A DNA stretch of 64,000 nucleotides from Spirochaeta africana DSM 8902 (lineage in GTDB: Bacteria > Spirochaetota > Spirochaetia > DSM-27196 > DSM-8902): positions 992,001 to 1,056,000 of the forward strand of contig NC_017098.1 in the NCBI RefSeq assembly GCF_000242595.2, in the 5' to 3' direction. The notes under the pieces are model-generated. The model was not told the origin of the DNA. It made no database searches and saw nothing but the letters and a program-made list of their open reading frames with translations. The translations under genes and the position numbers were made by a program. Positions 1 through 64,000 of this stretch are shown here, piece after piece (position 1 is the stretch's first letter; each line of letters begins with the position of its first letter).

Positions 1-2
1 AT

Positions 3-350
3 GGTGCTGATCTGATTGTCGATTATTCAACTGGCCTGCCTTTAACCGGCTTGCAAAAAACTGAGAAGCTTGTTGTTCAAATTAAGTCATACACAGGTAG
101 CCATGTTGACGTCTCCGCAGTTCATCAGATAAAACAGGCAATTAAACGATTCGGTGCTGATGCTGCTTTAATAGTATCAACTGCAGAACCGACTGATTCT
201 ATTCGTATAGAAATAGAAAATGCTATAGAAGAAATTAAGAGTGCTAATGAAGAGAGCGAGAAGATAATCCCAATTGAACTGATAGCTGGCAATGATGTCG
301 CCAAACTATTGTTGAGGTATGGTCAAAACCTATTATTTGAATCCCAATAG
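3..350 (+). CDS. Mrr-like restriction endonuclease, 3' end only
   Basis: The reading frame is open from the window edge to a TAG at 348-350, so the N-terminal part lies outside. The visible start, GADLIVDYSTG followed by VVQIKSY, has the layout of the Mrr-type PD-(D/E)XK core: an Asp in a hydrophobic strand, then QxK on the next strand. It is followed by an alpha/beta segment ending in a short helical tail. Known Mrr enzymes cut modified DNA; specificity cannot be judged from this fragment. It fits the defence-rich neighbourhood. The true start is not visible. Confidence 0.6.
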   Translation, partial: GADLIVDYSTGLPLTGLQKTEKLVVQIKSYTGSHVDVSAVHQIKQAIKRFGADAALIVSTAEPTDSIRIEIENAIEEIKSANEESEKIIPIELIAGNDVAKLLLRYGQNLLFESQ

Positions 351-469
351 TTTCGGGTTTCTGTAGCGCTCTGTCATAATGTAGCCATGTTATTGCAGTG
401 AGTCGGTGTAATATCGTATCCGCTTGCAACCTCTCCACCCTGTGCTACAATTACCCCCGAGGAGCCCCC

Positions 470-874
470 ATGACCGCAGCACAACTCCTGCAGCGCATCA
501 TCGATTTTCGCGACCAGCGCGACTGGCAGCAGTTTCACACCAAAGAAAACCTTGCCAAGTCGGTGTCCATCGAGGCCGGTGAACTGCTGGAGCTGTTTCA
601 ATGGGGCGAGGATCCGCCGGATGACAAGCTTTCCGACGAGATTGCCGATGTGCTTATCTATTGCTTTCTGCTGGCTCACGAGATCGGGCAGGATCCGCTG
701 GAACTGATGCAGCACAAACTGGCGCGCAATGAACAGCGCTTTCCGGTGGATCGGGTCAGGGGGAATAACGGCAAGGCCACGCGGGTAGAGCCGGGCGCGC
801 CACAAGATCCGGCCCCCGCTTACAAGGCACAACAAACACAACAGTCAGAACAGCCACAAAAGGGTAATTCATGA
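470..874 (+). CDS. MazG-like nucleotide pyrophosphohydrolase
   Basis: A 134-residue protein with the all-alpha MazG/dUTPase-superfamily metal site: E35xxE38 on one helix (EAGELLELF) and E57xxD60 on the next (DEIADVLIY). Family members hydrolyse (d)NTPs to the monophosphate and pyrophosphate. ATG 470 was chosen because GAGGAG lies just upstream and the homologous region begins there, although the frame stays open back to 398. The last ~40 residues are Pro/Gln/Ala-rich and probably disordered. The stop overlaps the next start (ATGA, 871-874), so the gene is probably translationally coupled to the GIY-YIG/DUF2075 gene. This arrangement suggests a role in phage response rather than housekeeping (inference). 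Confidence 0.82.
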   Translation: MTAAQLLQRIIDFRDQRDWQQFHTKENLAKSVSIEAGELLELFQWGEDPPDDKLSDEIADVLIYCFLLAHEIGQDPLELMQHKLARNEQRFPVDRVRGNNGKATRVEPGAPQDPAPAYKAQQTQQSEQPQKGNS

Positions 875-2559
875 GCACGAACAGGGTTGTCAGCTACGAT
901 TTCTCCCAGGCGACCCTGCAGCAGCTCAAGAACGACCGGCAGTACCGCAACTGGCCGGTTATCTACATCCTGGAAAACCGCCGGCAGGCCTACATTGGCG
1001 AGACCACCAGCGCCCTGCAGCGCATCCGTAATCACCTGGCCAACCGCGAGCGGCGGATCTTCAACAAGCTGTATCTCATTAAAGACGAGATGTTCAACAA
1101 GTCGGCCACCCTGGATCTGGAATCATCGCTTATCGAGTACATCTCCGGCGATGGTACCTATACCCTGCAGAACAGTAACCGGGGCCTGCGCAATCACAAC
1201 TACTATAACCGGCAGTACTACGAACAGCTGTTCCGCGAGATCTGGGATGAACTCAGGCGCCACGATATTGTAAAACACAGCATTCGCGACATACAGAACA
1301 GCGATCTGTTCAAGTACTCCCCCTACAAGGCCCTGACCGATGACCAGGCCGAAATCGTGGCCGAGCTGGAAGGCATCATTACCTCTAACCGTAAATCCTT
1401 GAGCATCATCCGGGGAGAGCCGGGTTCGGGCAAAACGATCCTGGCAATCTATCTGGTAAAGTATCTGCTCTCTGGCGATGCCACGGCGGGCTTGAAGATC
1501 GGTATTGTGCTGCCGCAGACCTCGCTGCGCGCGACGGTGGGGCAGATCTTCAGGAATATCTCGGGCCTCAAGAAGAACATGGTGCTCGGTCCCAATGATG
1601 TGGTAAAAGAGGATCAGCAGTTTGACCTGTTGATTGTAGATGAGGCTCACCGCCTGAACCGCCGGCAGAACCTGGCCAGCTACTCTGCCTTCGACTCCGC
1701 AGCCCGCAAGCTGGGCCTGGACCCGGCCGCCACCGATCAGCTGGACTGGATTCTGCAGAAATCACGTCACACGGTGCTGCTGTATGATGGCAAACAGAGC
1801 GTCAAACCCTCGGATGTTGCTGCCAGCCGCTTTACCTCGCTCAGCCCAGAGCCCCGGCAGTTTGTGCTGCAGTCGCAGATGCGGGTACTGGCAGGTGATC
1901 GCTACACCGGCTACATCGATGCCATCCTGCGTCAGCGCAATCCGCAAACCCAGACCTTTCCGGGCTACGATCTGCGCCTGTACACTCGCCTGCAGCCAAT
2001 GGTCAGCGATATTCAACAGCTGAATGATCAGTATGGTCTGTGCCGGCTGGCAGCAGGCTTTGCCTGGGACTGGATCAGCCGCGACAACCCGCAGCTGTTC
2101 GATATAGAGATAGAGGACTGCCGGCTCAAGTGGAATGCCACCACCAGAAACTGGATCAACAGTCCCAATGCCCACACAGAGGTGGGCTGCATCCACACCG
2201 TCCAGGGCTACGACCTGAACTATGCCGGGGTAATTATCGGCCCGGAAATTACCATGGACAACGGGCGTGTGCGCTATCACCCCGAACGCTACAAGGACAG
2301 GCACGGCAAAAACAAGTCTCTCAGCCCTGCCCGGATGGTAGACTACATCCTGAACATCTACAAAACCCTCATGACCAGAGGCATCCGCGGCACCTTCGTC
2401 TACGCCTGCGACCCCCACCTCAGCCACTACCTGGCAGGGTATCTACCGGTGTATCAGGAGGGGCAGGCTGGGGGATATGGGGAAGCGAAGGAGAACGAAC
2501 CGGCTGAACAAGCGGCAGAGGCTGCGCCGGGCTATGGGGTGGAAGAGGGGGAAGATTGA
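871..2559 (+). CDS. GIY-YIG nuclease fused to DUF2075 (Schlafen-like) helicase domain
   Basis: A 562-residue two-domain protein. The N-terminus carries a GIY-YIG nuclease signature (VIY at 30-32, YIG at 41-43, then GETTS and an Arg about ten residues on). A P-loop NTPase follows with Walker A GEPGSGKT near 182-189 and Walker B LLIVDEAHR near 253-261. The late motif HTVQGYDLNYAGVIIG is typical of DUF2075/SLFN group-3-like SF1 helicases. The final ~35 residues are Gly/Glu/Ala-rich and unconserved. It overlaps the MazG-like gene by ATGA and ends before a GC-rich hairpin region. Inference: nucleic-acid translocase plus nuclease in a two-gene defence or repair module. Confidence 0.8.
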   Translation: MSTNRVVSYDFSQATLQQLKNDRQYRNWPVIYILENRRQAYIGETTSALQRIRNHLANRERRIFNKLYLIKDEMFNKSATLDLESSLIEYISGDGTYTLQNSNRGLRNHNYYNRQYYEQLFREIWDELRRHDIVKHSIRDIQNSDLFKYSPYKALTDDQAEIVAELEGIITSNRKSLSIIRGEPGSGKTILAIYLVKYLLSGDATAGLKIGIVLPQTSLRATVGQIFRNISGLKKNMVLGPNDVVKEDQQFDLLIVDEAHRLNRRQNLASYSAFDSAARKLGLDPAATDQLDWILQKSRHTVLLYDGKQSVKPSDVAASRFTSLSPEPRQFVLQSQMRVLAGDRYTGYIDAILRQRNPQTQTFPGYDLRLYTRLQPMVSDIQQLNDQYGLCRLAAGFAWDWISRDNPQLFDIEIEDCRLKWNATTRNWINSPNAHTEVGCIHTVQGYDLNYAGVIIGPEITMDNGRVRYHPERYKDRHGKNKSLSPARMVDYILNIYKTLMTRGIRGTFVYACDPHLSHYLAGYLPVYQEGQAGGYGEAKENEPAEQAAEAAPGYGVEEGED

Positions 2560-3167
2560 AAATCGAGGGGTGGGGCGCCCGCCCGATGGGTGGGCGATCC
2601 TTGTGGGGTGCCTGGGTTGTGCTGCGTCCAGCGAATCGTTGCAGGCGACTTCGCAAACCCAAAGGTTGCGTAAGCAACCTGCAGGGCATGAACGCAGCGC
2701 CGGGGAGGAAATGCCGGGGGAAGATTGGGGGTGCGACAGTTTTTGTCGTTGGGGGTGATGGTAATATTGCATGATACGGTGGGATAAGAGGCACTCTTTA
2801 ACTGGAATAAAGTCTCACATGCCCAAATCAGAGAATCGTTTGCAAATTATGTATCCTTGGTTGATAATGAGTTCAAGACAGTTTGGTTGGGGAAATTGTA
2901 CTTGTGCGGTAGTGTAGTGCTGTTTGGTGTAGATGCTAATAACGGTTTCGAATAGACGTTATACGCAATGCAATTTCGGTAAAACGCAGATATACGAATG
3001 TCTGCGGCAATCTGAGAGTGAAATTTAATGCCAGGCGGAGTTATGGTGTCGAACCATCCGAAGTTCGACGGTAGAAGAATGGATATAAAGTGTCCTGGGT
3101 AAGCATGCATTATTGTATGCTCATGACAAAACAAGTGAATAGTCTGTTATACATATAGAGGTAAGTC
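2560..3167. other. Long intergenic region, no convincing gene
   Basis: The first 200 bases are GC-rich and structured. A hairpin at 2576-2596 has 9-bp arms with one G-T pair and a GAT loop. A second, GGTTGC-GTAA-GCAACC, lies at 2664-2679. Neither has a T-run. From about 2770 composition becomes AT-richer. GTTATAC heptamers occur at 2958-2964 and 3146-3152, each preceded by a GAATAG(A/T)C-like stretch; the second lies 15 bases before the HNH gene. Short open frames here lack ribosome-binding sites and recognisable products. Confidence 0.5.
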
Positions 3168-3860
3168 GTGAGCGACAATTGGACTGAAGAAGAACTGCGA
3201 GCATCTGTTGATGCCTATGTGGAGATGCATCGGCTTGAGGCCGCCGGTCAGCCGTTTACAAAAAAAGCGTACTACGAAGATCTGGCTGATAGATTTGGGC
3301 GTACCGTGAAGTCGTATGAGTATCGCATGCAGAATATTTCTTATGTCTATTCTCTACAAGGTCGCCAGTGGGTTTCTGGATTAAAGCCAGCTAGGAATGT
3401 TGGAAGTAATGTTATCCAACACCTTGAGCGGCTGATAGCTGCCAGCGAAGGGCAGAAGCTCGGCTCAAACACGGATTTTGATGCGACCGTTGAGAAGCTA
3501 AGGAGAAAACCACCTGCATCACTGCCAAAAGGAAAGAAAAAACCAAAATCAGTTCAGGCTGCAGTGACCCAATATGTCAGAGATGCTGAGGTAGTTGCAT
3601 GGGTCCTAGCCCAAGCGTCTGGCCATTGCGAATGCTGTGAAGCTCCTGCGCCATTCGTTCGAGAGGATGGCTCGCCTTTCCTGGAGGTTCATCACGTCCA
3701 GCGCTTGGCAGATGGTGGTGAGGATACCATAAATAATGCAGTAGCTCTTTGCCCGAACTGCCACCGTGAGTTTCACTTCGGCGCTAACAAGCGAGAATTG
3801 GCAAGGAAAGTTCGCGCAAAAATCCCCCGGCTTCAAGCGGCGAGTGAAGTGAATGTATAA
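3168..3860 (+). CDS. HNH endonuclease, McrA-like
   Basis: A 230-residue protein starting at GTG, with GAGG 6-10 bases upstream. The N-terminal half is helical and Lys-rich, likely DNA-binding. The C-terminal half is an HNH module: CECC zinc pair, then EVHHVQRLADGG, N-N-AVALCPNCHREFHFG, giving the ββα-metal His/Asn/His set and the second CxxC. HNH proteins of this type cut DNA, often modified DNA as in McrA. The gene is framed like an integron cassette: GTTATAC at 3146-3152 precedes it closely, and its TAA stop lies inside GTATAAC at 3855-3861. Directly downstream is the IS21 element. Confidence 0.78.
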   Translation: MSDNWTEEELRASVDAYVEMHRLEAAGQPFTKKAYYEDLADRFGRTVKSYEYRMQNISYVYSLQGRQWVSGLKPARNVGSNVIQHLERLIAASEGQKLGSNTDFDATVEKLRRKPPASLPKGKKKPKSVQAAVTQYVRDAEVVAWVLAQASGHCECCEAPAPFVREDGSPFLEVHHVQRLADGGEDTINNAVALCPNCHREFHFGANKRELARKVRAKIPRLQAASEVNV

Positions 3861-3917
3861 CAAGTTGCTGCACGCGGAAAAATTACTCGCTGCGCTCCTT
3901 GTCAGCAACGGTTATAA
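3855..3917 (+). other. attC-like site at the end of the HNH gene
   Basis: GTATAAC (3855-3861), 2-nt spacer, GTTGCTG (3864-3870), a central stretch, CAGCAAC (3903-3909), 1-nt spacer, GTTATAA (3911-3917). The arms pair as R''-L''...L'-R' of an integron attC, with one mismatch at the outer base. The HNH stop codon lies within R'', as is usual in gene cassettes. However, the 3' half from 3900 is also the IS21 left terminal repeat, so either the element landed in an attC and its terminus mimics the lost half, or the pairing is partly chance. No integrase gene is in the window. Confidence 0.4.
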
Positions 3918-4023
3918 ACTTCCGGAATTCAGCGGAATAGGATTTCCGCTTTTTGTGGCATAAAAGGGGCAGATACCCTAACGTACGCGGTGACGAAACC
4001 AACTACGAAAGGAACCTGCCCCC

Positions 4024-5310
4024 ATGTGTCGAAAGGAAGATCGGATGCACACTGCTCGCATCTTGAAAGGGCTTGGGCACACCCAAGCTGAAATCGCAGA
4101 CGCCCTTGGCGTCAGCACCCGTATGGTGCGAAATTACCTCACAAAAGAGGTTGGAACAACCCCCAGGAAATCACGGGTCAGCAAGCTTGCTGATTTTTGT
4201 GACATGATTGAGGAGCGATTAGACGAAAACCTGTATTGCAATCTTGTGCCGCTGTTTGAACGTATGGTCACCGCCGGATTCACCGGCCAGATGACCATTC
4301 TGCGAGACTATGTGCGGACTCGGCGAAAGGTGTTGGCAGCACGCGCTATATGGAGATTCGAGACTGAACCCGGTCAACAGGCTCAGGTTGACTGGAAAGA
4401 GTGTGGCACCTGGCAGATCGACGGGCGAGAGCAAAAGCTCTACGCTTTTGTCATGCTCCTGGGATACAGCCGGAAACCGTTTGTGCTGTTCACCACCGAT
4501 ATGACTCTGCCAACACTATTACAGGCACATCTGCTGGCCTTTGCCTGGTTTGGCGCAGTGCCCTGCGAGATACTGTACGACAACATGAAGACCGCCTGGA
4601 TAAATCAATCGGGTGTCTGGACAGTGAACAGCCAGCTGTTGGCATTGGCATCATCCTGCGGCTTTGTCCCCAAACGCTGTCAGATTCGCCGCCCGCAAAC
4701 GAAGGGCAAAGTTGAACGATTCATCGGGTATCTGGCCAATAACTTTTTGACCCGTCCGCATGTTACCGACAGCAACAGTATCGCACAGCTGAACGCTTAT
4801 GTTTTCCGGTGGCTCATCGATGTTGATGAAAAGCAGATTGGTGGCGTCAGGAAGACACGCCGGGAACGCTTTGCCGAAGAGAAGCCTTATATGCATTCCT
4901 GGGTACCTGAGGCAGCACCAGACGTCCGCTTGACCAAAGATCTGGTGATATCGCGGGAGGGGACTATACGATTCCAAACCAATCGATACAGCGTGGATGC
5001 ACAGTATATCGGGCAAATTGTTACTCTCAAGGCAAATACAATTACCCGAAAAATGGAAATATGGCATGAGGGCAACTGCATTCGAACCTGTCTGCTGCAT
5101 CCAAAGGGTGCCTGCATAGATGATATTCGGAAAGAAGATACAGCAGCATTGATCGGTCGCTGGAAACGAGAAAACCAGCGCAGTGCGCCGGAGACACAGA
5201 AAACAGTCAAACTGCCAAATCCACCTGAACATGTTGTTGCCGGGTATGGGATCGATGTGGAAGTGCGACACCCCTCCGTGTTCGACAGTTTGATGCAGGA
5301 GAGCGCATGA
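4024..5310 (+). CDS. istA: IS21-family transposase IstA
   Basis: A 428-residue transposase. A helix-turn-helix near residues 14-39 (QAEIADALGVSTRMVRNYL) is followed by an RNase-H-fold DDE core: first Asp in QVDWKECGTW, second in EILYDNMKTAW, Glu in KGKVERFIGYL. It overlaps istB by ATGA (5307-5310), as in IS21 elements. The start may instead be ATG 4045, which has AAAGGA just upstream. The reading frame is intact. It acts with IstB to move the element. Confidence 0.92.
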   Translation: MCRKEDRMHTARILKGLGHTQAEIADALGVSTRMVRNYLTKEVGTTPRKSRVSKLADFCDMIEERLDENLYCNLVPLFERMVTAGFTGQMTILRDYVRTRRKVLAARAIWRFETEPGQQAQVDWKECGTWQIDGREQKLYAFVMLLGYSRKPFVLFTTDMTLPTLLQAHLLAFAWFGAVPCEILYDNMKTAWINQSGVWTVNSQLLALASSCGFVPKRCQIRRPQTKGKVERFIGYLANNFLTRPHVTDSNSIAQLNAYVFRWLIDVDEKQIGGVRKTRRERFAEEKPYMHSWVPEAAPDVRLTKDLVISREGTIRFQTNRYSVDAQYIGQIVTLKANTITRKMEIWHEGNCIRTCLLHPKGACIDDIRKEDTAALIGRWKRENQRSAPETQKTVKLPNPPEHVVAGYGIDVEVRHPSVFDSLMQESA

Positions 5311-6071
5311 ACCAGCTCACATCAACACTGGAAGCCCGCATGCAGGATATGGGACTTGAGTTCATGGCAGCAGGGCTGGAAAGCTATCTGGAGGCTCAGG
5401 CCCGAACTGAAAACACCTTGTCGCAGTCGATCGCCGATTTACTGGATATCGAATACATACCCCGACGAGAGCGCGCGGCAAGAAGCAGACTGAAGCTCTC
5501 CGGAATGCCGGCAATAAAACGCCTGGAGGACTTTGACCTTGACTGGATCAAGGGTGGACTTACGGCGAAGCAGTTGAACGAACTGGCAAGCCTTGCCTTT
5601 GTTCCGAGGCACGAGAACGTTATCCTCATGGGCCCCAGCGGTCTGGGTAAAACTCACCTGATGCTGGCGCTGGCCTACAAGGCCTGCATGACTGAATACA
5701 CCGTGTGGTACACCAGTTGTATCAACCTGATTGAGGAGCTGGGCAAAGCCCGTGAACAGGGGCGTTTGCGCAGGAGGTTAACCTGGTTGCGAAAGCCGCA
5801 TGTTATTCTCATCGACGAGGTTGGTTATGAGAGCATGACCAGAGAACAGGCAAACCTGTTCTTCCAGGTTGTAAATGCTCGTTACGAACATGGCAGCATC
5901 ATCCTGACCACAAACAAGGGATTCGGCAGATGGGCAGACATCCTGGGCGACGAAGCAACAGCTACCGCAACCCTGGATCGCTTGTTACACCACTCTCACG
6001 TATTCAGTCTCAAAGGGGATTCATACCGGATGAAAGACCGGTTGAAAGTCGGGGTCGTTGACCCTGTGTAA
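5307..6071 (+). CDS. istB: IS21-family helper ATPase IstB
   Basis: A 254-residue AAA+ ATPase with Walker A GPSGLGKTHL near residue 110, Walker B VILIDEVGY, and the sensor segment IILTTNKGFGRWADILGD. IstB helps IstA with target DNA and strand transfer. Length and order after istA are standard for IS21. Its stop is about 60 bases before the interrupted right terminus of the element. Intact, so the element kept both proteins even though its right end is now split by the IS256 insertion. Confidence 0.92.
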   Translation: MNQLTSTLEARMQDMGLEFMAAGLESYLEAQARTENTLSQSIADLLDIEYIPRRERAARSRLKLSGMPAIKRLEDFDLDWIKGGLTAKQLNELASLAFVPRHENVILMGPSGLGKTHLMLALAYKACMTEYTVWYTSCINLIEELGKAREQGRLRRRLTWLRKPHVILIDEVGYESMTREQANLFFQVVNARYEHGSIILTTNKGFGRWADILGDEATATATLDRLLHHSHVFSLKGDSYRMKDRLKVGVVDPV

Positions 6072-6131
6072 ATCAAGAAAAAGCGGAAATCTGAAACCGC
6101 TGAAAAGCGGAACTTTTAAACCGTTGTTGAC

Positions 6132-7480
6132 GATAGTGTCCTGAAACGTTCGCAATTTGAAAAGTAAAAGGAGCCATTGGATCCTCCGAAAGGTGTAGTA
6201 GCCAAACCATACCAAAGGAGAACACACAATGGCCCCACTCAAAGCTACCGCAGATTTCGAGAAACTTCTATCCCGTTTCATAGGTGAACAGGATCCTCTG
6301 CTTGAAATGCTCAAATGGATGACCGAACAGCTCATGCGCATTGAAGCTGAAAATAAAGCCGGTGCCGTGAAAGGCAAGCATGTCGCAAATCGGACGACTC
6401 ATTTCAGCGGTTCTCGTGTCAGAAGATTCGATACCCGTCTGGGCACCATGTACCTCGTCGTTCCAAAGCTGCGCAAGGGCGGGTACATTCCCTTCTTTGT
6501 AACCGAGAAGAAACGCTCGGAACAAGCACTCCTACAGGTAGTGCAGGAAGCATTTATCAACGGTGTTTCTACCCGTAAGATCGATCGCCTCGCCAAGGAG
6601 CTGGGGATTGAATCCATATCAGCCAGCCAGGTCTCTGAAATTAATAAGGGGCTGGATGAACAGGTTCAGCAATTTCGCAACCGAGAGCTGGATTCAGAAT
6701 ATCCAGTTATCTGGATTGATGCACTGTATGAAAAGATACGCCATGGCCAGAGAGTGCAGAATGAAGCAGTGATGGTGGTTTGTGGCCTTAATTCTGCTGG
6801 AGAGCGCGAAATACTTGCTATAGAGCCCATGGAAACTGAATCAGAGGAAACATACGCCGACCTGTTTCAGCGCTTAAAACAGCGCGGTCTCAAGCATGTA
6901 TGGCTTGTGGTATCAGATGCACACCAGGGATTGAAAAATGCAATCCGATCAGAATTTGTCGGCGCATGTTGGCAACGGTGTAAAGTGCATTTCATGCGGA
7001 ATGTCCTCGCCAAAGTACGCAGCAAACACAAGGAACAATTTGCAGAGCGATTAAAGCACATCTGGCTGCAGCCAGATCAAGCTACCGCGCGAAAATACGC
7101 CAAGCAGCTTATGGATGACTGGGAAGACTCTTGCTCTGATGCAGTCGAAATCCTGGATTCCGGACTTGATGACTCACTGCAGTTCTATGCCTTTGCAAAA
7201 ATCGATGCACGGAAAATCTCGTCCACCAATATGCTGGAGCGATTGAACAAGGAAATCCGTCGACGATCAAAGGTGGTTGGCGTCTTTCCGTCCAGGGAGT
7301 CATACATCAGAATGGTCACCTGCTATCTGATAGAATACACCGAAGACTGGACAACCGGCAGATCGTACATTAAAAAGGAATCACTGGATGAACAGAAAGA
7401 ATTCATCCTGAGAACGGTTGCGTAACCAGCCGGAGGCTGATGGCTCCAGGGTGAAATTGCAAACACGTTTGGACACTATC
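6132..7480 (+). mobile_element. IS256-family element nested in the IS21 terminus
   Basis: A 1,349-bp element with inverted ends: GATAGTGTCC at 6132 and its complement ending at 7480, both followed inward by a conserved TTTGCAATTT-like block. It is flanked by an exact 8-bp duplication, TTGTTGAC, at 6124-6131 and 7481-7488. That octamer is the last 8 bases but one of the IS21 right terminus, so this insertion is younger than the IS21 insertion. One transposase gene, 6229-7425, is carried. Confidence 0.93.
6229..7425 (+). CDS. IS256-family (Mutator-type) transposase
   Basis: A 398-residue transposase with the IS256 DDE set: Asp in VIWIDALYEK, Asp in LVVSDAHQGLK, Glu in NMLERLNKEIRRR, plus the usual CWQRCKVHFMRN segment between the last two. 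The ATG follows AAAGGAG. The protein is full length. It is clearly different in sequence from the second IS256 transposase at 19195-20376, so two IS256 subtypes are present. A 77-bp remnant related to the right end of this subtype lies at 12213-12289. Confidence 0.95.
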   Translation: MAPLKATADFEKLLSRFIGEQDPLLEMLKWMTEQLMRIEAENKAGAVKGKHVANRTTHFSGSRVRRFDTRLGTMYLVVPKLRKGGYIPFFVTEKKRSEQALLQVVQEAFINGVSTRKIDRLAKELGIESISASQVSEINKGLDEQVQQFRNRELDSEYPVIWIDALYEKIRHGQRVQNEAVMVVCGLNSAGEREILAIEPMETESEETYADLFQRLKQRGLKHVWLVVSDAHQGLKNAIRSEFVGACWQRCKVHFMRNVLAKVRSKHKEQFAERLKHIWLQPDQATARKYAKQLMDDWEDSCSDAVEILDSGLDDSLQFYAFAKIDARKISSTNMLERLNKEIRRRSKVVGVFPSRESYIRMVTCYLIEYTEDWTTGRSYIKKESLDEQKEFILRTVA

Positions 7481-7489
7481 TTGTTGACA

Positions 7490-7783
7490 CCCCATGGCCT
7501 CCAGTACTTCCTTTACTTCGCTATCCCGGTACTCATGTTTCATAATGTCATTCAATTTAAAATAGTACTTTGTGCGCACATAGTCTATAATTTCCAGAAG
7601 AGCCAACGACCGAGCCAGTGCTAAGTTATCGCCTGTACCAAAAGCGGGATGATTACATAATATCTGGGCAAACAGGGCAGGAGGGTGAAACTACCTAATA
7701 GAGATAAGTTCCAAGATTATAGGATGAGCTGTTGGTCCCAACACTTTGATGAGAAGGGGCAAGTGAGAAATAAGTAACTTCAT
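7490..7783 (-). pseudogene. Broken fifth gene of the leftward operon, cut by IS21
   Basis: On the minus strand an ATG at 7783 overlaps the stop of the DUF3883 gene (ATGA, 7780-7783) and is preceded by GGAGG with suitable spacing. The frame reads MKLLISHLPLLIKVLG, meets an in-frame TAG after 30 codons, and then continues open (FHPPALFAQIL...NHPAFGTGDNLALARS...EVLEAMG) until the IS21 end at 7489. This looks like the downstream gene of the operon, disabled by a nonsense codon and by loss of its 3' part. I do not recognise the family. The alternative is two unrelated short frames. Confidence 0.45.
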
Positions 7784-8541
7784 GGTAAACCTCCATGCAG
7801 CAAAAAAGTATCAACAAGTATCTTGCAATTTTGCCAATTTGCTGATGGATCCACATCTCTTGGAAGTCTTGATTCAATTTGGTAGCAATATAAGTGTCCC
7901 AATATTTGTTTAGTTCCATTATCTATTGAGACGAAAACAATACACCAATCACGATTTCGTCTTCCCACCTCAAATTCGTTCCTTGATAAAAAGAATTGAA
8001 TGTCTTGATCTCTATTTCTTGTGCTTGTCTTTACTTCTATTTTAACATTTTTTTCAATATTGTTAACTGAGGGTGAATATATATCATAACCAGCATAATC
8101 ATTTACATCTGCAACGTGGATTATTTTGCTATGCATTTCTGATGGCAATTTACTTTTAATTGAATAAATAACAAATTTCTCACCAGAATCACCAATTGAT
8201 TTTAAGATTTCTTGATCGAATTTTTTGCACTCATCACATGGACCATCAACTATTTCAACCATATCCCATGCATCTCTATATCCATTTTGAAGAGCGCTTT
8301 GAATCCATATGATTCCATCAGTACTCCCAATAGACAATCGCCCATCATAAATAAGTATTACACCATAGACAATGAGCTGGTTTAATACATCCAATACATA
8401 AGTGTAAGAATGGCCGATAATAAGCGGTTTCATTTTTGCTTTAATTTTAAAATCAGCAATGTGAATATTATTTCGAGCGTCTATTAAAATTTTTTTTGCA
8501 ACCTCAAACCAATTATGAGGAGGATACACTGAATTATTCAT
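7780..8541 (-). CDS. DUF3883 (NOV-C-like) nuclease-fold protein
   Basis: A 253-residue protein. The C-terminal half has the DUF3883 layout: NDYAGYDIYS with Asp153, then VKIEVKTST with Glu169 and Lys171, then FFLSRNEFEVG. The D...ExK spacing suits the PD-(D/E)XK fold, so nuclease activity is possible (inference). The N-terminal half has a helical, winged-helix-like segment and a CDEC pair at 102-105. Its start overlaps the SNF2 helicase stop by 8 bases, and its stop overlaps the start of the broken gene downstream, so it belongs to the leftward four/five-gene operon. Base composition is strongly AT-rich. Confidence 0.7.
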   Translation of the reverse strand: MNNSVYPPHNWFEVAKKILIDARNNIHIADFKIKAKMKPLIIGHSYTYVLDVLNQLIVYGVILIYDGRLSIGSTDGIIWIQSALQNGYRDAWDMVEIVDGPCDECKKFDQEILKSIGDSGEKFVIYSIKSKLPSEMHSKIIHVADVNDYAGYDIYSPSVNNIEKNVKIEVKTSTRNRDQDIQFFLSRNEFEVGRRNRDWCIVFVSIDNGTKQILGHLYCYQIESRLPRDVDPSANWQNCKILVDTFLLHGGLP

Positions 8542-10348
8542 AAGATTTTAAATGAGAAAAGAGATCGTCTAAATCAAATTGATCAATTCCCAATATTTCA
8601 TCTGGATAAACTTCATTTTCGTCAGGCAGACTATTTTTGACTAAACCTTCATCATTTAAAGCCTGCGCAAGCTGATCTATTTTATACTCTATTCTTGGAG
8701 CAATTCTTTGGTCTATAGAAAATTTGGATATAAGTAAATGAATATTTGTTTTTTGATTTTTGTGCAATCCTAGTCGATGTATTCGGTCTAACGATTGGAG
8801 GTACTGCCCAGCGTTGTATGATCTGTCTAAAAATATAGCATCGTGGCATTCCTTGTGCAAACTGACACCTTCTCCTAGTGTTTGAGGATTACTTATCAGT
8901 ATTGAGCAGCTAGGATCATTTCTAAACTTTTTAATTCCAGAGACTCTATCTTCATTGCTTGTAGAGCCATATATTACAACTGGGTTTAGAGGTTCAAGGA
9001 CTCTACATAATGCTAAGATATTCCCGATTAAATTGCTCCAAACTAATACCTTTCGGTTTTCATTATGCGCTTTTTCGCCAAATTCTCTAATCCATTTATA
9101 TTTAGGAGGCATTTCAATGGAAGCATATCGTTGAACAAGATCCAGCAAACTATCAGATAGTAGAAAGTCCTTCGGTGGCCATTCTAAACCTAAATAAGCA
9201 TCTTCACGCGTAATACCAGCCAAAAGCCCAGGATTGCTTGCCGCAGCTATTAGAGTCATAACTGCTCTGCCTTTTGCACCAAAGTAGGATTCTTCTGATG
9301 GCGATAAAGAAAAAGCCCCACGATAAGATCGACATAATGCTGAATATATTTCGGCTTGTTTTTCTCCCATTTCAACAGGATGTGAAGATATATTTAGTGG
9401 AGGTAGTCCTAATTCATTTTTTGTAGTTCGAACAAAGATGGAACCTCTTTTCATTTTTTTGAATACTGCATCAGATAACTTCGTTTTGGGGACATGTGGC
9501 CACGAAATTGCGAATAGATTTCTAAGATCATCAAAACTCTGAGGCATTGGTGTTCCAGATAGGAGGTCAACCCTTTTAACATGACTCGATATTTCTTTAC
9601 ATCTAAGCCATCGAATTGATTTTGCTCCACCTTTAATTCTATGCGCTTCATCAATAACGAGCATAGATGGATTTGATCTAACCCAATTGACTATTCTTAA
9701 GAAGCGTTTATTACTCTCAAGCTTTTCATAATTCAATACCAATATATCGGTGTTATCATTTATGGGCTCATCATTGAATACTGTAATGTTAAACGTATCA
9801 AAAAAAACCTGTTCCGGCTCAGATGTCCATGCTTCAAAAGCAGATTTAGGACAGATTACCAATAGCTTTTCAATATTACTATGCCTTCTTAGAGAATCCC
9901 ATATCACCAAACTGCTTGTAGTCTTGCCTGCTCCTGGAACAGAAAAATTTGCCCCTGACGGAAGCTCCAACAATCTGGTTATGTCTCTTTTTTGGAACAA
10001 TGTTAGTTTTCTAAGTAAATGACTATCATCAAAGTCGCTTTTCTCGATGAGTTCTTGTGATAAATAATTATCAAATAAATCTATGTTGTTGAGCGCTTTT
10101 CTTAATATGTTTTCTGTTGCTTTATCAATTACAACATTGCCGCCATCTTTTATCCAACTACTGCGTAACCATGCTCTCTTATAAATAAAATCTTGTACAG
10201 GAATTTCAACTCGGTCGTTTGTTGCTACTATATTATTCTCCCACCAAAGAACAACAGAAGACCAATGAGTATCGTCTACATTGGCACCTCTAATTAAATG
10301 AATAGTATTATTATCATCTTTATATTTAAGGATAAGTGAATGTTTCAA
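8534..10348 (-). CDS. SNF2-family DEAH helicase/translocase
   Basis: A 604-residue SF2 ATPase. Motif I PGAGKTTSS lies near residue 135, motif II VIDEAHR near 231, motif III LLSGTPMP. The C-terminal RecA-like domain has SCSILISNPQTLGEGVSLH and motif VI QSLDRIHRLG near 520. The ~110-residue N-terminal region is not recognised. SNF2-type proteins translocate on duplex DNA and serve as motors in several restriction and defence systems. It lies 11 bases downstream of the ParB-like gene and overlaps the DUF3883 gene, indicating one operon. AT-rich relative to the window. Confidence 0.85.
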   Translation of the reverse strand: MKHSLILKYKDDNNTIHLIRGANVDDTHWSSVVLWWENNIVATNDRVEIPVQDFIYKRAWLRSSWIKDGGNVVIDKATENILRKALNNIDLFDNYLSQELIEKSDFDDSHLLRKLTLFQKRDITRLLELPSGANFSVPGAGKTTSSLVIWDSLRRHSNIEKLLVICPKSAFEAWTSEPEQVFFDTFNITVFNDEPINDNTDILVLNYEKLESNKRFLRIVNWVRSNPSMLVIDEAHRIKGGAKSIRWLRCKEISSHVKRVDLLSGTPMPQSFDDLRNLFAISWPHVPKTKLSDAVFKKMKRGSIFVRTTKNELGLPPLNISSHPVEMGEKQAEIYSALCRSYRGAFSLSPSEESYFGAKGRAVMTLIAAASNPGLLAGITREDAYLGLEWPPKDFLLSDSLLDLVQRYASIEMPPKYKWIREFGEKAHNENRKVLVWSNLIGNILALCRVLEPLNPVVIYGSTSNEDRVSGIKKFRNDPSCSILISNPQTLGEGVSLHKECHDAIFLDRSYNAGQYLQSLDRIHRLGLHKNQKTNIHLLISKFSIDQRIAPRIEYKIDQLAQALNDEGLVKNSLPDENEVYPDEILGIDQFDLDDLFSHLKSYE

Positions 10349-10359
10349 CTCATGACCTC

Positions 10360-11658
10360 TCAGTCAGCTATAATTTTATGTATATTATCTATCTCATAAG
10401 TAACCTTCTTAAGATCATATATAAAAGTCCCTTTCTTAAAGCCATTAGAATTCACAATTTCTGGTAGTTTTTCTCTTACGCTTTGCAGTTTGGCTCTTAT
10501 GTCTTTTAATATTTCACTGGGTTCTGCTTTAGCGCTTTCATATTTCTGTTCATCAATAATCTTCTCGCTGGCTCTTCTCGCGTTCCAAGAAATTTGACTA
10601 ATCATTCCATTAAGATCTGCAGTAATTTCTCCTGAGTCGTCTCGTTGTGATTTGTCATTCAATATGTCCTTTAAGAAGTTTTTCATGTTGTAAGAATTGG
10701 ATTCTGCTGGCCCCAATAAGTCCCCGTACCCATCATCTACATTATTATCCTTATAGGACTCGATAAACTTGATGGCATTGTTATTGTCCTCACCAGAAAG
10801 GCGCGATACAAGATGGTCGCTTACGAAGTCTTCATCAATGGCTCGAATTTGGTCTTTGTTTAATCCAAGGAAGACCATTGATAATCTAGACCATTTCAAT
10901 TTTTCCGCTGATTCGATATCGCCTTCATTTTTAAGTCTAATATAATCATCGTCTAAGTCTTTTAAATGTTGTTTTTTTGAATCAAATGCTGAGTATGGTA
11001 TAGGTGGTGAGGAAAGACTCCTTACTTCTTCTATATAGTTTAATAACCTCATGTGCAATCTTACTTTTCTCTCACCAGCTCTCACCCAAGCCATTTTTCT
11101 AGCTAATTCTTTTTCACTTCCACCGTTATCGAGAAACCTTTTCATTAGCAATAGTTCATTTGTAAAAGTATAATCCTGATGAACCAAGTCGGTTACTTGA
11201 AGAAGCATTTCAATATCAAGTACATCGGATTCGTTTACATTGTCGGGGAGTACAGCAACTTCAACATACCTCATTCCAAGCATTCTCATTGCTGCAATTC
11301 TTGTGTTGCCGTTAACTACCAAACCTTCTCTTGTGATTAAGCCTGGTTCTCTTTGTCCAAGTGTTTTGAGCTGCTCTTTGAGTTCCTTGAACTTGTCTGT
11401 CTTCGCTAATAGATCCACTAATATTTTCTGTGACTCAGACAATTCAGGGTTCGTTTCTATTTGTTCTCTGTTAGGATAGTCAAGAAGTTGACAAGACAAT
11501 CTGTTGTTTTTATGATTTAAAATTAGCAAATCTGCCTCGACTCTTATTACTGGTAAATATATCTTTTTTCCGCGAAAATCAATTGAATATGTAGCATTAG
11601 ATTTGCTTTTTTCGTACTGGGATAGTTCCCTGGAGATCATTTCTTTTCTTTCTGTCAT
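10360..11658 (-). CDS. ParB/Srx-fold protein
   Basis: A 432-residue protein. The N-terminal half carries a ParB/sulfiredoxin-fold signature, PGLITREGLVVNGNTRIAA, including the GNTR motif that binds nucleotide in ParB-type proteins. The rest is largely helical and charged, with a helix-turn-helix-like stretch (SEKELARKMAWVRAGERKVRLH) as in ParB. No partner ParA is nearby, so chromosome partition is unlikely. The neighbours suggest a DNA- or NTP-sensing part of a restriction-like system (inference). It lies 25 bases after the B3-like gene in a leftward operon and is AT-rich. Confidence 0.7.
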   Translation of the reverse strand: MTERKEMISRELSQYEKSKSNATYSIDFRGKKIYLPVIRVEADLLILNHKNNRLSCQLLDYPNREQIETNPELSESQKILVDLLAKTDKFKELKEQLKTLGQREPGLITREGLVVNGNTRIAAMRMLGMRYVEVAVLPDNVNESDVLDIEMLLQVTDLVHQDYTFTNELLLMKRFLDNGGSEKELARKMAWVRAGERKVRLHMRLLNYIEEVRSLSSPPIPYSAFDSKKQHLKDLDDDYIRLKNEGDIESAEKLKWSRLSMVFLGLNKDQIRAIDEDFVSDHLVSRLSGEDNNNAIKFIESYKDNNVDDGYGDLLGPAESNSYNMKNFLKDILNDKSQRDDSGEITADLNGMISQISWNARRASEKIIDEQKYESAKAEPSEILKDIRAKLQSVREKLPEIVNSNGFKKGTFIYDLKKVTYEIDNIHKIIAD

Positions 11659-11683
11659 GTTTCCCCTTTTTAATAATTAAACG

Positions 11684-12118
11684 CTATTTGTATGAATTGA
11701 AATCAAGTATAAACTCATACCTAGACTTTTTATAAAATTCTACACTTGTTCGACCGTAATTTAACAAATGATTGATTGTAATTAAATCTCCGGGATATAG
11801 ATTTAATCTTTTGCGAAAATATAAACCTAGTTTTGAATTGTCATCTATTGTATGTATGGCTTTTCCATTCGCTTGACGTCTAGCACAATCCCAAATCTCA
11901 CCATCATCTGTGTAAACTTTGAAAATCTCTCCTGCTAATGGGAAAAAGCCAGATTTTTGAATGTGGGCCGGTACAGCGAGATATGCTTGATCTTGATTTC
12001 TTCCCGGGCGTTGTCCCCAATTTAAACCAGACGTATAAGGAACTTGCTCGTTATTGCCTTTTCTTATGGTAAGTGGCAATCTTTCGTAGGGATAGTCTAC
12101 ATACGTCGGTAGAAACAT
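11684..12118 (-). CDS. Stand-alone NgoFVII/BfiI-type B3-like DNA-binding domain
   Basis: A 144-residue protein. SGLNWGQRPGRN, AYLAVP, SGFFP, YTDDGEIW, GKAIHTIDDNSKLGLYFRKR and LLNYGRTSVEFYKK match the C-terminal DNA-recognition domain of NgoFVII-like restriction enzymes, in the order I remember for that family. The PLD-type catalytic half of those enzymes is absent. I placed the start at ATG 12118, with GGAG 5 bases away; the frame extends to 12163. It is the first gene of the leftward operon. Inference: the sequence-specificity subunit, with nuclease supplied by another protein, perhaps DUF3883. Confidence 0.65.
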   Translation of the reverse strand: MFLPTYVDYPYERLPLTIRKGNNEQVPYTSGLNWGQRPGRNQDQAYLAVPAHIQKSGFFPLAGEIFKVYTDDGEIWDCARRQANGKAIHTIDDNSKLGLYFRKRLNLYPGDLITINHLLNYGRTSVEFYKKSRYEFILDFNSYK

Positions 12119-12212
12119 AACAGCTCCATCTATTATGATTAGGTAGTTAGTTAAGTGTATCACAAAAAATTATTGTTTGCTACTTGCTTTTTAATTTCTG
12201 AGCATGTCGACT

Positions 12213-12289
12213 GACAGTGTCCAAACATGTTTGCAATTTAATCCTGGAGCAATCAGCCTCCGGCTGGTTACGAAACCGTTTTCAGGATG
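12213..12289 (-). mobile_element. Remnant of an IS256-family right end
   Basis: Starting GACAGTGTCCAAACATG, these 77 bases match about 90% with the terminal 77 bases of the right end of the IS256 element at 6132-7480, read on the minus strand. They include the last codons of the transposase (ILKTVS-stop versus ILRTVA-stop). The tip faces left, toward the defence operon; everything inward of 12289 is gone. The copy sits between the divergent B3-like and vsr genes and may contribute to their regulation (inference). Confidence 0.85.
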
Positions 12290-12430
12290 CTATTATGTTA
12301 TACTGTTACAGTTGCCCAAACTTGACAAAAGTAATTTCGAAGGTAACATGGAAAGCCTTGAAGATGATTAAATCAGCTTATTTGACTGTTCCTATAAGTC
12401 GGAAATAACAGACAATGCCGGTCATTCTAT

Positions 12431-12856
12431 ATGAGTAAAGATAGAATCGATAAAGATCGCAGAAGTTGGAATATGAGTAGGATTAAATCTAAAGATACTA
12501 CTCCGGAGATGCGAGTGAGAACGATCCTACATCGGTCAGGGTTTCGGTACAGATTGCATGTCAATAAACTTCCCGGGGTTCCGGATATAGTTCTGCCAAG
12601 GTATAATACTGTAGTTTTTGTGAATGGATGCTTCTGGCACAGGCATGCTGACTGTAAGCGCTGTACATTTCCTAATAGCAATGAAGAATATTGGAAAAAA
12701 AAGTTTGATAATACCATGGAGAGAGATCAAAGAAATATTAATGCGTTGCAGGGTCTTGGATGGAACGTTATTATAATTTGGGAGTGCGAAATCGGTGATG
12801 CTTCAGTCATCGATGACATAAAAAGGAAAATCATAAGTGGACAAAATCGTTTATAA
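12431..12856 (+). CDS. vsr: Very-short-patch repair endonuclease Vsr
   Basis: A 141-residue protein with the full Vsr layout: RSWNMSRIKSKDTTPEMRVR at the N-terminus, LPGVPDIVLP with the catalytic Asp, VVFVNGCFWHRHADC with the conserved His and zinc ligands, EYWKKKFDNTMERDQR and GWNVIIIWECEI at the end. Vsr nicks 5' of the T in T-G mismatches left by deamination of 5-methylcytosine. It overlaps the next gene, a C5-cytosine methyltransferase, by 20 bases; such pairs protect the methylated site from mutation. Divergent from the B3/ParB/SNF2/DUF3883 operon. Confidence 0.92.
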   Translation: MSKDRIDKDRRSWNMSRIKSKDTTPEMRVRTILHRSGFRYRLHVNKLPGVPDIVLPRYNTVVFVNGCFWHRHADCKRCTFPNSNEEYWKKKFDNTMERDQRNINALQGLGWNVIIIWECEIGDASVIDDIKRKIISGQNRL

Positions 12857-13985
12857 ATTAGGGGAGTTATTTTGTGGGCCAGGTGGAATCGCAAGAGGTG
12901 CTGAATTAGCTTCATTAGAAACCGATTCCGCCGAATTCTCAATAAAGCATGTATGGGCAACAGATTATCATAAAGATACATGCGCTACCTATCGAGCGAA
13001 CTTTTTCAAAAATTCCGAAGATAGAGTGATTCAAGAAGATATTCGTAAGCTAGATTTCCAAATACTGAAGGATTTATCAGAAATTGATGGGTTAGCATTT
13101 GGCTTTCCGTGTAATGACTTTAGTTTAGTAGGTGAACAAAAGGGAACCGATGGAGAGTATGGCCCCTTGTATACTTATGGCTCCAAAGCATTAGTTGAAT
13201 TTCAACCTAAATGGTTTTTAGCGGAAAATGTTGGTGGATTAGCTAGCTCAAATGAGGGAAAAGCATTTGTTTCTATATTAGATTCATTTAGAAGCTGTGG
13301 TTATAATTTATTTCCACATTTATATAAATTCGAACAATATGGAGTTCCACAAGCAAGGCACAGAATCATAATCATTGGAATTAGGCATGATTTAAATATT
13401 GATTTTAAAATACCTGCGCCTACAAAGGAAATTAAGACTGCCAAACAGGCGTTAGAGAACATACCAGATTGGGCTACAAATCAAGAGCTTACAAAACAAT
13501 CACCACGAGTTGTAGACCGACTGTCATATATTAAGCCGGGTGAAAATGCTTTTACTGCAGATATCCCGGCTCATTTACAATTAAATGTAAAAGGCGCCAA
13601 AATTAGTCAAATATATAAAAAAATTGATCCTGATAAGCCTTCTTATACAGTTACTGGCAGTGGCGGCGGTGGTACACACATGTATCATTGGGAGGAAAAT
13701 CGAGCACTTACAAACAGAGAGCGGGCTCGGCTGCAAACATTTCCTGATTATCATGTATTTGAGGGATCCAAAGAAAGTGTGAGAAGACAAATTGGGATGG
13801 CGGTTCCTGTAGATGGGGTACGTTTAATTTTTGAATCGTTACTAAAATGCTTTGCTGATGTAAGTTATCCTTTTATCCAGCCATCATTTGATGTTTTGAG
13901 ATATGACGACGATCCTTCTGAAATAGAGGTGGTCAAACAAAGGCTAATCCAAGAAGTCAGCGGAAGTGTAAATGAACTGCTTTAG
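12837..13985 (+). CDS. DNA (cytosine-5) methyltransferase
   Basis: A 382-residue protein starting at GTG. All main C5-MTase motifs are in order: I FCGPGGIARG, IV GFPCNDFS with catalytic Cys near 92, VI ENVGG, VIII QARHR, IX ENRALTNRERARLQTFP and X IGMAVPV. Motif I (FCGPGG rather than FxGxGG) and the region before motif IX (SGGGGTHMYHW) suit the Dcm-like branch. It adds a methyl group at C5 in a target set by the region between motifs VIII and IX, which I cannot read. Overlap with vsr and the divergent operon suggest it is the modification arm of a restriction system. Confidence 0.92.
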   Translation: MDKIVYKLGELFCGPGGIARGAELASLETDSAEFSIKHVWATDYHKDTCATYRANFFKNSEDRVIQEDIRKLDFQILKDLSEIDGLAFGFPCNDFSLVGEQKGTDGEYGPLYTYGSKALVEFQPKWFLAENVGGLASSNEGKAFVSILDSFRSCGYNLFPHLYKFEQYGVPQARHRIIIIGIRHDLNIDFKIPAPTKEIKTAKQALENIPDWATNQELTKQSPRVVDRLSYIKPGENAFTADIPAHLQLNVKGAKISQIYKKIDPDKPSYTVTGSGGGGTHMYHWEENRALTNRERARLQTFPDYHVFEGSKESVRRQIGMAVPVDGVRLIFESLLKCFADVSYPFIQPSFDVLRYDDDPSEIEVVKQRLIQEVSGSVNELL

Positions 13986-14002
13986 TTACCTAGGGGGTTT
14001 CA

Positions 14003-15820
14003 GTGACTGTATATCTCGCCAAAATTACAAACGAAGCAAATATTGCTAGAATATTCAGGAAAGAAAAATTTGTACATGATCAAATTTATAATTTTGAGAA
14101 AGATATTAAAATTGGTGACTATATTTTCTTATACTTGGGTGGTGATAAGAAAAAAATAAATTGGCAACAAGGACTTATTGGCTGTGGTAGAATTGTTCGT
14201 GCTCCATACGATAAAGGATACGACAAAAAAAATAATAAATATTTTAAAATTGAAATCCAACCAGAGTATATATTGAATAAGCCCATTGAACCTCGTCAAA
14301 CTAAACTACACCCCAAATTCGCACAGGAATTATATTCTGTGCCTTATGTAGGTGCTAACCACTTTCAAACTCAAGCAATCGCCCAAGCGCAAGATAAAGG
14401 GGCCGAGGCATTATTCCTTCTATTACAGGATGAAAATAGTGATATATTTAAAAATTTAGATTTAGATTTTTTAAAATCATATAAAAATAGAAAATTGAAA
14501 AATGTGGTTTTCTGTTTTTTCCCAAAACCCTTCCTCCTATTAGCCGGTATTTCTGGAACAGGAAAAACACGTTTCGTCCGTGAACAGGCCGAGCTTTCTG
14601 CCGAGAGTTATGGTATAGAACAGGGGACTAACTACTGCCTGGTACCTGTTCGGCCGGACTGGCATGAGCCGTCTGATCTGTTGGGCTATGTGTCCCGCAT
14701 AAACGGTACACGCTATGTAGTGACCGGATTCTTGCGCTTTATGGTGCAGGCTTTACTGGCTGCTGTGGATGAAATCCGCGATGGTAAGCTGGTATATAAA
14801 TCCCCGCAAGAGATTCCCCCATACTGGCTCTGCTTGGACGAGATGAACCTGGCACCAGTAGAGCAGTATTTTGCCGATTACCTTTCTGTTCTGGAGACCC
14901 GCCAGTGGAATGGTAATACCTACACGAGCGATGCAATGATGAATGCTTCTTTACTGCAGCAGCTGCAATCAGAAAATCTTAAAGACAGAGAGCAAACCGC
15001 TTTTGATATTCTTATACAGGATCTATTGGGCGATGGGGATTCCAGTTCCATGAACGAATTTAAGGAAGGCTTTCGTGAGTATGTGCTGGAAAACGGTATT
15101 CCTCTGCCCCCTAATTTAATAGTGGCGGGCACAGTCAACATGGATGAAACTACCCATGGGTTTTCCCGTAAGGTGATTGACCGTGCCTTTACCATTGATT
15201 TCCAGGAGTTCTTTCCCAACGATTTTGCCACATTCTTCCAGCCTGAGGCTCTGCCAATAGGACTCTCGTTTTCAACCGTTACACAGATTGGCAGCATATC
15301 AGATTTACAACATGTTCCAGCTGATCCGGACGGAGCTCAATCAATCGCCTTTCTTACACGCATAAATGAGGTGTTAAAAAACACCCCATTTGAACTTGCC
15401 TACCGAGCATTAAATGAACTGCTGCTTTCCCTGCATTGTTTTTCGCCTGCGACTACAGAAGAACTGTGTGCAGTGTGGGATGATTTTCTTATGCAAAAAG
15501 TGCTGCCTCGTATAGAGGGAGACAGTCAGAAGCTTGTAAGTATATCGGTGCATAGCGAGCCGTTTGCTGGAGAAGATCAGAAGAAATACGGGAAAGGTTC
15601 CATATTGCACGCGTTGTATTCTGAGCTTCGGAACGAGACCATGTTAGGACCTATCTGGCCAGCATCATCAGAAGATGTAGAAATAGACGAAACGCGCCCC
15701 GACTTGCTTCGCCGAGGAGTAGACGGACAGCCTTTGAAGGTCGGCTGCCGCAGCAGAAAAAAACTAGAATGGATGATGCAGCGATTAAAGGCCAATCATT
15801 TCACTGACTTCTGGGTATAG
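14003..15820 (+). CDS. EVE-domain McrB-like AAA+ GTPase
   Basis: A 605-residue protein starting at GTG after a GGGGG tract. Residues 1-~125 resemble an EVE/PUA-like modified-base-binding domain (MTVYLAKITNEANI, KIGDYIFLY, GLIGCGRIV). From ~175 it is McrB-like: Walker A AGISGTGKTRF near 181-191, DWHEPSDLLGY, Walker B PYWLCLDEMNLAPVEQYF near 274 and VNMDETTHGFSRKVIDRAF. McrB drives DNA translocation and the partner McrC cuts. The McrC-like gene follows after 3 bases. The first ~170 codons are AT-rich like the upstream genes while the rest has the GC content of the host, suggesting a junction. Confidence 0.85.
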   Translation: MTVYLAKITNEANIARIFRKEKFVHDQIYNFEKDIKIGDYIFLYLGGDKKKINWQQGLIGCGRIVRAPYDKGYDKKNNKYFKIEIQPEYILNKPIEPRQTKLHPKFAQELYSVPYVGANHFQTQAIAQAQDKGAEALFLLLQDENSDIFKNLDLDFLKSYKNRKLKNVVFCFFPKPFLLLAGISGTGKTRFVREQAELSAESYGIEQGTNYCLVPVRPDWHEPSDLLGYVSRINGTRYVVTGFLRFMVQALLAAVDEIRDGKLVYKSPQEIPPYWLCLDEMNLAPVEQYFADYLSVLETRQWNGNTYTSDAMMNASLLQQLQSENLKDREQTAFDILIQDLLGDGDSSSMNEFKEGFREYVLENGIPLPPNLIVAGTVNMDETTHGFSRKVIDRAFTIDFQEFFPNDFATFFQPEALPIGLSFSTVTQIGSISDLQHVPADPDGAQSIAFLTRINEVLKNTPFELAYRALNELLLSLHCFSPATTEELCAVWDDFLMQKVLPRIEGDSQKLVSISVHSEPFAGEDQKKYGKGSILHALYSELRNETMLGPIWPASSEDVEIDETRPDLLRRGVDGQPLKVGCRSRKKLEWMMQRLKANHFTDFWV

Positions 15821-15823
15821 TTC

Positions 15824-18028
15824 ATGAGTAATGTGGTGCTCCGGTGTGGACCAATTACGGTGCACAGCAGCAAGGCAGCAGAGCGGTATACGGCTGCTAA
15901 GACTGCCTTGTTTGGGAATGACGAAGCTTCCAAGCTGCATACTGCCCGTTACAGCTTCCGAGGTATACACGCAAATAAACTAGAATTATTTGAGGATACT
16001 CCGGTTGAGTTAACTCAACCAGATGAGCCAGCGGGGGCGTATTCTGCGCATGAATTAAAGCCTGTGTTCTTTGATCAGACCCCCTATATGTTCAGTGTTG
16101 CATTACCCGAAGCGGAGAATGCTTATTTGTTTACGCCCCTGGCTGATCTGGCTGACAGCGCTGTCTGGGAACCTGATTTAAAGCGCCTGCAAGTGCCGCT
16201 GAATTTCGGCAATGATTTGGGTGAATTCCATCTGTGTTGGGAGTGGATTACTTCCGACGGCAGTCGTCATAATGGCGAATTTATTGCCCAGGTGTATTCG
16301 ACCAAGTTGGACATTCATTCGCATTTTCAGACCATGCTGGAAGATGTGCAAAAATCCTTTGATTGGATACGACTTGATCTACTGCGGCGCACATCCTGGG
16401 GCTGGGAGCATGATGATTCTGCCAGCGCCGATGTGCAGACCTGGCTGGCAGTGTTTCAGCAAGTGCGGGCGGATATGGAAGAGCGCCTTTGGAAGCTGGT
16501 CAAACAGCATCGCCGCCGTCTGGTCCCCGAGCAGTACACCATTCGACCTGAGCGTATTCGATGCATGCGACCCCGTCAGGAAGAGCGGGTTTTCGCAGGA
16601 ATGCAAGACAACCCTTCTAAACGCTACCGAATTGAGCGCAAGGTTCTGGATGCCGACACACCCGAAAATCGTTACATGAAGTATATTTTGAGCCACAGCC
16701 TCAAGACCCTGCGTCATGTATGTGATGTGCTGGAGCCTATGCCGCGTGTATCAGCAGTATTTAAACAGCGTTTGCAGGAATGGGATCGTGATTGGAGTGT
16801 GCTGCAGCAGCACCGTTTTTGGCGCGGTATTGGTCCCTTCCGGGGCCTCCGTAAGGAATCCCTCGTACTCTCGCAAGACCCCCTCTATGCCGGCATCCGT
16901 CGATCCTGGTTTTTGCTCCAATACGGCATGCAGCTTTTGGAACGTGATTTGCGAGGCGGTATACAAAATGTCGCACAATTATATGAAGTCTGGTGTTTAG
17001 TGCAGCTGGACGAGATAGTGAAGAGAGCAGGTTGGGTCCGCGATTCTCACGATACGCGAATTAATCTGGGACCGGATGAGCTGCCGCTCTTTTCCAGTAT
17101 CGACGAGATTTCAAGCGGGACACATGTGCTGGAATACTATCCGGAAGGACAAAATAGCGAAGATTATATTGCTAAATTATCCTTGCTGTTTCAGCCTCGA
17201 ATTGACGACAAGCCGCGGAATACGTACTGGCCAGGCGCAATGTCGGTGCCGGTTACCCAACAACCGGATATAGTACTCCGGTTGGAGCGGTCTGATCTCG
17301 CCGGTTGTCCTGTGTACACCTGGATATTCGATGCAAAATATCGCCTGTCAGATCGCCAAGACGCTCCTGACGATGCGGTGAATCAGCTCCATCGGTATCG
17401 AGACGCAATACTCTGGAGCAATCCAGGTATACAGTCCGTTAGCATAAGCCGTGAAAGCATTGGCGGATATGTCTTGTACCCCGGGACAGAGCAGGCAAAT
17501 CCACAACGCAGTGCGCAGCTTGCCTCCATAGCCACGAGTAATATAGGTGCGTATCCACTACGGCCAAATTGTTCGCAAGAATTACTTGCGCAATCAATCC
17601 GCGGGCGGTTGCAGATGTATACCGGTCAGCCAGATCAGTGGGCTGGCCGTCCAGAGAATCTACCGAGTCAGCGCCAATCGAAGTCAATTGTTTCGGCCAG
17701 GTTGTTAATTGACCTGGATCAGGTAGGCGGCAATCCTCCAGAAAATCCTTATGTCTTTATCCCGCTGCAAAAATTGGTTGTAGGGGAATATCAGCCGGCA
17801 AGCTGGGACTTTGTTTCGTTTGCTGACAGCGATACCTGTTTTCGAGTCGTTCAAAGCATCCAAGTACCCTTTGATACAGCACAGGCATTATGCCAGCAAG
17901 CTCGGCAAAAGTTTCCGCCATCGCTATCTCAAGCATCCGGAGGAGATATACTAACCCTTGTGTTAGCTGCGGCCGAGAACCAGGGGGCTGAGCAGGGTGG
18001 CGTACAGATCACGGTAGACTGTAATTAG
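15824..18028 (+). CDS. McrC-like DUF2357 restriction subunit
   Basis: A 734-residue protein. The N-terminal ~400 residues are a DUF2357-type region with long helical stretches (ENRYMKYILSHSLKTLRHV). The C-terminal part has a PD-(D/E)XK core: QPDIVLRLE with Asp near 481, then WIFDAKYRL with Asp-x-Lys near 502-505, then a Gln/His-rich helix (DDAVNQLHRYRDAIL) typical of McrC-like nucleases. It likely supplies DNA cleavage for the McrB-like motor upstream. The last ~130 residues after 600 form an extra domain I do not recognise. Confidence 0.82.
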   Translation: MSNVVLRCGPITVHSSKAAERYTAAKTALFGNDEASKLHTARYSFRGIHANKLELFEDTPVELTQPDEPAGAYSAHELKPVFFDQTPYMFSVALPEAENAYLFTPLADLADSAVWEPDLKRLQVPLNFGNDLGEFHLCWEWITSDGSRHNGEFIAQVYSTKLDIHSHFQTMLEDVQKSFDWIRLDLLRRTSWGWEHDDSASADVQTWLAVFQQVRADMEERLWKLVKQHRRRLVPEQYTIRPERIRCMRPRQEERVFAGMQDNPSKRYRIERKVLDADTPENRYMKYILSHSLKTLRHVCDVLEPMPRVSAVFKQRLQEWDRDWSVLQQHRFWRGIGPFRGLRKESLVLSQDPLYAGIRRSWFLLQYGMQLLERDLRGGIQNVAQLYEVWCLVQLDEIVKRAGWVRDSHDTRINLGPDELPLFSSIDEISSGTHVLEYYPEGQNSEDYIAKLSLLFQPRIDDKPRNTYWPGAMSVPVTQQPDIVLRLERSDLAGCPVYTWIFDAKYRLSDRQDAPDDAVNQLHRYRDAILWSNPGIQSVSISRESIGGYVLYPGTEQANPQRSAQLASIATSNIGAYPLRPNCSQELLAQSIRGRLQMYTGQPDQWAGRPENLPSQRQSKSIVSARLLIDLDQVGGNPPENPYVFIPLQKLVVGEYQPASWDFVSFADSDTCFRVVQSIQVPFDTAQALCQQARQKFPPSLSQASGGDILTLVLAAAENQGAEQGGVQITVDCN

Positions 18029-18054
18029 AAATTTGACTAAAGGAGTCACATCCA

Positions 18055-18636
18055 ATGGAATCAACAGTGGATTTTAAAAATGTTTTAAAGGCAATTCAGG
18101 AACAGCAGGTCAAATCATTTTACAGTCTAAATGTATTTAAAGAGTTCCTAGCTACTAAGCGACGCGGTATGTATTGGATTTGGACCAAGCTGTCATGGGA
18201 TGAGTTGGAGCAGATCCAAACAAAAGAGCTCACGAAAGAAGTCCCAATTGCAGAATTAGTGCGGATGAGGCAGAAACTAAACAATATTTGCACTATAAAA
18301 AATGGTGATTATCGTATTGTCTACAACGGGATTGGCGGTTACAGAACCGAGTCTAAAAGTTTTGGGCTGCGTGAGCGAATCAATCAAGAACTGAACTGTA
18401 ATAATGAGCGAACCGGTACTTTGAATATAAAGAATAGGAATCCTGAAACGGTTAGCTGTGATGCTCGGCAATGGGAAAGCCAGTGGGCTGTTTCCTTTTT
18501 TGACTTTGACGAACAAGGGAGCGCTGATATATTAGCTTCCCATGGCTTCGGTACGGATTCTTATAACCAATACGCACATGATTTAGAACTGTCATGGCGG
18601 ATTGAGTTTGGCGTTCCAATTCTGAATCGGATATAA
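18055..18636 (+). CDS. Conserved accessory protein, possibly GIY-YIG-like
   Basis: A 193-residue protein following AAGGAG. It has GMYWIWTKLSWDEL near 38-51, then YRIVYNGIGGYRTESKSFG and LRERINQEL, an order reminiscent of GIY-YIG nucleases (tyrosine strand, YNGIG strand, Arg helix). Conserved-looking blocks ERTGTLNIKNRN, WAVSFFDFD and ELSWRIEFGVPIL follow. I recall similar proteins near defence genes but no firm function. It is 26 bases after the McrC-like gene, so it is probably co-transcribed and may be an accessory nuclease or sensor of that system (inference). Confidence 0.5.
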   Translation: MESTVDFKNVLKAIQEQQVKSFYSLNVFKEFLATKRRGMYWIWTKLSWDELEQIQTKELTKEVPIAELVRMRQKLNNICTIKNGDYRIVYNGIGGYRTESKSFGLRERINQELNCNNERTGTLNIKNRNPETVSCDARQWESQWAVSFFDFDEQGSADILASHGFGTDSYNQYAHDLELSWRIEFGVPILNRI

Positions 18637-18641
18637 TCTGA

Positions 18642-18776
18642 ATGAGTATAGCAATCGAGCTTCCAGATCATCCAAATGCAGCTATCAAGAATTTACAGCA
18701 AGCCTTTGCTGGTAAACGGGTGACAACTATGAGCAATACATTAATCAGAACCAGGGGGATTGGTAGACCAACCTAA
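18642..18776 (+). CDS. Possible small protein, 44 residues
   Basis: An ATG five bases after the preceding stop opens a 44-codon frame (MSIAIELPDHPNAAIKNLQQ at the N-terminus) ending TAA at 18776. No strong ribosome-binding site is visible apart from the end of the previous gene, and I do not recognise the product. Position directly after the McrBC-like group is the only support. It could be a remnant of a longer gene. Confidence 0.25.
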   Translation: MSIAIELPDHPNAAIKNLQQAFAGKRVTTMSNTLIRTRGIGRPT

Positions 18777-18822
18777 CGCTTTCTTTTTGCAATGAGACGT
18801 TTGTACAGCCTATAATCCCCCC

Positions 18823-18996
18823 GCGTGAGGGATAGTAGGAGTGCGCAGCAGCCGTTGGGCTGGCCGGGCTGTGGCAGCTGTGCTTTTACTGTTGAGCCAG
18901 CCCGTTGGCCGGAGCGCTAGCCGGGTGTACGAAGTAGCCCGGCGGTTCAGGCGCGAAGCTCCGCATAGCCCGACCCCGCTGCAAGCGGGGGCACGC
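18823..18996 (+). repeat. Structured dispersed repeat, copy A
   Basis: Begins GCGTGAGGGATAG and ends near GGGGGCACGC. It shares nearly its whole length with copies at 28252-28426 and 29085-29259. Two conserved hairpins: GGGCTGGC pairing with GCCAGCCC about 30 bases on, and CCCCGCT-GCA-AGCGGGG near the 3' end. It lies 18 bases before the start of the DUF3427 pseudogene. No protein coding was seen in it. Confidence 0.85.
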
Positions 18997-19139
18997 TAAT
19001 TAACAAGGACTCGATGAACACTGGCATCTACGAACAACTGATTACCCATCTTTAACGAAGGGGTGGATATCCCCGAGGTGGATACCCTGCTGTTCCTGCG
19101 GCCAACCGAAAGCCTGACGGTGTTCCTGCAGCAGCTGGG

Positions 19140-20480
19140 GGTAGTGTCAAATATCTTGCGCAAATTCAGCGTCCATCAATCTGTGACCCTGCTGTTATGA
19201 TGCCTGATGATCGTGATCGTACTCGATCATCAGATCCATATTCAGATATTTCCGTTCACTCCATGTTGAGTTCGAGATGTGGCGCAGTCGTGCTGCAACC
19301 AGCATCAGTGCTGACTCACCATCAGGGAACGAACCGATTACACGTGTCCTCCTTCTGATTTCTCGCATGATTCTTTCAAGCCCGTTATTGGTCCTGATCC
19401 GTTTCCAGTGTTCGACCGGGAAATAATAATACGAGAAGGTTTCTAATGCACCTTCTCGAACGATCTCCGCTGCTTTGGACAATTTCATTTCAATCAGTTT
19501 CTTCGCAATCTGGTCTTTCTTTCGGACTGCCTCTTCCAGGTTTTCCTGGGCATGAATGGCCTTCAACATGGTTGCAACAGCTTTGACTTTTCCCTGCGGA
19601 ACAAAGCTGAATACATTGCGGTAAAAATGCACTACGCACCGCTGCCACCGGGAATCAGGAAAAAACTCTGGTATCGCTTCTACCAATCCCAGAGACTTGT
19701 CAGAGATAAACATCTCCACTGTTTCCAGTCCCCGGCCTTTCAAATAGCGGAGAAATCGCTGCCAGCTGTCTTTGTCTTCCTTGGTGCCTTCGGCAACCCC
19801 GATTATCTCCCTGAAACCATCCTGATTAACGCCTATGGCTACCAGAACGGATACATTGCGTACTTCACCAGCCCAGGATCGTTTCATCCAGATGCCATCA
19901 AGGTAGACATAGGTGTAGCGCTGCTTCAACGGCAGGTTGCGCCATTTTTCAATTTCTTCGTAGATTTTCTTATTGAGGTTGCTGATAGTTCCTGGTGAGA
20001 CCTTGGCACCCCAAAGGGCTTCGGTGATATCCTCGACACGTCTGACAGAAACGCCAGCCAAGTACATCTCTACCATTGCCTCCTCAACAGAGATCTCGCG
20101 TCGCTTATACCGTTCAATAATGGCAGTTTCAAACGTCACCTTCTTCAGCTTGGGAACCTGCAGATTCACTTCGCCTGCTTTCGTTAGCAGTTTCCTATCA
20201 TAATGTCCGGCACGATACCCCGTTCGCTCAGAGCTGCGCTCATGTTTTTGCGCATTACACAGCTGTTCTGCTTCTGCCTCCAGCATAGCGTTCAAGGTTT
20301 CCTCCACCGTCTCCCTGACAAAATTACCCAAATGGTCTTTGACTTCCTGCTCGTTTATCTCGATAATCTTACCCATGGGGTCCTCCTTCTGACTTGGTTT
20401 GGGTCGTACTTAATCAATCGTCAGATTGAGGACTTTCTTTTTATCGAAACTTGAAATTGCGCAAGATATTATACGTTATC
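19140..20480 (-). mobile_element. IS256-family element in the DUF3427 gene
   Basis: A 1,341-bp element flanked by an exact 8-bp duplication, CAGCTGGG, at 19132-19139 and 20481-20488. Its 29-bp ends are imperfect inverted repeats (22 of 29 match) around the perfect core ATATCTTGCGCAA. It encodes one transposase on the minus strand. Removal with one duplication copy restores the helicase motif VI in frame, which fixes both boundaries. It is a different subtype from the IS256 element at 6132-7480. Confidence 0.95.
19195..20376 (-). CDS. IS256-family (Mutator-type) transposase
   Basis: A 393-residue transposase with DDE residues in VYLDGIWMKR, MFISDKSLGLV and NGLERIMREIRRR, the intervening RWQRCVVHFYRNV block, and the N-terminal SSERTGYRAGHYDRKL segment typical of IS256. 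The ATG is preceded by AGGAGG on the minus strand. Complete and apparently functional. It reads against the helicase gene it interrupts. Confidence 0.95.
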   Translation of the reverse strand: MGKIIEINEQEVKDHLGNFVRETVEETLNAMLEAEAEQLCNAQKHERSSERTGYRAGHYDRKLLTKAGEVNLQVPKLKKVTFETAIIERYKRREISVEEAMVEMYLAGVSVRRVEDITEALWGAKVSPGTISNLNKKIYEEIEKWRNLPLKQRYTYVYLDGIWMKRSWAGEVRNVSVLVAIGVNQDGFREIIGVAEGTKEDKDSWQRFLRYLKGRGLETVEMFISDKSLGLVEAIPEFFPDSRWQRCVVHFYRNVFSFVPQGKVKAVATMLKAIHAQENLEEAVRKKDQIAKKLIEMKLSKAAEIVREGALETFSYYYFPVEHWKRIRTNNGLERIMREIRRRTRVIGSFPDGESALMLVAARLRHISNSTWSERKYLNMDLMIEYDHDHQAS

Positions 20481-21754
20481 CAGCTGGGCCGTGGCCTGCG
20501 CCTGGCTCACGGCAAGGACTGTTTGACGGTGCTGGACTTTGTCGGTAACGCCCGGCCAGAGTACGATTTCTCGCAGAAGTTTCGCGCCATGCTCGGCCGC
20601 TCACAGAGATCGGTCACCGATGAGATCGAGCAGAACTTCCCCCATGTCCCCTTGGGCTGCTCAATCGTACTGCAGAAACAGGCCCGCGAGGTCATACTCG
20701 GTAATATCCGTTCGGCCATCGTAAACAGGCAGCGCCTGCTGCAGTGGCTGCGTAATTACCGCCAGCACAGCAGCCGGGAACTGAATCTGCCAAACTTCCT
20801 GCAGCAGTACCCCACTGTTGAACTGGCTGACATCTACCGTAACAGAATCGATACCGGTGGCGGCTGGACGCGCCTGCAGTATGCCGCCGGGCTTATCGCC
20901 GCCGAGCCGGATCCCCGGCTGGAACTGCCGGTCTACCGTGCCGTGCGCAACCGCCTGATACCCTGTAGCTTGGCCTCATACCTGAGCTTTGTGCACGCGG
21001 TCTTTACCCGGACCGAAGTACTCGCGCTGGAAGATGCGCTGAGCCAGCAGCATGCTGCTATGCTCCACTACGACTTCTGGCAGAAACCCGGCCCGGAGCT
21101 GGGCTACGCCTGCCTTTCTGAATCCCTGCAGGCTATGACCGCAGATCCCTTACTGAACCGGGAGGTTATCTCGGTGGTGGAGCTGCTGCTGGATACCATC
21201 GACACCGAGGAGCTGCCGATGCAGCTGCCGTTTCCCAGCGCTATCCGGCTGCATGCCCGCTACAGCCGCGACCAGATCCTGGCGGCATTCGGCGCCCACC
21301 GCTTTGACCAGCAGTCCAGCAGCCGCGAGGGGGTGCTGTTTCTCCCGGAACTGAACTGTGAGCTCTTGTTCCTAACCCTCCAGAAAACCGAGGAGCGCTT
21401 TTCACCCACCACCCTGTACCATGACTACGCCATCAGCGAAGAACTCTTTCACTGGCAGAGCCAGAACTCCGCCCGCCCCGACCGGGGCAAAGGCAGGGAC
21501 TACACCCGCCAGCAGGAACTGGGCCGCAGCATTATCCTGTTCGTGCGCGAGCAGTCCAAAGATCAGCACAACCGCACCATGGGCTTTGTCTGCCTGGGCC
21601 CGGTCAGCTTTGTCAGCACCGAAGGCAGCCAGCCCATGAACATCACCTGGCGCCTGCACACCCCGCTGCCCCCCTGGCTCTGGCATAGTGCCGCCAAGCT
21701 GGCGGTGGGGTAGGAGGTGTGGACAATGCCTGTACAGAGAACTATGCTCTGATT

Positions 21755-21832
21755 GAGTCCTGGGTTGGTGAAAGTAGGCTACGTGCCTCGTGCGACCATT
21801 GCGTTGCCTAGCCGCCGATAGGACTCTTTTTT
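21755..21832 (+). terminator. Long stem-loop followed by T6
   Basis: GAGTCCT (21755-21761) pairs with AGGACTC (21820-21826), directly followed by six T. The ~58-base interior can form GGCTA/TAGCC (21778-21782 with 21809-21813) and smaller pairs, so the whole looks like a branched RNA closed by a terminator stem. It lies 42 bases after the DUF3427 stop. It could be an ordinary terminator with a large loop or a small structured RNA. Confidence 0.5.
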
Positions 21833-21955
21833 ATGTAAAACGGAATAGATCCGGTGGTGGCTGGTGTGCATGCGTAGATTCTACACAGATATAAATACCC
21901 CCGCGACATCTTTTGTCGTTCTCCTGGTGGTATGCTGTTACTGCAGGAGGGCTCT

Positions 21956-22912
21956 GTGGAATTATCCAGTACTGAATTTGCCGGAAGACCGTGTATTATC
22001 ACGGTGGGAATAACGGATACCGCTAGAACATTCCATCTGCCGGCATTCGGTACATACGATGTAAGCTGGGGTGATGGGACTAGTTCGGTACAGCAACAGG
22101 GTCCCTGCAGTCATACCTACCGTGAGGACGGGGAATATCACATTCGGATCAGTGCGCATGAATTATGCATTCGCCAGTACGATCCGGATAATCTGCTGTT
22201 CCCTGAGCCGGAATCCCTGCCAGGAACACCTGAACTGATTATTGATGTACAGCAATGGGGTGATATTCGCTGGACATCGATGAAAGCGATGTTTCTCGGA
22301 GCTCGAAACCTGACCGGGTTCAGTGCGAACGATACCCCGGATCTGTCGGGCGTGACCGATATGAGCTACATGTTCAGCGGGTATCTGGATCCAGTATCGG
22401 ACCAGTATATTGCCGTGCCATTCAATTTCAGCATAGCTGATTGGGATGTGTCGTCTGTAGAGAACATGGCTTTTATGTTCGCGCTGGCAGAGTCATTTGA
22501 TCAGGAGCTTGCTGGCTGGGATGTTTCGAAGGTATCCAACATGAAGGCTATGTTTCTGGGTGCAAGCAGCTTTAACCATGCTATTGGATGTTGGAATGTC
22601 TCGCGAGTCTCCAATATGCGATCCATGTTCTTCCAGTCGCATTCTTTTAACCAGGACATCAGTCATTGGGATGTTGCAAGGGTCGAAAACATGAGTTCAA
22701 TGTTTGAAAACGCTAAATTATTCAACCAGGATATCGGTGCCTGGGATGTACCCCGAGTAAAGCGAATGCGCAGTATGTTCAGGGGAGCGTTGGCATTTGA
22801 TCAGGATCTGAGTGCATGGCGCGTTCCGGAGATTGAATCCGAACCGAAAAACTTCAAAACCGATGCCGCCTCCTGGATGCGGCCGGATTGGTGTCCGCGG
22901 TGGGGTGGTTGA
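21956..22912 (+). CDS. BspA-type DUF285 repeat protein
   Basis: A 318-residue protein. I chose GTG 21956 because AGGAGG lies 7 bases upstream; the frame extends to ATG 21932. After a PKD-like start (TYDVSWGDGTSSVQQ) come about six DUF285 repeats of ~25 residues of the form FNQDI-x-WDV-x-xVxNMxxMF, at roughly 110-290. DUF285/BspA-like repeats are common in surface proteins of spirochaetes and Bacteroidetes. No signal peptide is visible, which is odd for the family: the protein may be cytoplasmic or have lost its export signal. Confidence 0.8.
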   Translation: MELSSTEFAGRPCIITVGITDTARTFHLPAFGTYDVSWGDGTSSVQQQGPCSHTYREDGEYHIRISAHELCIRQYDPDNLLFPEPESLPGTPELIIDVQQWGDIRWTSMKAMFLGARNLTGFSANDTPDLSGVTDMSYMFSGYLDPVSDQYIAVPFNFSIADWDVSSVENMAFMFALAESFDQELAGWDVSKVSNMKAMFLGASSFNHAIGCWNVSRVSNMRSMFFQSHSFNQDISHWDVARVENMSSMFENAKLFNQDIGAWDVPRVKRMRSMFRGALAFDQDLSAWRVPEIESEPKNFKTDAASWMRPDWCPRWGG

Positions 22913-22961
22913 TATTGAAATAAATGATAAAAATTTGAAAAAATTATTTCAGTGAAATAGG

Positions 22962-24191
22962 ATGCGAATAATGGGTGATAAAAAACATTTTCTAGACTTC
23001 TTTCAGAAAGAGCTTGCTGCTGGTATCGTGCGAAGCAAAGATTTTTTGGAAGCACAGTTAGCACATTCACACGAACTATCCCGTATTCGCCATGAGTATA
23101 AAATCAATACAGAACTCGGCTTCAATATATTCTCATCGGTGGCTAAGCACTATCGCTACGAGAATTTCCACAGTGATATTATTAAAAATATACTTGATCC
23201 GAATACGGAAAGGATCGGCACGAAAGAGCATATTAGAATACTTGTGAATCTTCTAAACGATAAGTTTAATGGCAAGAAGGAAATTGTCTTGCATTGCACT
23301 AGCAATTTGACGGTCATGCGTGAGGAGGGGCGCATTGATGTGCTGATTCATGATGGCAAGAATGCGATTATCATTGAGAACAAGATTAACGAAGCTGATG
23401 ACCAGGCAGATCAAATTCCCCGCTATTATCAGAGGTGCATGGAGAGGGATCTGAAAGTTCAAGCTATTATATATCTTCCCAGATTGTCTGTTGCGCCATC
23501 ATATGATTATTCAGAAGTCTTCCAGGAATATACTGCTGAAATAAAAAAACTGATGTATGTACTTCCGGCTGTTACCAGCCGAACCGACGCGGGTATAGCT
23601 GCGCCTGATTTTGCCCACGATTTTCTTGATCGCTGTGTGGAGGCTGCCAAACAGGAAGATAATTATCTGCGAACAGTATATCTGGAAGAGTATTCAATGC
23701 TGGTGAAATATATAGGAGGAACAGCTATGTCTGAAGAGACTGATAAGAAGATTCTGAGGAATATCCTTGCTTCAGGGGATTCTATTCAAACAATGCGGGA
23801 TTTATCTGAGGTGTGGGGGAACAGAAGTAGCCTTATCCCGAAAGTGATATTTGATGAGATCAAGAAAATCCCTGGTTTTCATGGTCATCCGGATGAGCCT
23901 GAGATGACGGTTTTCAAGAAAATAGATGATGAGGTCGGGATTGGGTTTAGCAAAGAACGTAGCCTGGGATATGTGTATTCGGGTGATACAACTCTGGAAG
24001 ATAACAAACTGGTGAATAGATTGCAGGAGTTAATAAACCAAGTTTCCTTTCCCGACTGGTTCTCGAGCGTTCAACACAATCATGTATGGGTGTACAGAGA
24101 TTTGGAAGGGGAGCGCGTTGATGTGCCGCTTGATGATATGATTCAGCAGATTACCACAGTTCTTGGAGAACTCGAAAAGGTGTATATTTGA
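22962..24191 (+). CDS. PD-(D/E)XK nuclease superfamily protein
   Basis: A 409-residue protein. The N-terminal half has the family pattern ENFHSDIIKNILDP, then EEGRIDVLIHDGKNAIIIENKINEADDQ: Asp in RIDVLI and ExK in IIIENKI, the catalytic set. Then DQIPRYYQ, an Arg/Tyr-rich helix seen in the PDDEXK_4 group. The C-terminal half (~240-409) is unrecognised. ATG 22971 is an alternative start. Probably a DNA nuclease with a defence role, judged from neighbours only. Slightly AT-rich. Confidence 0.75.
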   Translation: MRIMGDKKHFLDFFQKELAAGIVRSKDFLEAQLAHSHELSRIRHEYKINTELGFNIFSSVAKHYRYENFHSDIIKNILDPNTERIGTKEHIRILVNLLNDKFNGKKEIVLHCTSNLTVMREEGRIDVLIHDGKNAIIIENKINEADDQADQIPRYYQRCMERDLKVQAIIYLPRLSVAPSYDYSEVFQEYTAEIKKLMYVLPAVTSRTDAGIAAPDFAHDFLDRCVEAAKQEDNYLRTVYLEEYSMLVKYIGGTAMSEETDKKILRNILASGDSIQTMRDLSEVWGNRSSLIPKVIFDEIKKIPGFHGHPDEPEMTVFKKIDDEVGIGFSKERSLGYVYSGDTTLEDNKLVNRLQELINQVSFPDWFSSVQHNHVWVYRDLEGERVDVPLDDMIQQITTVLGELEKVYI

Positions 24192-24382
24192 ACCGCAGTA
24201 ATTAAGTTGTATCAAAGCAACATTGCGACCATTTTGGTTTGGTATATATAGACATTGACAATTATTTCTTCAGGTATTAGGCTTTATGTGGAATTAGAAG
24301 ACCAAGTGGTTTTCAGCGGGCTTGTCCCGGTCCTGCTTCTTACCAATAAGAAGTACTCCCAGTAGCAAAGTTTGGGGGTGAT

Positions 24383-26524
24383 ATGTTTATTGAGCCAAAT
24401 AGTCCACTGCGGGCTATGTTTTACGAATCTGCTGCATACGAATGCCTGTCGGAAGAATTTGTAGTAGCCTATGTTCACTGGCGTGAAGAAATCGACAACC
24501 TGGGACAGTATGTGGATTGGTCCGACGAAATAGTGGACCAGGTCCGAAGTGGGTTGCGAAGTCTGGATCGATTATTTTCAGACGCCTTTGATGCACGGTG
24601 TGTAAATCTAGAAGTAGTTCAGCAGATTTTGGATGAGATGAAAACAAAGAAGTTTTCCGAGTACACATTTGCAGCTGAAAAACTGCAGAAGTTTTTTCCC
24701 GTTCAGGAAGAGGGAAAAAGTCCTGAAACTGACGCCAGTCCAGATGAGCTGCGAACTCTTATTGAAATGCTGAAGCAGAAGGTCGTTTCGGATTATCATA
24801 AGATCCTGCAGTATGTGTTTGATCATGAGCAAGCGCTAGATGTCCAGTTTGCCTCCACACCGGATGAAGAACGAGAAGTAATCATCGAGCTTATCACCAG
24901 TGTCTTTACTGCTGAACCAGCTGCTCAATCTGCATTATCCTGGTTGAAAAATATCCGGCAAGAACAGCCGGATTTCTATGGCAGAAGCCTTCTCTGGCAT
25001 GAAATTTGCCGTGCCCTTTTAGATGTGCTTGTAGAACGACCATCAATTGCGATGCTGCCTATACTTGAACCTGTTTTGTCCATAACAGAGAGCCTTGATA
25101 CTGATCCGCATTGGTATTATCAAGCATTGACTGAGCTGTTTGTATGGGCTGAGGGTGACGAGAAGAAGCTCCGTTCAACAATGCAATATATCCCTGCGAA
25201 TCATACATGCTGTGCACTGAAATGCTGGCTTTGCCGTTTCAAAGGAGATTGTGAGGATCCCGATAGTCTTTCAGTGGAACTTACCTTGATGAATCTCTAT
25301 ATGACAAGCGCAGATTTTCGCACCGAATACCAAATTCTGCGGACAGAAATTGAAAAGGCGGATTGTTTTAAAGGCCCTACGCAATATGTGGAAATTCTTC
25401 GCCTGGCAGAATCGTTGGGGGATGTATCTCCCGGAGCTGTCTGGAGCGAGTTTGTAAAAATTCACCCAGACAGCGATATTGCTTATGACCGACACGTGTG
25501 GGAAGGAGCAGGACTGGATCCTGCTTTGCTAGCCCCTGCTTCGCTCCAGTACGAGCGGGATAAAGCCGCCCCTGATGAGGTTCTGGGAGCTATGCGATGG
25601 ATCAAACGATATAATGCCTGTGATCCCGCAGATGCGACTATTATCCAACCAATATTCCAGCATCACTTTCAACTTCGTAATGATGGTCGGCAATCTTGGC
25701 TGCTTTCTACTACTTTGGTTGAATGGATCATGCGAGAAAACGCTGTCGAGTTATATCTCGACCAGAATGATTTGCGGGCCTTTACAGCCGAATGTGAGAG
25801 GCGTCTGCATCAATTGCGAACGCAGATCCGCGAGGCTGATGACTATTGTGAAATGGATGCACCGTTTGCTGAAGCATATATCACCGGCATACAACGTGGT
25901 TGGTTCAAGGCGCTCAAGCCTGTGTTGCTTGCTTTCCGGGCGATCACGGTTAGATGCATTAATCCAGATCTTGATACCTATTCTTGGAACAATGAGACTT
26001 CATTTGCAGGCAGTTTTTATCAGATTCCGCGTATTGTATCGTTCATTATTCACAATGCTGCCAAGCATGATGATGAGTCCCTGCATGATCTTCGCCGTGA
26101 ACTCGCGCGGGAGCTAATTTCTAAACTCAAGCCGATCAAAGGTGATCCATCTCAACGTTCATTAAGCAAGCCGAAGCATGCTGTGCCGGGATTCGATCCG
26201 GCAGTTAACGAGCCAGATCCGATCTGGCGAGCAGGGTATTTGCATGCCCTGGCAGATTTGGGCATCAAGCAACCAGGGAAGGGCCAGTCGATAACCCCTG
26301 TCATAAAAAAAGTATCTGACCATGATCGCTCACCGTTGGTGCGGGAAACAGCAAAACAGACCTATGCACGACTGAATAATCTGAAAAGTGGCTGGCAGTC
26401 AGGTTCGCATAAGCGCCTGCTGTTCCATGCATGGTGGTGGCTGCGACAGGCCCATCTACTGTCGCTGGAACTAGAGATTAATGAAAAGGAGGCTAATCGG
26501 ATTAGAAATACAGAATTCAGATAA
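24383..26524 (+). CDS. Large unrecognised protein, helical
   Basis: A 713-residue protein with GGGGGTG just before its ATG. I do not recognise the family. It is rich in amphipathic helices without membrane segments or clear nucleotide-binding motifs. The C-terminal ~200 residues (RAGYLHALADLGI, PVIKKVSDHDRSPLVRETAKQTYARLNNL) look like HEAT-type repeats. It stands alone between a PD-(D/E)XK nuclease gene and the small ORF/RNase pair, same strand. A scaffold or sensor role in an accessory system is possible but unsupported. Confidence 0.6.
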   Translation: MFIEPNSPLRAMFYESAAYECLSEEFVVAYVHWREEIDNLGQYVDWSDEIVDQVRSGLRSLDRLFSDAFDARCVNLEVVQQILDEMKTKKFSEYTFAAEKLQKFFPVQEEGKSPETDASPDELRTLIEMLKQKVVSDYHKILQYVFDHEQALDVQFASTPDEEREVIIELITSVFTAEPAAQSALSWLKNIRQEQPDFYGRSLLWHEICRALLDVLVERPSIAMLPILEPVLSITESLDTDPHWYYQALTELFVWAEGDEKKLRSTMQYIPANHTCCALKCWLCRFKGDCEDPDSLSVELTLMNLYMTSADFRTEYQILRTEIEKADCFKGPTQYVEILRLAESLGDVSPGAVWSEFVKIHPDSDIAYDRHVWEGAGLDPALLAPASLQYERDKAAPDEVLGAMRWIKRYNACDPADATIIQPIFQHHFQLRNDGRQSWLLSTTLVEWIMRENAVELYLDQNDLRAFTAECERRLHQLRTQIREADDYCEMDAPFAEAYITGIQRGWFKALKPVLLAFRAITVRCINPDLDTYSWNNETSFAGSFYQIPRIVSFIIHNAAKHDDESLHDLRRELARELISKLKPIKGDPSQRSLSKPKHAVPGFDPAVNEPDPIWRAGYLHALADLGIKQPGKGQSITPVIKKVSDHDRSPLVRETAKQTYARLNNLKSGWQSGSHKRLLFHAWWWLRQAHLLSLELEINEKEANRIRNTEFR

Positions 26525-26617
26525 GTAAAAAGCAACAGAAAATCGATGCATACACAAGGGGCCTTCATACCCCACTTTAACGTGTTCTTCGAAAACCACA
26601 TTAATTGGGAGGTTTGT

Positions 26618-26725
26618 ATGGGAAAAATACAAGCCAGGTTTTCCGGATCATTCTATGCCGACTGCAGCTCTGTACGTCGCTGGAATGGATTAATCAGCGA
26701 TTCAAATAGTAAGGAGCTAGTATGA
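26618..26725 (+). CDS. 35-residue ORF coupled to the RNase gene
   Basis: ATG 26618 follows GGGAGG at 26607-26612 with 5 bases between, the best ribosome-binding site in this stretch. The frame runs 35 codons (MGKIQARFSGSFYADCSSVR at the N-terminus) and its TGA overlaps the RNase ATG (ATGA, 26722-26725). The arrangement suggests a small protein or leader peptide that couples translation to the RNase. The product is not recognised. Confidence 0.5.
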   Translation: MGKIQARFSGSFYADCSSVRRWNGLISDSNSKELV

Positions 26726-28215
26726 GCAGTTCACACATTCCAGCCACAATTCAGGCTGAGTCATTTCAAGGGAACATTAACCGCATTAAAAGTACCGCAT
26801 CGTTTCACAATCTGGTGCAGGCCGAAAAGCCGCGGGTTGTCTTTTCGCTTGCTACAGCTCCGGAGATACGTGGAAATGCTGTCGAAACGCTGCAGCTGTT
26901 AGGACCCTATCATATGCCAGGTGATGCCCTGTACATGTTGCTGCACGGGGCAGCCTGTGCAGTAATCGGAAGCGGTTTTTCTGATTATGCAGCACTGGCA
27001 GATGCTCTTTCCAGAGGGTTTCCGAATAACCAGGAATATCAGGAGGCACTCGAACGAGAGGCAGCAGACTGTGAACAGCTGCAGGAGACCAGACACTCCG
27101 GCTTCGCTACCTACCCTGAACTTCGTGCTGCCCGAGAGCAAGGTTTGGAGGATCTGTTTCACTGCTGGCAAGAAAACCGTCTCCGGTTTACTGCCGCTCC
27201 CAAGGCACCTACCTTGGCAAAATTTGTAGGAGAGGAATGCCTTGAGCGTGGTGGGTTTACTGGCGATCATGCAGCCGCAAAGAGCGCGTATCAGGCCGGG
27301 TTCTGGCAGCGGGAGACCTGGGAAGCTGCTTTGGCCGCTGGGTTCACTGATTCCCGGCAATTCCTGCTTGCACAGAAATATGATATATCGGACCCGGATG
27401 AGCTCACCGAACTGCTGATTGCCGATGTACTGAATATCAAGAGCCTTGCAGGCCCGCCGGTACAGGAGATACAGCATTGCCTTGAACTGATGCGAGAAGC
27501 GAAAGAGCGTAATTATAGAGATCTGGCGGCATATGTTCTACTTACAGAAGTTGCGCACCGGTCCTTGCCGGAGGGGAATATCCCCCTGGAAACATGGGTG
27601 GTACGCGCATTTCGCAATCACCACATATCCGAGCCGATTGCCAGAAAGCTCATGGCGGTCTCTGCATGGTGGTCGAGCTTCGAAAACGATCATGTGCTCC
27701 CACCTGAAATTGCTCAGTACCTGTACTTACATGAAGGCGGTGTGTATGCCAGGCAGTATTCTGAATCCGAGCGGAAAGCTGCCGTGCTTGATGTGATGAA
27801 CATTCTGCTGGAAGGCTGCGACAACAACGATGAAGACAAAATTGGCACTGTATCTCAACTACAGGTCATTGTTGACCGGCTGCGCAGCTGGGGGTATGAG
27901 CACATTACTGGAATCGCTGATGCATCTTTTCCGTATCATGTCAGTGAGACAGAGTATCATGATATCGAATCAAGGCTGAATGAGTTGATACTCATGACTG
28001 GAAATGAAATCGCCGATCCGGCAATCTTGCGGGTTGCAGAAAAGCATAGCTCGGTTATTGTCACCAACGATCAGTATCGCGACTGGGTAAATGACCGGCA
28101 TCCATGGCGCCAGGAAAATCTTCCACGTATTCTTCTGCACTTCAGATTTGATGATGAAGGCAATGTTGATTTCGGTCAGAAAGGATCTGACTTGAGCAGT
28201 TACCCGCATACATAA
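26722..28215 (+). CDS. Zc3h12a-like NYN ribonuclease with N-terminal repeat region
   Basis: A 497-residue protein. Residues ~395-485 fit the Zc3h12a-like NYN/PIN RNase fold: ITGIADASFPYHV (first Asp), EIADPAILRVAEKHSSVIVTND (middle acidic residues), YRDWVNDRHPW and LPRILLHFRFDDEGNV. The N-terminal 60-250 region repeats a GF-x-(D/T)-x-x-x-Y/F-x-x-A pattern, possibly a substrate or protein-binding repeat. It overlaps the 35-codon ORF and is closed by a strong terminator. Likely an RNase; partner and target unknown. Confidence 0.65.
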   Translation: MSSSHIPATIQAESFQGNINRIKSTASFHNLVQAEKPRVVFSLATAPEIRGNAVETLQLLGPYHMPGDALYMLLHGAACAVIGSGFSDYAALADALSRGFPNNQEYQEALEREAADCEQLQETRHSGFATYPELRAAREQGLEDLFHCWQENRLRFTAAPKAPTLAKFVGEECLERGGFTGDHAAAKSAYQAGFWQRETWEAALAAGFTDSRQFLLAQKYDISDPDELTELLIADVLNIKSLAGPPVQEIQHCLELMREAKERNYRDLAAYVLLTEVAHRSLPEGNIPLETWVVRAFRNHHISEPIARKLMAVSAWWSSFENDHVLPPEIAQYLYLHEGGVYARQYSESERKAAVLDVMNILLEGCDNNDEDKIGTVSQLQVIVDRLRSWGYEHITGIADASFPYHVSETEYHDIESRLNELILMTGNEIADPAILRVAEKHSSVIVTNDQYRDWVNDRHPWRQENLPRILLHFRFDDEGNVDFGQKGSDLSSYPHT

Positions 28216-28223
28216 TGTCGACA

Positions 28224-28251
28224 CGGAGGCTGAAACATCAGCCTCCGTTTT
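28224..28251 (+). terminator. Rho-independent terminator of the RNase gene
   Basis: A perfect 10-bp stem, CGGAGGCTGA with TCAGCCTCCG, AACA loop, followed by TTTT. It begins 9 bases after the RNase stop and ends immediately before structured repeat copy B. Confidence 0.88.
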
Positions 28252-28426
28252 GCGTGAGGGATAGAAGGAGTGCGCAGCAGCCGACGGGCTGGCTGGGCTG
28301 TGGCGGCTGTGCTTTTCCTGCTGGGCCAGCCCGCCGGCCGAAGCGCCAGCCGGGCGCACGATAGTAGCCCGGCGGTTCAGGCGCGAAGCTCCGGATAGCC
28401 CGACCCCGCTGAAAGCGGGGCACGCC
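28252..28426 (+). repeat. Structured dispersed repeat, copy B
   Basis: Same repeat as 18823-18996. Conserved stems: GGGCTGGC with GCCAGCCC, and CCCCGCT-GAA-AGCGGGG. As at copy A, it is followed within about 20 bases by the start of a DUF3427-related sequence, after a similar TAACAA-AGGA leader. Confidence 0.85.
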
Positions 28427-28445
28427 TGGTAACAAAGGATCCTCA

Positions 28446-28570
28446 TGCACGCCGCCATCAGCGAACAGCTCTTTCACTGCCAGAACTCCGCCTGCCCCGA
28501 CCGCGGCAAAGGCAAGGACTACACCCGCCAGCAGGAACTGGGCCGTAGTATCATCCTGTTTGTGCGCGAG
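28446..28570 (+). pseudogene. Second DUF3427 fragment
   Basis: From ATG 28446 the sequence codes for YAISEELFHW-like and GKDYTRQQELGRSIILFVREQ-like residues. It is closely related to 21420-21552 of the DUF3427 pseudogene and is cut off on both sides. Repeat copy B and the leader before it match the 5' flank of the first pseudogene. It thus looks like a gene whose start region was joined to its last ~100 codons by a deletion, then truncated again. Confidence 0.8.
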
Positions 28571-28584
28571 CAATTCTGTAAATA

Positions 28585-28613
28585 TTACCAAATTGAATCC
28601 AATGTGCTATACT
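28585..28613 (+). promoter_or_regulatory. Sigma70-type promoter for the DUF4258/DUF2283 pair
   Basis: TTACCA (28585-28590), 17 bases, TATACT (28608-28613). The start point would be near 28620, leaving almost no leader before GTG 28624, so the first gene may be translated with little or no 5' UTR. Confidence 0.55.
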
Positions 28614-28623
28614 GTTGTGAGAC

Positions 28624-28866
28624 GTGAAGTATACCAATTATTTCTTACACATGAAGAATCGTCCGGATCGAATTGGTATCCAGGATGAGTGGATTGAGAA
28701 AGTCGTGCAGTATCCGGTGGAGGAGGTCGTTCAACTCGACGGCCGAATACGTCGTTGGGCCTGGATACCTGAAGCACAAAAATATCTGCGTGTAATACTA
28801 CTGGAAGACGGTGAAACTGTTCATAATGTTTTTTTCGATCGTCGCTATCGAGGGGGTGAAGCATGA
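28624..28866 (+). CDS. DUF4258-like small protein (toxin-like)
   Basis: An 80-residue protein starting at GTG; ATG 28651 would shorten it. HMKNRPDRIGIQDEWIEKVV, GRIRRWAWIPEAQKYLRVIL and GETVHNVFFDRRY resemble DUF4258-type proteins, small RelE-fold-like toxins or their relatives. The stop overlaps the DUF2283 start (ATGA, 28863-28866), as in toxin-antitoxin pairs. Toxicity is inferred from the arrangement only. Confidence 0.55.
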   Translation: MKYTNYFLHMKNRPDRIGIQDEWIEKVVQYPVEEVVQLDGRIRRWAWIPEAQKYLRVILLEDGETVHNVFFDRRYRGGEA

Positions 28867-29069
28867 AAATTACCTATTTTGAAGATACCGATACTGCCCA
28901 TATTGTGTTTGCAAATACTGATCCTGTAGAGACTCGGGAGATGAGTGAAAACATGTATGTTGATATTGATGCGGCTGGTAACCCGGTGAGCATGACGATT
29001 GAGCATGCCAAGACGTCAGGAGCATTGACCAAGCTGGAATACGAGCAGGTCGCTGCCCACATTGCATAG
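28863..29069 (+). CDS. DUF2283 family protein (antitoxin-like)
   Basis: A 68-residue protein: MKITYFEDTDTAHIVF, the characteristic DUF2283 start, then ETREMSENMYVDIDAAGNPVS and IEHA. DUF2283 proteins are small beta-rich proteins often paired with DUF4258-like genes. It is coupled to the gene before it by a 4-base overlap. It ends 15 bases before structured repeat copy C. Confidence 0.8.
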   Translation: MKITYFEDTDTAHIVFANTDPVETREMSENMYVDIDAAGNPVSMTIEHAKTSGALTKLEYEQVAAHIA

Positions 29070-29084
29070 GTTGCCTGCATTCCC

Positions 29085-29259
29085 CGCGTGAGGGAGAGAA
29101 GGAGTGCGCAGCAGCTGCCGGGCTGGTTGGGCTGTGGCGGCTGTGCGTGTCCTGCCCGGCCAGCCCGCCGGCCGGAGCGCCTGCCGGGCGCACGATAGTA
29201 GCCCGGCGGTTCAGGCGCGAAGCTCCGGATAGCCCAACCCCGCCGCAGGTGGGGCACGC
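29085..29259 (+). repeat. Structured dispersed repeat, copy C
   Basis: Same repeat as copies A and B. The 3' hairpin here reads CCCCGCC-GCA-GGTGGGG: the inner T-A pair of copies A and B has become C-G, and one G-C pair is now G-T, so pairing is kept although both arms changed. The first stem is GGGCTGG with CCAGCCC plus a T-G pair. It lies between convergent genes. Confidence 0.85.
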
Positions 29260-29285
29260 CCATATTCATTCACGTGTTACTTCAA

Positions 29286-30452
29286 TTAATATCCATACTC
29301 ACGGGCAATCTCGTAGAGGGGGCGGGCGTGTTCCTGAAGCCGGGAGGTAAAACCGTTTGCGGTAATAGCGTCATCGCCGCGGGTGAGGAGGGTGTAGGCC
29401 TCCAGGGGTTTACTGCGGTTGTGCTGGCGGCACCAGCGGTAGAACTGGTATTGCTGGTCGGCAAACGGTGCAAAGGTGGCGTCCCAGTCTGGCAGGCAGT
29501 CGCTTTTGCTGCGGTTTTCGGTGCTCAGGCTGGGGATGAGGTTCCAGAATTCATTGTGCTGTACAAAGGACCAGGGGATGTAGTGGTCCAGGTCGAAGGC
29601 GGCATGCGTGACCGTTGCGTTGCTGTAGAGATCGGGTATGCCGTCGGGGTGCACTTGGGTGAGGTAGGCAATCCAGTGGGATCGTTCGGCAGTCAGATCG
29701 CGGTTCTGTGCGGGCTCGAGTTTATGTACCAGGGCGGGGATGCTTGAGTTGCGTCGCTGCAGGTATTCCAGCAAATGATATTTTACCCACCCGATAATCA
29801 CCTGCGGGCTGCGGCGCAGGTAGTGCTCAAACGCGGGGGCAATCCTGATGCTGCCGGGGATGCCGGACTGAATGTTCAGCAGGCTGTAGGGAGCGGTGCC
29901 GCTGCCGGAATCGTTGCTGGACAGTTCAGCAATACGGCGATTTTTGTGGCTGTCGGTCAGGCCCTTGAGCTGTTCAGCGAAGTAGGGGGTCAGAAACCGG
30001 TAGGGCACATAGCGCAAGAAATCCTGATATTCGCTGCGCTGACTGCGTCTGAACCAGTCGGCGATAAGCTGCTGTACCTCGGCGGTGCGGTAGAAGCGGA
30101 CCTGCTGGTCACTGTCGTTGAATATGCGCATGACTATGCTGCCCAGCTGATCCTGGCTGCCCAGACTCAGGCGATAGCGGACGATGGGCGTCCATGCCAA
30201 AAGCAGCATCCGCTGCAGAATGTCATCTGTCTTCAGTTCCAGTCCGATCGCATGGTGGCCTCCATAGGCCACCGGCGACTCGGCGACAATCCCGGTTTCT
30301 GCATGCCGGCGTTCCAGGGTCAGCTCGATAATCGCCCAGAGCCAGTAGTACTTGTAGCTGGTCGCGGTCGATCCCAGTGCGCGCTGCAGCGGGGTAATGT
30401 CCAGGTGATCATCATGCGGCAGGCTGGTGTACATGGTGTGAGTGTAGTACAT
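29286..30452 (-). CDS. HNH endonuclease-domain protein
   Basis: A 388-residue protein; ATG 30434 is an alternative start. The HNH module lies at ~280-320: FDLDHYIPWSFVQHNEFWNLIPS and STENRSKSDCLP (Asp-His pair, then Asn, then N-x-x-K-S), the HNH_4-type form used in many phage-response proteins. The N-terminal ~270 residues are helical and unrecognised. It is transcribed leftward toward repeat copy C, with 86 bases to the divergent Rpn gene. Confidence 0.72.
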   Translation of the reverse strand: MYYTHTMYTSLPHDDHLDITPLQRALGSTATSYKYYWLWAIIELTLERRHAETGIVAESPVAYGGHHAIGLELKTDDILQRMLLLAWTPIVRYRLSLGSQDQLGSIVMRIFNDSDQQVRFYRTAEVQQLIADWFRRSQRSEYQDFLRYVPYRFLTPYFAEQLKGLTDSHKNRRIAELSSNDSGSGTAPYSLLNIQSGIPGSIRIAPAFEHYLRRSPQVIIGWVKYHLLEYLQRRNSSIPALVHKLEPAQNRDLTAERSHWIAYLTQVHPDGIPDLYSNATVTHAAFDLDHYIPWSFVQHNEFWNLIPSLSTENRSKSDCLPDWDATFAPFADQQYQFYRWCRQHNRSKPLEAYTLLTRGDDAITANGFTSRLQEHARPLYEIAREYGY

Positions 30453-30538
30453 GGGTGGGGGTGTGGCAAATTGTGTTGTACAATGAGATTACCCTGGGCA
30501 GAGGCTGTATTTTGTAGTCTCCACAGCCGCTGGGATGG

Positions 30539-31504
30539 TTGAGGCAATGTTTCTCGGTGTTTACCCCCGAAACACCCCACGATTCTATTTTCTGGGCATT
30601 GTTTTCGGATGCGGCGGGTATGACCGAGCTGCTGCAGCTGGCTCTGCCCCCGGATCTGCTTTCACAGATTGATATGGCAACCCTGAAGCTGGAGCCAGAT
30701 TCCTACCTTGATGATTCGGGCGGTCGTCATTATGCGGATCTGGCGGCAACGGTAGAGATACGCAATGTAGAGTTCTCGCTGTATATTCTGTTCGAGCACA
30801 AATCATACCCTGATTCCTTTGCCCACCTGCAGATCCTGAACTACATGGTGCAGACCTGGCTGCGTGACAGCAGAGAGGCAAAGAGTTCACGGGCAGGACT
30901 GCCGCTGCGACCGGTACTGCCGATCCTCTTTTATCACGGCCCGGAACGGGAGATTCCAGAGCGGTTTTCTGAGGCGATGTTTTCACCTGAGCTTTCTTCT
31001 GAGATTCTGCGTTACCAGCCTGATTTTGCGGTGAGTGTGTTTAATCTTTCGACACTGCCGGATGACAGTATCGCTGGTCCACTTGATCTGCAGGCTGCCC
31101 TTTTTGCTATGAAGTACGCGCGCCGTGATTTCAGTCTGCTCCTGCGTGAGCTGAATCGGCTGGCACAGAGCGGGGGTGTCCTTCTCATTCATAATCCCCG
31201 GTTCAAGCTGATTGAGTTATATCTGCTGCATGCTGCCGGCTTGACGCAGGATGAATTGAAGCAGAAAATAGAACAGGAAGTGACCGACCCGGTCCTTCAG
31301 GAGGACTTTATGAGCACCGCACAAATGCTGAAAATGGAAGGTCGACAGGAAGGTCGACAGGAAGGTCGACAGGAAGGGCGGCTGGAAGAGATCAGGAAGG
31401 TGGCTCGAAATCTTGAGGGTACCATGTCGCTTGAAGAAATCGCTCGTGTGGTTGAACTGCCGGTTGAGGAACTGTGCAGCTTGCTGGAAGATCAGGCCGA
31501 CTGA
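30539..31504 (+). CDS. Rpn family recombination-promoting nuclease
   Basis: A 321-residue protein; the start is TTG 30539 or GTG 30557, neither with a strong ribosome-binding site. TPHDSIFWALFSD, YADLAATVEI and YILFEHKSYPD (D...ExK near 60-88) and PVLPILFYHG are the Rpn/PD-(D/E)XK transposase-like pattern. The C-terminus has GRQEGRQEGRQEGRLEE, encoded by 12-bp direct repeats, and a helical end with HTH-like SLEEIARVVELPVEEL. Rpn proteins are DNA nucleases that raise RecA-independent recombination; paralogs are numerous in spirochaetes. Confidence 0.85.
   Translation: MRQCFSVFTPETPHDSIFWALFSDAAGMTELLQLALPPDLLSQIDMATLKLEPDSYLDDSGGRHYADLAATVEIRNVEFSLYILFEHKSYPDSFAHLQILNYMVQTWLRDSREAKSSRAGLPLRPVLPILFYHGPEREIPERFSEAMFSPELSSEILRYQPDFAVSVFNLSTLPDDSIAGPLDLQAALFAMKYARRDFSLLLRELNRLAQSGGVLLIHNPRFKLIELYLLHAAGLTQDELKQKIEQEVTDPVLQEDFMSTAQMLKMEGRQEGRQEGRQEGRLEEIRKVARNLEGTMSLEEIARVVELPVEELCSLLEDQAD
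31337..31372 (+). repeat. 12-bp tandem repeat inside the Rpn gene
   Basis: Three perfect copies of GAAGGTCGACAG followed by a partial fourth. Each adds the residues GRQE, so copy-number change by slippage keeps the frame and lengthens or shortens a coiled linker. Confidence 0.9.
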
Positions 31505-31633
31505 ATCTTTCCACACAGAATCCGTCGCTGTATCCGGTGGAGGGGCTTCAATTCTTCTCAAAAACCTGTGTGACCACGGCAGATACCTTGAGGTGGCCCC
31601 CTCTGTCAAGGCCACGCAACGAGTGACAATTCG

Positions 31634-31780
31634 TCAAAAGGGAAATATGCCAGGGTTCTTCTGCTCCTTTATTATGCGGGATTTGGCTTTAAAGTAGATT
31701 CGGCATGCATCGCAGGTGTAGTAGATACTGGTGTGGGTTGTTTCATTAAGCATTTTCGTTCGTACGGTGTGCTTTTTCAT
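31634..31780 (-). CDS. Possible small CxxC protein, 48 residues
   Basis: On the minus strand, four bases after the CAP lipoprotein stop, ATG 31780 opens a 48-codon frame (MKKHTVRTKMLNETT, then YYTCDACRIYFKAKS). The basic start and CxxC suggest a zinc-ribbon-like peptide; GAGG lies about 10 bases upstream. Not recognised. It could be a remnant of a longer gene. The rest of 31505-31784 shows no other feature. Confidence 0.3.
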   Translation of the reverse strand: MKKHTVRTKMLNETTHTSIYYTCDACRIYFKAKSRIIKEQKNPGIFPF

Positions 31781-31784
31781 TCTG

Positions 31785-32732
31785 TTACTGCCTCACTACC
31801 CTGTAGGGGAATGCGGTGGTATTGGTACGATTGCCGCCCCGGTCGCCGAAGTGTACGCGGTAGGTGCCAGGGCCGTACTCAACCGGCAGGGTGATTTCAA
31901 AGGTTGTGTCGTCTATCCATGTGGGCTGGGCGAACATCATGCCGGTGTAGAATCGGCCGCCTGGTGTTTCCCAGCGGGTGGAGGGGTCGGGCAGCGAGAT
32001 ACGCACGACCAGGCGGGAGCGGGACAATTCTCTGCCGGGGTTCAGTGCGAAGCGGAGGGCAGGTGTATCCTGGCTCAGGTTGATCGAATCGTGGGTATGG
32101 TCCTTGGCGACAATGTAGTTCATGAACTTCTGGGTTGCATAGATGCGGTTTCCGCTGCGGTGCAGTCCGATGCCGATGTGGGTGGAGTCCGGGCGCAGGA
32201 TGTTGGCGCGATGACCGGGCGAGTTCATCCATCCGGTCATGAGCTGGTTCGCGATAGCGGTGTACTCCTCATAGGTAAATCCCCGGCTTGATTCGGTATA
32301 GGCAATGTTCTCCGAGGTGCCGGAAAGGTAATACCGGTCGCCTAAAGCTGCCGTAATACGATCGTTAGGTGTGACCCCGTCCGGATCTACATGACTGTAG
32401 AAGCTGCGCTGTCCCATGTCGGTGCTGTGATCACGCGCAACAACTGCCAGCGCGGTACTTGGTATCAGGGCTGGAAGCCCCTGTGTTGCCCGCTCCGCAT
32501 TCACGATCTCCAGTATTTTCTCCTCGACACTTGCAAGCTCTCCGCGAAAGGGGCCGTTATCACGTACTGTTATTGGTGTTGATTCTCGTGCCGGGGGTAG
32601 ATCGGCCTGCCCGGGTTCGGTTGGGGCTGGGGCTTCCGGGGCGAAAAGCTGCTCGAGGGTTTCCTGGAGTGTGGCGCAGCCGCTCAGTCCGGCGATTGCT
32701 GCGCACAGCACTACACATGTTACATATTTCAC
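31785..32732 (-). CDS. CAP/SCP-domain lipoprotein
   Basis: A 315-residue lipoprotein. I chose GTG 32732, with AGGAGGA four bases upstream; the frame extends to 32759. The signal peptide ends in the lipobox LSGC (Cys19). A linker rich in Pro/Glu follows, then a CAP domain: ILEIVNAERATQGL, HSTDMGQRSFYSHVDPDG, SENIAYTE and GWMNSPGHRANIL, with the conserved His/Glu cavity residues. The C-terminal ~90 residues are beta-rich. Bacterial CAP proteins are extracytoplasmic; some bind lipids or cell wall. Function here is unknown. Confidence 0.88.
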   Translation of the reverse strand: MKYVTCVVLCAAIAGLSGCATLQETLEQLFAPEAPAPTEPGQADLPPARESTPITVRDNGPFRGELASVEEKILEIVNAERATQGLPALIPSTALAVVARDHSTDMGQRSFYSHVDPDGVTPNDRITAALGDRYYLSGTSENIAYTESSRGFTYEEYTAIANQLMTGWMNSPGHRANILRPDSTHIGIGLHRSGNRIYATQKFMNYIVAKDHTHDSINLSQDTPALRFALNPGRELSRSRLVVRISLPDPSTRWETPGGRFYTGMMFAQPTWIDDTTFEITLPVEYGPGTYRVHFGDRGGNRTNTTAFPYRVVRQ

Positions 32733-32819
32733 CTGTCCTCCTGCATTGCTACCGTACATGGGGTGCAGACAGCCTCTTGTGGATGTGCAGCTGCAGTATG
32801 CAGCTGCTGGGGATCACAA

Positions 32820-34937
32820 TCAGGGTGTCAGGATATAGGGCGAATCCAGCGTTGGTGCGGTTCCCTGATACACCAGTACCTGATAGAACAGGGCTGCAAT
32901 CGATGCCCGATCAATCGCCACGTTGGGGGAAAACCTGTTCACCAGCGGGTAGTTAACCAGCAGGTTGTTGGCGAGCGCATTTTTTACCGAGCCCCTGGCC
33001 CAGGTGGGAATGGTGTGTGCATCGGTAAGGTATGAGCCCAGGTTAATGCCGTTGCCGCCGCTCATGCCCAGGCCGTTTGCCAGGGCAATTGTGGCATGCA
33101 GCTTGGACAGGGTCTCCTGGGGGCGAAAGGTGCCGTCTGGGTAGCCGGCAATGTAGCCGGCCCGAGCGGCCTGCAGTATTACCTGCTCTGCCCAGTGCCC
33201 GCTGGTGTCGGTGAAGGTGCGGTTGGCATATTCGGGTTTGGCGGCAGGGTCGAGTACACTGGCGATAAATGCGGCAAACTCGGCCCGGGTCAGCTGGCCG
33301 TCTGGCTGGTAGGTGCCGTCAGGATAGCCCTGAATATAGTTGTTCTGGTAAAGGTAAGAGATCTGGTTTATGGCCCAGTTCCCCGAAATGTCGGTCAGGC
33401 TGTTGGTGCGGGGAACCCAGATCGACCAGCCGGTTCCTTCGGTAATGTTCACCGGAAAGTTTCCGTACCCGTGCTCGTTGGTGGTTACCGTACCGCTTAC
33501 GTTGCCGGTGTAGTCGTAGAACTCGGTGTGTGGCTGGCGCGAATTTATCCAGTAGCTTTCCTGATTGCCCCAGTCGCGGCCGGAAAGCAGCATAACCAGA
33601 CCGGTTCCCGGTACGTCGGATAATCCTTCGCGCACATAGGCATACATGTGCTGCTGGTTACCGCTGTACTCATGACCAGGCCCGTAGGCAAAGTAACGGC
33701 GAGCCTCGATCAGCTTTTTCAGGGTGGGGGCCATGCCGAACTCGTCGTAATCGCGGGCAAAGACGGTTGGTACACCGCGGTCTCGCATCAGAATGTAGGC
33801 GTAGGCCTGATTCTTGTAGTTGATCACCTGGGGTGAGTTATACGGATTGCCTTCACGGCTGGTGTCGTGATTATCGACAAAGGTGACCGCACGGTCTCCG
33901 TAGGGGCTGTTAAGCAATCCGCCCCACCAGCGCATGTCCTTGCTGCCGCTGGAAAGTGCGACAAAGTCATCCCGCAGGCTGAAGTCAAAGGCGTTCAGGT
34001 GCCCTGTGCCTACATGATCCAGGTAGCCGCCGACGTCGTTCACCCAGGCCTCGGCAACATAAAAAATATCCTGATCGGTTGCCCACTGTACATGGTTAAC
34101 CCAGCGGCGTACAAAGTCGCTGTCGACATGGGCTACGGCATCCATGCGGAAGCCGGCAAACCCGATATCGTTGATAATCCACTCGCCCCAGGCTTTCATT
34201 TCGTGGCGAATGTCCTGGCGGTTGTAGTCTACATCGTTGCCCATCAGATACGGGTCGTGAAAGGTGTTACCCCACCATTTATCGGGGAACAGCTGCCCGT
34301 CGATGCCGTTAAATGCGGTCCAGTCCCAGACGATATCGTGGTACAGGTAGCCCCAGCGGCTTTGGGTATAGTGGTGAGCACGACCTTGCAGATCAAAATT
34401 GGTCCATACATTGCCGTGTCCGGGGACATACTGCTGGCTGTCGGCACCCATCCGGTGGTTGAATACCACGTCGTAATATGAGTCGATGCCCAGGTTGCTC
34501 AGGTAGCTTACCGCATGCTCAAGCTGCCCGCGGGTCCCGTAGCGGGTGCCGACGGTACCCTTTTGATCGAACTCACCCAGATCCCAGAAGTCATATACAT
34601 CGTAGCCGACGCTGAATCCACCAGCCATGCCTTTGGCTGCCGGCGGCAGCCAGACGGCGGTAATCCCGGCGTTGGCCAGCTCGTGGGCTTTGCGGTTCAG
34701 GTGTGTATTGCTGGAGGTAATCTGGCTCCAGAGACCCGGGTAGCTGTCCCAGTAAAAGAACTGATACATCGTATCGTTGACCATATGATCAGGAATATTT
34801 GGCAATGAACCCTGTGCAGTGCGACTCTGGGGTATGCTGTCGTCCTGTTGAACCGATGCCTGCTGAAGCGGATTGCTGCAGGCAGCTGTCAGAAACGCAA
34901 GGAATACCCAGATAACCGTATATTTATAAACCCTCAT
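32820..34937 (-). CDS. GH13 alpha-amylase lipoprotein with three SLH-like repeats
   Basis: A 705-residue protein. Lipobox LTAAC with Cys20. GH13 motifs: DVVFNHRMGAD, GFRMDAVAH near 257 (nucleophile Asp), EAW near 294 (acid/base Glu) and FVDNHDTS near 352. It therefore should hydrolyse alpha-1,4 glucans such as starch. From ~510 to the end are three SLH-like repeats (GYPDGTYQPDGQLTRAEFAAF, GYPDGTFRPQ, and a weaker third), which bind cell-wall-linked polysaccharides. GGAGG precedes the ATG. Both an N-terminal lipid anchor and SLH repeats on one enzyme is unusual. Confidence 0.92.
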   Translation of the reverse strand: MRVYKYTVIWVFLAFLTAACSNPLQQASVQQDDSIPQSRTAQGSLPNIPDHMVNDTMYQFFYWDSYPGLWSQITSSNTHLNRKAHELANAGITAVWLPPAAKGMAGGFSVGYDVYDFWDLGEFDQKGTVGTRYGTRGQLEHAVSYLSNLGIDSYYDVVFNHRMGADSQQYVPGHGNVWTNFDLQGRAHHYTQSRWGYLYHDIVWDWTAFNGIDGQLFPDKWWGNTFHDPYLMGNDVDYNRQDIRHEMKAWGEWIINDIGFAGFRMDAVAHVDSDFVRRWVNHVQWATDQDIFYVAEAWVNDVGGYLDHVGTGHLNAFDFSLRDDFVALSSGSKDMRWWGGLLNSPYGDRAVTFVDNHDTSREGNPYNSPQVINYKNQAYAYILMRDRGVPTVFARDYDEFGMAPTLKKLIEARRYFAYGPGHEYSGNQQHMYAYVREGLSDVPGTGLVMLLSGRDWGNQESYWINSRQPHTEFYDYTGNVSGTVTTNEHGYGNFPVNITEGTGWSIWVPRTNSLTDISGNWAINQISYLYQNNYIQGYPDGTYQPDGQLTRAEFAAFIASVLDPAAKPEYANRTFTDTSGHWAEQVILQAARAGYIAGYPDGTFRPQETLSKLHATIALANGLGMSGGNGINLGSYLTDAHTIPTWARGSVKNALANNLLVNYPLVNRFSPNVAIDRASIAALFYQVLVYQGTAPTLDSPYILTP

Positions 34938-35013
34938 ACATCCTCCATCTGTATGAAAGCCTACAATGGGTTTTTTGAGCCGTCAATTTAAATCTTTACT
35001 CAGTACCATTTCC

Positions 35014-35044
35014 CGCGTGAGGGATAGCAGGAGTGCGCAGCAGC
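35014..35044 (+). repeat. 5' stub of the structured dispersed repeat, copy D
   Basis: About 31 bases, beginning CGCGTGAGGGATAG, match the 5' edge of the repeat at 18823, 28252 and 29085. The remainder is missing. It lies between the amylase gene and the end of the desaturase-like gene and shows that the repeat family extends outside the accessory region. Confidence 0.75.
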
Positions 35045-35077
35045 AGGTAAACTCCTCGCACACGTACCGGGACCAGA

Positions 35078-36574
35078 TTACGACTTAAAGGGTTTTCGCA
35101 GCTGTCGGCACAAGCGCATAATCGAGTTGCGCCCGGTGGTCAGGGCGATCGGTAGGCCGCCGGGGGGTTGCAGCCACTGCCCGCTCAGCACGAAGTTGTT
35201 CAGCCCCTTTATGCGACCGTTGTGCTCCATCATTTTACCCTGTACCGATGGGAAGAAGGCCATAAAGGCGCCACGCCAGGCGTTACAGTAACGCTGGTAG
35301 GTGCGCGGGGTTGCCACGTCCAGCAGCTCCAGCCGCCCGCGCAGTTCGGGGAAACGCTTCTCGGTGGCAGCAATCACCGCCTGTCCGACACGCTGTTTTT
35401 CACTCTTGTAGCTGCGCGTGTCCATGGCTGCCCAGGCATCGTAATCAGTATGAAACTGGTTGATGTCGAACACCAGCAGGCTGTGGCCCGGCGGCGCGAA
35501 TTCCGGTTCATGGCTGAAGTGTTTCAGGGTAAGCCGTTCAATCGGGCTGGCGCCAACCGTGATTGGATCAATGGGGAAGTTCAGGCTCCACGGTATGCCG
35601 GTGTCGCCAACCTCGCTCATCAAGCCCTTGAACCCGACCGCGACCATTACCTCGCTGGCCAGCGGGTAGCGATCCGGCTGACGGAAGCGCTTTTCGTAGG
35701 CTTTGTCGTTGTAGCGTCCCTGCAACAGGGTGTGGTACACAAAGTGAGCATCACAGGCTGCAATAAAATGATCGCCGTCCCAGCGGCGCCCCTTTTTGTC
35801 GATCACTGCATTGACCTGCCGACCGCTGATCTCCAGTTCGGCCACCTCGCAGCCGGTCTCAAGCCGCCCGCCCAGTTGCCGGTAACGCTCCGCCATGCGC
35901 CGGGCCAGCGCCAGCGAACCTCCGGCAGGAATCGAAGCATCATCGTTGGTAAAACCGGCAATCGCAAAAAAGATCATCGCCGCGTTGTACTCTTTCGGCG
36001 CCATCGAGCCCAGCCCCTCGCGGAGCGCCGGACTGCCAAAACGCCCCGCCAGCTGTGGCAGACTCATTTTGCCGTACTTGCCAAGCACCCGACCGGCCTC
36101 TTTCATGGAAAGCAGCATCCTGATTCTTTCCAGTGGCCCCATCATGTCTGAAGGCTTGTCCACAGGCATTGCAAAGCCCTGCAGGCTGCGGACATCGCGA
36201 CAGAACTCGCGGATAAACTCGGCATCATCCGGCGCCAGTTCGCACCATGAGCGTTCCAGTTTATCAAGATCGCGAAATATCTCGGCGTGTTGCCCATCCT
36301 GCTCAAAACACATAAAGCTGTCGGGGTGGATTATCTCGACCCCTTCCAGCGCCCCCACTTCTTTCCAGATTCGGTTCAGCTCGCTGCCGGGTTTGGTGCC
36401 GCTCAGCCAGTGGATGCAGCCATCGATATGGTAGCCCTTGCGATCCCAGCCGGTGCACTGACCCCCTGGCTGACTCAGTTTCTCCAGAATTACGCTGTCA
36501 AAGCCATTCAGCTGGGCATAAATACCTGCGCTCAGCCCGCCAATTCCGCCGCCGATAATTGTGATTTTTTTCAT
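35078..36574 (-). CDS. Phytoene desaturase-like FAD-dependent oxidoreductase
   Basis: A 498-residue flavoprotein. N-terminal dinucleotide-binding motif KITIIGGGIGGLSAGIYAQ, then VILEK and PGGQCTGWDRKGYHIDGCIHW, the pattern of the CrtI/carotenoid isomerase-like family. The C-terminal GQWLQPPGGLPIALTTGR is the family's flavin-binding end. Substrate is unclear: no phytoene synthase or other carotenoid genes are near, so a non-carotenoid substrate is possible. It overlaps the TetR gene by four bases and is co-transcribed from the promoter at 37219-37247, so it is probably the regulated gene. Confidence 0.85.
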   Translation of the reverse strand: MKKITIIGGGIGGLSAGIYAQLNGFDSVILEKLSQPGGQCTGWDRKGYHIDGCIHWLSGTKPGSELNRIWKEVGALEGVEIIHPDSFMCFEQDGQHAEIFRDLDKLERSWCELAPDDAEFIREFCRDVRSLQGFAMPVDKPSDMMGPLERIRMLLSMKEAGRVLGKYGKMSLPQLAGRFGSPALREGLGSMAPKEYNAAMIFFAIAGFTNDDASIPAGGSLALARRMAERYRQLGGRLETGCEVAELEISGRQVNAVIDKKGRRWDGDHFIAACDAHFVYHTLLQGRYNDKAYEKRFRQPDRYPLASEVMVAVGFKGLMSEVGDTGIPWSLNFPIDPITVGASPIERLTLKHFSHEPEFAPPGHSLLVFDINQFHTDYDAWAAMDTRSYKSEKQRVGQAVIAATEKRFPELRGRLELLDVATPRTYQRYCNAWRGAFMAFFPSVQGKMMEHNGRIKGLNNFVLSGQWLQPPGGLPIALTTGRNSIMRLCRQLRKPFKS

Positions 36575-37173
36575 TGCTCTCTCCTGTTATTGCTCTGCTG
36601 CCTGGCCAGCACCAGCTCTGCACCGGTCTCCATAAGTAGTTCTTCCAGGTCGATCTCGTGTGCCCAGTCGGGCACCTGCTGATTGACGGTCATCAGGGTG
36701 AGTCCCAGTTGAAAGGCCCTCATCTGCAGGAGCAGGCGTTTGCGCTCATCACGATCCCAGTCAGCCAGCTCGGGATCGTCGCCCATCAAATCTATCAGCT
36801 GCTGGTCTTGCTGCTCGCTCGCCGGTAGCCAGGGATTGGGCTTGAGCACCAGTTCGCGCATCAGTACCGGATACTCCCGGGCAAATGCCAGACTGGCACG
36901 GCCAATCACCTCAAAAGTACTGCTCTGCCTGTCCCGGGCGGCCGCAAGGCGCTGCTCACGCTCAAGGAATTCCTGCGAAATCCCCAGCGTATGCTGAACC
37001 ACTGCCTCGACAAGGTGATCTATCGTCGTAAACTGCGCATACAGTGGCGCAACCGAGCTGCCCAGAGCCGCCGCCACGCGCCGCGCAGTGATTGCATCCA
37101 GCCCTTCGGTCTTTGCCAGCGCAAAAGCCGCCTCGATAATCTCCTGACGTTCAAACCTCACACGTGGTGGCAT
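36571..37173 (-). CDS. TetR-family transcriptional repressor
   Basis: A 200-residue protein. I chose ATG 37173 (MPPRVRFERQEIIEAAF), preceded by AAGGAGG; the frame extends to 37200. The N-terminal HTH ITARRVAAALGSSVAPLYAQF is typical TetR, and the C-terminal ligand-binding half is helical. Its stop overlaps the desaturase-like start (36571-36574). A perfect 6-bp inverted repeat overlaps the predicted transcription start, so it likely represses its own operon until a ligand binds (inference). Confidence 0.88.
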   Translation of the reverse strand: MPPRVRFERQEIIEAAFALAKTEGLDAITARRVAAALGSSVAPLYAQFTTIDHLVEAVVQHTLGISQEFLEREQRLAAARDRQSSTFEVIGRASLAFAREYPVLMRELVLKPNPWLPASEQQDQQLIDLMGDDPELADWDRDERKRLLLQMRAFQLGLTLMTVNQQVPDWAHEIDLEELLMETGAELVLARQQSNNRREQ

Positions 37174-37200
37174 ACTGCCTCCTTTGTCGATAAATAACAA

Positions 37201-37214
37201 ATGTTAGGTAACAT
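37201..37214. promoter_or_regulatory. Candidate TetR operator
   Basis: ATGTTA-GG-TAACAT, perfect 6-bp arms, lying just downstream of the -10 box of the minus-strand promoter, i.e. over the transcription start. Confidence 0.6.
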
Positions 37215-37218
37215 AGGT

Positions 37219-37247
37219 AATATAAGGTGCGTGCGGTTGGTTGTCAA
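37219..37247 (-). promoter_or_regulatory. Sigma70-type promoter of the tetR operon
   Basis: On the minus strand: TTGACA (37242-37247), 17-base spacer, TATATT (37219-37224). Consensus -35 and one mismatch in the -10. The transcription start would fall inside the palindrome at 37201-37214. Confidence 0.75.
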
Positions 37248-37319
37248 GGATTTTTGCTGGATTTTTCACCGGCTGGTCCCTGCTGTCCAATTGCTATCTG
37301 GCTGCCGGACTACTAAAAT

Positions 37320-37934
37320 GTGTATGTGATGATCTGGTCATCTTTTTTGTCCGGCCTTGTGTTGGGGTTGGGCGTCTGCAGTTTGCACTGCTCGCTTATT
37401 CTGCTGCCGATGATGGCGCGGCTCAATAGTGACTGGCGCGGTGGTGTGCAGACGGCGCTGCTGTTCGGGATTGGCAAGGTGATTGCACTGTCGGTGTACG
37501 GGGGACTGGCGGCGCTGCTGGGGCTTTTGGTATACGATCTGCTGCACCATGCCTGGATAAGCCTGATTGCCGGGATGGTTGTTGCAGCGGTCGGGGTGTG
37601 GTTTCTGTTCAAAAGCGGATCATGCAGTTGTTCGGCTCGGCGTGGTTCGCCTTTGCTGCTGGGGCTGGTCGATGGTGTGGTGCCATGTGCTGCCACTACG
37701 GGCTTTATCCTGTTTATTTCGACCCAGGGATACTCGCTTGTCAGCGGGCTGCTGAGCGGTATGGCGTTCGGTGTTGGCACCTCTACCGGGCCGGTGCTGC
37801 TGGTAAGCGGCCTGGCGCCTCGGGTGTGGAAGCGACTGGCGGGTCGTCGCCATGCACAGCTGGTTTTGCGGGGTGTCGGTGCTGCAGTGTTTTTTGCGTG
37901 GGCCTTGTTGATTCTTGTCGGGGGCTGGGTATGA
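37320..37934 (+). CDS. CcdA/TauE-like membrane protein
   Basis: A 204-residue, ~6-helix membrane protein; start GTG 37320 or ATG 37329, no clear ribosome-binding site. Helix 1 has GVCSLHCSL (Cys20, Cys24) and helix 4 has DGVVPCAATTG (Cys123). Such paired helix-1/helix-4 cysteines and the internal duplication suit the DsbD/CcdA/TauE-SafE superfamily, which moves reducing equivalents or sulfur compounds through the membrane. It overlaps the next gene by ATGA, heading a three-gene operon with a membrane SpeE-like protein and a radical SAM protein. Confidence 0.7.
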   Translation: MYVMIWSSFLSGLVLGLGVCSLHCSLILLPMMARLNSDWRGGVQTALLFGIGKVIALSVYGGLAALLGLLVYDLLHHAWISLIAGMVVAAVGVWFLFKSGSCSCSARRGSPLLLGLVDGVVPCAATTGFILFISTQGYSLVSGLLSGMAFGVGTSTGPVLLVSGLAPRVWKRLAGRRHAQLVLRGVGAAVFFAWALLILVGGWV

Positions 37935-40345
37935 TGCTGCAATCTCATAAGATGCACATAGCGGCCGGGGTAATGGGTTTTAGCGGTTTGCTGGCACAGA
38001 TGCTGCTGTTGCGTGAACTGCTGATTGTATTTACCGGCAACGAGTTGAGTATCGGGTTGATTCTGACTGGCTGGTTGGCGGCCGAGGCGCTGGGGGCACT
38101 GATCGGCCGGCGTCTGACGGTTCGGCAGCTGGATGACCGGACCCTGCAGGATCGGCCGCAGCAGGACCGGCCGCTGGCCGAGAGGCCGCTGCCCGATTCT
38201 CGCCCCTGGCTGTTACGGCGGTATGTCCTGATGGCGGCTGGCTTCGGGCTGGCGCTGGTGCCGGCCATCTGGCTGGTGCGGTCGATCAAACCGTGGTTGG
38301 GGATATCGGTCGGAACCGTTCCGGGGTTGGGGCCGGTTGCCGGGCTGGGCCTGTTGATTATGCTGCCGGTTGGTCTTACGCATGGTGCGTTGTTTTCGCT
38401 GGCGTGCGGGGCGGCTGGTGACAGGGCCGGCAGAGCCCAGGGTGATCATTCCAGCAGCATTTACATAATGGAGTCGGCCGGTACGGTGATTGCCGGGGTG
38501 GTGTGGACGCTTGTTCTGGTGCACTGGATCAATGCCTTTCAGGTGGCTTTCGGGGTGCTGGCGATTAATGCAGCCCTGGTGGTGTATCTGTGGCGACCGG
38601 CAGGCGCAAGGCTGCAGATTTCGCCAAAAGCCGCTGCGCTTGCGGGAACGGCTGTGCTGGGGTGTGTAGTGCTGGCGGGTGTGGGCAGCGCATGGTTACA
38701 GGACATTTCGGTGGCTGCCCTGTGGCAGAATCAGCAGGTTGTTCATTATGAAAACTCGCGACATCGCAATATTGTGGTTACTGACAATCAGGGCCAGTTT
38801 ACGTTCTTTACCGATGGTTCGCCTGCCTTTAGCATGCCGGAGCCAGACAGTGATCTGGTCGAGGCACTGGTGCACATTCCGATGATCGCTCATCAGCAGC
38901 CGGAGCGGGTTTTGCTGATTGGCGGTGGTGCGGGAGGGTACCTGGATGCAGTACTGCAGCATCCATCGGTCCGCCAGGTCGAGTACCATGAGCTTGATCC
39001 CCGCATGCTTCAGCTGCAGCGTGATTTTGCCGCAGGCGATGCTGTGTCTGGCATCGATGATGAGCGGGTACGAGCGCGGGCGGTCGACAGCCGGGTTGCC
39101 ATACGGGGGGATACGCGTGGCTTTGACGTTATCTTTTCGCGCTACGTTGACCCGGCAAATCTGCACAGCAGCCGCTACTTCAGTCTTGAATTTTTCCGAT
39201 TGGCTGCCCGGCAGCTGAATGAGGACGGGATGCTGGTTCTTGGGTTCCCCGGCCTTGTGGGGCACCTGAATCAGCCGCTGCAGGCGCTGGCTGCGGTCAG
39301 TTACCGGGGCTTGCAGCAGTATTTTCCGTACGTCCGGGCTTTTCCGGGCGGCAGTGAATCTTTTCTGGTGGCATCTTTCGATCCGGTGATAACTGTGCTG
39401 GATGCAGATGCGTTTGGCAGTCGGCTCCGGCAGCGGGGCATGCTGGACGCCGTTGCTGTACCATGGCATATCGAGCAGCGGCTGCATCCGCGATGGCATG
39501 GCTGGTTTCTGGACTTTGTTCATGGGGACGATGCCGGAGGTTCGCTGGTAAGCCGTGACTTCAGACCCCTGGCGCTGTTTCTGAGTCTGGCTCACTGGAG
39601 CAGCCTGAATGCCCCGGTGGCCGGTCGTGTGCTGGAGTATCTGTATACAGTGCATCCTGTGTTGATTGTGCTGGGGGTGTTGCTGGTGCTGTTGGTACCG
39701 GTGCTGCTCATGACCCGCCGCAGCCCTGGGCATTACCGCCGGGTTATTCCGGCGGTAACCGGTACCGGGTTCTCTGCTATGGTGATGAGTCTTTCCCTCA
39801 TGTTTGCGTTCGAGTTGCTGGCTGGTCGCCTGTTTGGCTGGCTGGGCTTGCTTACGGCAGCATTTATCGCCGGCCTGGGGGTCGGGGCCTGGTACAGCAG
39901 GCGACATTCTCCGCGCCGTATGCTGATTGTAACCGAGCTGGCGGTGCTGCTGGGGGGCGCTGTGCTGATTGTGCTGCCCGTGACGGCAGCATGGGCAGCA
40001 GTCCGGCTGCCTGTCGCGGTACTGCGTCTGGTGTTTTTGCTGCTGCTGCTGAGCAGCGGAGCTGTGTGCGGAGCGCAGTTCCCGGCGGCCTGCGGTGTGC
40101 TGTTCGCGCCGGATAACAACCGAACACCCGATGTTACTCACAAGCACAAACGGGCAGCTCCGGCAGGGCTGGTGTATGCCGCCGATCTGTATGGGGGTTG
40201 TCTTGGCGGTCTGTTCGGGGGGATACTGTTGGTGCCGTTATTGGGTTTTACGGGGACCGGAATCACCATTGTTGTGCTCAAAGCCTGTACGCTGATCGGG
40301 GTGACAGGTTCATCGTACGCAGTACTGCAGAAAGAGGTGGTATGA
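37931..40345 (+). CDS. Membrane-embedded spermidine synthase-like protein
   Basis: An 804-residue protein. I chose ATG 37931, overlapping the previous stop; the frame is open upstream only as a shadow. Roughly 6-7 membrane helices (1-235) are followed by a soluble spermidine-synthase-like domain: HRNIVVTDNQGQFTFFTDG, the SAM/dcSAM loop VLLIGGGAGGYLDAVL near 327, YHELDP, and VIFSRYVDP. Another ~7 helices fill 570-800. Soluble enzymes use an Asp-rich site to make spermidine; here VIFSR replaces the usual DxxxxD-type end, so the reaction may differ. Function of this fused family is not established. Confidence 0.82.
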   Translation: MMLQSHKMHIAAGVMGFSGLLAQMLLLRELLIVFTGNELSIGLILTGWLAAEALGALIGRRLTVRQLDDRTLQDRPQQDRPLAERPLPDSRPWLLRRYVLMAAGFGLALVPAIWLVRSIKPWLGISVGTVPGLGPVAGLGLLIMLPVGLTHGALFSLACGAAGDRAGRAQGDHSSSIYIMESAGTVIAGVVWTLVLVHWINAFQVAFGVLAINAALVVYLWRPAGARLQISPKAAALAGTAVLGCVVLAGVGSAWLQDISVAALWQNQQVVHYENSRHRNIVVTDNQGQFTFFTDGSPAFSMPEPDSDLVEALVHIPMIAHQQPERVLLIGGGAGGYLDAVLQHPSVRQVEYHELDPRMLQLQRDFAAGDAVSGIDDERVRARAVDSRVAIRGDTRGFDVIFSRYVDPANLHSSRYFSLEFFRLAARQLNEDGMLVLGFPGLVGHLNQPLQALAAVSYRGLQQYFPYVRAFPGGSESFLVASFDPVITVLDADAFGSRLRQRGMLDAVAVPWHIEQRLHPRWHGWFLDFVHGDDAGGSLVSRDFRPLALFLSLAHWSSLNAPVAGRVLEYLYTVHPVLIVLGVLLVLLVPVLLMTRRSPGHYRRVIPAVTGTGFSAMVMSLSLMFAFELLAGRLFGWLGLLTAAFIAGLGVGAWYSRRHSPRRMLIVTELAVLLGGAVLIVLPVTAAWAAVRLPVAVLRLVFLLLLLSSGAVCGAQFPAACGVLFAPDNNRTPDVTHKHKRAAPAGLVYAADLYGGCLGGLFGGILLVPLLGFTGTGITIVVLKACTLIGVTGSSYAVLQKEVV

Positions 40346-40346
40346 T

Positions 40347-41426
40347 ATGAATCTCTTGAAACTGATTGGCGGTGGTGCGATTCTTGCTGTTTTTCTGATG
40401 ATCGGGCTGAGCGTCCGGTTCTCTTTTGGCGCGAGCCCCGCACCCTCCGATTTCGATGACGCGGTCACGGCCGGCAGCCCGGTCGAAACTGGCGATTTTA
40501 CTCCAGCCTATCTGGCGCTGCATGAATCCGGAGAACTGGCTCGGCGGGCGCACACCCTGTGGTCAATGATGGAGTCCTGCACGCTCTGCCCGCGCAGCTG
40601 CGGGGTCAACCGCCTGGCCGGTCAGGTCGGCTTTTGCCGTGCCCCCGGCTCTGATCTGGTGATTGCCTCGGTGCAGCCGCACTTTGGCGAGGAACGACCC
40701 CTGGTCGGCCAGGGTGGCTCCGGTACCATCTTCTTCAGCCATTGTAATCTGCGCTGTGTCTTTTGCCAGAACTATCAGATAAGCATACTGGGCCGCGGCA
40801 ATCGGGTCTCGGTGGAGCAGCTGGCCAACTCCATGCTGGAGCTGCAGCGCATTGGCAGCCAGAACATTAACGTGGTAACACCTACCCATTTTACCCCTCA
40901 CATCGTTGCCGCAATCGATATCGCCGCTGCACGCGGGCTGCGGCTGCCGATAGTATGGAACACCAGTGGCTGGGAAAGCATCGAGGTGCTGGAACTGCTC
41001 GATGGAATCGTCGATATCTATCTGCCGGATTTCAAGTTTGCCGGCACCGATGAAGCACGGGAGTTTACCCGGTCGCCTACGTACCCTGAGGAAACCAGGC
41101 TGGCGATACTGGAGATGCACCGTCAGGTAGGGATAGCCCAGCCAAATGAGGACGGCATAATTCATCGCGGACTGATGATTCGCCATCTGGTAATGCCCGA
41201 CAGTGCCAGCGGATCACGCGAGGTGCTTGACTGGATCGCGTCTAACCTGCCCAAAGAGACCTACGTCAACATTATGGAGCAGTACTCGCCCCATCATGAG
41301 GCCTTTGATTTTCCCCGCATCGCACGTCGGGTGACCAGGACTGAATACCAGAAAATTGTCGACCATGCTGTGGAACTCGGTCTGACAAACCTGGATGCTC
41401 GTACGGCCCGCTGGCTTCGTGAATGA
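40347..41426 (+). CDS. Membrane-anchored PflX-type radical SAM protein
   Basis: A 359-residue protein starting one base after the preceding stop. An N-terminal hydrophobic segment (~7-28) acts as a signal or anchor. Then CTLCPRSCG...GFC (Cys78, 81, 85, 97) and the radical SAM cluster motif CNLRCVFC (Cys133, 137, 140). The CxxCPRxCG block with this order is the mark of PflX/COG1313-like proteins related to pyruvate-formate-lyase activase. A radical SAM enzyme with an export-type N-terminus is unusual, since the cluster normally needs a reducing cytoplasm; the CcdA-like partner might supply electrons. Confidence 0.85.
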   Translation: MNLLKLIGGGAILAVFLMIGLSVRFSFGASPAPSDFDDAVTAGSPVETGDFTPAYLALHESGELARRAHTLWSMMESCTLCPRSCGVNRLAGQVGFCRAPGSDLVIASVQPHFGEERPLVGQGGSGTIFFSHCNLRCVFCQNYQISILGRGNRVSVEQLANSMLELQRIGSQNINVVTPTHFTPHIVAAIDIAAARGLRLPIVWNTSGWESIEVLELLDGIVDIYLPDFKFAGTDEAREFTRSPTYPEETRLAILEMHRQVGIAQPNEDGIIHRGLMIRHLVMPDSASGSREVLDWIASNLPKETYVNIMEQYSPHHEAFDFPRIARRVTRTEYQKIVDHAVELGLTNLDARTARWLRE

Positions 41427-41515
41427 ATTGATGATGCCCGTCCTTGGCGCCTGACTGGTTGCGGCGGGTGCAGTGGGCGCGCCGGGGGCACGCCCATAGC
41501 GACAGGCGGCGGTGC

Positions 41516-43192
41516 CTATTTCGGGTGTCGCCGGTGTGTCAGCTTATATAGCTGCTGGAACATCTTGATGTCGCGCAAACGCTTCTGGCGTTCCTGCGAA
41601 ACGCGTACGCTGTTAATAAGCATGATGCTCATAAGCACCAGCAGCAGAGCGAAGGGCAGGCCGGTACTTATCACGGCCGTCTGCAGGGCAGCCAGTGCCT
41701 GTTCGCCGCCGATCAGCAGCAGAACGGCGGCCACCAGACCTTCGAGTACTGCCCAGAATATCCGCTGTCCGACCGGGGTGCGGATCTTGCCGCCGGAGGT
41801 GATGTTGTTGATTACCAGCGATCCTGAGTCGCTGGATGTCACAAAGAAGAATATTACCATTACGGTGGCCAGGGTGCTCAGGACAATAGTAACAGCCCCC
41901 TGCAGGACCGGCAGGTTGAAGCGCGACAGCATCTCGAACAGGGCAACCGGGAGATTGTCCTGGACAACCGCGAACAGGGCGCCGCCGGACTGTTCGTTAA
42001 TGTAAATTGCATTGCCGCCGAATACCGACATCCAGAAAAACGACAGCAGCGGCGGGATTACCATAACGGCGGTCACAAACTCGCGAATGCTGCGTCCCTT
42101 GGAGATGCGGGCAATGAACATCCCGACAAAGGGCGACCACGAGATCCACCAGGCCAGGTAAAATACCGACCAGCTGCCCTGCCAGGCGCTGCTTTCGCCC
42201 GAGCCGATAAAAAACGATGAGGTGATCAGGTCGCCGACATAGATGCCGAGCGAGTTGGTGAACAGCCGGATAATAAAGGCGGTGGGGCCTACCAGCAGCA
42301 TAAATACCAGAAAGCAGGCGGCCAGTTTCATGTTGAGTTCCGAGAGGATTCTGACCCCTTTCTCGATGCCGCTTACCACCGAGATGGTGGCGATGCCGGT
42401 AACCCCGGCGATCAGGGCGATCTGGATCATGGTGCTGTAGGGCATGCCGGTCAGGAAATTCAGGCCGCTGTTGATCTGCTGGACCCCAAGTCCAAGCGAG
42501 GTTGCCAGCCCGAACAGGGTTGCCAGGATAGCCAGGATATCGATCAGGTCACCCCAGATCCCGAATACCTTTTTACCCAGCAGCGGGAAAAAGACCGAGC
42601 GCAGCGACAGCGGCAGTCCCTTGTTGTAGGCAAAGAAGGCCAGTGCTAGGGCGATGATCGTATAGATGCCCCAAGGATGTACCCCCCAGTGGAAGAAGGT
42701 GGCTGCCATAGCCGAGCTGTTGGGGTCGGCCGATGGAAAGATGGGCGGGGTCTGGGTAGCATGGTAGAGGGGTTCGCCGACCGCCCAGAACATCAGGCCG
42801 ATGCCCATCCCGGCGGATATCAGCATGGAGTACCAGGCAAAGTTGGAGAACTCCGGTTTGGCATCCACCCCGCCAATCTTGACAGTACCAAGCCGTGAGA
42901 AGGCGAACAGCAGACAGACAAGAATAAAGAAATTGCTCGACAGGATGAACACCCAGTCAAAGCGGGTAATGATGAATGCCTGCACCGCAGCGAACACGGC
43001 GTTGGCCCGTTCCAGGTCGAGCATTGCCAGTCCGGCAAACAACAGGACAAAGGCGGCAGCCGCCAGGCTGACTACCGGGTTCATATCCAGTCCGAAGCGG
43101 GTAAAGTTGCGCTCGAACAGTTTCTGTTCAGCCTCACGCGCCAGCTTCTGACGCTCCTCCTGAGCAGGGTCATGAATTTCTGTGTGTTCCAT
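41516..43192 (-). CDS. BCCT-family betaine/choline/carnitine transporter
   Basis: A 558-residue membrane protein with 12 predicted helices and the BCCT signatures: GMGIGLMFWAVGEPLYH on the G-rich helix and WWISWSPFVGMFIARIS on the Trp-rich helix. These carriers import glycine betaine or related osmolytes using Na+ or H+. The 45-residue cytoplasmic N-terminus and short C-terminus may sense osmotic strength. Single-gene unit, facing the radical SAM gene tail to tail. It fits a saline habitat. Confidence 0.93.
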   Translation of the reverse strand: MEHTEIHDPAQEERQKLAREAEQKLFERNFTRFGLDMNPVVSLAAAAFVLLFAGLAMLDLERANAVFAAVQAFIITRFDWVFILSSNFFILVCLLFAFSRLGTVKIGGVDAKPEFSNFAWYSMLISAGMGIGLMFWAVGEPLYHATQTPPIFPSADPNSSAMAATFFHWGVHPWGIYTIIALALAFFAYNKGLPLSLRSVFFPLLGKKVFGIWGDLIDILAILATLFGLATSLGLGVQQINSGLNFLTGMPYSTMIQIALIAGVTGIATISVVSGIEKGVRILSELNMKLAACFLVFMLLVGPTAFIIRLFTNSLGIYVGDLITSSFFIGSGESSAWQGSWSVFYLAWWISWSPFVGMFIARISKGRSIREFVTAVMVIPPLLSFFWMSVFGGNAIYINEQSGGALFAVVQDNLPVALFEMLSRFNLPVLQGAVTIVLSTLATVMVIFFFVTSSDSGSLVINNITSGGKIRTPVGQRIFWAVLEGLVAAVLLLIGGEQALAALQTAVISTGLPFALLLVLMSIMLINSVRVSQERQKRLRDIKMFQQLYKLTHRRHPK

Positions 43193-43252
43193 GACTGGAA
43201 GTATAGATCCTGTTATTCAGGTGTCAAGATTTCGGGGAGAGGATGGAGGCGT

Positions 43253-44284
43253 TTATACAAACGGCGGCTCCAGCAGCTGCAGGGTTTCGGTTCCCGGGTC
43301 CAGTTCTATCGGGATGCCGTAAGGCAGGATATGCCGCGGGTCGGTGTGGCCCAGGTCCAGATTGGTAATGATATTCAGGTGGTCTGCACCAAACTCGCCG
43401 GCGACAATCCGCAGGATTTCCTGGTCGAGTTCGGCTTTCTCCTGGCTGGTGTAGCCCTTGGGGCGTGCGACCAGCAGGCCGCTGATAGCGTTGAACACGC
43501 CCTGCATACCGTAGTTTCTCAGCATGAATCCGACCTGTACGGGAGAGGGTTTGTCTTCCGAGGTTTCCAGAAACAGTACCCGGTTCTGCCAGAAATCGGG
43601 GGCGGGCCAGGCGAGGGTGGCCTTCATCATTTCCAGTACCTCGATGTTGCCGCCCCACAGGCGGCCGCTGCTTTTTGCTCCGTGCTGGATCCAGCGGTGG
43701 CCGATGTCATCGCTGCGCAGTTCCGCGACCTGGCCGATATGCTCGGCGGGACCCCAGGGCTGGTAGCTGTCGGCCCATTGCGGAAAGGGCCTCAGGGAGA
43801 TGGCCTGGTTCTGCAGCAGTACCTGCTGGTACTCGGCCATTGCTTCGGGAAAATTCCGCAGATAGGAGAATCCTGCCATCACCGAAGGGCCGTGGAAGGT
43901 GACAAGCCCATGCAGGTTCAGGTAGGCCAGGAACGCGGTACTGTCGGAATAGCCCATGATCAGCTTGGGGTTGGCTTTTATGGCGTCCAGATCCAGGAAG
44001 GGCAGGATGCGGATCGAGTCATCGCCGCCAATAGAGGTAATGATGCCGCGAACCTTCGGATCGGCAAAGGCGTCGTTGATGTCGCGGGCCCTGAGTTCCG
44101 GATGCTGGTAGATGGTATCGGCGGGCATGCGAGCCGTCGGGAACTCACGGACGCGCAGGCCAAAATCCTCCTGGAGGCAGCGTACCCCGTTGTCGAACAC
44201 ATCCGGAAAGTATGAGGGGCCGCCCCAGGATGGCGAGACAAGGGCGATAGTGTCCCCAGACTGGAGTCTCTGCGGTTTGATCAT
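43253..44284 (-). CDS. S66-family LD-carboxypeptidase
   Basis: A 343-residue protein; ATG 44284 is taken because homologs begin MIKP-like followed by LQSGDTIALVSPS, while ATG 44311 is also open and overlaps the SGNH gene. Family landmarks: SIGGDDSIRILPFLD, the nucleophile Ser in IMGYSDSTAF, GNIEVLEM, the Glu in LFLETSEDKPSP and the His in HTDPRHILPYGIP. S66 enzymes cleave the LD-bond in peptidoglycan stem peptides; the MccF branch detoxifies microcin C. The SSP-like insert pattern does not separate the two here. Confidence 0.88.
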   Translation of the reverse strand: MIKPQRLQSGDTIALVSPSWGGPSYFPDVFDNGVRCLQEDFGLRVREFPTARMPADTIYQHPELRARDINDAFADPKVRGIITSIGGDDSIRILPFLDLDAIKANPKLIMGYSDSTAFLAYLNLHGLVTFHGPSVMAGFSYLRNFPEAMAEYQQVLLQNQAISLRPFPQWADSYQPWGPAEHIGQVAELRSDDIGHRWIQHGAKSSGRLWGGNIEVLEMMKATLAWPAPDFWQNRVLFLETSEDKPSPVQVGFMLRNYGMQGVFNAISGLLVARPKGYTSQEKAELDQEILRIVAGEFGADHLNIITNLDLGHTDPRHILPYGIPIELDPGTETLQLLEPPFV

Positions 44285-44292
44285 GGGGTATT

Positions 44293-45072
44293 CTACTGGC
44301 TGTTCCGCCATTCGACAATGCGGTGGGCAATCTCTGCATAGGCTATCGCAGAGAGGTGCAGGTCGTCACTGGCCACCAGTTCCGGGCGATCGAGTCCCTG
44401 CCGGCTGAGTCCGGTGATGTCCAGAAAGTGTACCCCGGCTTCCTGGCTGGCATGGCGGGCAAAGCTGTTGTAAGCATCAATCTCCTGGCTGACAGCTTCC
44501 GGGAGGTTTCTGTTCTGCCCATAAGGGGTGTAGCGGTAGTCCGGTATGGAGAGGGTCACAACCCTGGCCGGGTCGTTGTCGACAAACCCAAGGGCAGCCG
44601 CCAGCAGGGCGGGAAACTGTTCTTTATAGAGAGAGAAATCCCGCTGCTGGAACTGATTGTTTACCCCGATCAGCAGCGTAACAAACTCGGGCTGCGCCAT
44701 GGCCGATTGTTCAACGGCACTCTGCTCTGCGGCAAACTGTTGTGTGGCAGTCAGCAAATTGTCGGTAGTCCACCCCAACCTGGCGATGATCTCGGCCCGG
44801 TCCACCCCGGGCAGTCGCTCGACTGTCTGTCGAGGAAAGGCATCCTGAGGTGATACACCGGAGCCGATGGTGTAACTATCACCCAGGGCCAGCAGGTAAG
44901 ATTGCATTCCTGATGGGTGTGGTCGCTCATCGGCGACCGGAGATGCGCAGGCAGCGGCAACTGCCAGTACCACTACCAAAACTGCCGACAGGGAGAGTGC
45001 GACCTGCCGGGAGATGCCGTGCTCGGTGGCGGATTTGGCAGAGGGTCTGACGGGCAGTGCCGGCCGCTGCAT
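44293..45072 (-). CDS. SGNH/GDSL hydrolase lipoprotein
   Basis: A 259-residue protein. After a ~20-residue basic start comes a hydrophobic segment ending AVAAAC (Cys42), a lipobox. SGNH blocks: LALGDSYTIGSG (Ser), IGVNNQ (Asn) and DDLHLSAIAY (Asp-x-x-His). Such enzymes remove acyl or acetyl groups from lipids or polysaccharides in the envelope. It probably precedes the LD-carboxypeptidase gene in one leftward unit, both acting on the cell envelope. Confidence 0.88.
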   Translation of the reverse strand: MQRPALPVRPSAKSATEHGISRQVALSLSAVLVVVLAVAAACASPVADERPHPSGMQSYLLALGDSYTIGSGVSPQDAFPRQTVERLPGVDRAEIIARLGWTTDNLLTATQQFAAEQSAVEQSAMAQPEFVTLLIGVNNQFQQRDFSLYKEQFPALLAAALGFVDNDPARVVTLSIPDYRYTPYGQNRNLPEAVSQEIDAYNSFARHASQEAGVHFLDITGLSRQGLDRPELVASDDLHLSAIAYAEIAHRIVEWRNSQ

Positions 45073-45077
45073 GGTGC

Positions 45078-45344
45078 CTAACCCAGCTTGGCGATGGAAT
45101 CCAGGATCTGTTGCGGGGTAGGAACCTTCCCGGTCTCGGCCTTGGAGTAGATAAGCTCGTCGTTAACCTTTACGTCAAATACTCCGCCGCTGCCGGTGAC
45201 CAGGGTCAGGGTGTCGATCTGATTTTCGTGAGCCGAGATAACGGCATCGGCGACGGCCAGTGCCTTGTCGCGCATGCTGCAAGGGACGCAGTAGGTAATT
45301 TCGATGGCATATTTGCGTTCGTTCGGATCGAATTTGGTGCTCAT
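45078..45344 (-). CDS. Rdx/SelW-like thioredoxin-fold protein
   Basis: An 88-residue protein after AGGAGG. IEITYCVPCSMRDKAL places CxxC at 19-22, then LVTGSGGVFDVKVNDELIYSK and KVPTPQQILDSI, the layout of the SelT/SelW/SelH Rdx family, here with Cys rather than selenocysteine. These proteins are thought to act in thiol redox control. It is upstream of the SGNH gene by 5 bases. A possible promoter, TTGACT-18-TATCTT, lies in the ~45 bases before the start. Confidence 0.82.
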   Translation of the reverse strand: MSTKFDPNERKYAIEITYCVPCSMRDKALAVADAVISAHENQIDTLTLVTGSGGVFDVKVNDELIYSKAETGKVPTPQQILDSIAKLG

Positions 45345-45497
45345 GTAAACCTCCTGCAGTAAAGATACAAAAAGTTTACCAGATAAGTCAAAAAATGCCG
45401 GGTAGGCGTGCAGGCGGCGGTGTTGCCAGGGCGCGCCCAGGGCGAGACTGACCCGCTCGATACCTCAGGTTGGTGCCGGGGATCCTGCAGCCGCCGG

Positions 45498-46982
45498 TTA
45501 TGTCTGCAGGATCCGGGCGGCACGCTGAAGGTGTGCCTCACGGGTGTCGGGGGACATCTTGTCCAGCATGCGCGGCATCATCGACATGCGGTGGTTGGCG
45601 GCGAACAGCGCGCGGTGCTGGTGGATAAAGTTCCAGTACAGGGCGGTCCAGTCGTCCTGCCAGGGGCCGCGTGGATAGTCGCCCATCTTGTGCAGGTAGT
45701 TGCTCCCGCTGATGTAGGGTTTGGTGGCAAACAGTCCGCCGTCGGCGAACTGGCTCATGCCGTAGACGTTCGGAACCATCACCCAGTCATAGGCATCGAT
45801 GAACATCCCCATAAACCACTCATAGACCTGGTCAGGGTGGGTGCCGGTAAGCAGGAGGTAATTGCCGGTTACCATCAGGCGCTCAATATGATGTGAGTAG
45901 CCCCAGGTCAGACTGCGGTGAATGGCGGTGTCCAGCGGGTGAATGCCGGTTTTTCCGCTCCAGACTGCGGCGGGCAGGGCACGGGTATGGCCAAAGAAGT
46001 TGCGGGTGCGCATGCTGCGCCCGTCCTGTTCGTAAGCGGCGCGCATGAACTCGCGCCAGCCAATCAGCTGCCGGATAAAGCCTTCCAGTGAGTTGATCGG
46101 GATGTGGTTCCTTCCGGCGTGAGCCAGCACCGCATCCAGGACCTGACGGGGGGACAGCAGCCCGATGTTCAGGTAGGGCGAGAGAGTGGAGTGGAACACC
46201 CGGGTATGGGTCTGGCTGATGGCGTCCTCGTAGCTGCCGAAATCAGCAAAGCGCGCCGACAAAAAGGCATGCAGGTCCTGCCCTGCATGTTCCGTGGTCC
46301 AGCCGCACCATATTTGGCTGCTGCCGTAGTGGCGTCCGGGGATCTCGCCCAGCCAGGCCTGGGCCTGAGCGATCTCCTGCTGTTCCTCGGAGGTCTGCGG
46401 GACCCAGGGCTGGATGTCGGTCGGCAGCTCAAGGTTTTCGGGCAGTTTTTTCCGGTTGTCCTTGTCGTAGCTCCACTGGCCGCCAACGGGCTGCCGGTCC
46501 CGGTCGGTCAGAATCTCCCGGTCCACACGCAGACTCTGGTAGAACCGGGCCATGTGTCGTTTGGCGTCGAGATAGCGTTGGACCGCCTCAGGTTTTGGCA
46601 GCAGAAACAGCGGGCTTTCGTACCAGGTGCGCTGGATGCCGTGCGAGGTTTCGGCCTTAGCCAGGGCACGCTCAAGGTAGTCATCGGTGGTGTCGGCGAC
46701 ATGGATGGTGCGAATGCCGTCCTGGGCCAGCTGCTGCCAGACTGCGTCGGTGCCGTCGAGGCGGCGCAGATCCAGATAGTGCACGGTGTAGTCACGCTTC
46801 CGCAGCTGCCTGGCATAGGCCTGCATCGACAGGCGGTGCAGCAGCAGCCGTTGACGGTGGACCGGGTTGTAAGTCAGAACAAGGGGTTCCTCTACCAGAT
46901 ATACCGGCCGCCCCGATTCCAGCACCGGGTGGGATGCGGGGTCGTAGAGCTGATGAGGGTAGATTATCGCGGCGCTGTTCAT
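45498..46982 (-). CDS. Photolyase/cryptochrome-related protein without Fe-S cysteines
   Basis: A 494-residue protein of the DPRP (FeS-BCP-like) group. I chose ATG 46982 (MNSAAIIYPHQLY), the family's N-terminus, although the frame runs to 47558. Landmarks: HRLSMQAYARQL, GQWSYDKDNRKKLP, PYLNIGLLSPRQVL, GFIRQLIGWREFMR, IERLMVTGNYLLL and MSQFADGGLFATKPYISGSNYL. FAD-dependent; relatives repair (6-4) lesions or act as light sensors. The segment that carries three Fe-S cysteines in PhrB/CryB here reads DYPRGPWQDDWTALYW, and only one Cys is in the whole protein, so no cluster is possible. Divergent from the SDR gene. Confidence 0.85.
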   Translation of the reverse strand: MNSAAIIYPHQLYDPASHPVLESGRPVYLVEEPLVLTYNPVHRQRLLLHRLSMQAYARQLRKRDYTVHYLDLRRLDGTDAVWQQLAQDGIRTIHVADTTDDYLERALAKAETSHGIQRTWYESPLFLLPKPEAVQRYLDAKRHMARFYQSLRVDREILTDRDRQPVGGQWSYDKDNRKKLPENLELPTDIQPWVPQTSEEQQEIAQAQAWLGEIPGRHYGSSQIWCGWTTEHAGQDLHAFLSARFADFGSYEDAISQTHTRVFHSTLSPYLNIGLLSPRQVLDAVLAHAGRNHIPINSLEGFIRQLIGWREFMRAAYEQDGRSMRTRNFFGHTRALPAAVWSGKTGIHPLDTAIHRSLTWGYSHHIERLMVTGNYLLLTGTHPDQVYEWFMGMFIDAYDWVMVPNVYGMSQFADGGLFATKPYISGSNYLHKMGDYPRGPWQDDWTALYWNFIHQHRALFAANHRMSMMPRMLDKMSPDTREAHLQRAARILQT

Positions 46983-47138
46983 GCCGGGATTTCTCGCCTG
47001 GCGTTCGCCCCGGGTATGTTGTGCATGTACACCTCTCGAGGGCAATATACACAGGTTTACGGGTAAAACCAAAACCGGAGGCAGCGCGTAATTGGCCGGC
47101 CGCTGCCGGTACCAGTATATTCCCCTCAGGAAGGTGCT

Positions 47139-47864
47139 ATGCAAAAAAAGATTGTGATATTCGGGGCAACGGGCGGTATTGGCAGTGAGGTAGCACGGCG
47201 GCTTCGGGAAAGCGGCTGTGAACTGCACCTGGCTGCGCGGAACAGGGACGCCCTGGCAAGTCTGGCGGATGAGTTGGGTGCAGACTGGAGTGCCGGGGAT
47301 GTTACCGACGACGGGTTTTTCGGGCAGGTTGCCGAGCGTGCCGGGCAGGTGGATGGTCTGGTCTATGCTGTGGGGACAATCAATCTGCGATCGCTGGGCC
47401 GCTTGTCGTCTCAGGACTATCTGGCTGATTTCCAGGTGAATGCCGTGGGTGCCGCCCTGGCGGTTCAGGCGCTGCTGCCGGCCCTGAAAAAGAGTACGGC
47501 GGATCCGGCGGTGGTGCTGTTCTCCAGCATTGCGGCCGGGCAGGGGTTTCCGATGCACGCCTCGGTTGGCATGGCCAAGGGGGCGGTCAATGGCCTGACG
47601 GTATCACTGGCCGCCGAGCTTGCGCCAAAGGTACGGGTGAATGCAGTGGCGCCATCGCTTACCCGCACCCCGCTGGCGGCGGGTATGCTGGCGAACGAAA
47701 AGCTGGCTGCGTCCATAGCGGCTGCCCACCCGCTGCAGCGGCTGGGTGAGCCGGCCGACATCGCGGCCGCGGCGGTATTCCTGCTGTCTGATCAGACCAG
47801 CTGGATGACCGGGCAGGTAATCGGGGTTGATGGCGGCCGCTCGATGCTGCGGACAGGCACATGA
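47139..47864 (+). CDS. SDR-family protein lacking the catalytic Tyr
   Basis: A 241-residue Rossmann protein after AAGGAAGGTG. Nucleotide site GATGGIGSEVARRL, NAVGAA, FSSIAA with the usual Ser. The expected YxxxK reads VGMAK: Lys is present, Tyr is replaced by Val. The C-terminal WMTGQVIGVDGGRS is typical. The missing Tyr argues against normal dehydrogenase chemistry. Its stop overlaps the flavoprotein gene (ATGA, 47861-47864) and it diverges from the photolyase-like gene; I recall this trio being common in other bacteria, pointing to a joint pathway. Confidence 0.85.
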   Translation: MQKKIVIFGATGGIGSEVARRLRESGCELHLAARNRDALASLADELGADWSAGDVTDDGFFGQVAERAGQVDGLVYAVGTINLRSLGRLSSQDYLADFQVNAVGAALAVQALLPALKKSTADPAVVLFSSIAAGQGFPMHASVGMAKGAVNGLTVSLAAELAPKVRVNAVAPSLTRTPLAAGMLANEKLAASIAAAHPLQRLGEPADIAAAAVFLLSDQTSWMTGQVIGVDGGRSMLRTGT

Positions 47865-49186
47865 GCCGGACAGTAGACGTCCTGATTATCGGGGCCGGTC
47901 TGGCTGGTCTGACAGCGGCTGATCAGCTGCGGCAGGCCGGGCATGAACGGGCAGCCTGGCAGAGTGAAGCCGCCGGGCCGGTGCGGCAGGCTGACATCCC
48001 CCGGCAGGCCGGTCTGGATGGTGCCGCCTGGCAGCCGGACAGTGTGCTGGTACTGGAAAAAAGCCGTGGTGTTGGCGGGCGCATGGCTACGCGGCGGATT
48101 GGCGAGGCGGTGTTTGATCATGGTGCGCAGTTCATGACGGTACGCGATCCGGGCTTCGCCCGGGCGATGGCCGGCTGGACCAAGTCGGGTGTGGTCGCGC
48201 CGTGGTTTGGCGATAAAAATACTCGCTACCGCGGGCAGACGGGTATGACGGCGCTGGCCAAGCAGCTGTCGCAGCAGGTGGATGTCCAGTTGTCTGCCCG
48301 GGTGGTTTCTATCGCGATCCAGACTGAAGCGCGAGCACCGGGGGCCGCGGGGACAGCACGGGCAGCAGAGTCTGCGCAGGCGTCGGGGGCCGCAGACCCA
48401 GCCCGGGCACCGGGGACACAGGCTGCAGCGGCACAGGTGTCGGCGACGCATTCCGGCCACAGCCAGGTGTGGCAGGTGCTGCTGGAATCCGGGGAGGTTA
48501 TACTGGCGCGGTCGCTGGTGCTTACAGCGCCGGTGCCGCAGTCGCTGGCAATGCTGGATGCGTGGGACAGCAGCGGTAAGGGTGCTGGTGGCAAAGGGGT
48601 TGTGGCCGCTGTGCTGGATCCGGCGGTGCGCGCCAGGCTGGAGGCGGTGACCTACGATCCCTGTATCGCGGTAATGGCTCGTCTGGAGAATCGGAGTGCG
48701 ATTCCATCCCCGGGCTGGCTGCGGCCGCGGTCAGGGCCGATCTCCTGGATTGCAGACAATCAGGCCAAGGGGATATCTCCGGTTCCCTCGGTTACGCTGC
48801 ATGCTGCACCGGATTTCAGCAGGGCACACTGGGACGAGGATCCGCGAGAGCTGGGCGAGCAGCTGTTAGCCCGGGCAGCATCCGATCTGGGCAGCAGGGT
48901 GCTGGAGTTTCAGGTGCATGCCTGGCGCTACAGCCGTCCGACCACCCCTCTCCAGACCACAATCCGATCAGCCACCGACGGATCCCTCCGAGGGGACCTG
49001 GCCGTATCCTCGGGGCAGCCGGCCAATGCGCTTGCGGCCACAGTTGCCGGTCTGCCGGTGGTGTTTGCCGGGGATGCATTTGCCGCGCCCCGGGTCGAGG
49101 GAGCGTATCTGTCCGGTCGAGCCGCCGCCCGGCTGCTGCTCAGTTTGCCGCCGCAGCCGGAGCCGCACCCGGGAAGCGGCGCATAG
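47861..49186 (+). CDS. Renalase-like FAD-dependent oxidoreductase
   Basis: A 441-residue flavoprotein: VDVLIIGAGLAGLTAADQL at the N-terminus, VLEKSRGVGGRMATRR, FDHGAQFMTVRD, and the C-terminal PVVFAGDAFAAPRVEGAYLSGR. This is the renalase/amine-oxidase-like pattern. Two Ala/Gly/Gln-rich insertions (about 29-59 and 157-200) interrupt the fold and are probably surface loops; they are rich in low-complexity, GC-heavy codons. Coupled to the SDR gene. Renalase-like enzymes repair aberrant NAD(P)H isomers; whether this one does is inference. Confidence 0.82.
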   Translation: MSRTVDVLIIGAGLAGLTAADQLRQAGHERAAWQSEAAGPVRQADIPRQAGLDGAAWQPDSVLVLEKSRGVGGRMATRRIGEAVFDHGAQFMTVRDPGFARAMAGWTKSGVVAPWFGDKNTRYRGQTGMTALAKQLSQQVDVQLSARVVSIAIQTEARAPGAAGTARAAESAQASGAADPARAPGTQAAAAQVSATHSGHSQVWQVLLESGEVILARSLVLTAPVPQSLAMLDAWDSSGKGAGGKGVVAAVLDPAVRARLEAVTYDPCIAVMARLENRSAIPSPGWLRPRSGPISWIADNQAKGISPVPSVTLHAAPDFSRAHWDEDPRELGEQLLARAASDLGSRVLEFQVHAWRYSRPTTPLQTTIRSATDGSLRGDLAVSSGQPANALAATVAGLPVVFAGDAFAAPRVEGAYLSGRAAARLLLSLPPQPEPHPGSGA

Positions 49187-49250
49187 GCGCTCTGCGTACC
49201 GGCTGCCACCGTGCAGCTGGCACCTGCAGTGCAGCCGGCAAAGCCGGCAA

Positions 49251-51164
49251 CTACGGTGATGCCGGCATGTGGCGGGTCAGAAAGCGGTCGATGCGGGTAA
49301 ACAGATCAAGGATGTTGTTGTAATTGGCGAATCCATGCCCTTCGTCGGCGCGGCCATGGTACTCGACATGCTTGCCTTGTTCCCGCAGTGCCTCGACCAT
49401 ATCCAGTGACTGTGACAGCGGCACGCGCGGGTCGTTCTCGCCATGGACAATCATAACCGGGGCCTGGACGCGATCGGCATGAAACACCGGGCTGATCTCC
49501 CGAAACAGTTCTGCATCACGATTGGGATGGCCAACCCGGTGGTGCCAGATTTCGCGACCGTAGGTGCCGGTAGGGCCCTGGGTAATCGAGGAATCAAGAA
49601 ACATGGTAAACAGATTTGATGGCCCGACCTCACTGATCACCGCAGCGTACAGCTCCGGTGTAAAGACTGCCCCGGCCAGGGCAGCATACCCTCCATAGGA
49701 TGCGCCGTAGATGGCCACCGCATCGGGGTCGGCAATGCCTTGCTCTATAAGCCAGTGTACGCCATCGGTAATATCGTCCTGCATTGCACGACCCCACTGT
49801 TTATTGCCGGCATCCAGGTGCTCGCGTCCGTATCCCGAAGATCCGCGATAATTCACCTGCAGCACAGCATAGCCGCGAGCGCCAAACAGCTGATTATAGG
49901 CATTCATCCCCCAGGTATCCCGGACCCAGGGGCCGCCGTGTACATGCATCACGGTGGGCAGATTGACTGCCTGCTCCCTGGTTAGCCCCGGCGGCAGGCT
50001 GAGGTAGCCGTGAATAGTGCGGCCATCCCGGCTCTGGTACGAGATGGCATGCTGCGATGAGAACAGCGCAGGGTCTATACCGGCTCCCGCATCAAATACC
50101 CGTACGATCTCGTCGGCCGACTCCCGATACACATACACCCCATAGGTAGTAATCCCGTCGTATACCGTAAACAGCACATCCCCGGTGTGCAGAACCTGCT
50201 GCACGCGGGAGGGCATCTCGGGGAACCGGCTGGCCAGTGCGTCTGCAAAGCCGCCCAGGCGATCATGCAGCATCAGAGTTCCCGGTTGTTCATGCTCATA
50301 CCGTGCCAGGGCAGGCGCGTCCCAGCCAGCGGGCATGAACTGACGATCCAGGTCTACTACCGGATGATCGGCAAGGATCTGTACCACCCCGGCGGTATGC
50401 GGGTCAAACTCGACCAGAGATGTGCGGTCAAGACCGATATTGGTCGCAGCATAGATAATGGCGCGTTCAGGGTCGTAGCCCAGCGGCTCCCAGACATCGC
50501 CCAGTCCGATTCTCAGCAGCACCCGGAACGGTTCGTCTTCATCTGCCCGAAAGCGGATGGTGGTATCTGCGCCGTGTCGGGTAACCCCGAAGCGTACCAC
50601 CCCGTGCTGATCTACGCGAAAGCTGCTGATACTGCCGGGGTTGGTTACGACCCGGGTGCGCTCTCCTGTTTCCAGGTTGAGCCGGTACACATGCGGTCGT
50701 GTGCCTCGACCGGCCAGCACCAGGATCTCGTCCGGTGTGTCGGGCAGAATAAAATCAGTCAGGGTTACCTCGTCAAACAGTCCCGAACTGCCAACCTCCT
50801 CGCCATCGGTGGACAGTATGGTGTGGAAAAACCGTTCATCACCACGTGTATCCTGGGTGATTCTCAGCCAGTCCGGCGAAATCCAGGAAAAGCGGTGGAT
50901 ACTGTTTTCGCGATGCGAGGTAATACGCCGGGGCTCGGCCCCCTCCTGAGTCAGGTCCAGGATGTACAGGTTCATGGTGCCGCGCCAGAAGTCCAGCCAG
51001 GCTGCCTGGCTGCCGTCGGGCGACAGCGAAAAATGGTTCGCCGTTGGCAGATTCAGCAAGGCACGATGGGTGTCGTTCATGCGCAGATAGGTCAGTGTCT
51101 GACAGGAGCCGAAGAGCAGGATTACCAGCAGCAGCGGCACCTGGCGTATAATTCCGGGTTTCAA
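49251..51164 (-). CDS. S9-family prolyl oligopeptidase-like lipoprotein
   Basis: A 637-residue protein. Start TTG 51164 follows GGAGG at good spacing. Lipobox LFGSC (Cys21). A beta-propeller (~35-370) precedes the alpha/beta hydrolase domain: YGASYGGYAAL (Ser near 490), ENDPRVP (Asp) and DEGHGF (His). S9 peptidases of this acylaminoacyl type cleave short peptides; the lipid anchor places it in the periplasm or on the surface. Monocistronic. Confidence 0.9.
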   Translation of the reverse strand: MKPGIIRQVPLLLVILLFGSCQTLTYLRMNDTHRALLNLPTANHFSLSPDGSQAAWLDFWRGTMNLYILDLTQEGAEPRRITSHRENSIHRFSWISPDWLRITQDTRGDERFFHTILSTDGEEVGSSGLFDEVTLTDFILPDTPDEILVLAGRGTRPHVYRLNLETGERTRVVTNPGSISSFRVDQHGVVRFGVTRHGADTTIRFRADEDEPFRVLLRIGLGDVWEPLGYDPERAIIYAATNIGLDRTSLVEFDPHTAGVVQILADHPVVDLDRQFMPAGWDAPALARYEHEQPGTLMLHDRLGGFADALASRFPEMPSRVQQVLHTGDVLFTVYDGITTYGVYVYRESADEIVRVFDAGAGIDPALFSSQHAISYQSRDGRTIHGYLSLPPGLTREQAVNLPTVMHVHGGPWVRDTWGMNAYNQLFGARGYAVLQVNYRGSSGYGREHLDAGNKQWGRAMQDDITDGVHWLIEQGIADPDAVAIYGASYGGYAALAGAVFTPELYAAVISEVGPSNLFTMFLDSSITQGPTGTYGREIWHHRVGHPNRDAELFREISPVFHADRVQAPVMIVHGENDPRVPLSQSLDMVEALREQGKHVEYHGRADEGHGFANYNNILDLFTRIDRFLTRHMPASP

Positions 51165-51283
51165 TGGTCACCTCCGCTGTCATTCTATCGTAATAAAAAC
51201 CATTAAATCCAGAATTCCCATAAAACATGTGATACCTTGTTAAAGCATAGCAAAATAGTAATAAAACATTATGGAGGTTACGA

Positions 51284-51910
51284 ATGAGTGAAAAACGAAA
51301 TGAGCTCCGGGGCGCTGATCGCGTGTCCTGGTTTCGAGTGCTGGCAGTATGTGTGGCCGCTTTCGTTGTACTGGCAGGCTGTGACAGCCTGCTGTATCCC
51401 GATGACGGGCCCACCCGCTACGCGATCGGTGACACCGGGCCAGCCGGTGGTTTGATCTTTTACATAGATGAGGATGATGAGCACGACTGGCGGTATCTGG
51501 AGGCCTGGATAGCGGATGAAACCGTGCTGATAGACAGATACGAAGACGAGTACCCGTGGAGTTATGAATACTACAGTTCTATTGATGAAACATCGACCGG
51601 GATCGGCACCGGGTATGCCAATACCTACGAGGTGTTGAATGAATACCCCAATTATGCAGCCAAGGTGGCGGCCCAGGCAGAGCATGACGACCGGGACGAC
51701 TGGTTCCTCCCCTCGATTGATGAGCTTGAGCAGATGTACGAGAACCTGCATGCCCAGGATCCTCCTCTCGGCAATTTTTTCGAGGGGGATTACTGGAGCT
51801 CGTCAGAAGTATCTGCGGATCGAGCCTACAGTCTTATGTTTGGCACCGGAAGTTCCTGGCCGGATCATAAAACCCAGGAGTTCCGGGTACGCGTAGCCCG
51901 GGCCTTTTAG
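51284..51910 (+). CDS. DUF1566-type lipoprotein
   Basis: A 208-residue lipoprotein: basic start, hydrophobic segment, lipobox VLAGC (Cys33). The mature part, GDTGPAGGLIFYIDEDD, GIGTGYANT, DWFLPSIDELEQMY, YWSSSEVS and VRVARAF, is the DUF1566 pattern (FGE-sulfatase-like C-type lectin fold) common in spirochaete lipoproteins. TGGAGG lies 8 bases before ATG. Very acidic mature protein, consistent with a salt-rich habitat. Confidence 0.85.
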   Translation: MSEKRNELRGADRVSWFRVLAVCVAAFVVLAGCDSLLYPDDGPTRYAIGDTGPAGGLIFYIDEDDEHDWRYLEAWIADETVLIDRYEDEYPWSYEYYSSIDETSTGIGTGYANTYEVLNEYPNYAAKVAAQAEHDDRDDWFLPSIDELEQMYENLHAQDPPLGNFFEGDYWSSSEVSADRAYSLMFGTGSSWPDHKTQEFRVRVARAF

Positions 51911-51916
51911 AGAATC

Positions 51917-52100
51917 TATACCCCTGTGGGTATAGCCCCAGCATTATCCGGGAGTGAGTATACCCGATCGGGGTTAGTATTTGCGGGATCCGGCAGCGCA
52001 GCCAATAAGCGCCCATTTCCCCTGCAGCAGCATTTTGCTGCAGCTGATGCACACCCATATCGAGGTGCTCACCCCGTAACGCCAGTAGATGCCGTTACGG
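51917..52100. other. Intergenic region with three perfect hairpins
   Basis: TATACCC-CTGT-GGGTATA at 51917-51934; CTGCAGCA with TGCTGCAG at 52022-52043 (6-base loop); CCGTAACG with CGTTACGG at 52074-52100. None has a clear T-run. They lie between the convergent DUF1566 and AAA genes and probably end transcription from both sides; the last stem includes the AAA stop codon. Confidence 0.5.
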
Positions 52101-54452
52101 AGAGAATCCGATCCTGCTGCTGCGGTCTCTCGCGCCGGCATGGTCCAGGATTTCTGCAATAACCGCCGATGCGGGTGCGGGCGAGTTCTGCGGTGTTCCG
52201 GCTGCCATCTCGGTCTCTATCTCCAGCATCTCCCTGGCCGCAGCCAGATCGCTCATCATCAGATCCGGACCTGCCAGCAGACCCTCGAGGTCTGCCGGGT
52301 GGAAGCTGGCCTCCGGGAAGATCCAGGCCAGTGCGGGGGCAAGCTGGTCACGGGCGATCGGGCCGAAGCTGATGTGCCGATGGAAACGTCGGCGCAGGGC
52401 AGGGTCTACCGCAGTGATCCGGTTGGTACAGGCCGCCATGATGCCATCAAACTCCTGTACCTGCTGCAGGAACTCGGCGATCTGGCTATGCTCCCAGCTG
52501 CGAACCGCGGATGCACGGTCGTACAGCAGGGCATCGGCCTCATCGATAATCAGCAGGCTGCCGGTGCGACGGGCATGGCGAAAGGCAGCAGCAATCTGTT
52601 GCTCGCTTTCTCCGACATACTTCGACAGAAGATCGGATGGGCGAATCAGGTGTACATCGCGATCCAGATGCCGGGCGAGCCATAATGCAAACTGGGTTTT
52701 CCCTCCGCCGGGGGGACCATCCAGCAGCAGCCGCAGCCCTTTGCCGGATTCGGCGCGATGTCTGGCCAGCTGTGCGGTGCGCTCCAGACAGCTTGAGGTA
52801 GAGCACAGCTCCGGGCGGAATCCGGGATCTACCGCAGGCAGGCGGCGCACGTCCTGGGCAAGATCGCTGCTGCACAGCTCGTCGATGTAGCCACGGACCC
52901 GGTCCGGCACATCCCCGCGGGTTATGGTGTGGTTCTCCAGCTCGGCCGCTACTATACGAGCGGTGCGCTCCACCGCAGCCGGGGTCAGGTCGTAGCGGGC
53001 CGCCAGATCGCGTGACCAGCCGTCGTCGTGTTCGGCATCTGTCAGGTTCAGCAGTCGGTCGCGCAGCAGTCGCTGGCGAAACGAGGCCGGCGGGTGGGGA
53101 AAGGCAGCTACATGACCAAATCGGCGCAGGGCCGAGTCCGGGATAAGGCGATGCTGATTGGTTATCCAGATGGTCGGCACCGGCAGATGCTCCAGCAGTT
53201 CATTCAGGCGCGCCTTGTCGTAGGAGGAATCCTGTCCCGACATCAATGCAAAGAACCCGGATGCGCTTTGCAGCACGTTGTCGGCCTCGTCGATCAGCAG
53301 GATGTCCCGGTCCGGATCCAGCAGATGGGCTGCGGTCGAGGCTGCATTCAGCCGCATGGTACCAGCGCTGTGTGTTCCGCGGAATGGCATGGTGGAGCTG
53401 GCCGCCAGGGTGCGGGGGGTTCGTCCCAGGTGGTGAATCAGGCTGCGGGCGTACTCAGTTTTCCCGATCCCGGGAGGACCACACAGCAGTAAGGGATGGC
53501 CGCCGGCAAGGGCCGCAATGCAGTTGCGTACCTCAGCGCGGGGGAGGGGGAAATCCTCCAGGCGATGCCGGGGAGGGGGAGTCGGGCTGAACAGCCCGGC
53601 ACGCAGATCCTCCAGGGTGCCGGATCGCAGGGTGAATACCAACTGGTTGCTCAGGGTTGTATCCAGAAACTCGTCCCGACCAAGACCGGAATCGATAAAC
53701 CCCAGTACTGACAGATGTGAACCCTGCATGGTCTCCTGAACCAGGGTTCTGGTGTCGACCCTGGCCGCCTCGGCCAGCAGTTCACCGGAGGCGAAACTGG
53801 ACAGGTGGTGCTGCAGCAGCTCGCCGAACTGTGGCTGATCCGCCGCCGCAAACAGTACAGCAACAATATTCTGCTCGGTACGGGTGAGCGCGAACTGGTC
53901 GGCCAGTTCATGCAGGATCCGCGGCAGTGGTGGTGCAGATGGTCGGGATCCTTCCGGGGAGGTCTGCAGCAGCGCATCGATTACCGTATCCACACAGCTG
54001 TCGTGGCAGTTCAGGCATCGTCTGAGTGCCAGGCTCAGCTGGATGGCAGGATGCCGCATCGGCGCAGGGGGATCCGGCCGGCATGTGTCCGGCCTGGGGC
54101 TTTTCGAGGGTGAATCCGCTGGATCGGCAGTCGCTGGATCGGCAGTCGCTGCATCCAGGGCCTGGCAGAAGGAATCCCTGGCATGGGTGAGTTCAGCTGC
54201 CTGCTCTTCCCGCATATGCGGTGCGCATGCCTGGATCACCCGGTCGGCGATCTCTGGCAGGCGCTCCCAGTGGAGTGCCTGCAGCCCGAATCGTGCCATC
54301 AGTTCCTCTGCATACCCGCGATCGATGCAGACGGTAAACAGGTAAAAATAGTACTCCTTCCATGCGGAGAGGGAGGATGTACCGTTCATATCGGCAATTG
54401 TTTCCGGTCGATTACGGCGGCGTCTGCCGCGAGGCTGATTGTTTCTGCTCAT
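52095..54452 (-). CDS. Double-AAA+ ATPase
   Basis: A 785-residue protein; ATG 54452 (MSRNNQPRGRRRRNRPET) is taken, 54482 is also open. A very basic N-terminus and ~300-residue helical region (SSPEGSRPSAPPL linker) precede two AAA+ modules: Walker A GPPGIGKTEYA near 325 with Walker B ILLIDEADNVL, and GPPGGGKTQFA near 580 with LLIIDEADALL and sensor-like MAACTNRITAVDPALRRRF. The second resembles CDC48/FtsH-type AAA. An unfoldase or remodelling role is likely; client unknown. No protease domain. Confidence 0.82.
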   Translation of the reverse strand: MSRNNQPRGRRRRNRPETIADMNGTSSLSAWKEYYFYLFTVCIDRGYAEELMARFGLQALHWERLPEIADRVIQACAPHMREEQAAELTHARDSFCQALDAATADPATADPADSPSKSPRPDTCRPDPPAPMRHPAIQLSLALRRCLNCHDSCVDTVIDALLQTSPEGSRPSAPPLPRILHELADQFALTRTEQNIVAVLFAAADQPQFGELLQHHLSSFASGELLAEAARVDTRTLVQETMQGSHLSVLGFIDSGLGRDEFLDTTLSNQLVFTLRSGTLEDLRAGLFSPTPPPRHRLEDFPLPRAEVRNCIAALAGGHPLLLCGPPGIGKTEYARSLIHHLGRTPRTLAASSTMPFRGTHSAGTMRLNAASTAAHLLDPDRDILLIDEADNVLQSASGFFALMSGQDSSYDKARLNELLEHLPVPTIWITNQHRLIPDSALRRFGHVAAFPHPPASFRQRLLRDRLLNLTDAEHDDGWSRDLAARYDLTPAAVERTARIVAAELENHTITRGDVPDRVRGYIDELCSSDLAQDVRRLPAVDPGFRPELCSTSSCLERTAQLARHRAESGKGLRLLLDGPPGGGKTQFALWLARHLDRDVHLIRPSDLLSKYVGESEQQIAAAFRHARRTGSLLIIDEADALLYDRASAVRSWEHSQIAEFLQQVQEFDGIMAACTNRITAVDPALRRRFHRHISFGPIARDQLAPALAWIFPEASFHPADLEGLLAGPDLMMSDLAAAREMLEIETEMAAGTPQNSPAPASAVIAEILDHAGARDRSSRIGFSP

Positions 54453-54503
54453 ATCGCGAGTGTAGCAGGCAGGAGATGACAAGAAGTGTCGCGGGGTCGG
54501 GAT

Positions 54504-55493
54504 TTACCCCTGATACCGGGCTGCTGTTTCGCGGAACCATTCCCGGGCGCGGTCTCGCAGCTCGGCAGGCTCCAGTATCTCGGCGCTCGGACCCCACTGC
54601 GAGACCCAGAACAGCAGCTGGGATTGCTGGTTGGTGCGGAATCGCAGGACGATGCCGCCGTCCTGCAGGGTTTCGATGGTCTGGTCGCTGTGCCAGCGCC
54701 GCTCGGGGATCTTGCTGGCTGCGTCACCGTCGAACCTGATGGCAACATCCACCATACCCTCGTTTACAAACACCCCGAAAGCGGGATCAATGTAGTCATC
54801 AGCCCGAAAATCGGTCGGATAGGCGAATTTCGCGGTATCCACCCGTGCACGCTCGATGCGATTCAGGGCAAAGATCCGTATCTGTTCATGGTGATGCGAC
54901 CAGCACAGCAGATACCACTCCCCGCGATGCCCCACCAGGTGCAGGGGGTTAACCTGCCGCGGTACCGACTCGCTGTAGCCCGGGGAACGATACCAGAGTG
55001 TTACCTTGCGGGTACGGTACAGCCCGTCCCGAATCGCTGCCCAAACCTCGGCTGTGATGCGGGTAGTCGGGTCGGAGATAACCGTTATGTTCGCTGCCAG
55101 ATCCTCGGAACTGACGGTAACCCGTTCCGGCAGCAGGGCGGTCATCCGCTCAAACACCTTCAGGAGTTCGTCATGGTAGGGGCTGTTGCGATAGCCTTCC
55201 AGGGCCCGGTCGGCCACCATCAGGGCCATCAAATCACCCTCGGTCAGGTTGAATGCCGGCAGCTGCCAGTTCAGATCCGTGTAATAATAGCCATGCCGAT
55301 GGGGATCATACTCGATCGGGGCGCCATCACCGGCCATTCGCTCGATGTCGCGCTGCACGGTACGCTTCGAGCAGGTTTCCCCGTATTCGCGCTCCAGAGA
55401 CTGAACAATATCATTCGCCGATGGATAATCCTGCCGATGCCGCAGGCGCTGATCGATATAGCTCATCCGTTTGTGCATTGCCCGGTAACTCAT
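54504..55493 (-). CDS. WYL-domain transcriptional regulator
   Basis: A 329-residue protein; ATG 55493 chosen, 55529 also open. N-terminal HTH of the DeoR/YafY type (DIVQSLEREYGETCSKRTVQRDIERM), then WYL domain with PLHLVGHRGEWYLLCWSHHHEQIRIFALNRI, and the C-terminal WCX extension ending RDRAREWFRET. WYL regulators often respond to nucleic-acid or nucleotide ligands. It ends 51 bases before the start of the double-AAA gene on the same strand, so it could regulate it or share its transcript. Confidence 0.88.
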   Translation of the reverse strand: MSYRAMHKRMSYIDQRLRHRQDYPSANDIVQSLEREYGETCSKRTVQRDIERMAGDGAPIEYDPHRHGYYYTDLNWQLPAFNLTEGDLMALMVADRALEGYRNSPYHDELLKVFERMTALLPERVTVSSEDLAANITVISDPTTRITAEVWAAIRDGLYRTRKVTLWYRSPGYSESVPRQVNPLHLVGHRGEWYLLCWSHHHEQIRIFALNRIERARVDTAKFAYPTDFRADDYIDPAFGVFVNEGMVDVAIRFDGDAASKIPERRWHSDQTIETLQDGGIVLRFRTNQQSQLLFWVSQWGPSAEILEPAELRDRAREWFRETAARYQG

Positions 55494-55669
55494 AGACAGA
55501 AGTCTCGGATGCAGCCTGGCTGCTGTCAAGCGCCGGGAGCAGCCAGCTGTTCAGCTGCAGACTGGATAGTGGGGCGGCTGACTGGCGGCCGTCTTTTTGT
55601 GCGCGGTACGGTGTTGTGTGTGGCGCAGCGTGGTGTGATGCACCGCGTGGTGTGAGGCGCAGTGGCGCA

Positions 55670-56521
55670 TCACTGGAGCTTGGGGCTGATATCAGTCCGT
55701 AATCCTGTGATACGCCTCAGCAGCTCCACCGCGATCGATTGTGTATGGTCCGATTCCAGCACCATGTCGGCGGCTGCCTTCAGTTCATCGCGCGCATTGG
55801 CAACGGCGACTCCCAGCCCGGCATGCTGGAGCATTTCCAGGTCGTTATGGCTGTCGCCCACGGCGATTACCTGCTGCAGGTCGAGATTCAGCATACGGCA
55901 GAGGTGTTCCAGCCCGGTTGCTTTATTCACCCCGGGGTGCAGGCACTCAAGGTAGTGGGGTTTGGAGAACACCATGTGCAGCTCACCGCGATCGGAAAGT
56001 TCCTGCAGGTGTCGTTTTGTTTGTACCAACTGTTCGTGAGGGGCATTCATCAGCAACTTCAGGCTGCCGGCACGAATGATGTCTGCCAGGTCGTCCACCA
56101 CCTCGAACGGCAGGCCAACCGACTGACTGTAGTCCCGGGCGCGCTCGTCGTCGCGTTCGGTGTAAAATTGATCCTTGCTGTAGGCCTGCAGCAGAATGCC
56201 GTGCTCCCGGGCTGCTGCCAGGATTGCCAGGCCGGCCTCAACCGGAATCGGGGTGCTGTGCAGTTCCTGCCCGCTGGCAACGGCAACAACTGCTGCGCCG
56301 TTGAAACTCACAATGTATTCATCTGCGTTATCGGTTCCGGCTTTCGGGAACAGGTCGCGTGCCAGCTGCAGCAGGCTGGGGGTGGGGCGGCCGGAACACA
56401 GCACAATCCGCATCCCCTGGTGCACCAGTTCCTGCAAGGCCTGGCGGTTTTCCGGGCTGACGCGACGCTCGGCATCCAGCAGGGTGTCATCCATGTCAAA
56501 GGCAATCAGCTGGTAATCCAT
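55670..56521 (-). CDS. Cof-type HAD phosphatase
   Basis: A 283-residue protein; ATG 56521 (MDYQLIAFDMDDTLLDAERR). HAD motifs: DMDDT (Asp nucleophile and acid), LCSGRP, a late Lys, and VIAVGDSHNDLEML. The C2B cap between is the Cof/YkrA type, usually acting on sugar phosphates, pyridoxal phosphate or nucleotides. Divergent from the MFS gene with ~95 bases between them; a shared control region is possible but no clear promoter was seen. Confidence 0.92.
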   Translation of the reverse strand: MDYQLIAFDMDDTLLDAERRVSPENRQALQELVHQGMRIVLCSGRPTPSLLQLARDLFPKAGTDNADEYIVSFNGAAVVAVASGQELHSTPIPVEAGLAILAAAREHGILLQAYSKDQFYTERDDERARDYSQSVGLPFEVVDDLADIIRAGSLKLLMNAPHEQLVQTKRHLQELSDRGELHMVFSKPHYLECLHPGVNKATGLEHLCRMLNLDLQQVIAVGDSHNDLEMLQHAGLGVAVANARDELKAAADMVLESDHTQSIAVELLRRITGLRTDISPKLQ

Positions 56522-56615
56522 GCCGGCAGGATAGCAATAAAGCCCTGCTTTATACAATCCGGTCCCGATTGCAGAAACTGCACCGGCGTAGTAGGCTGGC
56601 GGTTTTGGAGGATCC

Positions 56616-57749
56616 ATGCCGCACCGCAAAATTCAACTCAAGCTGATCGCTTCGCATCTTCTGTTCGCGCTCATTGTAACTTCCATGCCCTCCCTGCTGG
56701 CGGTGTTCCGGCTGGAGTTCGGCCTGGGGGTTTTTCAGAGCAGTGTCTTGCCGATGGCGATCACTGTTCCGGTCATGATCGCCAACCTGTTTGTCGGTTT
56801 TCTGATCGCACATATCGGGCAAAAGGCGGTCCTGCTGTCATCCCTGGTGCTGGAGATCACGGGACTGATTCTGGTAAGCCTTGCACCAGGTTTTGCGATG
56901 GTACTGATCGGCTTCTCGCTGGTGGGGCTGGCAACCGGGGCAGCCTTTACGGCACTGACCACGGTGTATTCCGAACTGCCGGAGAAGTATCAGGATTTTG
57001 GCTTGTACCATGCGTTCTTCGGGGTTGCCGGTATTCTTTCTCCGATTATTATCAGTTTTTGGCTGGAAGCAGGCCTGGGATACCGCAGTCTGTTCGGGGT
57101 GTATGCCGGACTGTTTGTGCTGCTGATGGCAGCACTGTCCACCTCGCGGTCAATATCCAATCAGAAGTTCCGGGAGTTCGCGATCACCGACATGGTGAAG
57201 GTAGCTGGTTCTCCATTGATGCTGCTGGGGGTCAGTGTGTTCGCGCTCTATGCAGCGGTGGAGATTGGCGGTTCTACCTGGAGCGTAAGTGCCGGGATCA
57301 GCATCTTTTCCCTGTCGTCGCGCACTGCCAATCTGCTGCTGAGTGCATTCTGGCTGGTGTTTACCCTGATGCGTTTCGGGACTGATGCGGCGGCACGGCG
57401 GGTTGGCGCCCTGAATCTGGTGCGCGGCTGTCTGCTGCTGGCTGTGGTGTCCTTGATTGTGTGGATCGTCGGTCTTACCCCGTATGCCTTCGTACTTCTC
57501 GGTGCTGCACTGGGCCCGGTCTTTCCGGCCTTTCAGAAGCACATGAACGGTCTGCTGCCGCGGCAGCAGCGGGGGCTGTTTAATGGCTTGTCTTACCTCG
57601 CGACCGGGGTGGCCTCTACGGTGTTCATTCCGCTTATGGGGGGGATCGGGGAGCAGAGCCTGGCCTATGCCTATATCCCGCTGGTTGTGTGCGGTGTGGC
57701 GATGGTGCTGGTGGTTACCGCCATTCGGCGGCACACTGCCAGCAGCTGA
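56616..57749 (+). CDS. MFS transporter, CynX/YeaN-like
   Basis: A 377-residue membrane protein after GGAGG. About 12 helices; NLFVGFLIAHIGQKAVLLSS is the loop 2-3 motif and RFGTDAAARRVG the equivalent in the second half. It resembles the small-solute MFS exporters of the sugar/drug group; substrate unknown. Its stop is about 40 bases before the sensor kinase gene, same direction, so they could share a transcript. Confidence 0.82.
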   Translation: MPHRKIQLKLIASHLLFALIVTSMPSLLAVFRLEFGLGVFQSSVLPMAITVPVMIANLFVGFLIAHIGQKAVLLSSLVLEITGLILVSLAPGFAMVLIGFSLVGLATGAAFTALTTVYSELPEKYQDFGLYHAFFGVAGILSPIIISFWLEAGLGYRSLFGVYAGLFVLLMAALSTSRSISNQKFREFAITDMVKVAGSPLMLLGVSVFALYAAVEIGGSTWSVSAGISIFSLSSRTANLLLSAFWLVFTLMRFGTDAAARRVGALNLVRGCLLLAVVSLIVWIVGLTPYAFVLLGAALGPVFPAFQKHMNGLLPRQQRGLFNGLSYLATGVASTVFIPLMGGIGEQSLAYAYIPLVVCGVAMVLVVTAIRRHTASS

Positions 57750-57790
57750 CCAGGCAGGCATCTTCCGCCGCAATAGATTATACTCAGAGG

Positions 57791-59980
57791 GTGAATACGA
57801 ACTGTTACCGCCTGCATCCATATCGGGCTTTGGTCGGTCTTGTGTGCCTGCTGGCCACGGCCGGGCCGCCGCTGCTGAGTGCGGACCCCCCGTACGATAT
57901 CCTGGTGCTGAACAGCTATCACCCCACGATGCGCTGGGGAGAAGAGATTCTGCAGGGGGTTGCGGATGAGTTTCCGCGAGAGACCGCCGCCGAGAGCCTG
58001 TATGTAGAGTATCTGGATACCAAGCGCTGGGATCCCGTGGAGATATTTCCGATCCAGGCGGCCATGCTGCAGGCCAAGTACCACGGGCGTTTGCCGCAGC
58101 TGATCATAGCTTCCGACGATAATGCCCTGGATTTTCTGGCCATGTATCGCGACCGGGTGTTCCCCGGGGTGCCGGTGCTGTATGCCGGCATCAACCGTGC
58201 CGAGCAGGAGGTTCAGGAGCTGGTGGGTGAATGGGCCGTCGGGGTGATCGAGCAGGTGGACTTCTCCGGCACTATTGAGCTGGCACTGCAGCTGCTCCCG
58301 GAGCTGCAGCAGCTGGTGGTCATAACCGACGACACGATTACCGCGGATCTGAATCTGCGCCTGTTGCAGTCGACAGAAACCGATCGGCCGCTGGAAATCA
58401 CACTGCTGCGTGATCTGCCCCCGGATGAACTCAAGGCCCGACTCCAGCAACTTTCTGAAGAGAGTGCGATTCTCTATGTGTCCTATATTCGGGTAAGCAC
58501 TGGGGAGCTGTTCAGCTATACCGGCGGCCTGGAACTGGTGAGCCGGAATGCTGCGGTACCGGTTTTTGTGGTCTGGGACTTCCTGCTGGGCAATGGCCAT
58601 GCTGTCGGCGGGCGGGTGCTGCGTGGCCGGGATCAGGGACATGCTGTGGCACGCATGGCCCGCAGCTTTTTCGACAGCGGCGAGCTGCCAGCAGCTGATC
58701 CTGCCGCGTATCCGCAATCCCGGGTTCTTCTGGACTACCCGGCGGTTCGTCAGCATCGTTTGCTGGGTGCTGTACGGGAAAGCCGGATGGATGTCGGCTG
58801 GATAAACCGACCGCAGACCGCCTGGGATATCTACCGCATGGAGATCTCGATGCTGTTGGTAGTCATCCTGAGCCTGCTGCTGCTGCTCGGGCTGACCGCT
58901 GCCGGGCGTCGGCGACTGCGGCACCAGCATGAACTGCTTGGCCGGAGCGAACGACGCTGGCAGTTCGCCCTCGAGGGCGGACGCAGTGGCGTCTGGGACT
59001 GGGATGTTCAGCATGACAATCTGTTTGTGTCCGAACGCTGGTATGCCATGCTGGGGTATTCGCCGGGAGACTGGATTACCGCAGTACGTGACAGCCTGGA
59101 ACTGGTGCACCCCGAGGATCTGCCCCGGGTTACGGCGGCGGCAGCGGCGATCCGTTCCAGTCATAGCCGTGAGTATGAACTGCGCTGTCGAAAACGCTGT
59201 GCAGACGGGCAGTATCGCTGGATGCTGGATCAGGGGATGGTGATGGAGCGGGATCCTGCCGGCGTACCACTGCGGGCAATCGGCACCCAGACCGATATCC
59301 ATGCACTGATCACCCTGCAGCAGGATCTGCAGGCCAGTCTTGCGACCAAGGAAACCTTGATCAAAGAGATTCACCATCGGGTAAAGAACAACATGCAGAT
59401 GGTGGCCAGCATGCTCAATCTTGAGATGTCTCAGCAGGATCGGCAGGACTTTGCCGTGCTCGCCGAAAAAACCCGTATGCGCATCCATGCGATGGCAGCC
59501 CTGCATGAACGCTTGTATACCGTGGATACTACCGCACTGGTTCCCCTGGCGGGGTATATCCTGGATCTGGTAGCCCATCTCAAGCAGTTGTGCGGTGCAC
59601 AGATAGCGGTGCAGGTAACGGCAGCCCTGCCTGAGATAGATCTGGACATCGACACAGCGCTGCCGCTGGGGCTGCTGCTGAACGAGCTGGTGAGCAACGC
59701 ATGCGAGCACGCCTTTGCGCAGCAGCTGCCGATCAGTGCGAAACCGCAGGTTGCCGTCGCTGGCTGGGCGGATCCGGACGCTGTTACTATCCAGGTAAGC
59801 GATAACGGCTGCGGGCTCACCTGGGCCGCGTATGAGCGCCATGTTCAGCAGCGACAATCGCTGGGGCTGGTGCTGGTGGACAGCCTGGTGCAGCAGCTGC
59901 AGGGCGAGCTTGCTATTACTACCCCGGATGCCGGTGGCACCAGGGTAACTGTCAAGATTCCGAAAAGACAGCACCGATGA
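57791..59980 (+). CDS. Sensor histidine kinase with ABC substrate-binding-like input domain
   Basis: A 729-residue kinase starting at GTG 57791. A signal-like segment (~12-31), an extracytoplasmic ABC-type substrate-binding domain (~35-335, DILVLNSYHPTMRWGEEIL, LPQLIIASDDNALDFL), a membrane helix near 349-371, a PAS domain (~395-510, WDWDVQHDNLFVS), then HisKA_2 (KEIHHRVKNNMQMVASML, His near 528) and HATPase (LLLNELVSNACEHAF, NGCGL). HisKA_2 kinases often signal to stand-alone receivers; no response regulator is in the window, so it is an orphan here. Confidence 0.9.
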   Translation: MNTNCYRLHPYRALVGLVCLLATAGPPLLSADPPYDILVLNSYHPTMRWGEEILQGVADEFPRETAAESLYVEYLDTKRWDPVEIFPIQAAMLQAKYHGRLPQLIIASDDNALDFLAMYRDRVFPGVPVLYAGINRAEQEVQELVGEWAVGVIEQVDFSGTIELALQLLPELQQLVVITDDTITADLNLRLLQSTETDRPLEITLLRDLPPDELKARLQQLSEESAILYVSYIRVSTGELFSYTGGLELVSRNAAVPVFVVWDFLLGNGHAVGGRVLRGRDQGHAVARMARSFFDSGELPAADPAAYPQSRVLLDYPAVRQHRLLGAVRESRMDVGWINRPQTAWDIYRMEISMLLVVILSLLLLLGLTAAGRRRLRHQHELLGRSERRWQFALEGGRSGVWDWDVQHDNLFVSERWYAMLGYSPGDWITAVRDSLELVHPEDLPRVTAAAAAIRSSHSREYELRCRKRCADGQYRWMLDQGMVMERDPAGVPLRAIGTQTDIHALITLQQDLQASLATKETLIKEIHHRVKNNMQMVASMLNLEMSQQDRQDFAVLAEKTRMRIHAMAALHERLYTVDTTALVPLAGYILDLVAHLKQLCGAQIAVQVTAALPEIDLDIDTALPLGLLLNELVSNACEHAFAQQLPISAKPQVAVAGWADPDAVTIQVSDNGCGLTWAAYERHVQQRQSLGLVLVDSLVQQLQGELAITTPDAGGTRVTVKIPKRQHR

Positions 59981-59982
59981 AT

Positions 59983-60011
59983 TTGTATCTCCGGGTAATC
60001 ACTGCTATACT
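59983..60011 (+). promoter_or_regulatory. Sigma70-type promoter of the yjfB-like gene
   Basis: TTGTAT (59983-59988), 17 bases, TATACT (60006-60011). The -10 box is good, the -35 weak. The leader is short and carries AAGGAGG before the ATG. Confidence 0.55.
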
Positions 60012-60033
60012 GGTAACGTAAGGAGGTGACGCT

Positions 60034-60228
60034 ATGGACATAGCTCAAGCATCCACCGCCCTTCATCAGGCCAATGTGCAGATGGAGGCAGGTCTGCGCG
60101 TACAGAGTATGGCGCAGGATCATGCCGAGATTCAGGGAGAAGGTCTGAACCGACTTCTGGAAGGCACCACGGTGCTGCAGCCAACCGAGGCCGCGCATCT
60201 GGGCAATATGGTCGATATCCAGGCCTGA
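60034..60228 (+). CDS. yjfB: YjfB-family putative motility protein
   Basis: A 64-residue protein with the strongest ribosome-binding site seen in the window, AAGGAGGTGACGCT before ATG. MDIAQASTALHQANVQMEAG and the central VQSMAQDHAEIQGEGL match the YjfB family (annotated putative motility), which is small, helical and often in flagellated bacteria, including spirochaetes. It has its own promoter and terminator. Exact role is unknown. Confidence 0.85.
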   Translation: MDIAQASTALHQANVQMEAGLRVQSMAQDHAEIQGEGLNRLLEGTTVLQPTEAAHLGNMVDIQA

Positions 60229-60249
60229 TACTCCTGCGCATGATGTTTT

Positions 60250-60286
60250 ACGGGCTGCCTGGACCTCGGGTAGTCCGTTTTTTTTT
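60250..60286 (+). terminator. Rho-independent terminator of yjfB
   Basis: ACGGGCTGCC pairs with GGGTAGTCCGT, using two G-T pairs, and is followed by nine T. It lies 21 bases after the yjfB stop. Confidence 0.8.
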
Positions 60287-60371
60287 CCTCCTTGCCCCGA
60301 ACATGTACGACTACAGGTAATTTGCATAAAAATGCACAGGAGAACGTAACGAGACAAAAAAAGGAGCATGA

Positions 60372-63300
60372 ATGACTACTATTGAACAGGATATTGGCAT
60401 GACCAGGGATATCACCGATCCGCAGGAGCATGGCCGTATTCAACGCTACATCAACCTGAAGCTTGCTTCACTGGGTCTGCCGGTATCACGGGCAGTCGAG
60501 TCGCATGATCTGGATATAGCCCATGACCTGATTGAGCACTATATCGAGAAGAATCGGCTGCTGGCGGAGTATCAGTGTCCGATCGATGCCCGGTTGCAGG
60601 CTTACATCGATGACCTGCTGCAGGATGCCGGGATTGATCGCCCGGTTATCCCGACCGAAACCGTTATCCTGGATCGATACGGCCTGGCGCGCACCCTGTC
60701 GCTGCCGCCGGATCGCGACGAGTTTATCACCGACATAGTGGAAAGCTACCGGGTAAAGCAGGGGGTTCTGCATAACCCGAAACATGATCGTCGCACCACC
60801 AAGGGATCATTTCATGTTGCCGAGGGCGGCCTGCCGGTACCGCCAGACAAGAAATCGGTACCGCTGGCAACCTACGGGCGACTGCTGCAGCATGCCTTTA
60901 CCCCGCCACGGGATCTGATGGAGCTGCCGTTTACCGCCTCGCAGGAGAACACCGCAGCGTCTTTTGTATCGCTGATGCTCAAGCCGATGGTCAGTCCCGA
61001 GGTTGCCGGGTACAGCAACAAGAAGTACCTCGAGGTACGGTTTCTGGCGCCGGGAAATCTGGTAAGCAATCTCGATTTTGTCGAGTCCATCTTCGGGAAT
61101 GCCGGGGATCCCTATCTCCCCGAGAACGATTCCGGGCTCGACCCCGAACACTGGACCGGTCACACCGGTATGGCCATTCTGGCACCGCATCTGATCCGGC
61201 TTACCAAAAAAGAGCTGGGGCTGCCGAACAGCAAGGATGCTACCGAGCGGCAGAAACGCGACGGGATGTGCTGGGACAAGCCGGATGAACTCTATAACGA
61301 TGGTATGCCGTTCAAGATAACCAGTCGGGATCAGCGCGGGGTTATCATAACCATTATTGCCGACAACTATTTCGGCTACTCCAAAAAAGAGGTCAAAGCT
61401 CAGATCAGTTACTCGGCAAATCTCTGTGGGATGTACGAGGAGGAGCATGCCGGTGGAGCACTGGCGTTCGCCAGCTACAACCTCGGGGTTCGGTTCCTCC
61501 CGGACAGCCTTACCAAGACCCGCAATCAGAGTTTCGATGATGTAGTGCGGCTGATGGGGGATACGGTCTACGTCTTCCCGGAAGGCTATGCCCGGGACAA
61601 AACCTATCCCTCTATCTTTTACCTGCCCGAGGATGCCCGCATTTACCTGGATACGCAGGAGGCGGTCTGGCAGCGTAACGGCGAGGAGCAGCGGATGCAG
61701 GTACTGCCGGACAATGTCTACCTGCATCCCTCCGGCTACAAGGTTCGACTTGAAAAGCACCCCTCAACCCCGGCCTGGCGTCTGGTGGGTACCGATGCCG
61801 AAGGGGTGCTGTGCCATAAGCCCTGCACCGTCAGCGGCGGCGGCAAATCCGAGATTTCCAAATCCATCTGGGATGCTATCCAGTTTGGCCCGGTATTCAT
61901 CTCTGATTTTGAGCAGGATATGGACGAGGTTGCCCGGGTTTTCGCGCACGACTACAGCCAGCGATTCGATCCGGATGCCGACCTTGACAGTCTGCCGCCC
62001 GAGGCATTCCCGAAGTTCAAGGGCGGGAAAGAGGCCCTGTCACGCAAGAACGGGCTGCTGGATCCATCGATCAGCCTGGGATTTGTGATCAATCTGCTCA
62101 GTCCCTCATCGGCCTGGTCAGATTCCTACAATCAGTGGATCGACTCCATCCCGAACTCCATCAAGGCCCTGGCATTTCTGATCAAGCGATTCTATCGACA
62201 GAGCTGGGGGGATGACTGGCGCAGCCACTTCAGTGTAGATACCATCAACGGGCTGCCGGGGCACGAGATCCGCTACGGTGGACGCAAGCTGCAAGGCAGC
62301 TATCTCCGGATTGGCTCGCGTGTGGATGGCAGCGGCTGGACCTTCAAACTGCGACAGGACTGTATGCCGGCCGACAAGGTACAGTGGGAAGACGACATCT
62401 CGGCATCGGTAGTGGTGCCGGCTGATCAGATCCACGGATTGAATCCATTGTATCGGAACCCCAGTGTAAAATTTGTAGAGAACTGTGAGTACCGCCTTTT
62501 CCAGCGACCCGATGATGCGATCCATCGCGGGTATGACAAGCAAGCCGAGGGAGACATGGCACAGGACGGGAATTTTCTGTGCAACTTTGCCCCCCTCAAG
62601 CAGTCAGAAGCACGAGAGTTCATGCATCGCGCCGTCGAGTACTATGAGTACACCCAGCCGATGCAGGACCTGATCCGCCGGACCGCCGAGGACAGCAGTT
62701 GTGCCTACTTCTCGGTTAGCAGTCATCCCCGCATTGTAGACGGCACGCCAACCAAGAACCCGCGATATCTGCAAACCAATCCCAACCTGGTGCGTCCCCG
62801 CGACCGCTATCTGGCTGATATCTCTACGCGCCTTGCTCGAATGGTGCCCATCGATCAGCCGGTGCATCACCCGGTAAATGCCGTACTGCCCGGGCGACGG
62901 AACAATCCGGCGGACCACAAGGCCGGTATTCGCCCGCTGGCAGTATACAACCCGATTCATTATCAGGAGCTGCCTGAACTGTTCATGGATTTTGTGGCCA
63001 GCCTGACCGGCAAGAGCCCCTCCACAACCGGAGCCGGCTCCGAGGGCCCGCTGACCAAAGGACCCTTTAATGCACTGGTGGCCACCTCTGATCTGAACAA
63101 TGCATTGCTCAGCTACATCCTGACCGGGTACCATGCCTTTACCACCGCTGCCGGGTACATCGGACACAAGTACAAGGTTGACCATGACATCAGCTTGCTG
63201 ATGCCCGAGATCTGGTGCCGCATGACCCCGGATGAACTGGATCCGCAGCGCCTGATCGAGCTGGGCTATCTGGAAAAGGTCGAGAGCTTTACTCACGCAG

Positions 63301-63875
63301 GGCGTGAGATCCCGGCATCGCGTCTCGGCTACCGGATTACCAAGGACTTCTGCAATGCCTTTCTGGGGCGTATCTTTGATCATCCCGAAACCGTGTTCAG
63401 CGAGGAAATGCTCAAACCGGAGATACAGAGCATTGATGATTATGCAGACGGTATCATGAATATCGTAGAGGCACAGCGCAAGGTCGCCCGGAGCTTTCTG
63501 GAAGACAGCTCGGACGAGGCCGCTATCCCCCCGCTGCGAGCGCTGCTGCATATCATGGCCGAGGGCAGCTATCAAGGTAAAACCGAGCAGGATCCCGAGA
63601 TCCGTCGCCTGTTTGATCGCGAGTATGTCCTGCAGTCGGACTGGTATCAGGACCGCCTGAGCCGCCTGCAGCAGGGCAGGGTAGCGCTGTATGAACGACA
63701 TATCGCCTATCTCAAGGAGTTTGCACACAAATCACGGCATGAGGATGAGGTGAAACGCCTGGCAATCGATCAGCGCATCGAGGCAGCCGAGCACCATCTG
63801 AGCCGGGTCAGGGATCCACAGTTCCTGCAGACGATAAACGGTACACTGGGTCTGGATCCGCTGTTTACCGGCTGA
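60372..63875 (+). CDS. PPi-type phosphoenolpyruvate carboxykinase candidate
   Basis: A 1,167-residue cytosolic protein after AAAGGAG. Length and blocks fit the large pyrophosphate-dependent PEPCK family (~1,100-1,150 residues) rather than the ~550-residue ATP or GTP forms: FHVAEGGLPVPPDKKSVP near 155, LMELPFTASQENTAASFVSL, the P-loop-like SGGGKSEISKS near 488, and SPSTTGAGSEGPLTKGPFNA. That enzyme makes PEP and PPi from oxaloacetate, or the reverse. The match is from recalled motifs, not a search. Composition is that of the host chromosome, and it has its own terminator. No close paralog is seen. Confidence 0.75.
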   Translation: MTTIEQDIGMTRDITDPQEHGRIQRYINLKLASLGLPVSRAVESHDLDIAHDLIEHYIEKNRLLAEYQCPIDARLQAYIDDLLQDAGIDRPVIPTETVILDRYGLARTLSLPPDRDEFITDIVESYRVKQGVLHNPKHDRRTTKGSFHVAEGGLPVPPDKKSVPLATYGRLLQHAFTPPRDLMELPFTASQENTAASFVSLMLKPMVSPEVAGYSNKKYLEVRFLAPGNLVSNLDFVESIFGNAGDPYLPENDSGLDPEHWTGHTGMAILAPHLIRLTKKELGLPNSKDATERQKRDGMCWDKPDELYNDGMPFKITSRDQRGVIITIIADNYFGYSKKEVKAQISYSANLCGMYEEEHAGGALAFASYNLGVRFLPDSLTKTRNQSFDDVVRLMGDTVYVFPEGYARDKTYPSIFYLPEDARIYLDTQEAVWQRNGEEQRMQVLPDNVYLHPSGYKVRLEKHPSTPAWRLVGTDAEGVLCHKPCTVSGGGKSEISKSIWDAIQFGPVFISDFEQDMDEVARVFAHDYSQRFDPDADLDSLPPEAFPKFKGGKEALSRKNGLLDPSISLGFVINLLSPSSAWSDSYNQWIDSIPNSIKALAFLIKRFYRQSWGDDWRSHFSVDTINGLPGHEIRYGGRKLQGSYLRIGSRVDGSGWTFKLRQDCMPADKVQWEDDISASVVVPADQIHGLNPLYRNPSVKFVENCEYRLFQRPDDAIHRGYDKQAEGDMAQDGNFLCNFAPLKQSEAREFMHRAVEYYEYTQPMQDLIRRTAEDSSCAYFSVSSHPRIVDGTPTKNPRYLQTNPNLVRPRDRYLADISTRLARMVPIDQPVHHPVNAVLPGRRNNPADHKAGIRPLAVYNPIHYQELPELFMDFVASLTGKSPSTTGAGSEGPLTKGPFNALVATSDLNNALLSYILTGYHAFTTAAGYIGHKYKVDHDISLLMPEIWCRMTPDELDPQRLIELGYLEKVESFTHAGREIPASRLGYRITKDFCNAFLGRIFDHPETVFSEEMLKPEIQSIDDYADGIMNIVEAQRKVARSFLEDSSDEAAIPPLRALLHIMAEGSYQGKTEQDPEIRRLFDREYVLQSDWYQDRLSRLQQGRVALYERHIAYLKEFAHKSRHEDEVKRLAIDQRIEAAEHHLSRVRDPQFLQTINGTLGLDPLFTG

Positions 63876-63886
63876 TTCGGTGTGAT

Positions 63887-63918
63887 AAAAAAACCGCCGG
63901 TTATAACCGGCGGTTTTT
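63887..63918. terminator. Bidirectional terminator
   Basis: A perfect 20-base palindrome at 63894-63913 with a seven-A run before and a five-T run after, so it works in both directions. It ends the PEPCK candidate and the gene entering from the right. Confidence 0.93.
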
Positions 63919-64000
63919 CTGCCTGCGGCCCGACTTGAGCTGGGCCAGCTGTTTGCGCAGCGCCCCGCGCATCGGATCATCCTCCGCCGGGGGCGAGAAC
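63901..64000 (-). CDS. C-terminal end of an unidentified gene
   Basis: On the minus strand a frame is open from the window edge to TAA at 63901-63903, inside the terminator palindrome. The visible 32 residues (PPAEDDPMRGALRKQLAQLK then SGRRQKNRRL) form a basic tail. Too short to identify. Sharing of its stop codon with the terminator stem supports it being a real gene end. Confidence 0.45.
   Translation of the reverse strand, partial: FSPPAEDDPMRGALRKQLAQLKSGRRQKNRRL

Follow-up and report, generated by a model that had tools for sequence, protein, structure and literature searches.

In the restriction–modification (R-M) systems CglI and NgoAVII, the methyltransferases (MTases) M.CglI and M.NgoAVII act on GCSGC, while the restriction proteins R.CglI and R.NgoAVII read GCCGC through a B3 domain and depend for cleavage on a separate ATPase (PMC4267653). 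Another domain of R-M operons, DUF3883 (NOV_C), is called a novel restriction endonuclease (REase) domain in PMC3710099. The window analysed here, a stretch of 64,000 nucleotides of the Spirochaeta africana DSM 8902 genome (contig NC_017098.1, positions 992,001 to 1,056,000), encodes a B3 domain and a DUF3883 protein in one leftward operon, together with an SNF2-family ATPase and a ParB-like protein, and this operon faces away from the genes of a Vsr endonuclease and a C5 cytosine MTase.

Layout of the locus and its candidate subunits

The features of the locus, in window coordinates, are as follows.

6132..7480 (+): IS256/Mutator-family insertion sequence (IS); Transposase_mut 3e-107; left border of the leftward operon
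7780..8541 (−): DUF3883/NOV_C protein, 253 aa; Pfam PF13020, E = 8e-10; candidate nuclease subunit
8534..10348 (−): SNF2-family SF2 ATPase, 604 aa; Pfam PF00176, 1.5e-14, and PF00271; candidate motor
10360..11658 (−): ParB-like protein, 432 aa; candidate NTP-dependent clamp or regulator
11684..12118 (−; ORF to GTG 12163): stand-alone B3 DNA-recognition domain; Pfam PF20731 (RE_NgoFVII_C), E = 1e-27
12213..12289 (−): inverted 77-nt remnant of the above IS; separates the B3 gene from vsr
12431..12856 (+): Vsr mismatch endonuclease; Pfam PF03852, 1e-28; TIGR00632 above cut-off
12837..13985 (+): C5 cytosine methyltransferase; PF00145 (DNA_methylase), 1e-72; NgoAVII/CglI clade
14003..15820 (+): EVE domain fused to a McrB-like AAA GTPase; Pfam EVE, 8e-6; PADLOC PDC-M26A, 2e-37
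15824..18028 (+): McrC-like DUF2357 with PDDEXK_7 nuclease; Pfam 7e-31 and 4e-21

The open reading frames and their Pfam families confirm the tight leftward operon and the divergent Vsr/C5 MTase pair of a preliminary description of this DNA: the NOV_C and SNF2 genes overlap by 8 bases and the remaining gaps span 11 and 25 bases. The low GC content that it attributed to all these genes is also borne out (35–38% in the leftward operon and the Vsr/MTase genes vs 45–60% in the surroundings). The IS256-family copy is bounded by terminal inverted repeats (6132–6158/7454–7480) and the remnant is 91% complementary to positions 7404–7480, so that the leftward operon is flanked on both sides by the same IS, with a full copy on its left and the inverted remnant on its right. 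On the other strand, the MTase gene is followed by the EVE-McrB-like and McrC-like genes at gaps of 17 and 3 bases. Neither the IS copies nor this pair on the MTase strand figured in the earlier description. The order vsr-C5-AAA-DUF2357 recurs in a Caballeronia plasmid, whose McrBC MTase is only distantly related to that of the window in the C5 MTase tree, and this recurrence shows that an MTase in this position could equally serve the McrBC-like pair. The EVE-McrB/McrC genes may constitute a neighbouring second restriction module or an alternative partner of the MTase; one MTase may serve both modules, or two unrelated units may have been joined by the IS copies.

The B3 ORF (11684–12163, minus strand) encodes 144–159 aa and no PLD nuclease domain, and translation probably starts at ATG 12118 (144 aa), just downstream of a GGAG motif. 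A profile of four B3 sequences finds the B3 domain of the NgoAVII R-protein in the PDB (4rct/4rd5, E = 2e-19), while phmmer with the B3 sequence alone gave no PDB match. This profile match and that to PF20731 (1e-27) uphold the earlier identification of a stand-alone recognition domain of NgoFVII/BfiI type.

The NOV_C protein combines an N-terminal winged-helix-like region with a C-terminal PD-(D/E)XK-like domain. The D...ExK residues recognized earlier in this protein (D153 and E169-x-K171) are, together with E121, invariant in 42 aligned homologs. Its AlphaFold model (pLDDT 88.9) contains, in succession, the helix that carries E121, a strand following D153, the ExK strand, a helix, and a strand, an order that fits that expected of a PD-(D/E)XK core. 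A Foldseek search with the whole-chain model returned no significant match, the best nuclease being DpnI (E = 0.37), and a NOV_C profile found nothing useful among PDB sequences. Foldseek also gave only weak matches for the HNH-like protein described below and, thus, the case for both folds relies on motifs and secondary structure. In the SNF2 protein, Walker A (GAGKT) and DEAH are intact, the motifs are invariant in 7–9 homologs, and the best PDB matches are SNF2/ISWI structures. The ParB fold proposed for the fourth protein is only partly substantiated: the protein has no match in Pfam and its profile matches Spo0J (1vz0) weakly (E = 0.04), but NCBI annotates its homologs as ParB and these share conserved NGNxR and ExxLQ...DY motifs.

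The ParB–SNF2–NOV_C module across genomes

With either ParB or SNF2 as the query, tblastn of plasmids gave one set of six records, belonging to Streptomyces, Kozakia, Azospirillum, Rhizobium, Mesorhizobium, and Paracoccus, and NOV_C lies downstream in all six, with an IS inserted between SNF2 and NOV_C in the Mesorhizobium plasmid. A set of 99 loci from several phyla was compiled by scanning GTDB genomes as well as viral contigs with an SNF2 profile and adding the plasmid records. ParB adjoins SNF2 in 98/99 of these loci and NOV_C comes next in 52/99, which substantiates, for these three genes, the co-occurrence that the preliminary description had proposed to look for. As judged from the sequences, ParB–SNF2, with or without NOV_C, is a conserved and recurrent module. 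No recognised NOV_C is present in the remaining 47/99, so that the nuclease is either a different protein in these loci or not NOV_C at all. NaeI was considered as a substitute (18/47 loci without NOV_C vs 5/52 with it), but it is not counted as evidence because it often lies 5–7 kb away. In some Streptomyces loci Vsr is encoded inside the SNF2 operon, where it may be considered as the nuclease.

A C5 MTase is encoded nearby in 71/99 loci and Vsr in 64/99, as against 4/69 and 0/69 in SNF2-like loci without ParB, a rough control drawn from viral contigs with shorter stretches on average (13 vs 19 kb), although the contrast is large nonetheless. Thus, the association with C5 MTase and Vsr that had been read from the single locus extends to the set. 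In some loci N4/N6 MTases take the place of the C5 enzyme, and a five-gene operon in the order MTase, BglII-like protein, ParB, SNF2, NOV_C is found in Paracoccus, viral contigs, and one Bacillota genome.

Among the 99 loci, a stand-alone B3 accompanies the module in just two, the window and a gammaproteobacterial contig (L011); a B3 search of viral contigs found none, and one of plasmids found only one PLD-B3-type enzyme. Therefore, the lone B3 is one of several interchangeable recognition proteins and not the defining part that it had been taken for, and the earlier reading was right in outline while centred on the wrong gene. In L011 the order is ParB-SNF2-NOV_C-B3-(115 aa)-C5 MTase, all in one direction, which ties these five genes together; identity to the window proteins is 55% for B3, 59–60% for the MTase, and 48% for SNF2. 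A LlaJI-type locus of another genome (G382, locus L199) likewise encodes a B3 domain on its own as well as a NOV_C protein. That the lone B3 arose solely because the IS truncated a PLD-B3 gene was rejected, since L011 and G382 hold lone B3 genes in other settings.

Recognition proteins and their methyltransferases

The variable part of the locus is the gene beside ParB. Most Actinomycetota have here a protein that joins a winged helix to a zinc-bound HNH-like domain; Alphaproteobacteria and part of the Actinomycetota have a PD-(D/E)XK protein of 280 aa, and the group with N4/N6 MTases has a short BglII/BstYI/BamHI-like one. All these families, B3 included, are kin to type II endonucleases, and each appears to have given up catalysis. 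When linked to ParB–SNF2, the HNH-like family lacks its catalytic His in 63/63 cases while keeping the four Zn cysteines in 63/63, the PD-(D/E)XK family has changed D to V/I and E to I in 7/7, and the BglII/BstYI/BamHI-like family has changed the catalytic Glu to Gln (ExQ/ExE to QxQ) in 5/5, counts to which common descent contributes and which go back to about four independent events of capture. The linked PD-(D/E)XK form still matches a PADLOC type II REase model (3e-19), and its relatives on stand-alone MTase–REase plasmids keep D and E in 4/4. The HNH-like family was also searched in 397 actinobacterial genomes without selecting on ParB–SNF2. Here the proteins of three loci with adjoining ParB–SNF2 (L227, L228, and the sampling centre L042) have lost the His, whereas the closest homologs without ParB–SNF2 (L229, L230, and L231) keep both His and Asn; Vsr is found in all three of the latter loci and a C5 MTase in two. 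The HNH-like homolog on plasmid pROB02 of Rhodococcus opacus also keeps His and Asn. The dead recognition proteins evolve under purifying selection (dN/dS 0.03–0.23) and, thus, are retained for something other than cutting, for which recognition is the simplest candidate role. That type II endonucleases have been inactivated repeatedly beside ParB–SNF2 appears to be new.

The C5 MTase tree, which includes stand-alone R-M relatives, tracks the recognition protein and not the ParB–SNF2 module. The MTases of HNH-like loci form one clade and those of PD-(D/E)XK loci are interspersed among MTases from the stand-alone relatives. In the window, the MTase is sister to that of L011 (support 91/87), and both fall inside the clade of the Neisseria gonorrhoeae MTase (99/99), with 42% identity between the window and Neisseria enzymes; near relatives are also encoded beside AlwI-type or PLD/Z1 nucleases. 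This placement in the NgoAVII clade suggests that one kind of R-M system gave rise to both the window's MTase and its B3, for which a site of GCNGC type (GCSGC or GCWGC) is probable. Moreover, since the MTase varies together with the recognition protein, a methylation-sensitive system is likelier than the methylation-dependent one originally proposed.

Proposed mechanism and comparison with known systems

The preferred reading, to which we give a probability of roughly 0.6, is that of a split, ATP-dependent, methylation-sensitive restriction system with recognition, motor, and nuclease on separate proteins. Such a division into subunits was already suggested for the window, and the independent evidence from the sister loci fits it. 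The C5 MTase would mark host sites, probably of GCNGC type, and thereby protect the host, while Vsr would repair T:G mismatches from deaminated 5mC and limit C-to-T mutation at methylated sites. In a putative physical complex, the lone B3, as specificity subunit, would bind incoming DNA at the unmodified site and pass this site to ParB-like and SNF2, an NTP-driven clamp/translocase, which in turn would activate or deliver the PD-(D/E)XK nuclease DUF3883/NOV_C for ATP-driven cleavage and, presumably, defence. As to origin, ParB–SNF2–NOV_C may have been joined more than once to different type II R-M pairs, whose original endonuclease would then lose catalysis and stay as the recognition subunit; in the window, a PLD-B3 nuclease would have been reduced to its B3 domain. 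More tentatively, at odds slightly short of even, the module may be a general effector that takes over type II R-M systems, turning the resident endonuclease into a dead specificity subunit and supplying ATP-driven cleavage, possibly with a ParB-type clamp at the site. At least four unrelated folds (HNH-like, PD-(D/E)XK, BglII-like, and B3) would have been captured in this way.

Two independent systems could instead meet in the window: vsr-C5-EVE-McrB-McrC would be a complete LlaJI/McrBC-like 5mC system and the B3 operon a separate, IS-borne import with its own MTase or none. The close same-strand spacing of vsr-C5-McrB-McrC (gaps of 17 and 3 bases), the same order in Caballeronia (L176), and the IS256 copy and inverted remnant on either side of the operon speak for this arrangement. 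However, the window MTase groups with that of the B3-ParB-SNF2-NOV_C locus L011 and with the NgoAVII clade, very distant from the Caballeronia enzyme, C5 MTase and Vsr lie near ParB–SNF2 in most other loci, and a single MTase may serve both modules, which makes two separate systems unlikely, if still worth keeping in mind.

Proteins of the ParB family are clamps and those of the SNF2 family are remodellers, so that the pair might remodel or silence foreign DNA, with B3 and the dead endonucleases as sequence-specific silencers and NOV_C in a non-catalytic or regulatory role. The 47/99 loci that retain ParB–SNF2 and a recognition protein without NOV_C, as well as the lack of a significant nuclease match to the NOV_C model, are in line with this function. 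Nevertheless, silencing is improbable given the E, D, and ExK set of NOV_C, invariant in 42 homologs as in PD-(D/E)XK nucleases, the strong MTase association that restriction would predict, and the naming of DUF3883 as a novel REase domain of R-M operons in PMC3710099. The dead endonucleases and the lone B3 could also be remains of decaying R-M systems, neighbours that ParB–SNF2–NOV_C does not use. R-M systems often decay and defence islands mix genes, and NaeI genes coexist in some loci. Yet the recognition genes are open frames under purifying selection (dN/dS 0.03–0.23) that adjoin ParB across the locus set, the Zn-binding cysteines are kept in 63/63, and the actinobacterial sample is cleanly split into dead proteins with ParB–SNF2 and intact ones without, all of which renders mere relics the most improbable of these explanations.

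If the split restriction system is confirmed, it would show that multi-subunit ATP-dependent restriction enzymes have evolved repeatedly from simple type II ones, the latter being retained as readers, and it would explain why many annotated actinobacterial ‘endonucleases’ are unable to cut. It would also provide modular sequence readers for one motor–nuclease, and the defence system so defined, widespread and unnamed, might influence how readily Streptomyces and relatives are transformed.

In accordance with the preliminary description, neither PADLOC 2.0 nor NCBIfam nor the open-access papers searched yielded a described system with this gene set, which may already bear a name elsewhere. DISARM, Dpd, Zorya, and the BREX helicase modules share an SNF2-like helicase, some with an MTase or PLD, but their other signature genes are absent from the operon and its SNF2 falls far below the cut-offs where these exist. 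Membership of DISARM (DrmD, 37 bits vs a cut-off of 610) and Dpd (DpdE, 39 bits vs 500) was rejected; that DISARM differs in its genes, as previously stated, is also seen in the absence of DrmB and DrmC among the six genes, with DrmA giving only a marginal helicase match. The gene set of LlaJI/McrBC type is found in the rightward genes (12837–18028) and not in the leftward operon, which has ParB–SNF2 instead of the McrB GTPase and McrC-like nuclease. The R-M operons of the Ava_2192 context share the SNF2 helicase and the DUF3883 REase domain, but these are fused, with HEPN/DUF499 partners, and the passages of PMC3710099 on them mention neither ParB nor a dead type II REase. In CglI and NgoAVII, B3 is fused to a PLD domain, which is the nuclease, and the N-protein is a DEAD/Z1 ATPase, whereas the window has B3 alone, DUF3883/NOV_C as the nuclease candidate, and SNF2 with a ParB-like partner and no Z1 match. 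Thus, although the absence of the PLD-B3 fusion and of the DEAD/Z1 ATPase sets it apart from the members of this group, the system of the window would work in the manner of CglI/NgoAVII, and it shares with CglI, NgoAVII, and BceSIV (PMC4267653) a C5 MTase of the same clade, a recognition domain of the same Pfam B3 family, and a separate SF2 ATPase, which is required for cleavage in the characterised systems.

Genomic surroundings of the leftward operon

The leftward operon, which encodes the lone B3, ParB-like, SNF2 and NOV_C proteins, and the divergent pair of vsr and C5 methyltransferase genes are accompanied in the window by the following features:

6132-7480, IS256-family element, on one side of the leftward operon
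12213-12289, 77-nt inverted remnant of the element at 6132-7480, on the other side of the operon
14003-18028, pair of EVE–McrB-like and DUF2357/PDDEXK McrC-like genes, immediately 3' of the C5 methyltransferase gene (PADLOC candidate PDC-M26)

The operon is bracketed by these IS copies, as if it had been moved in or rearranged by them. At 19195-21713, a second IS256-like transposase frame adjoins a C-terminal DUF3427 portion of a helicase-type protein, which appears to have been cut off by this insertion. The McrB/McrC-like pair is followed by a gene for a 193-aa protein matching no known family (18055-18636).

To the left of the operon, the genes at 51-2559 and 3168-3860, part of a defence island, encode a Mrr-like fragment, a MazG-like protein, a protein combining GIY-YIG and Schlafen-group-3 helicase domains, and an HNH protein. 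Farther to the right, at 22962-28215, a PDDEXK_4 nuclease protein and an NYN (Zc3h12a-like) RNase protein flank an unknown 713-aa protein.

ParB–SNF2 loci with other partners

In several Streptomyces loci without NOV_C (L044, L047, L061, L069, L070 and L086), Vsr is encoded 9-45 bases after SNF2 on the same strand, and may be the nuclease of these loci. Another subgroup (L013, L014, L015, L017, L020, L024 and L071) encodes a large N4/N6 methyltransferase-like protein with an RNREVHLPPVSxYRWWARR-type motif and, in several loci, also an unknown protein of 400-600 aa upstream of ParB; these proteins replace the C5 methyltransferase and the small recognition protein. A more distant ParB–SNF2 pair lies immediately after a type III mod/res pair on an Enterococcus plasmid (L009, 6437-9560), and dozens of Enterococcus plasmids carry related SNF2 genes.

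Lone B3 and NOV_C in other settings

In the closest relative, the gammaproteobacterial contig L011, a small PhaR-like protein (PHB accumulation regulator) is encoded between the lone B3 and C5 methyltransferase genes (4930-5277). The LlaJI-type locus L199 (genome G382, 6071-12490) comprises a truncated C5 methyltransferase frame, a NOV_C protein and a lone B3, together with a McrB-like GTPase and an RE_LlaJI protein; lone B3 and NOV_C are also found with another motor.
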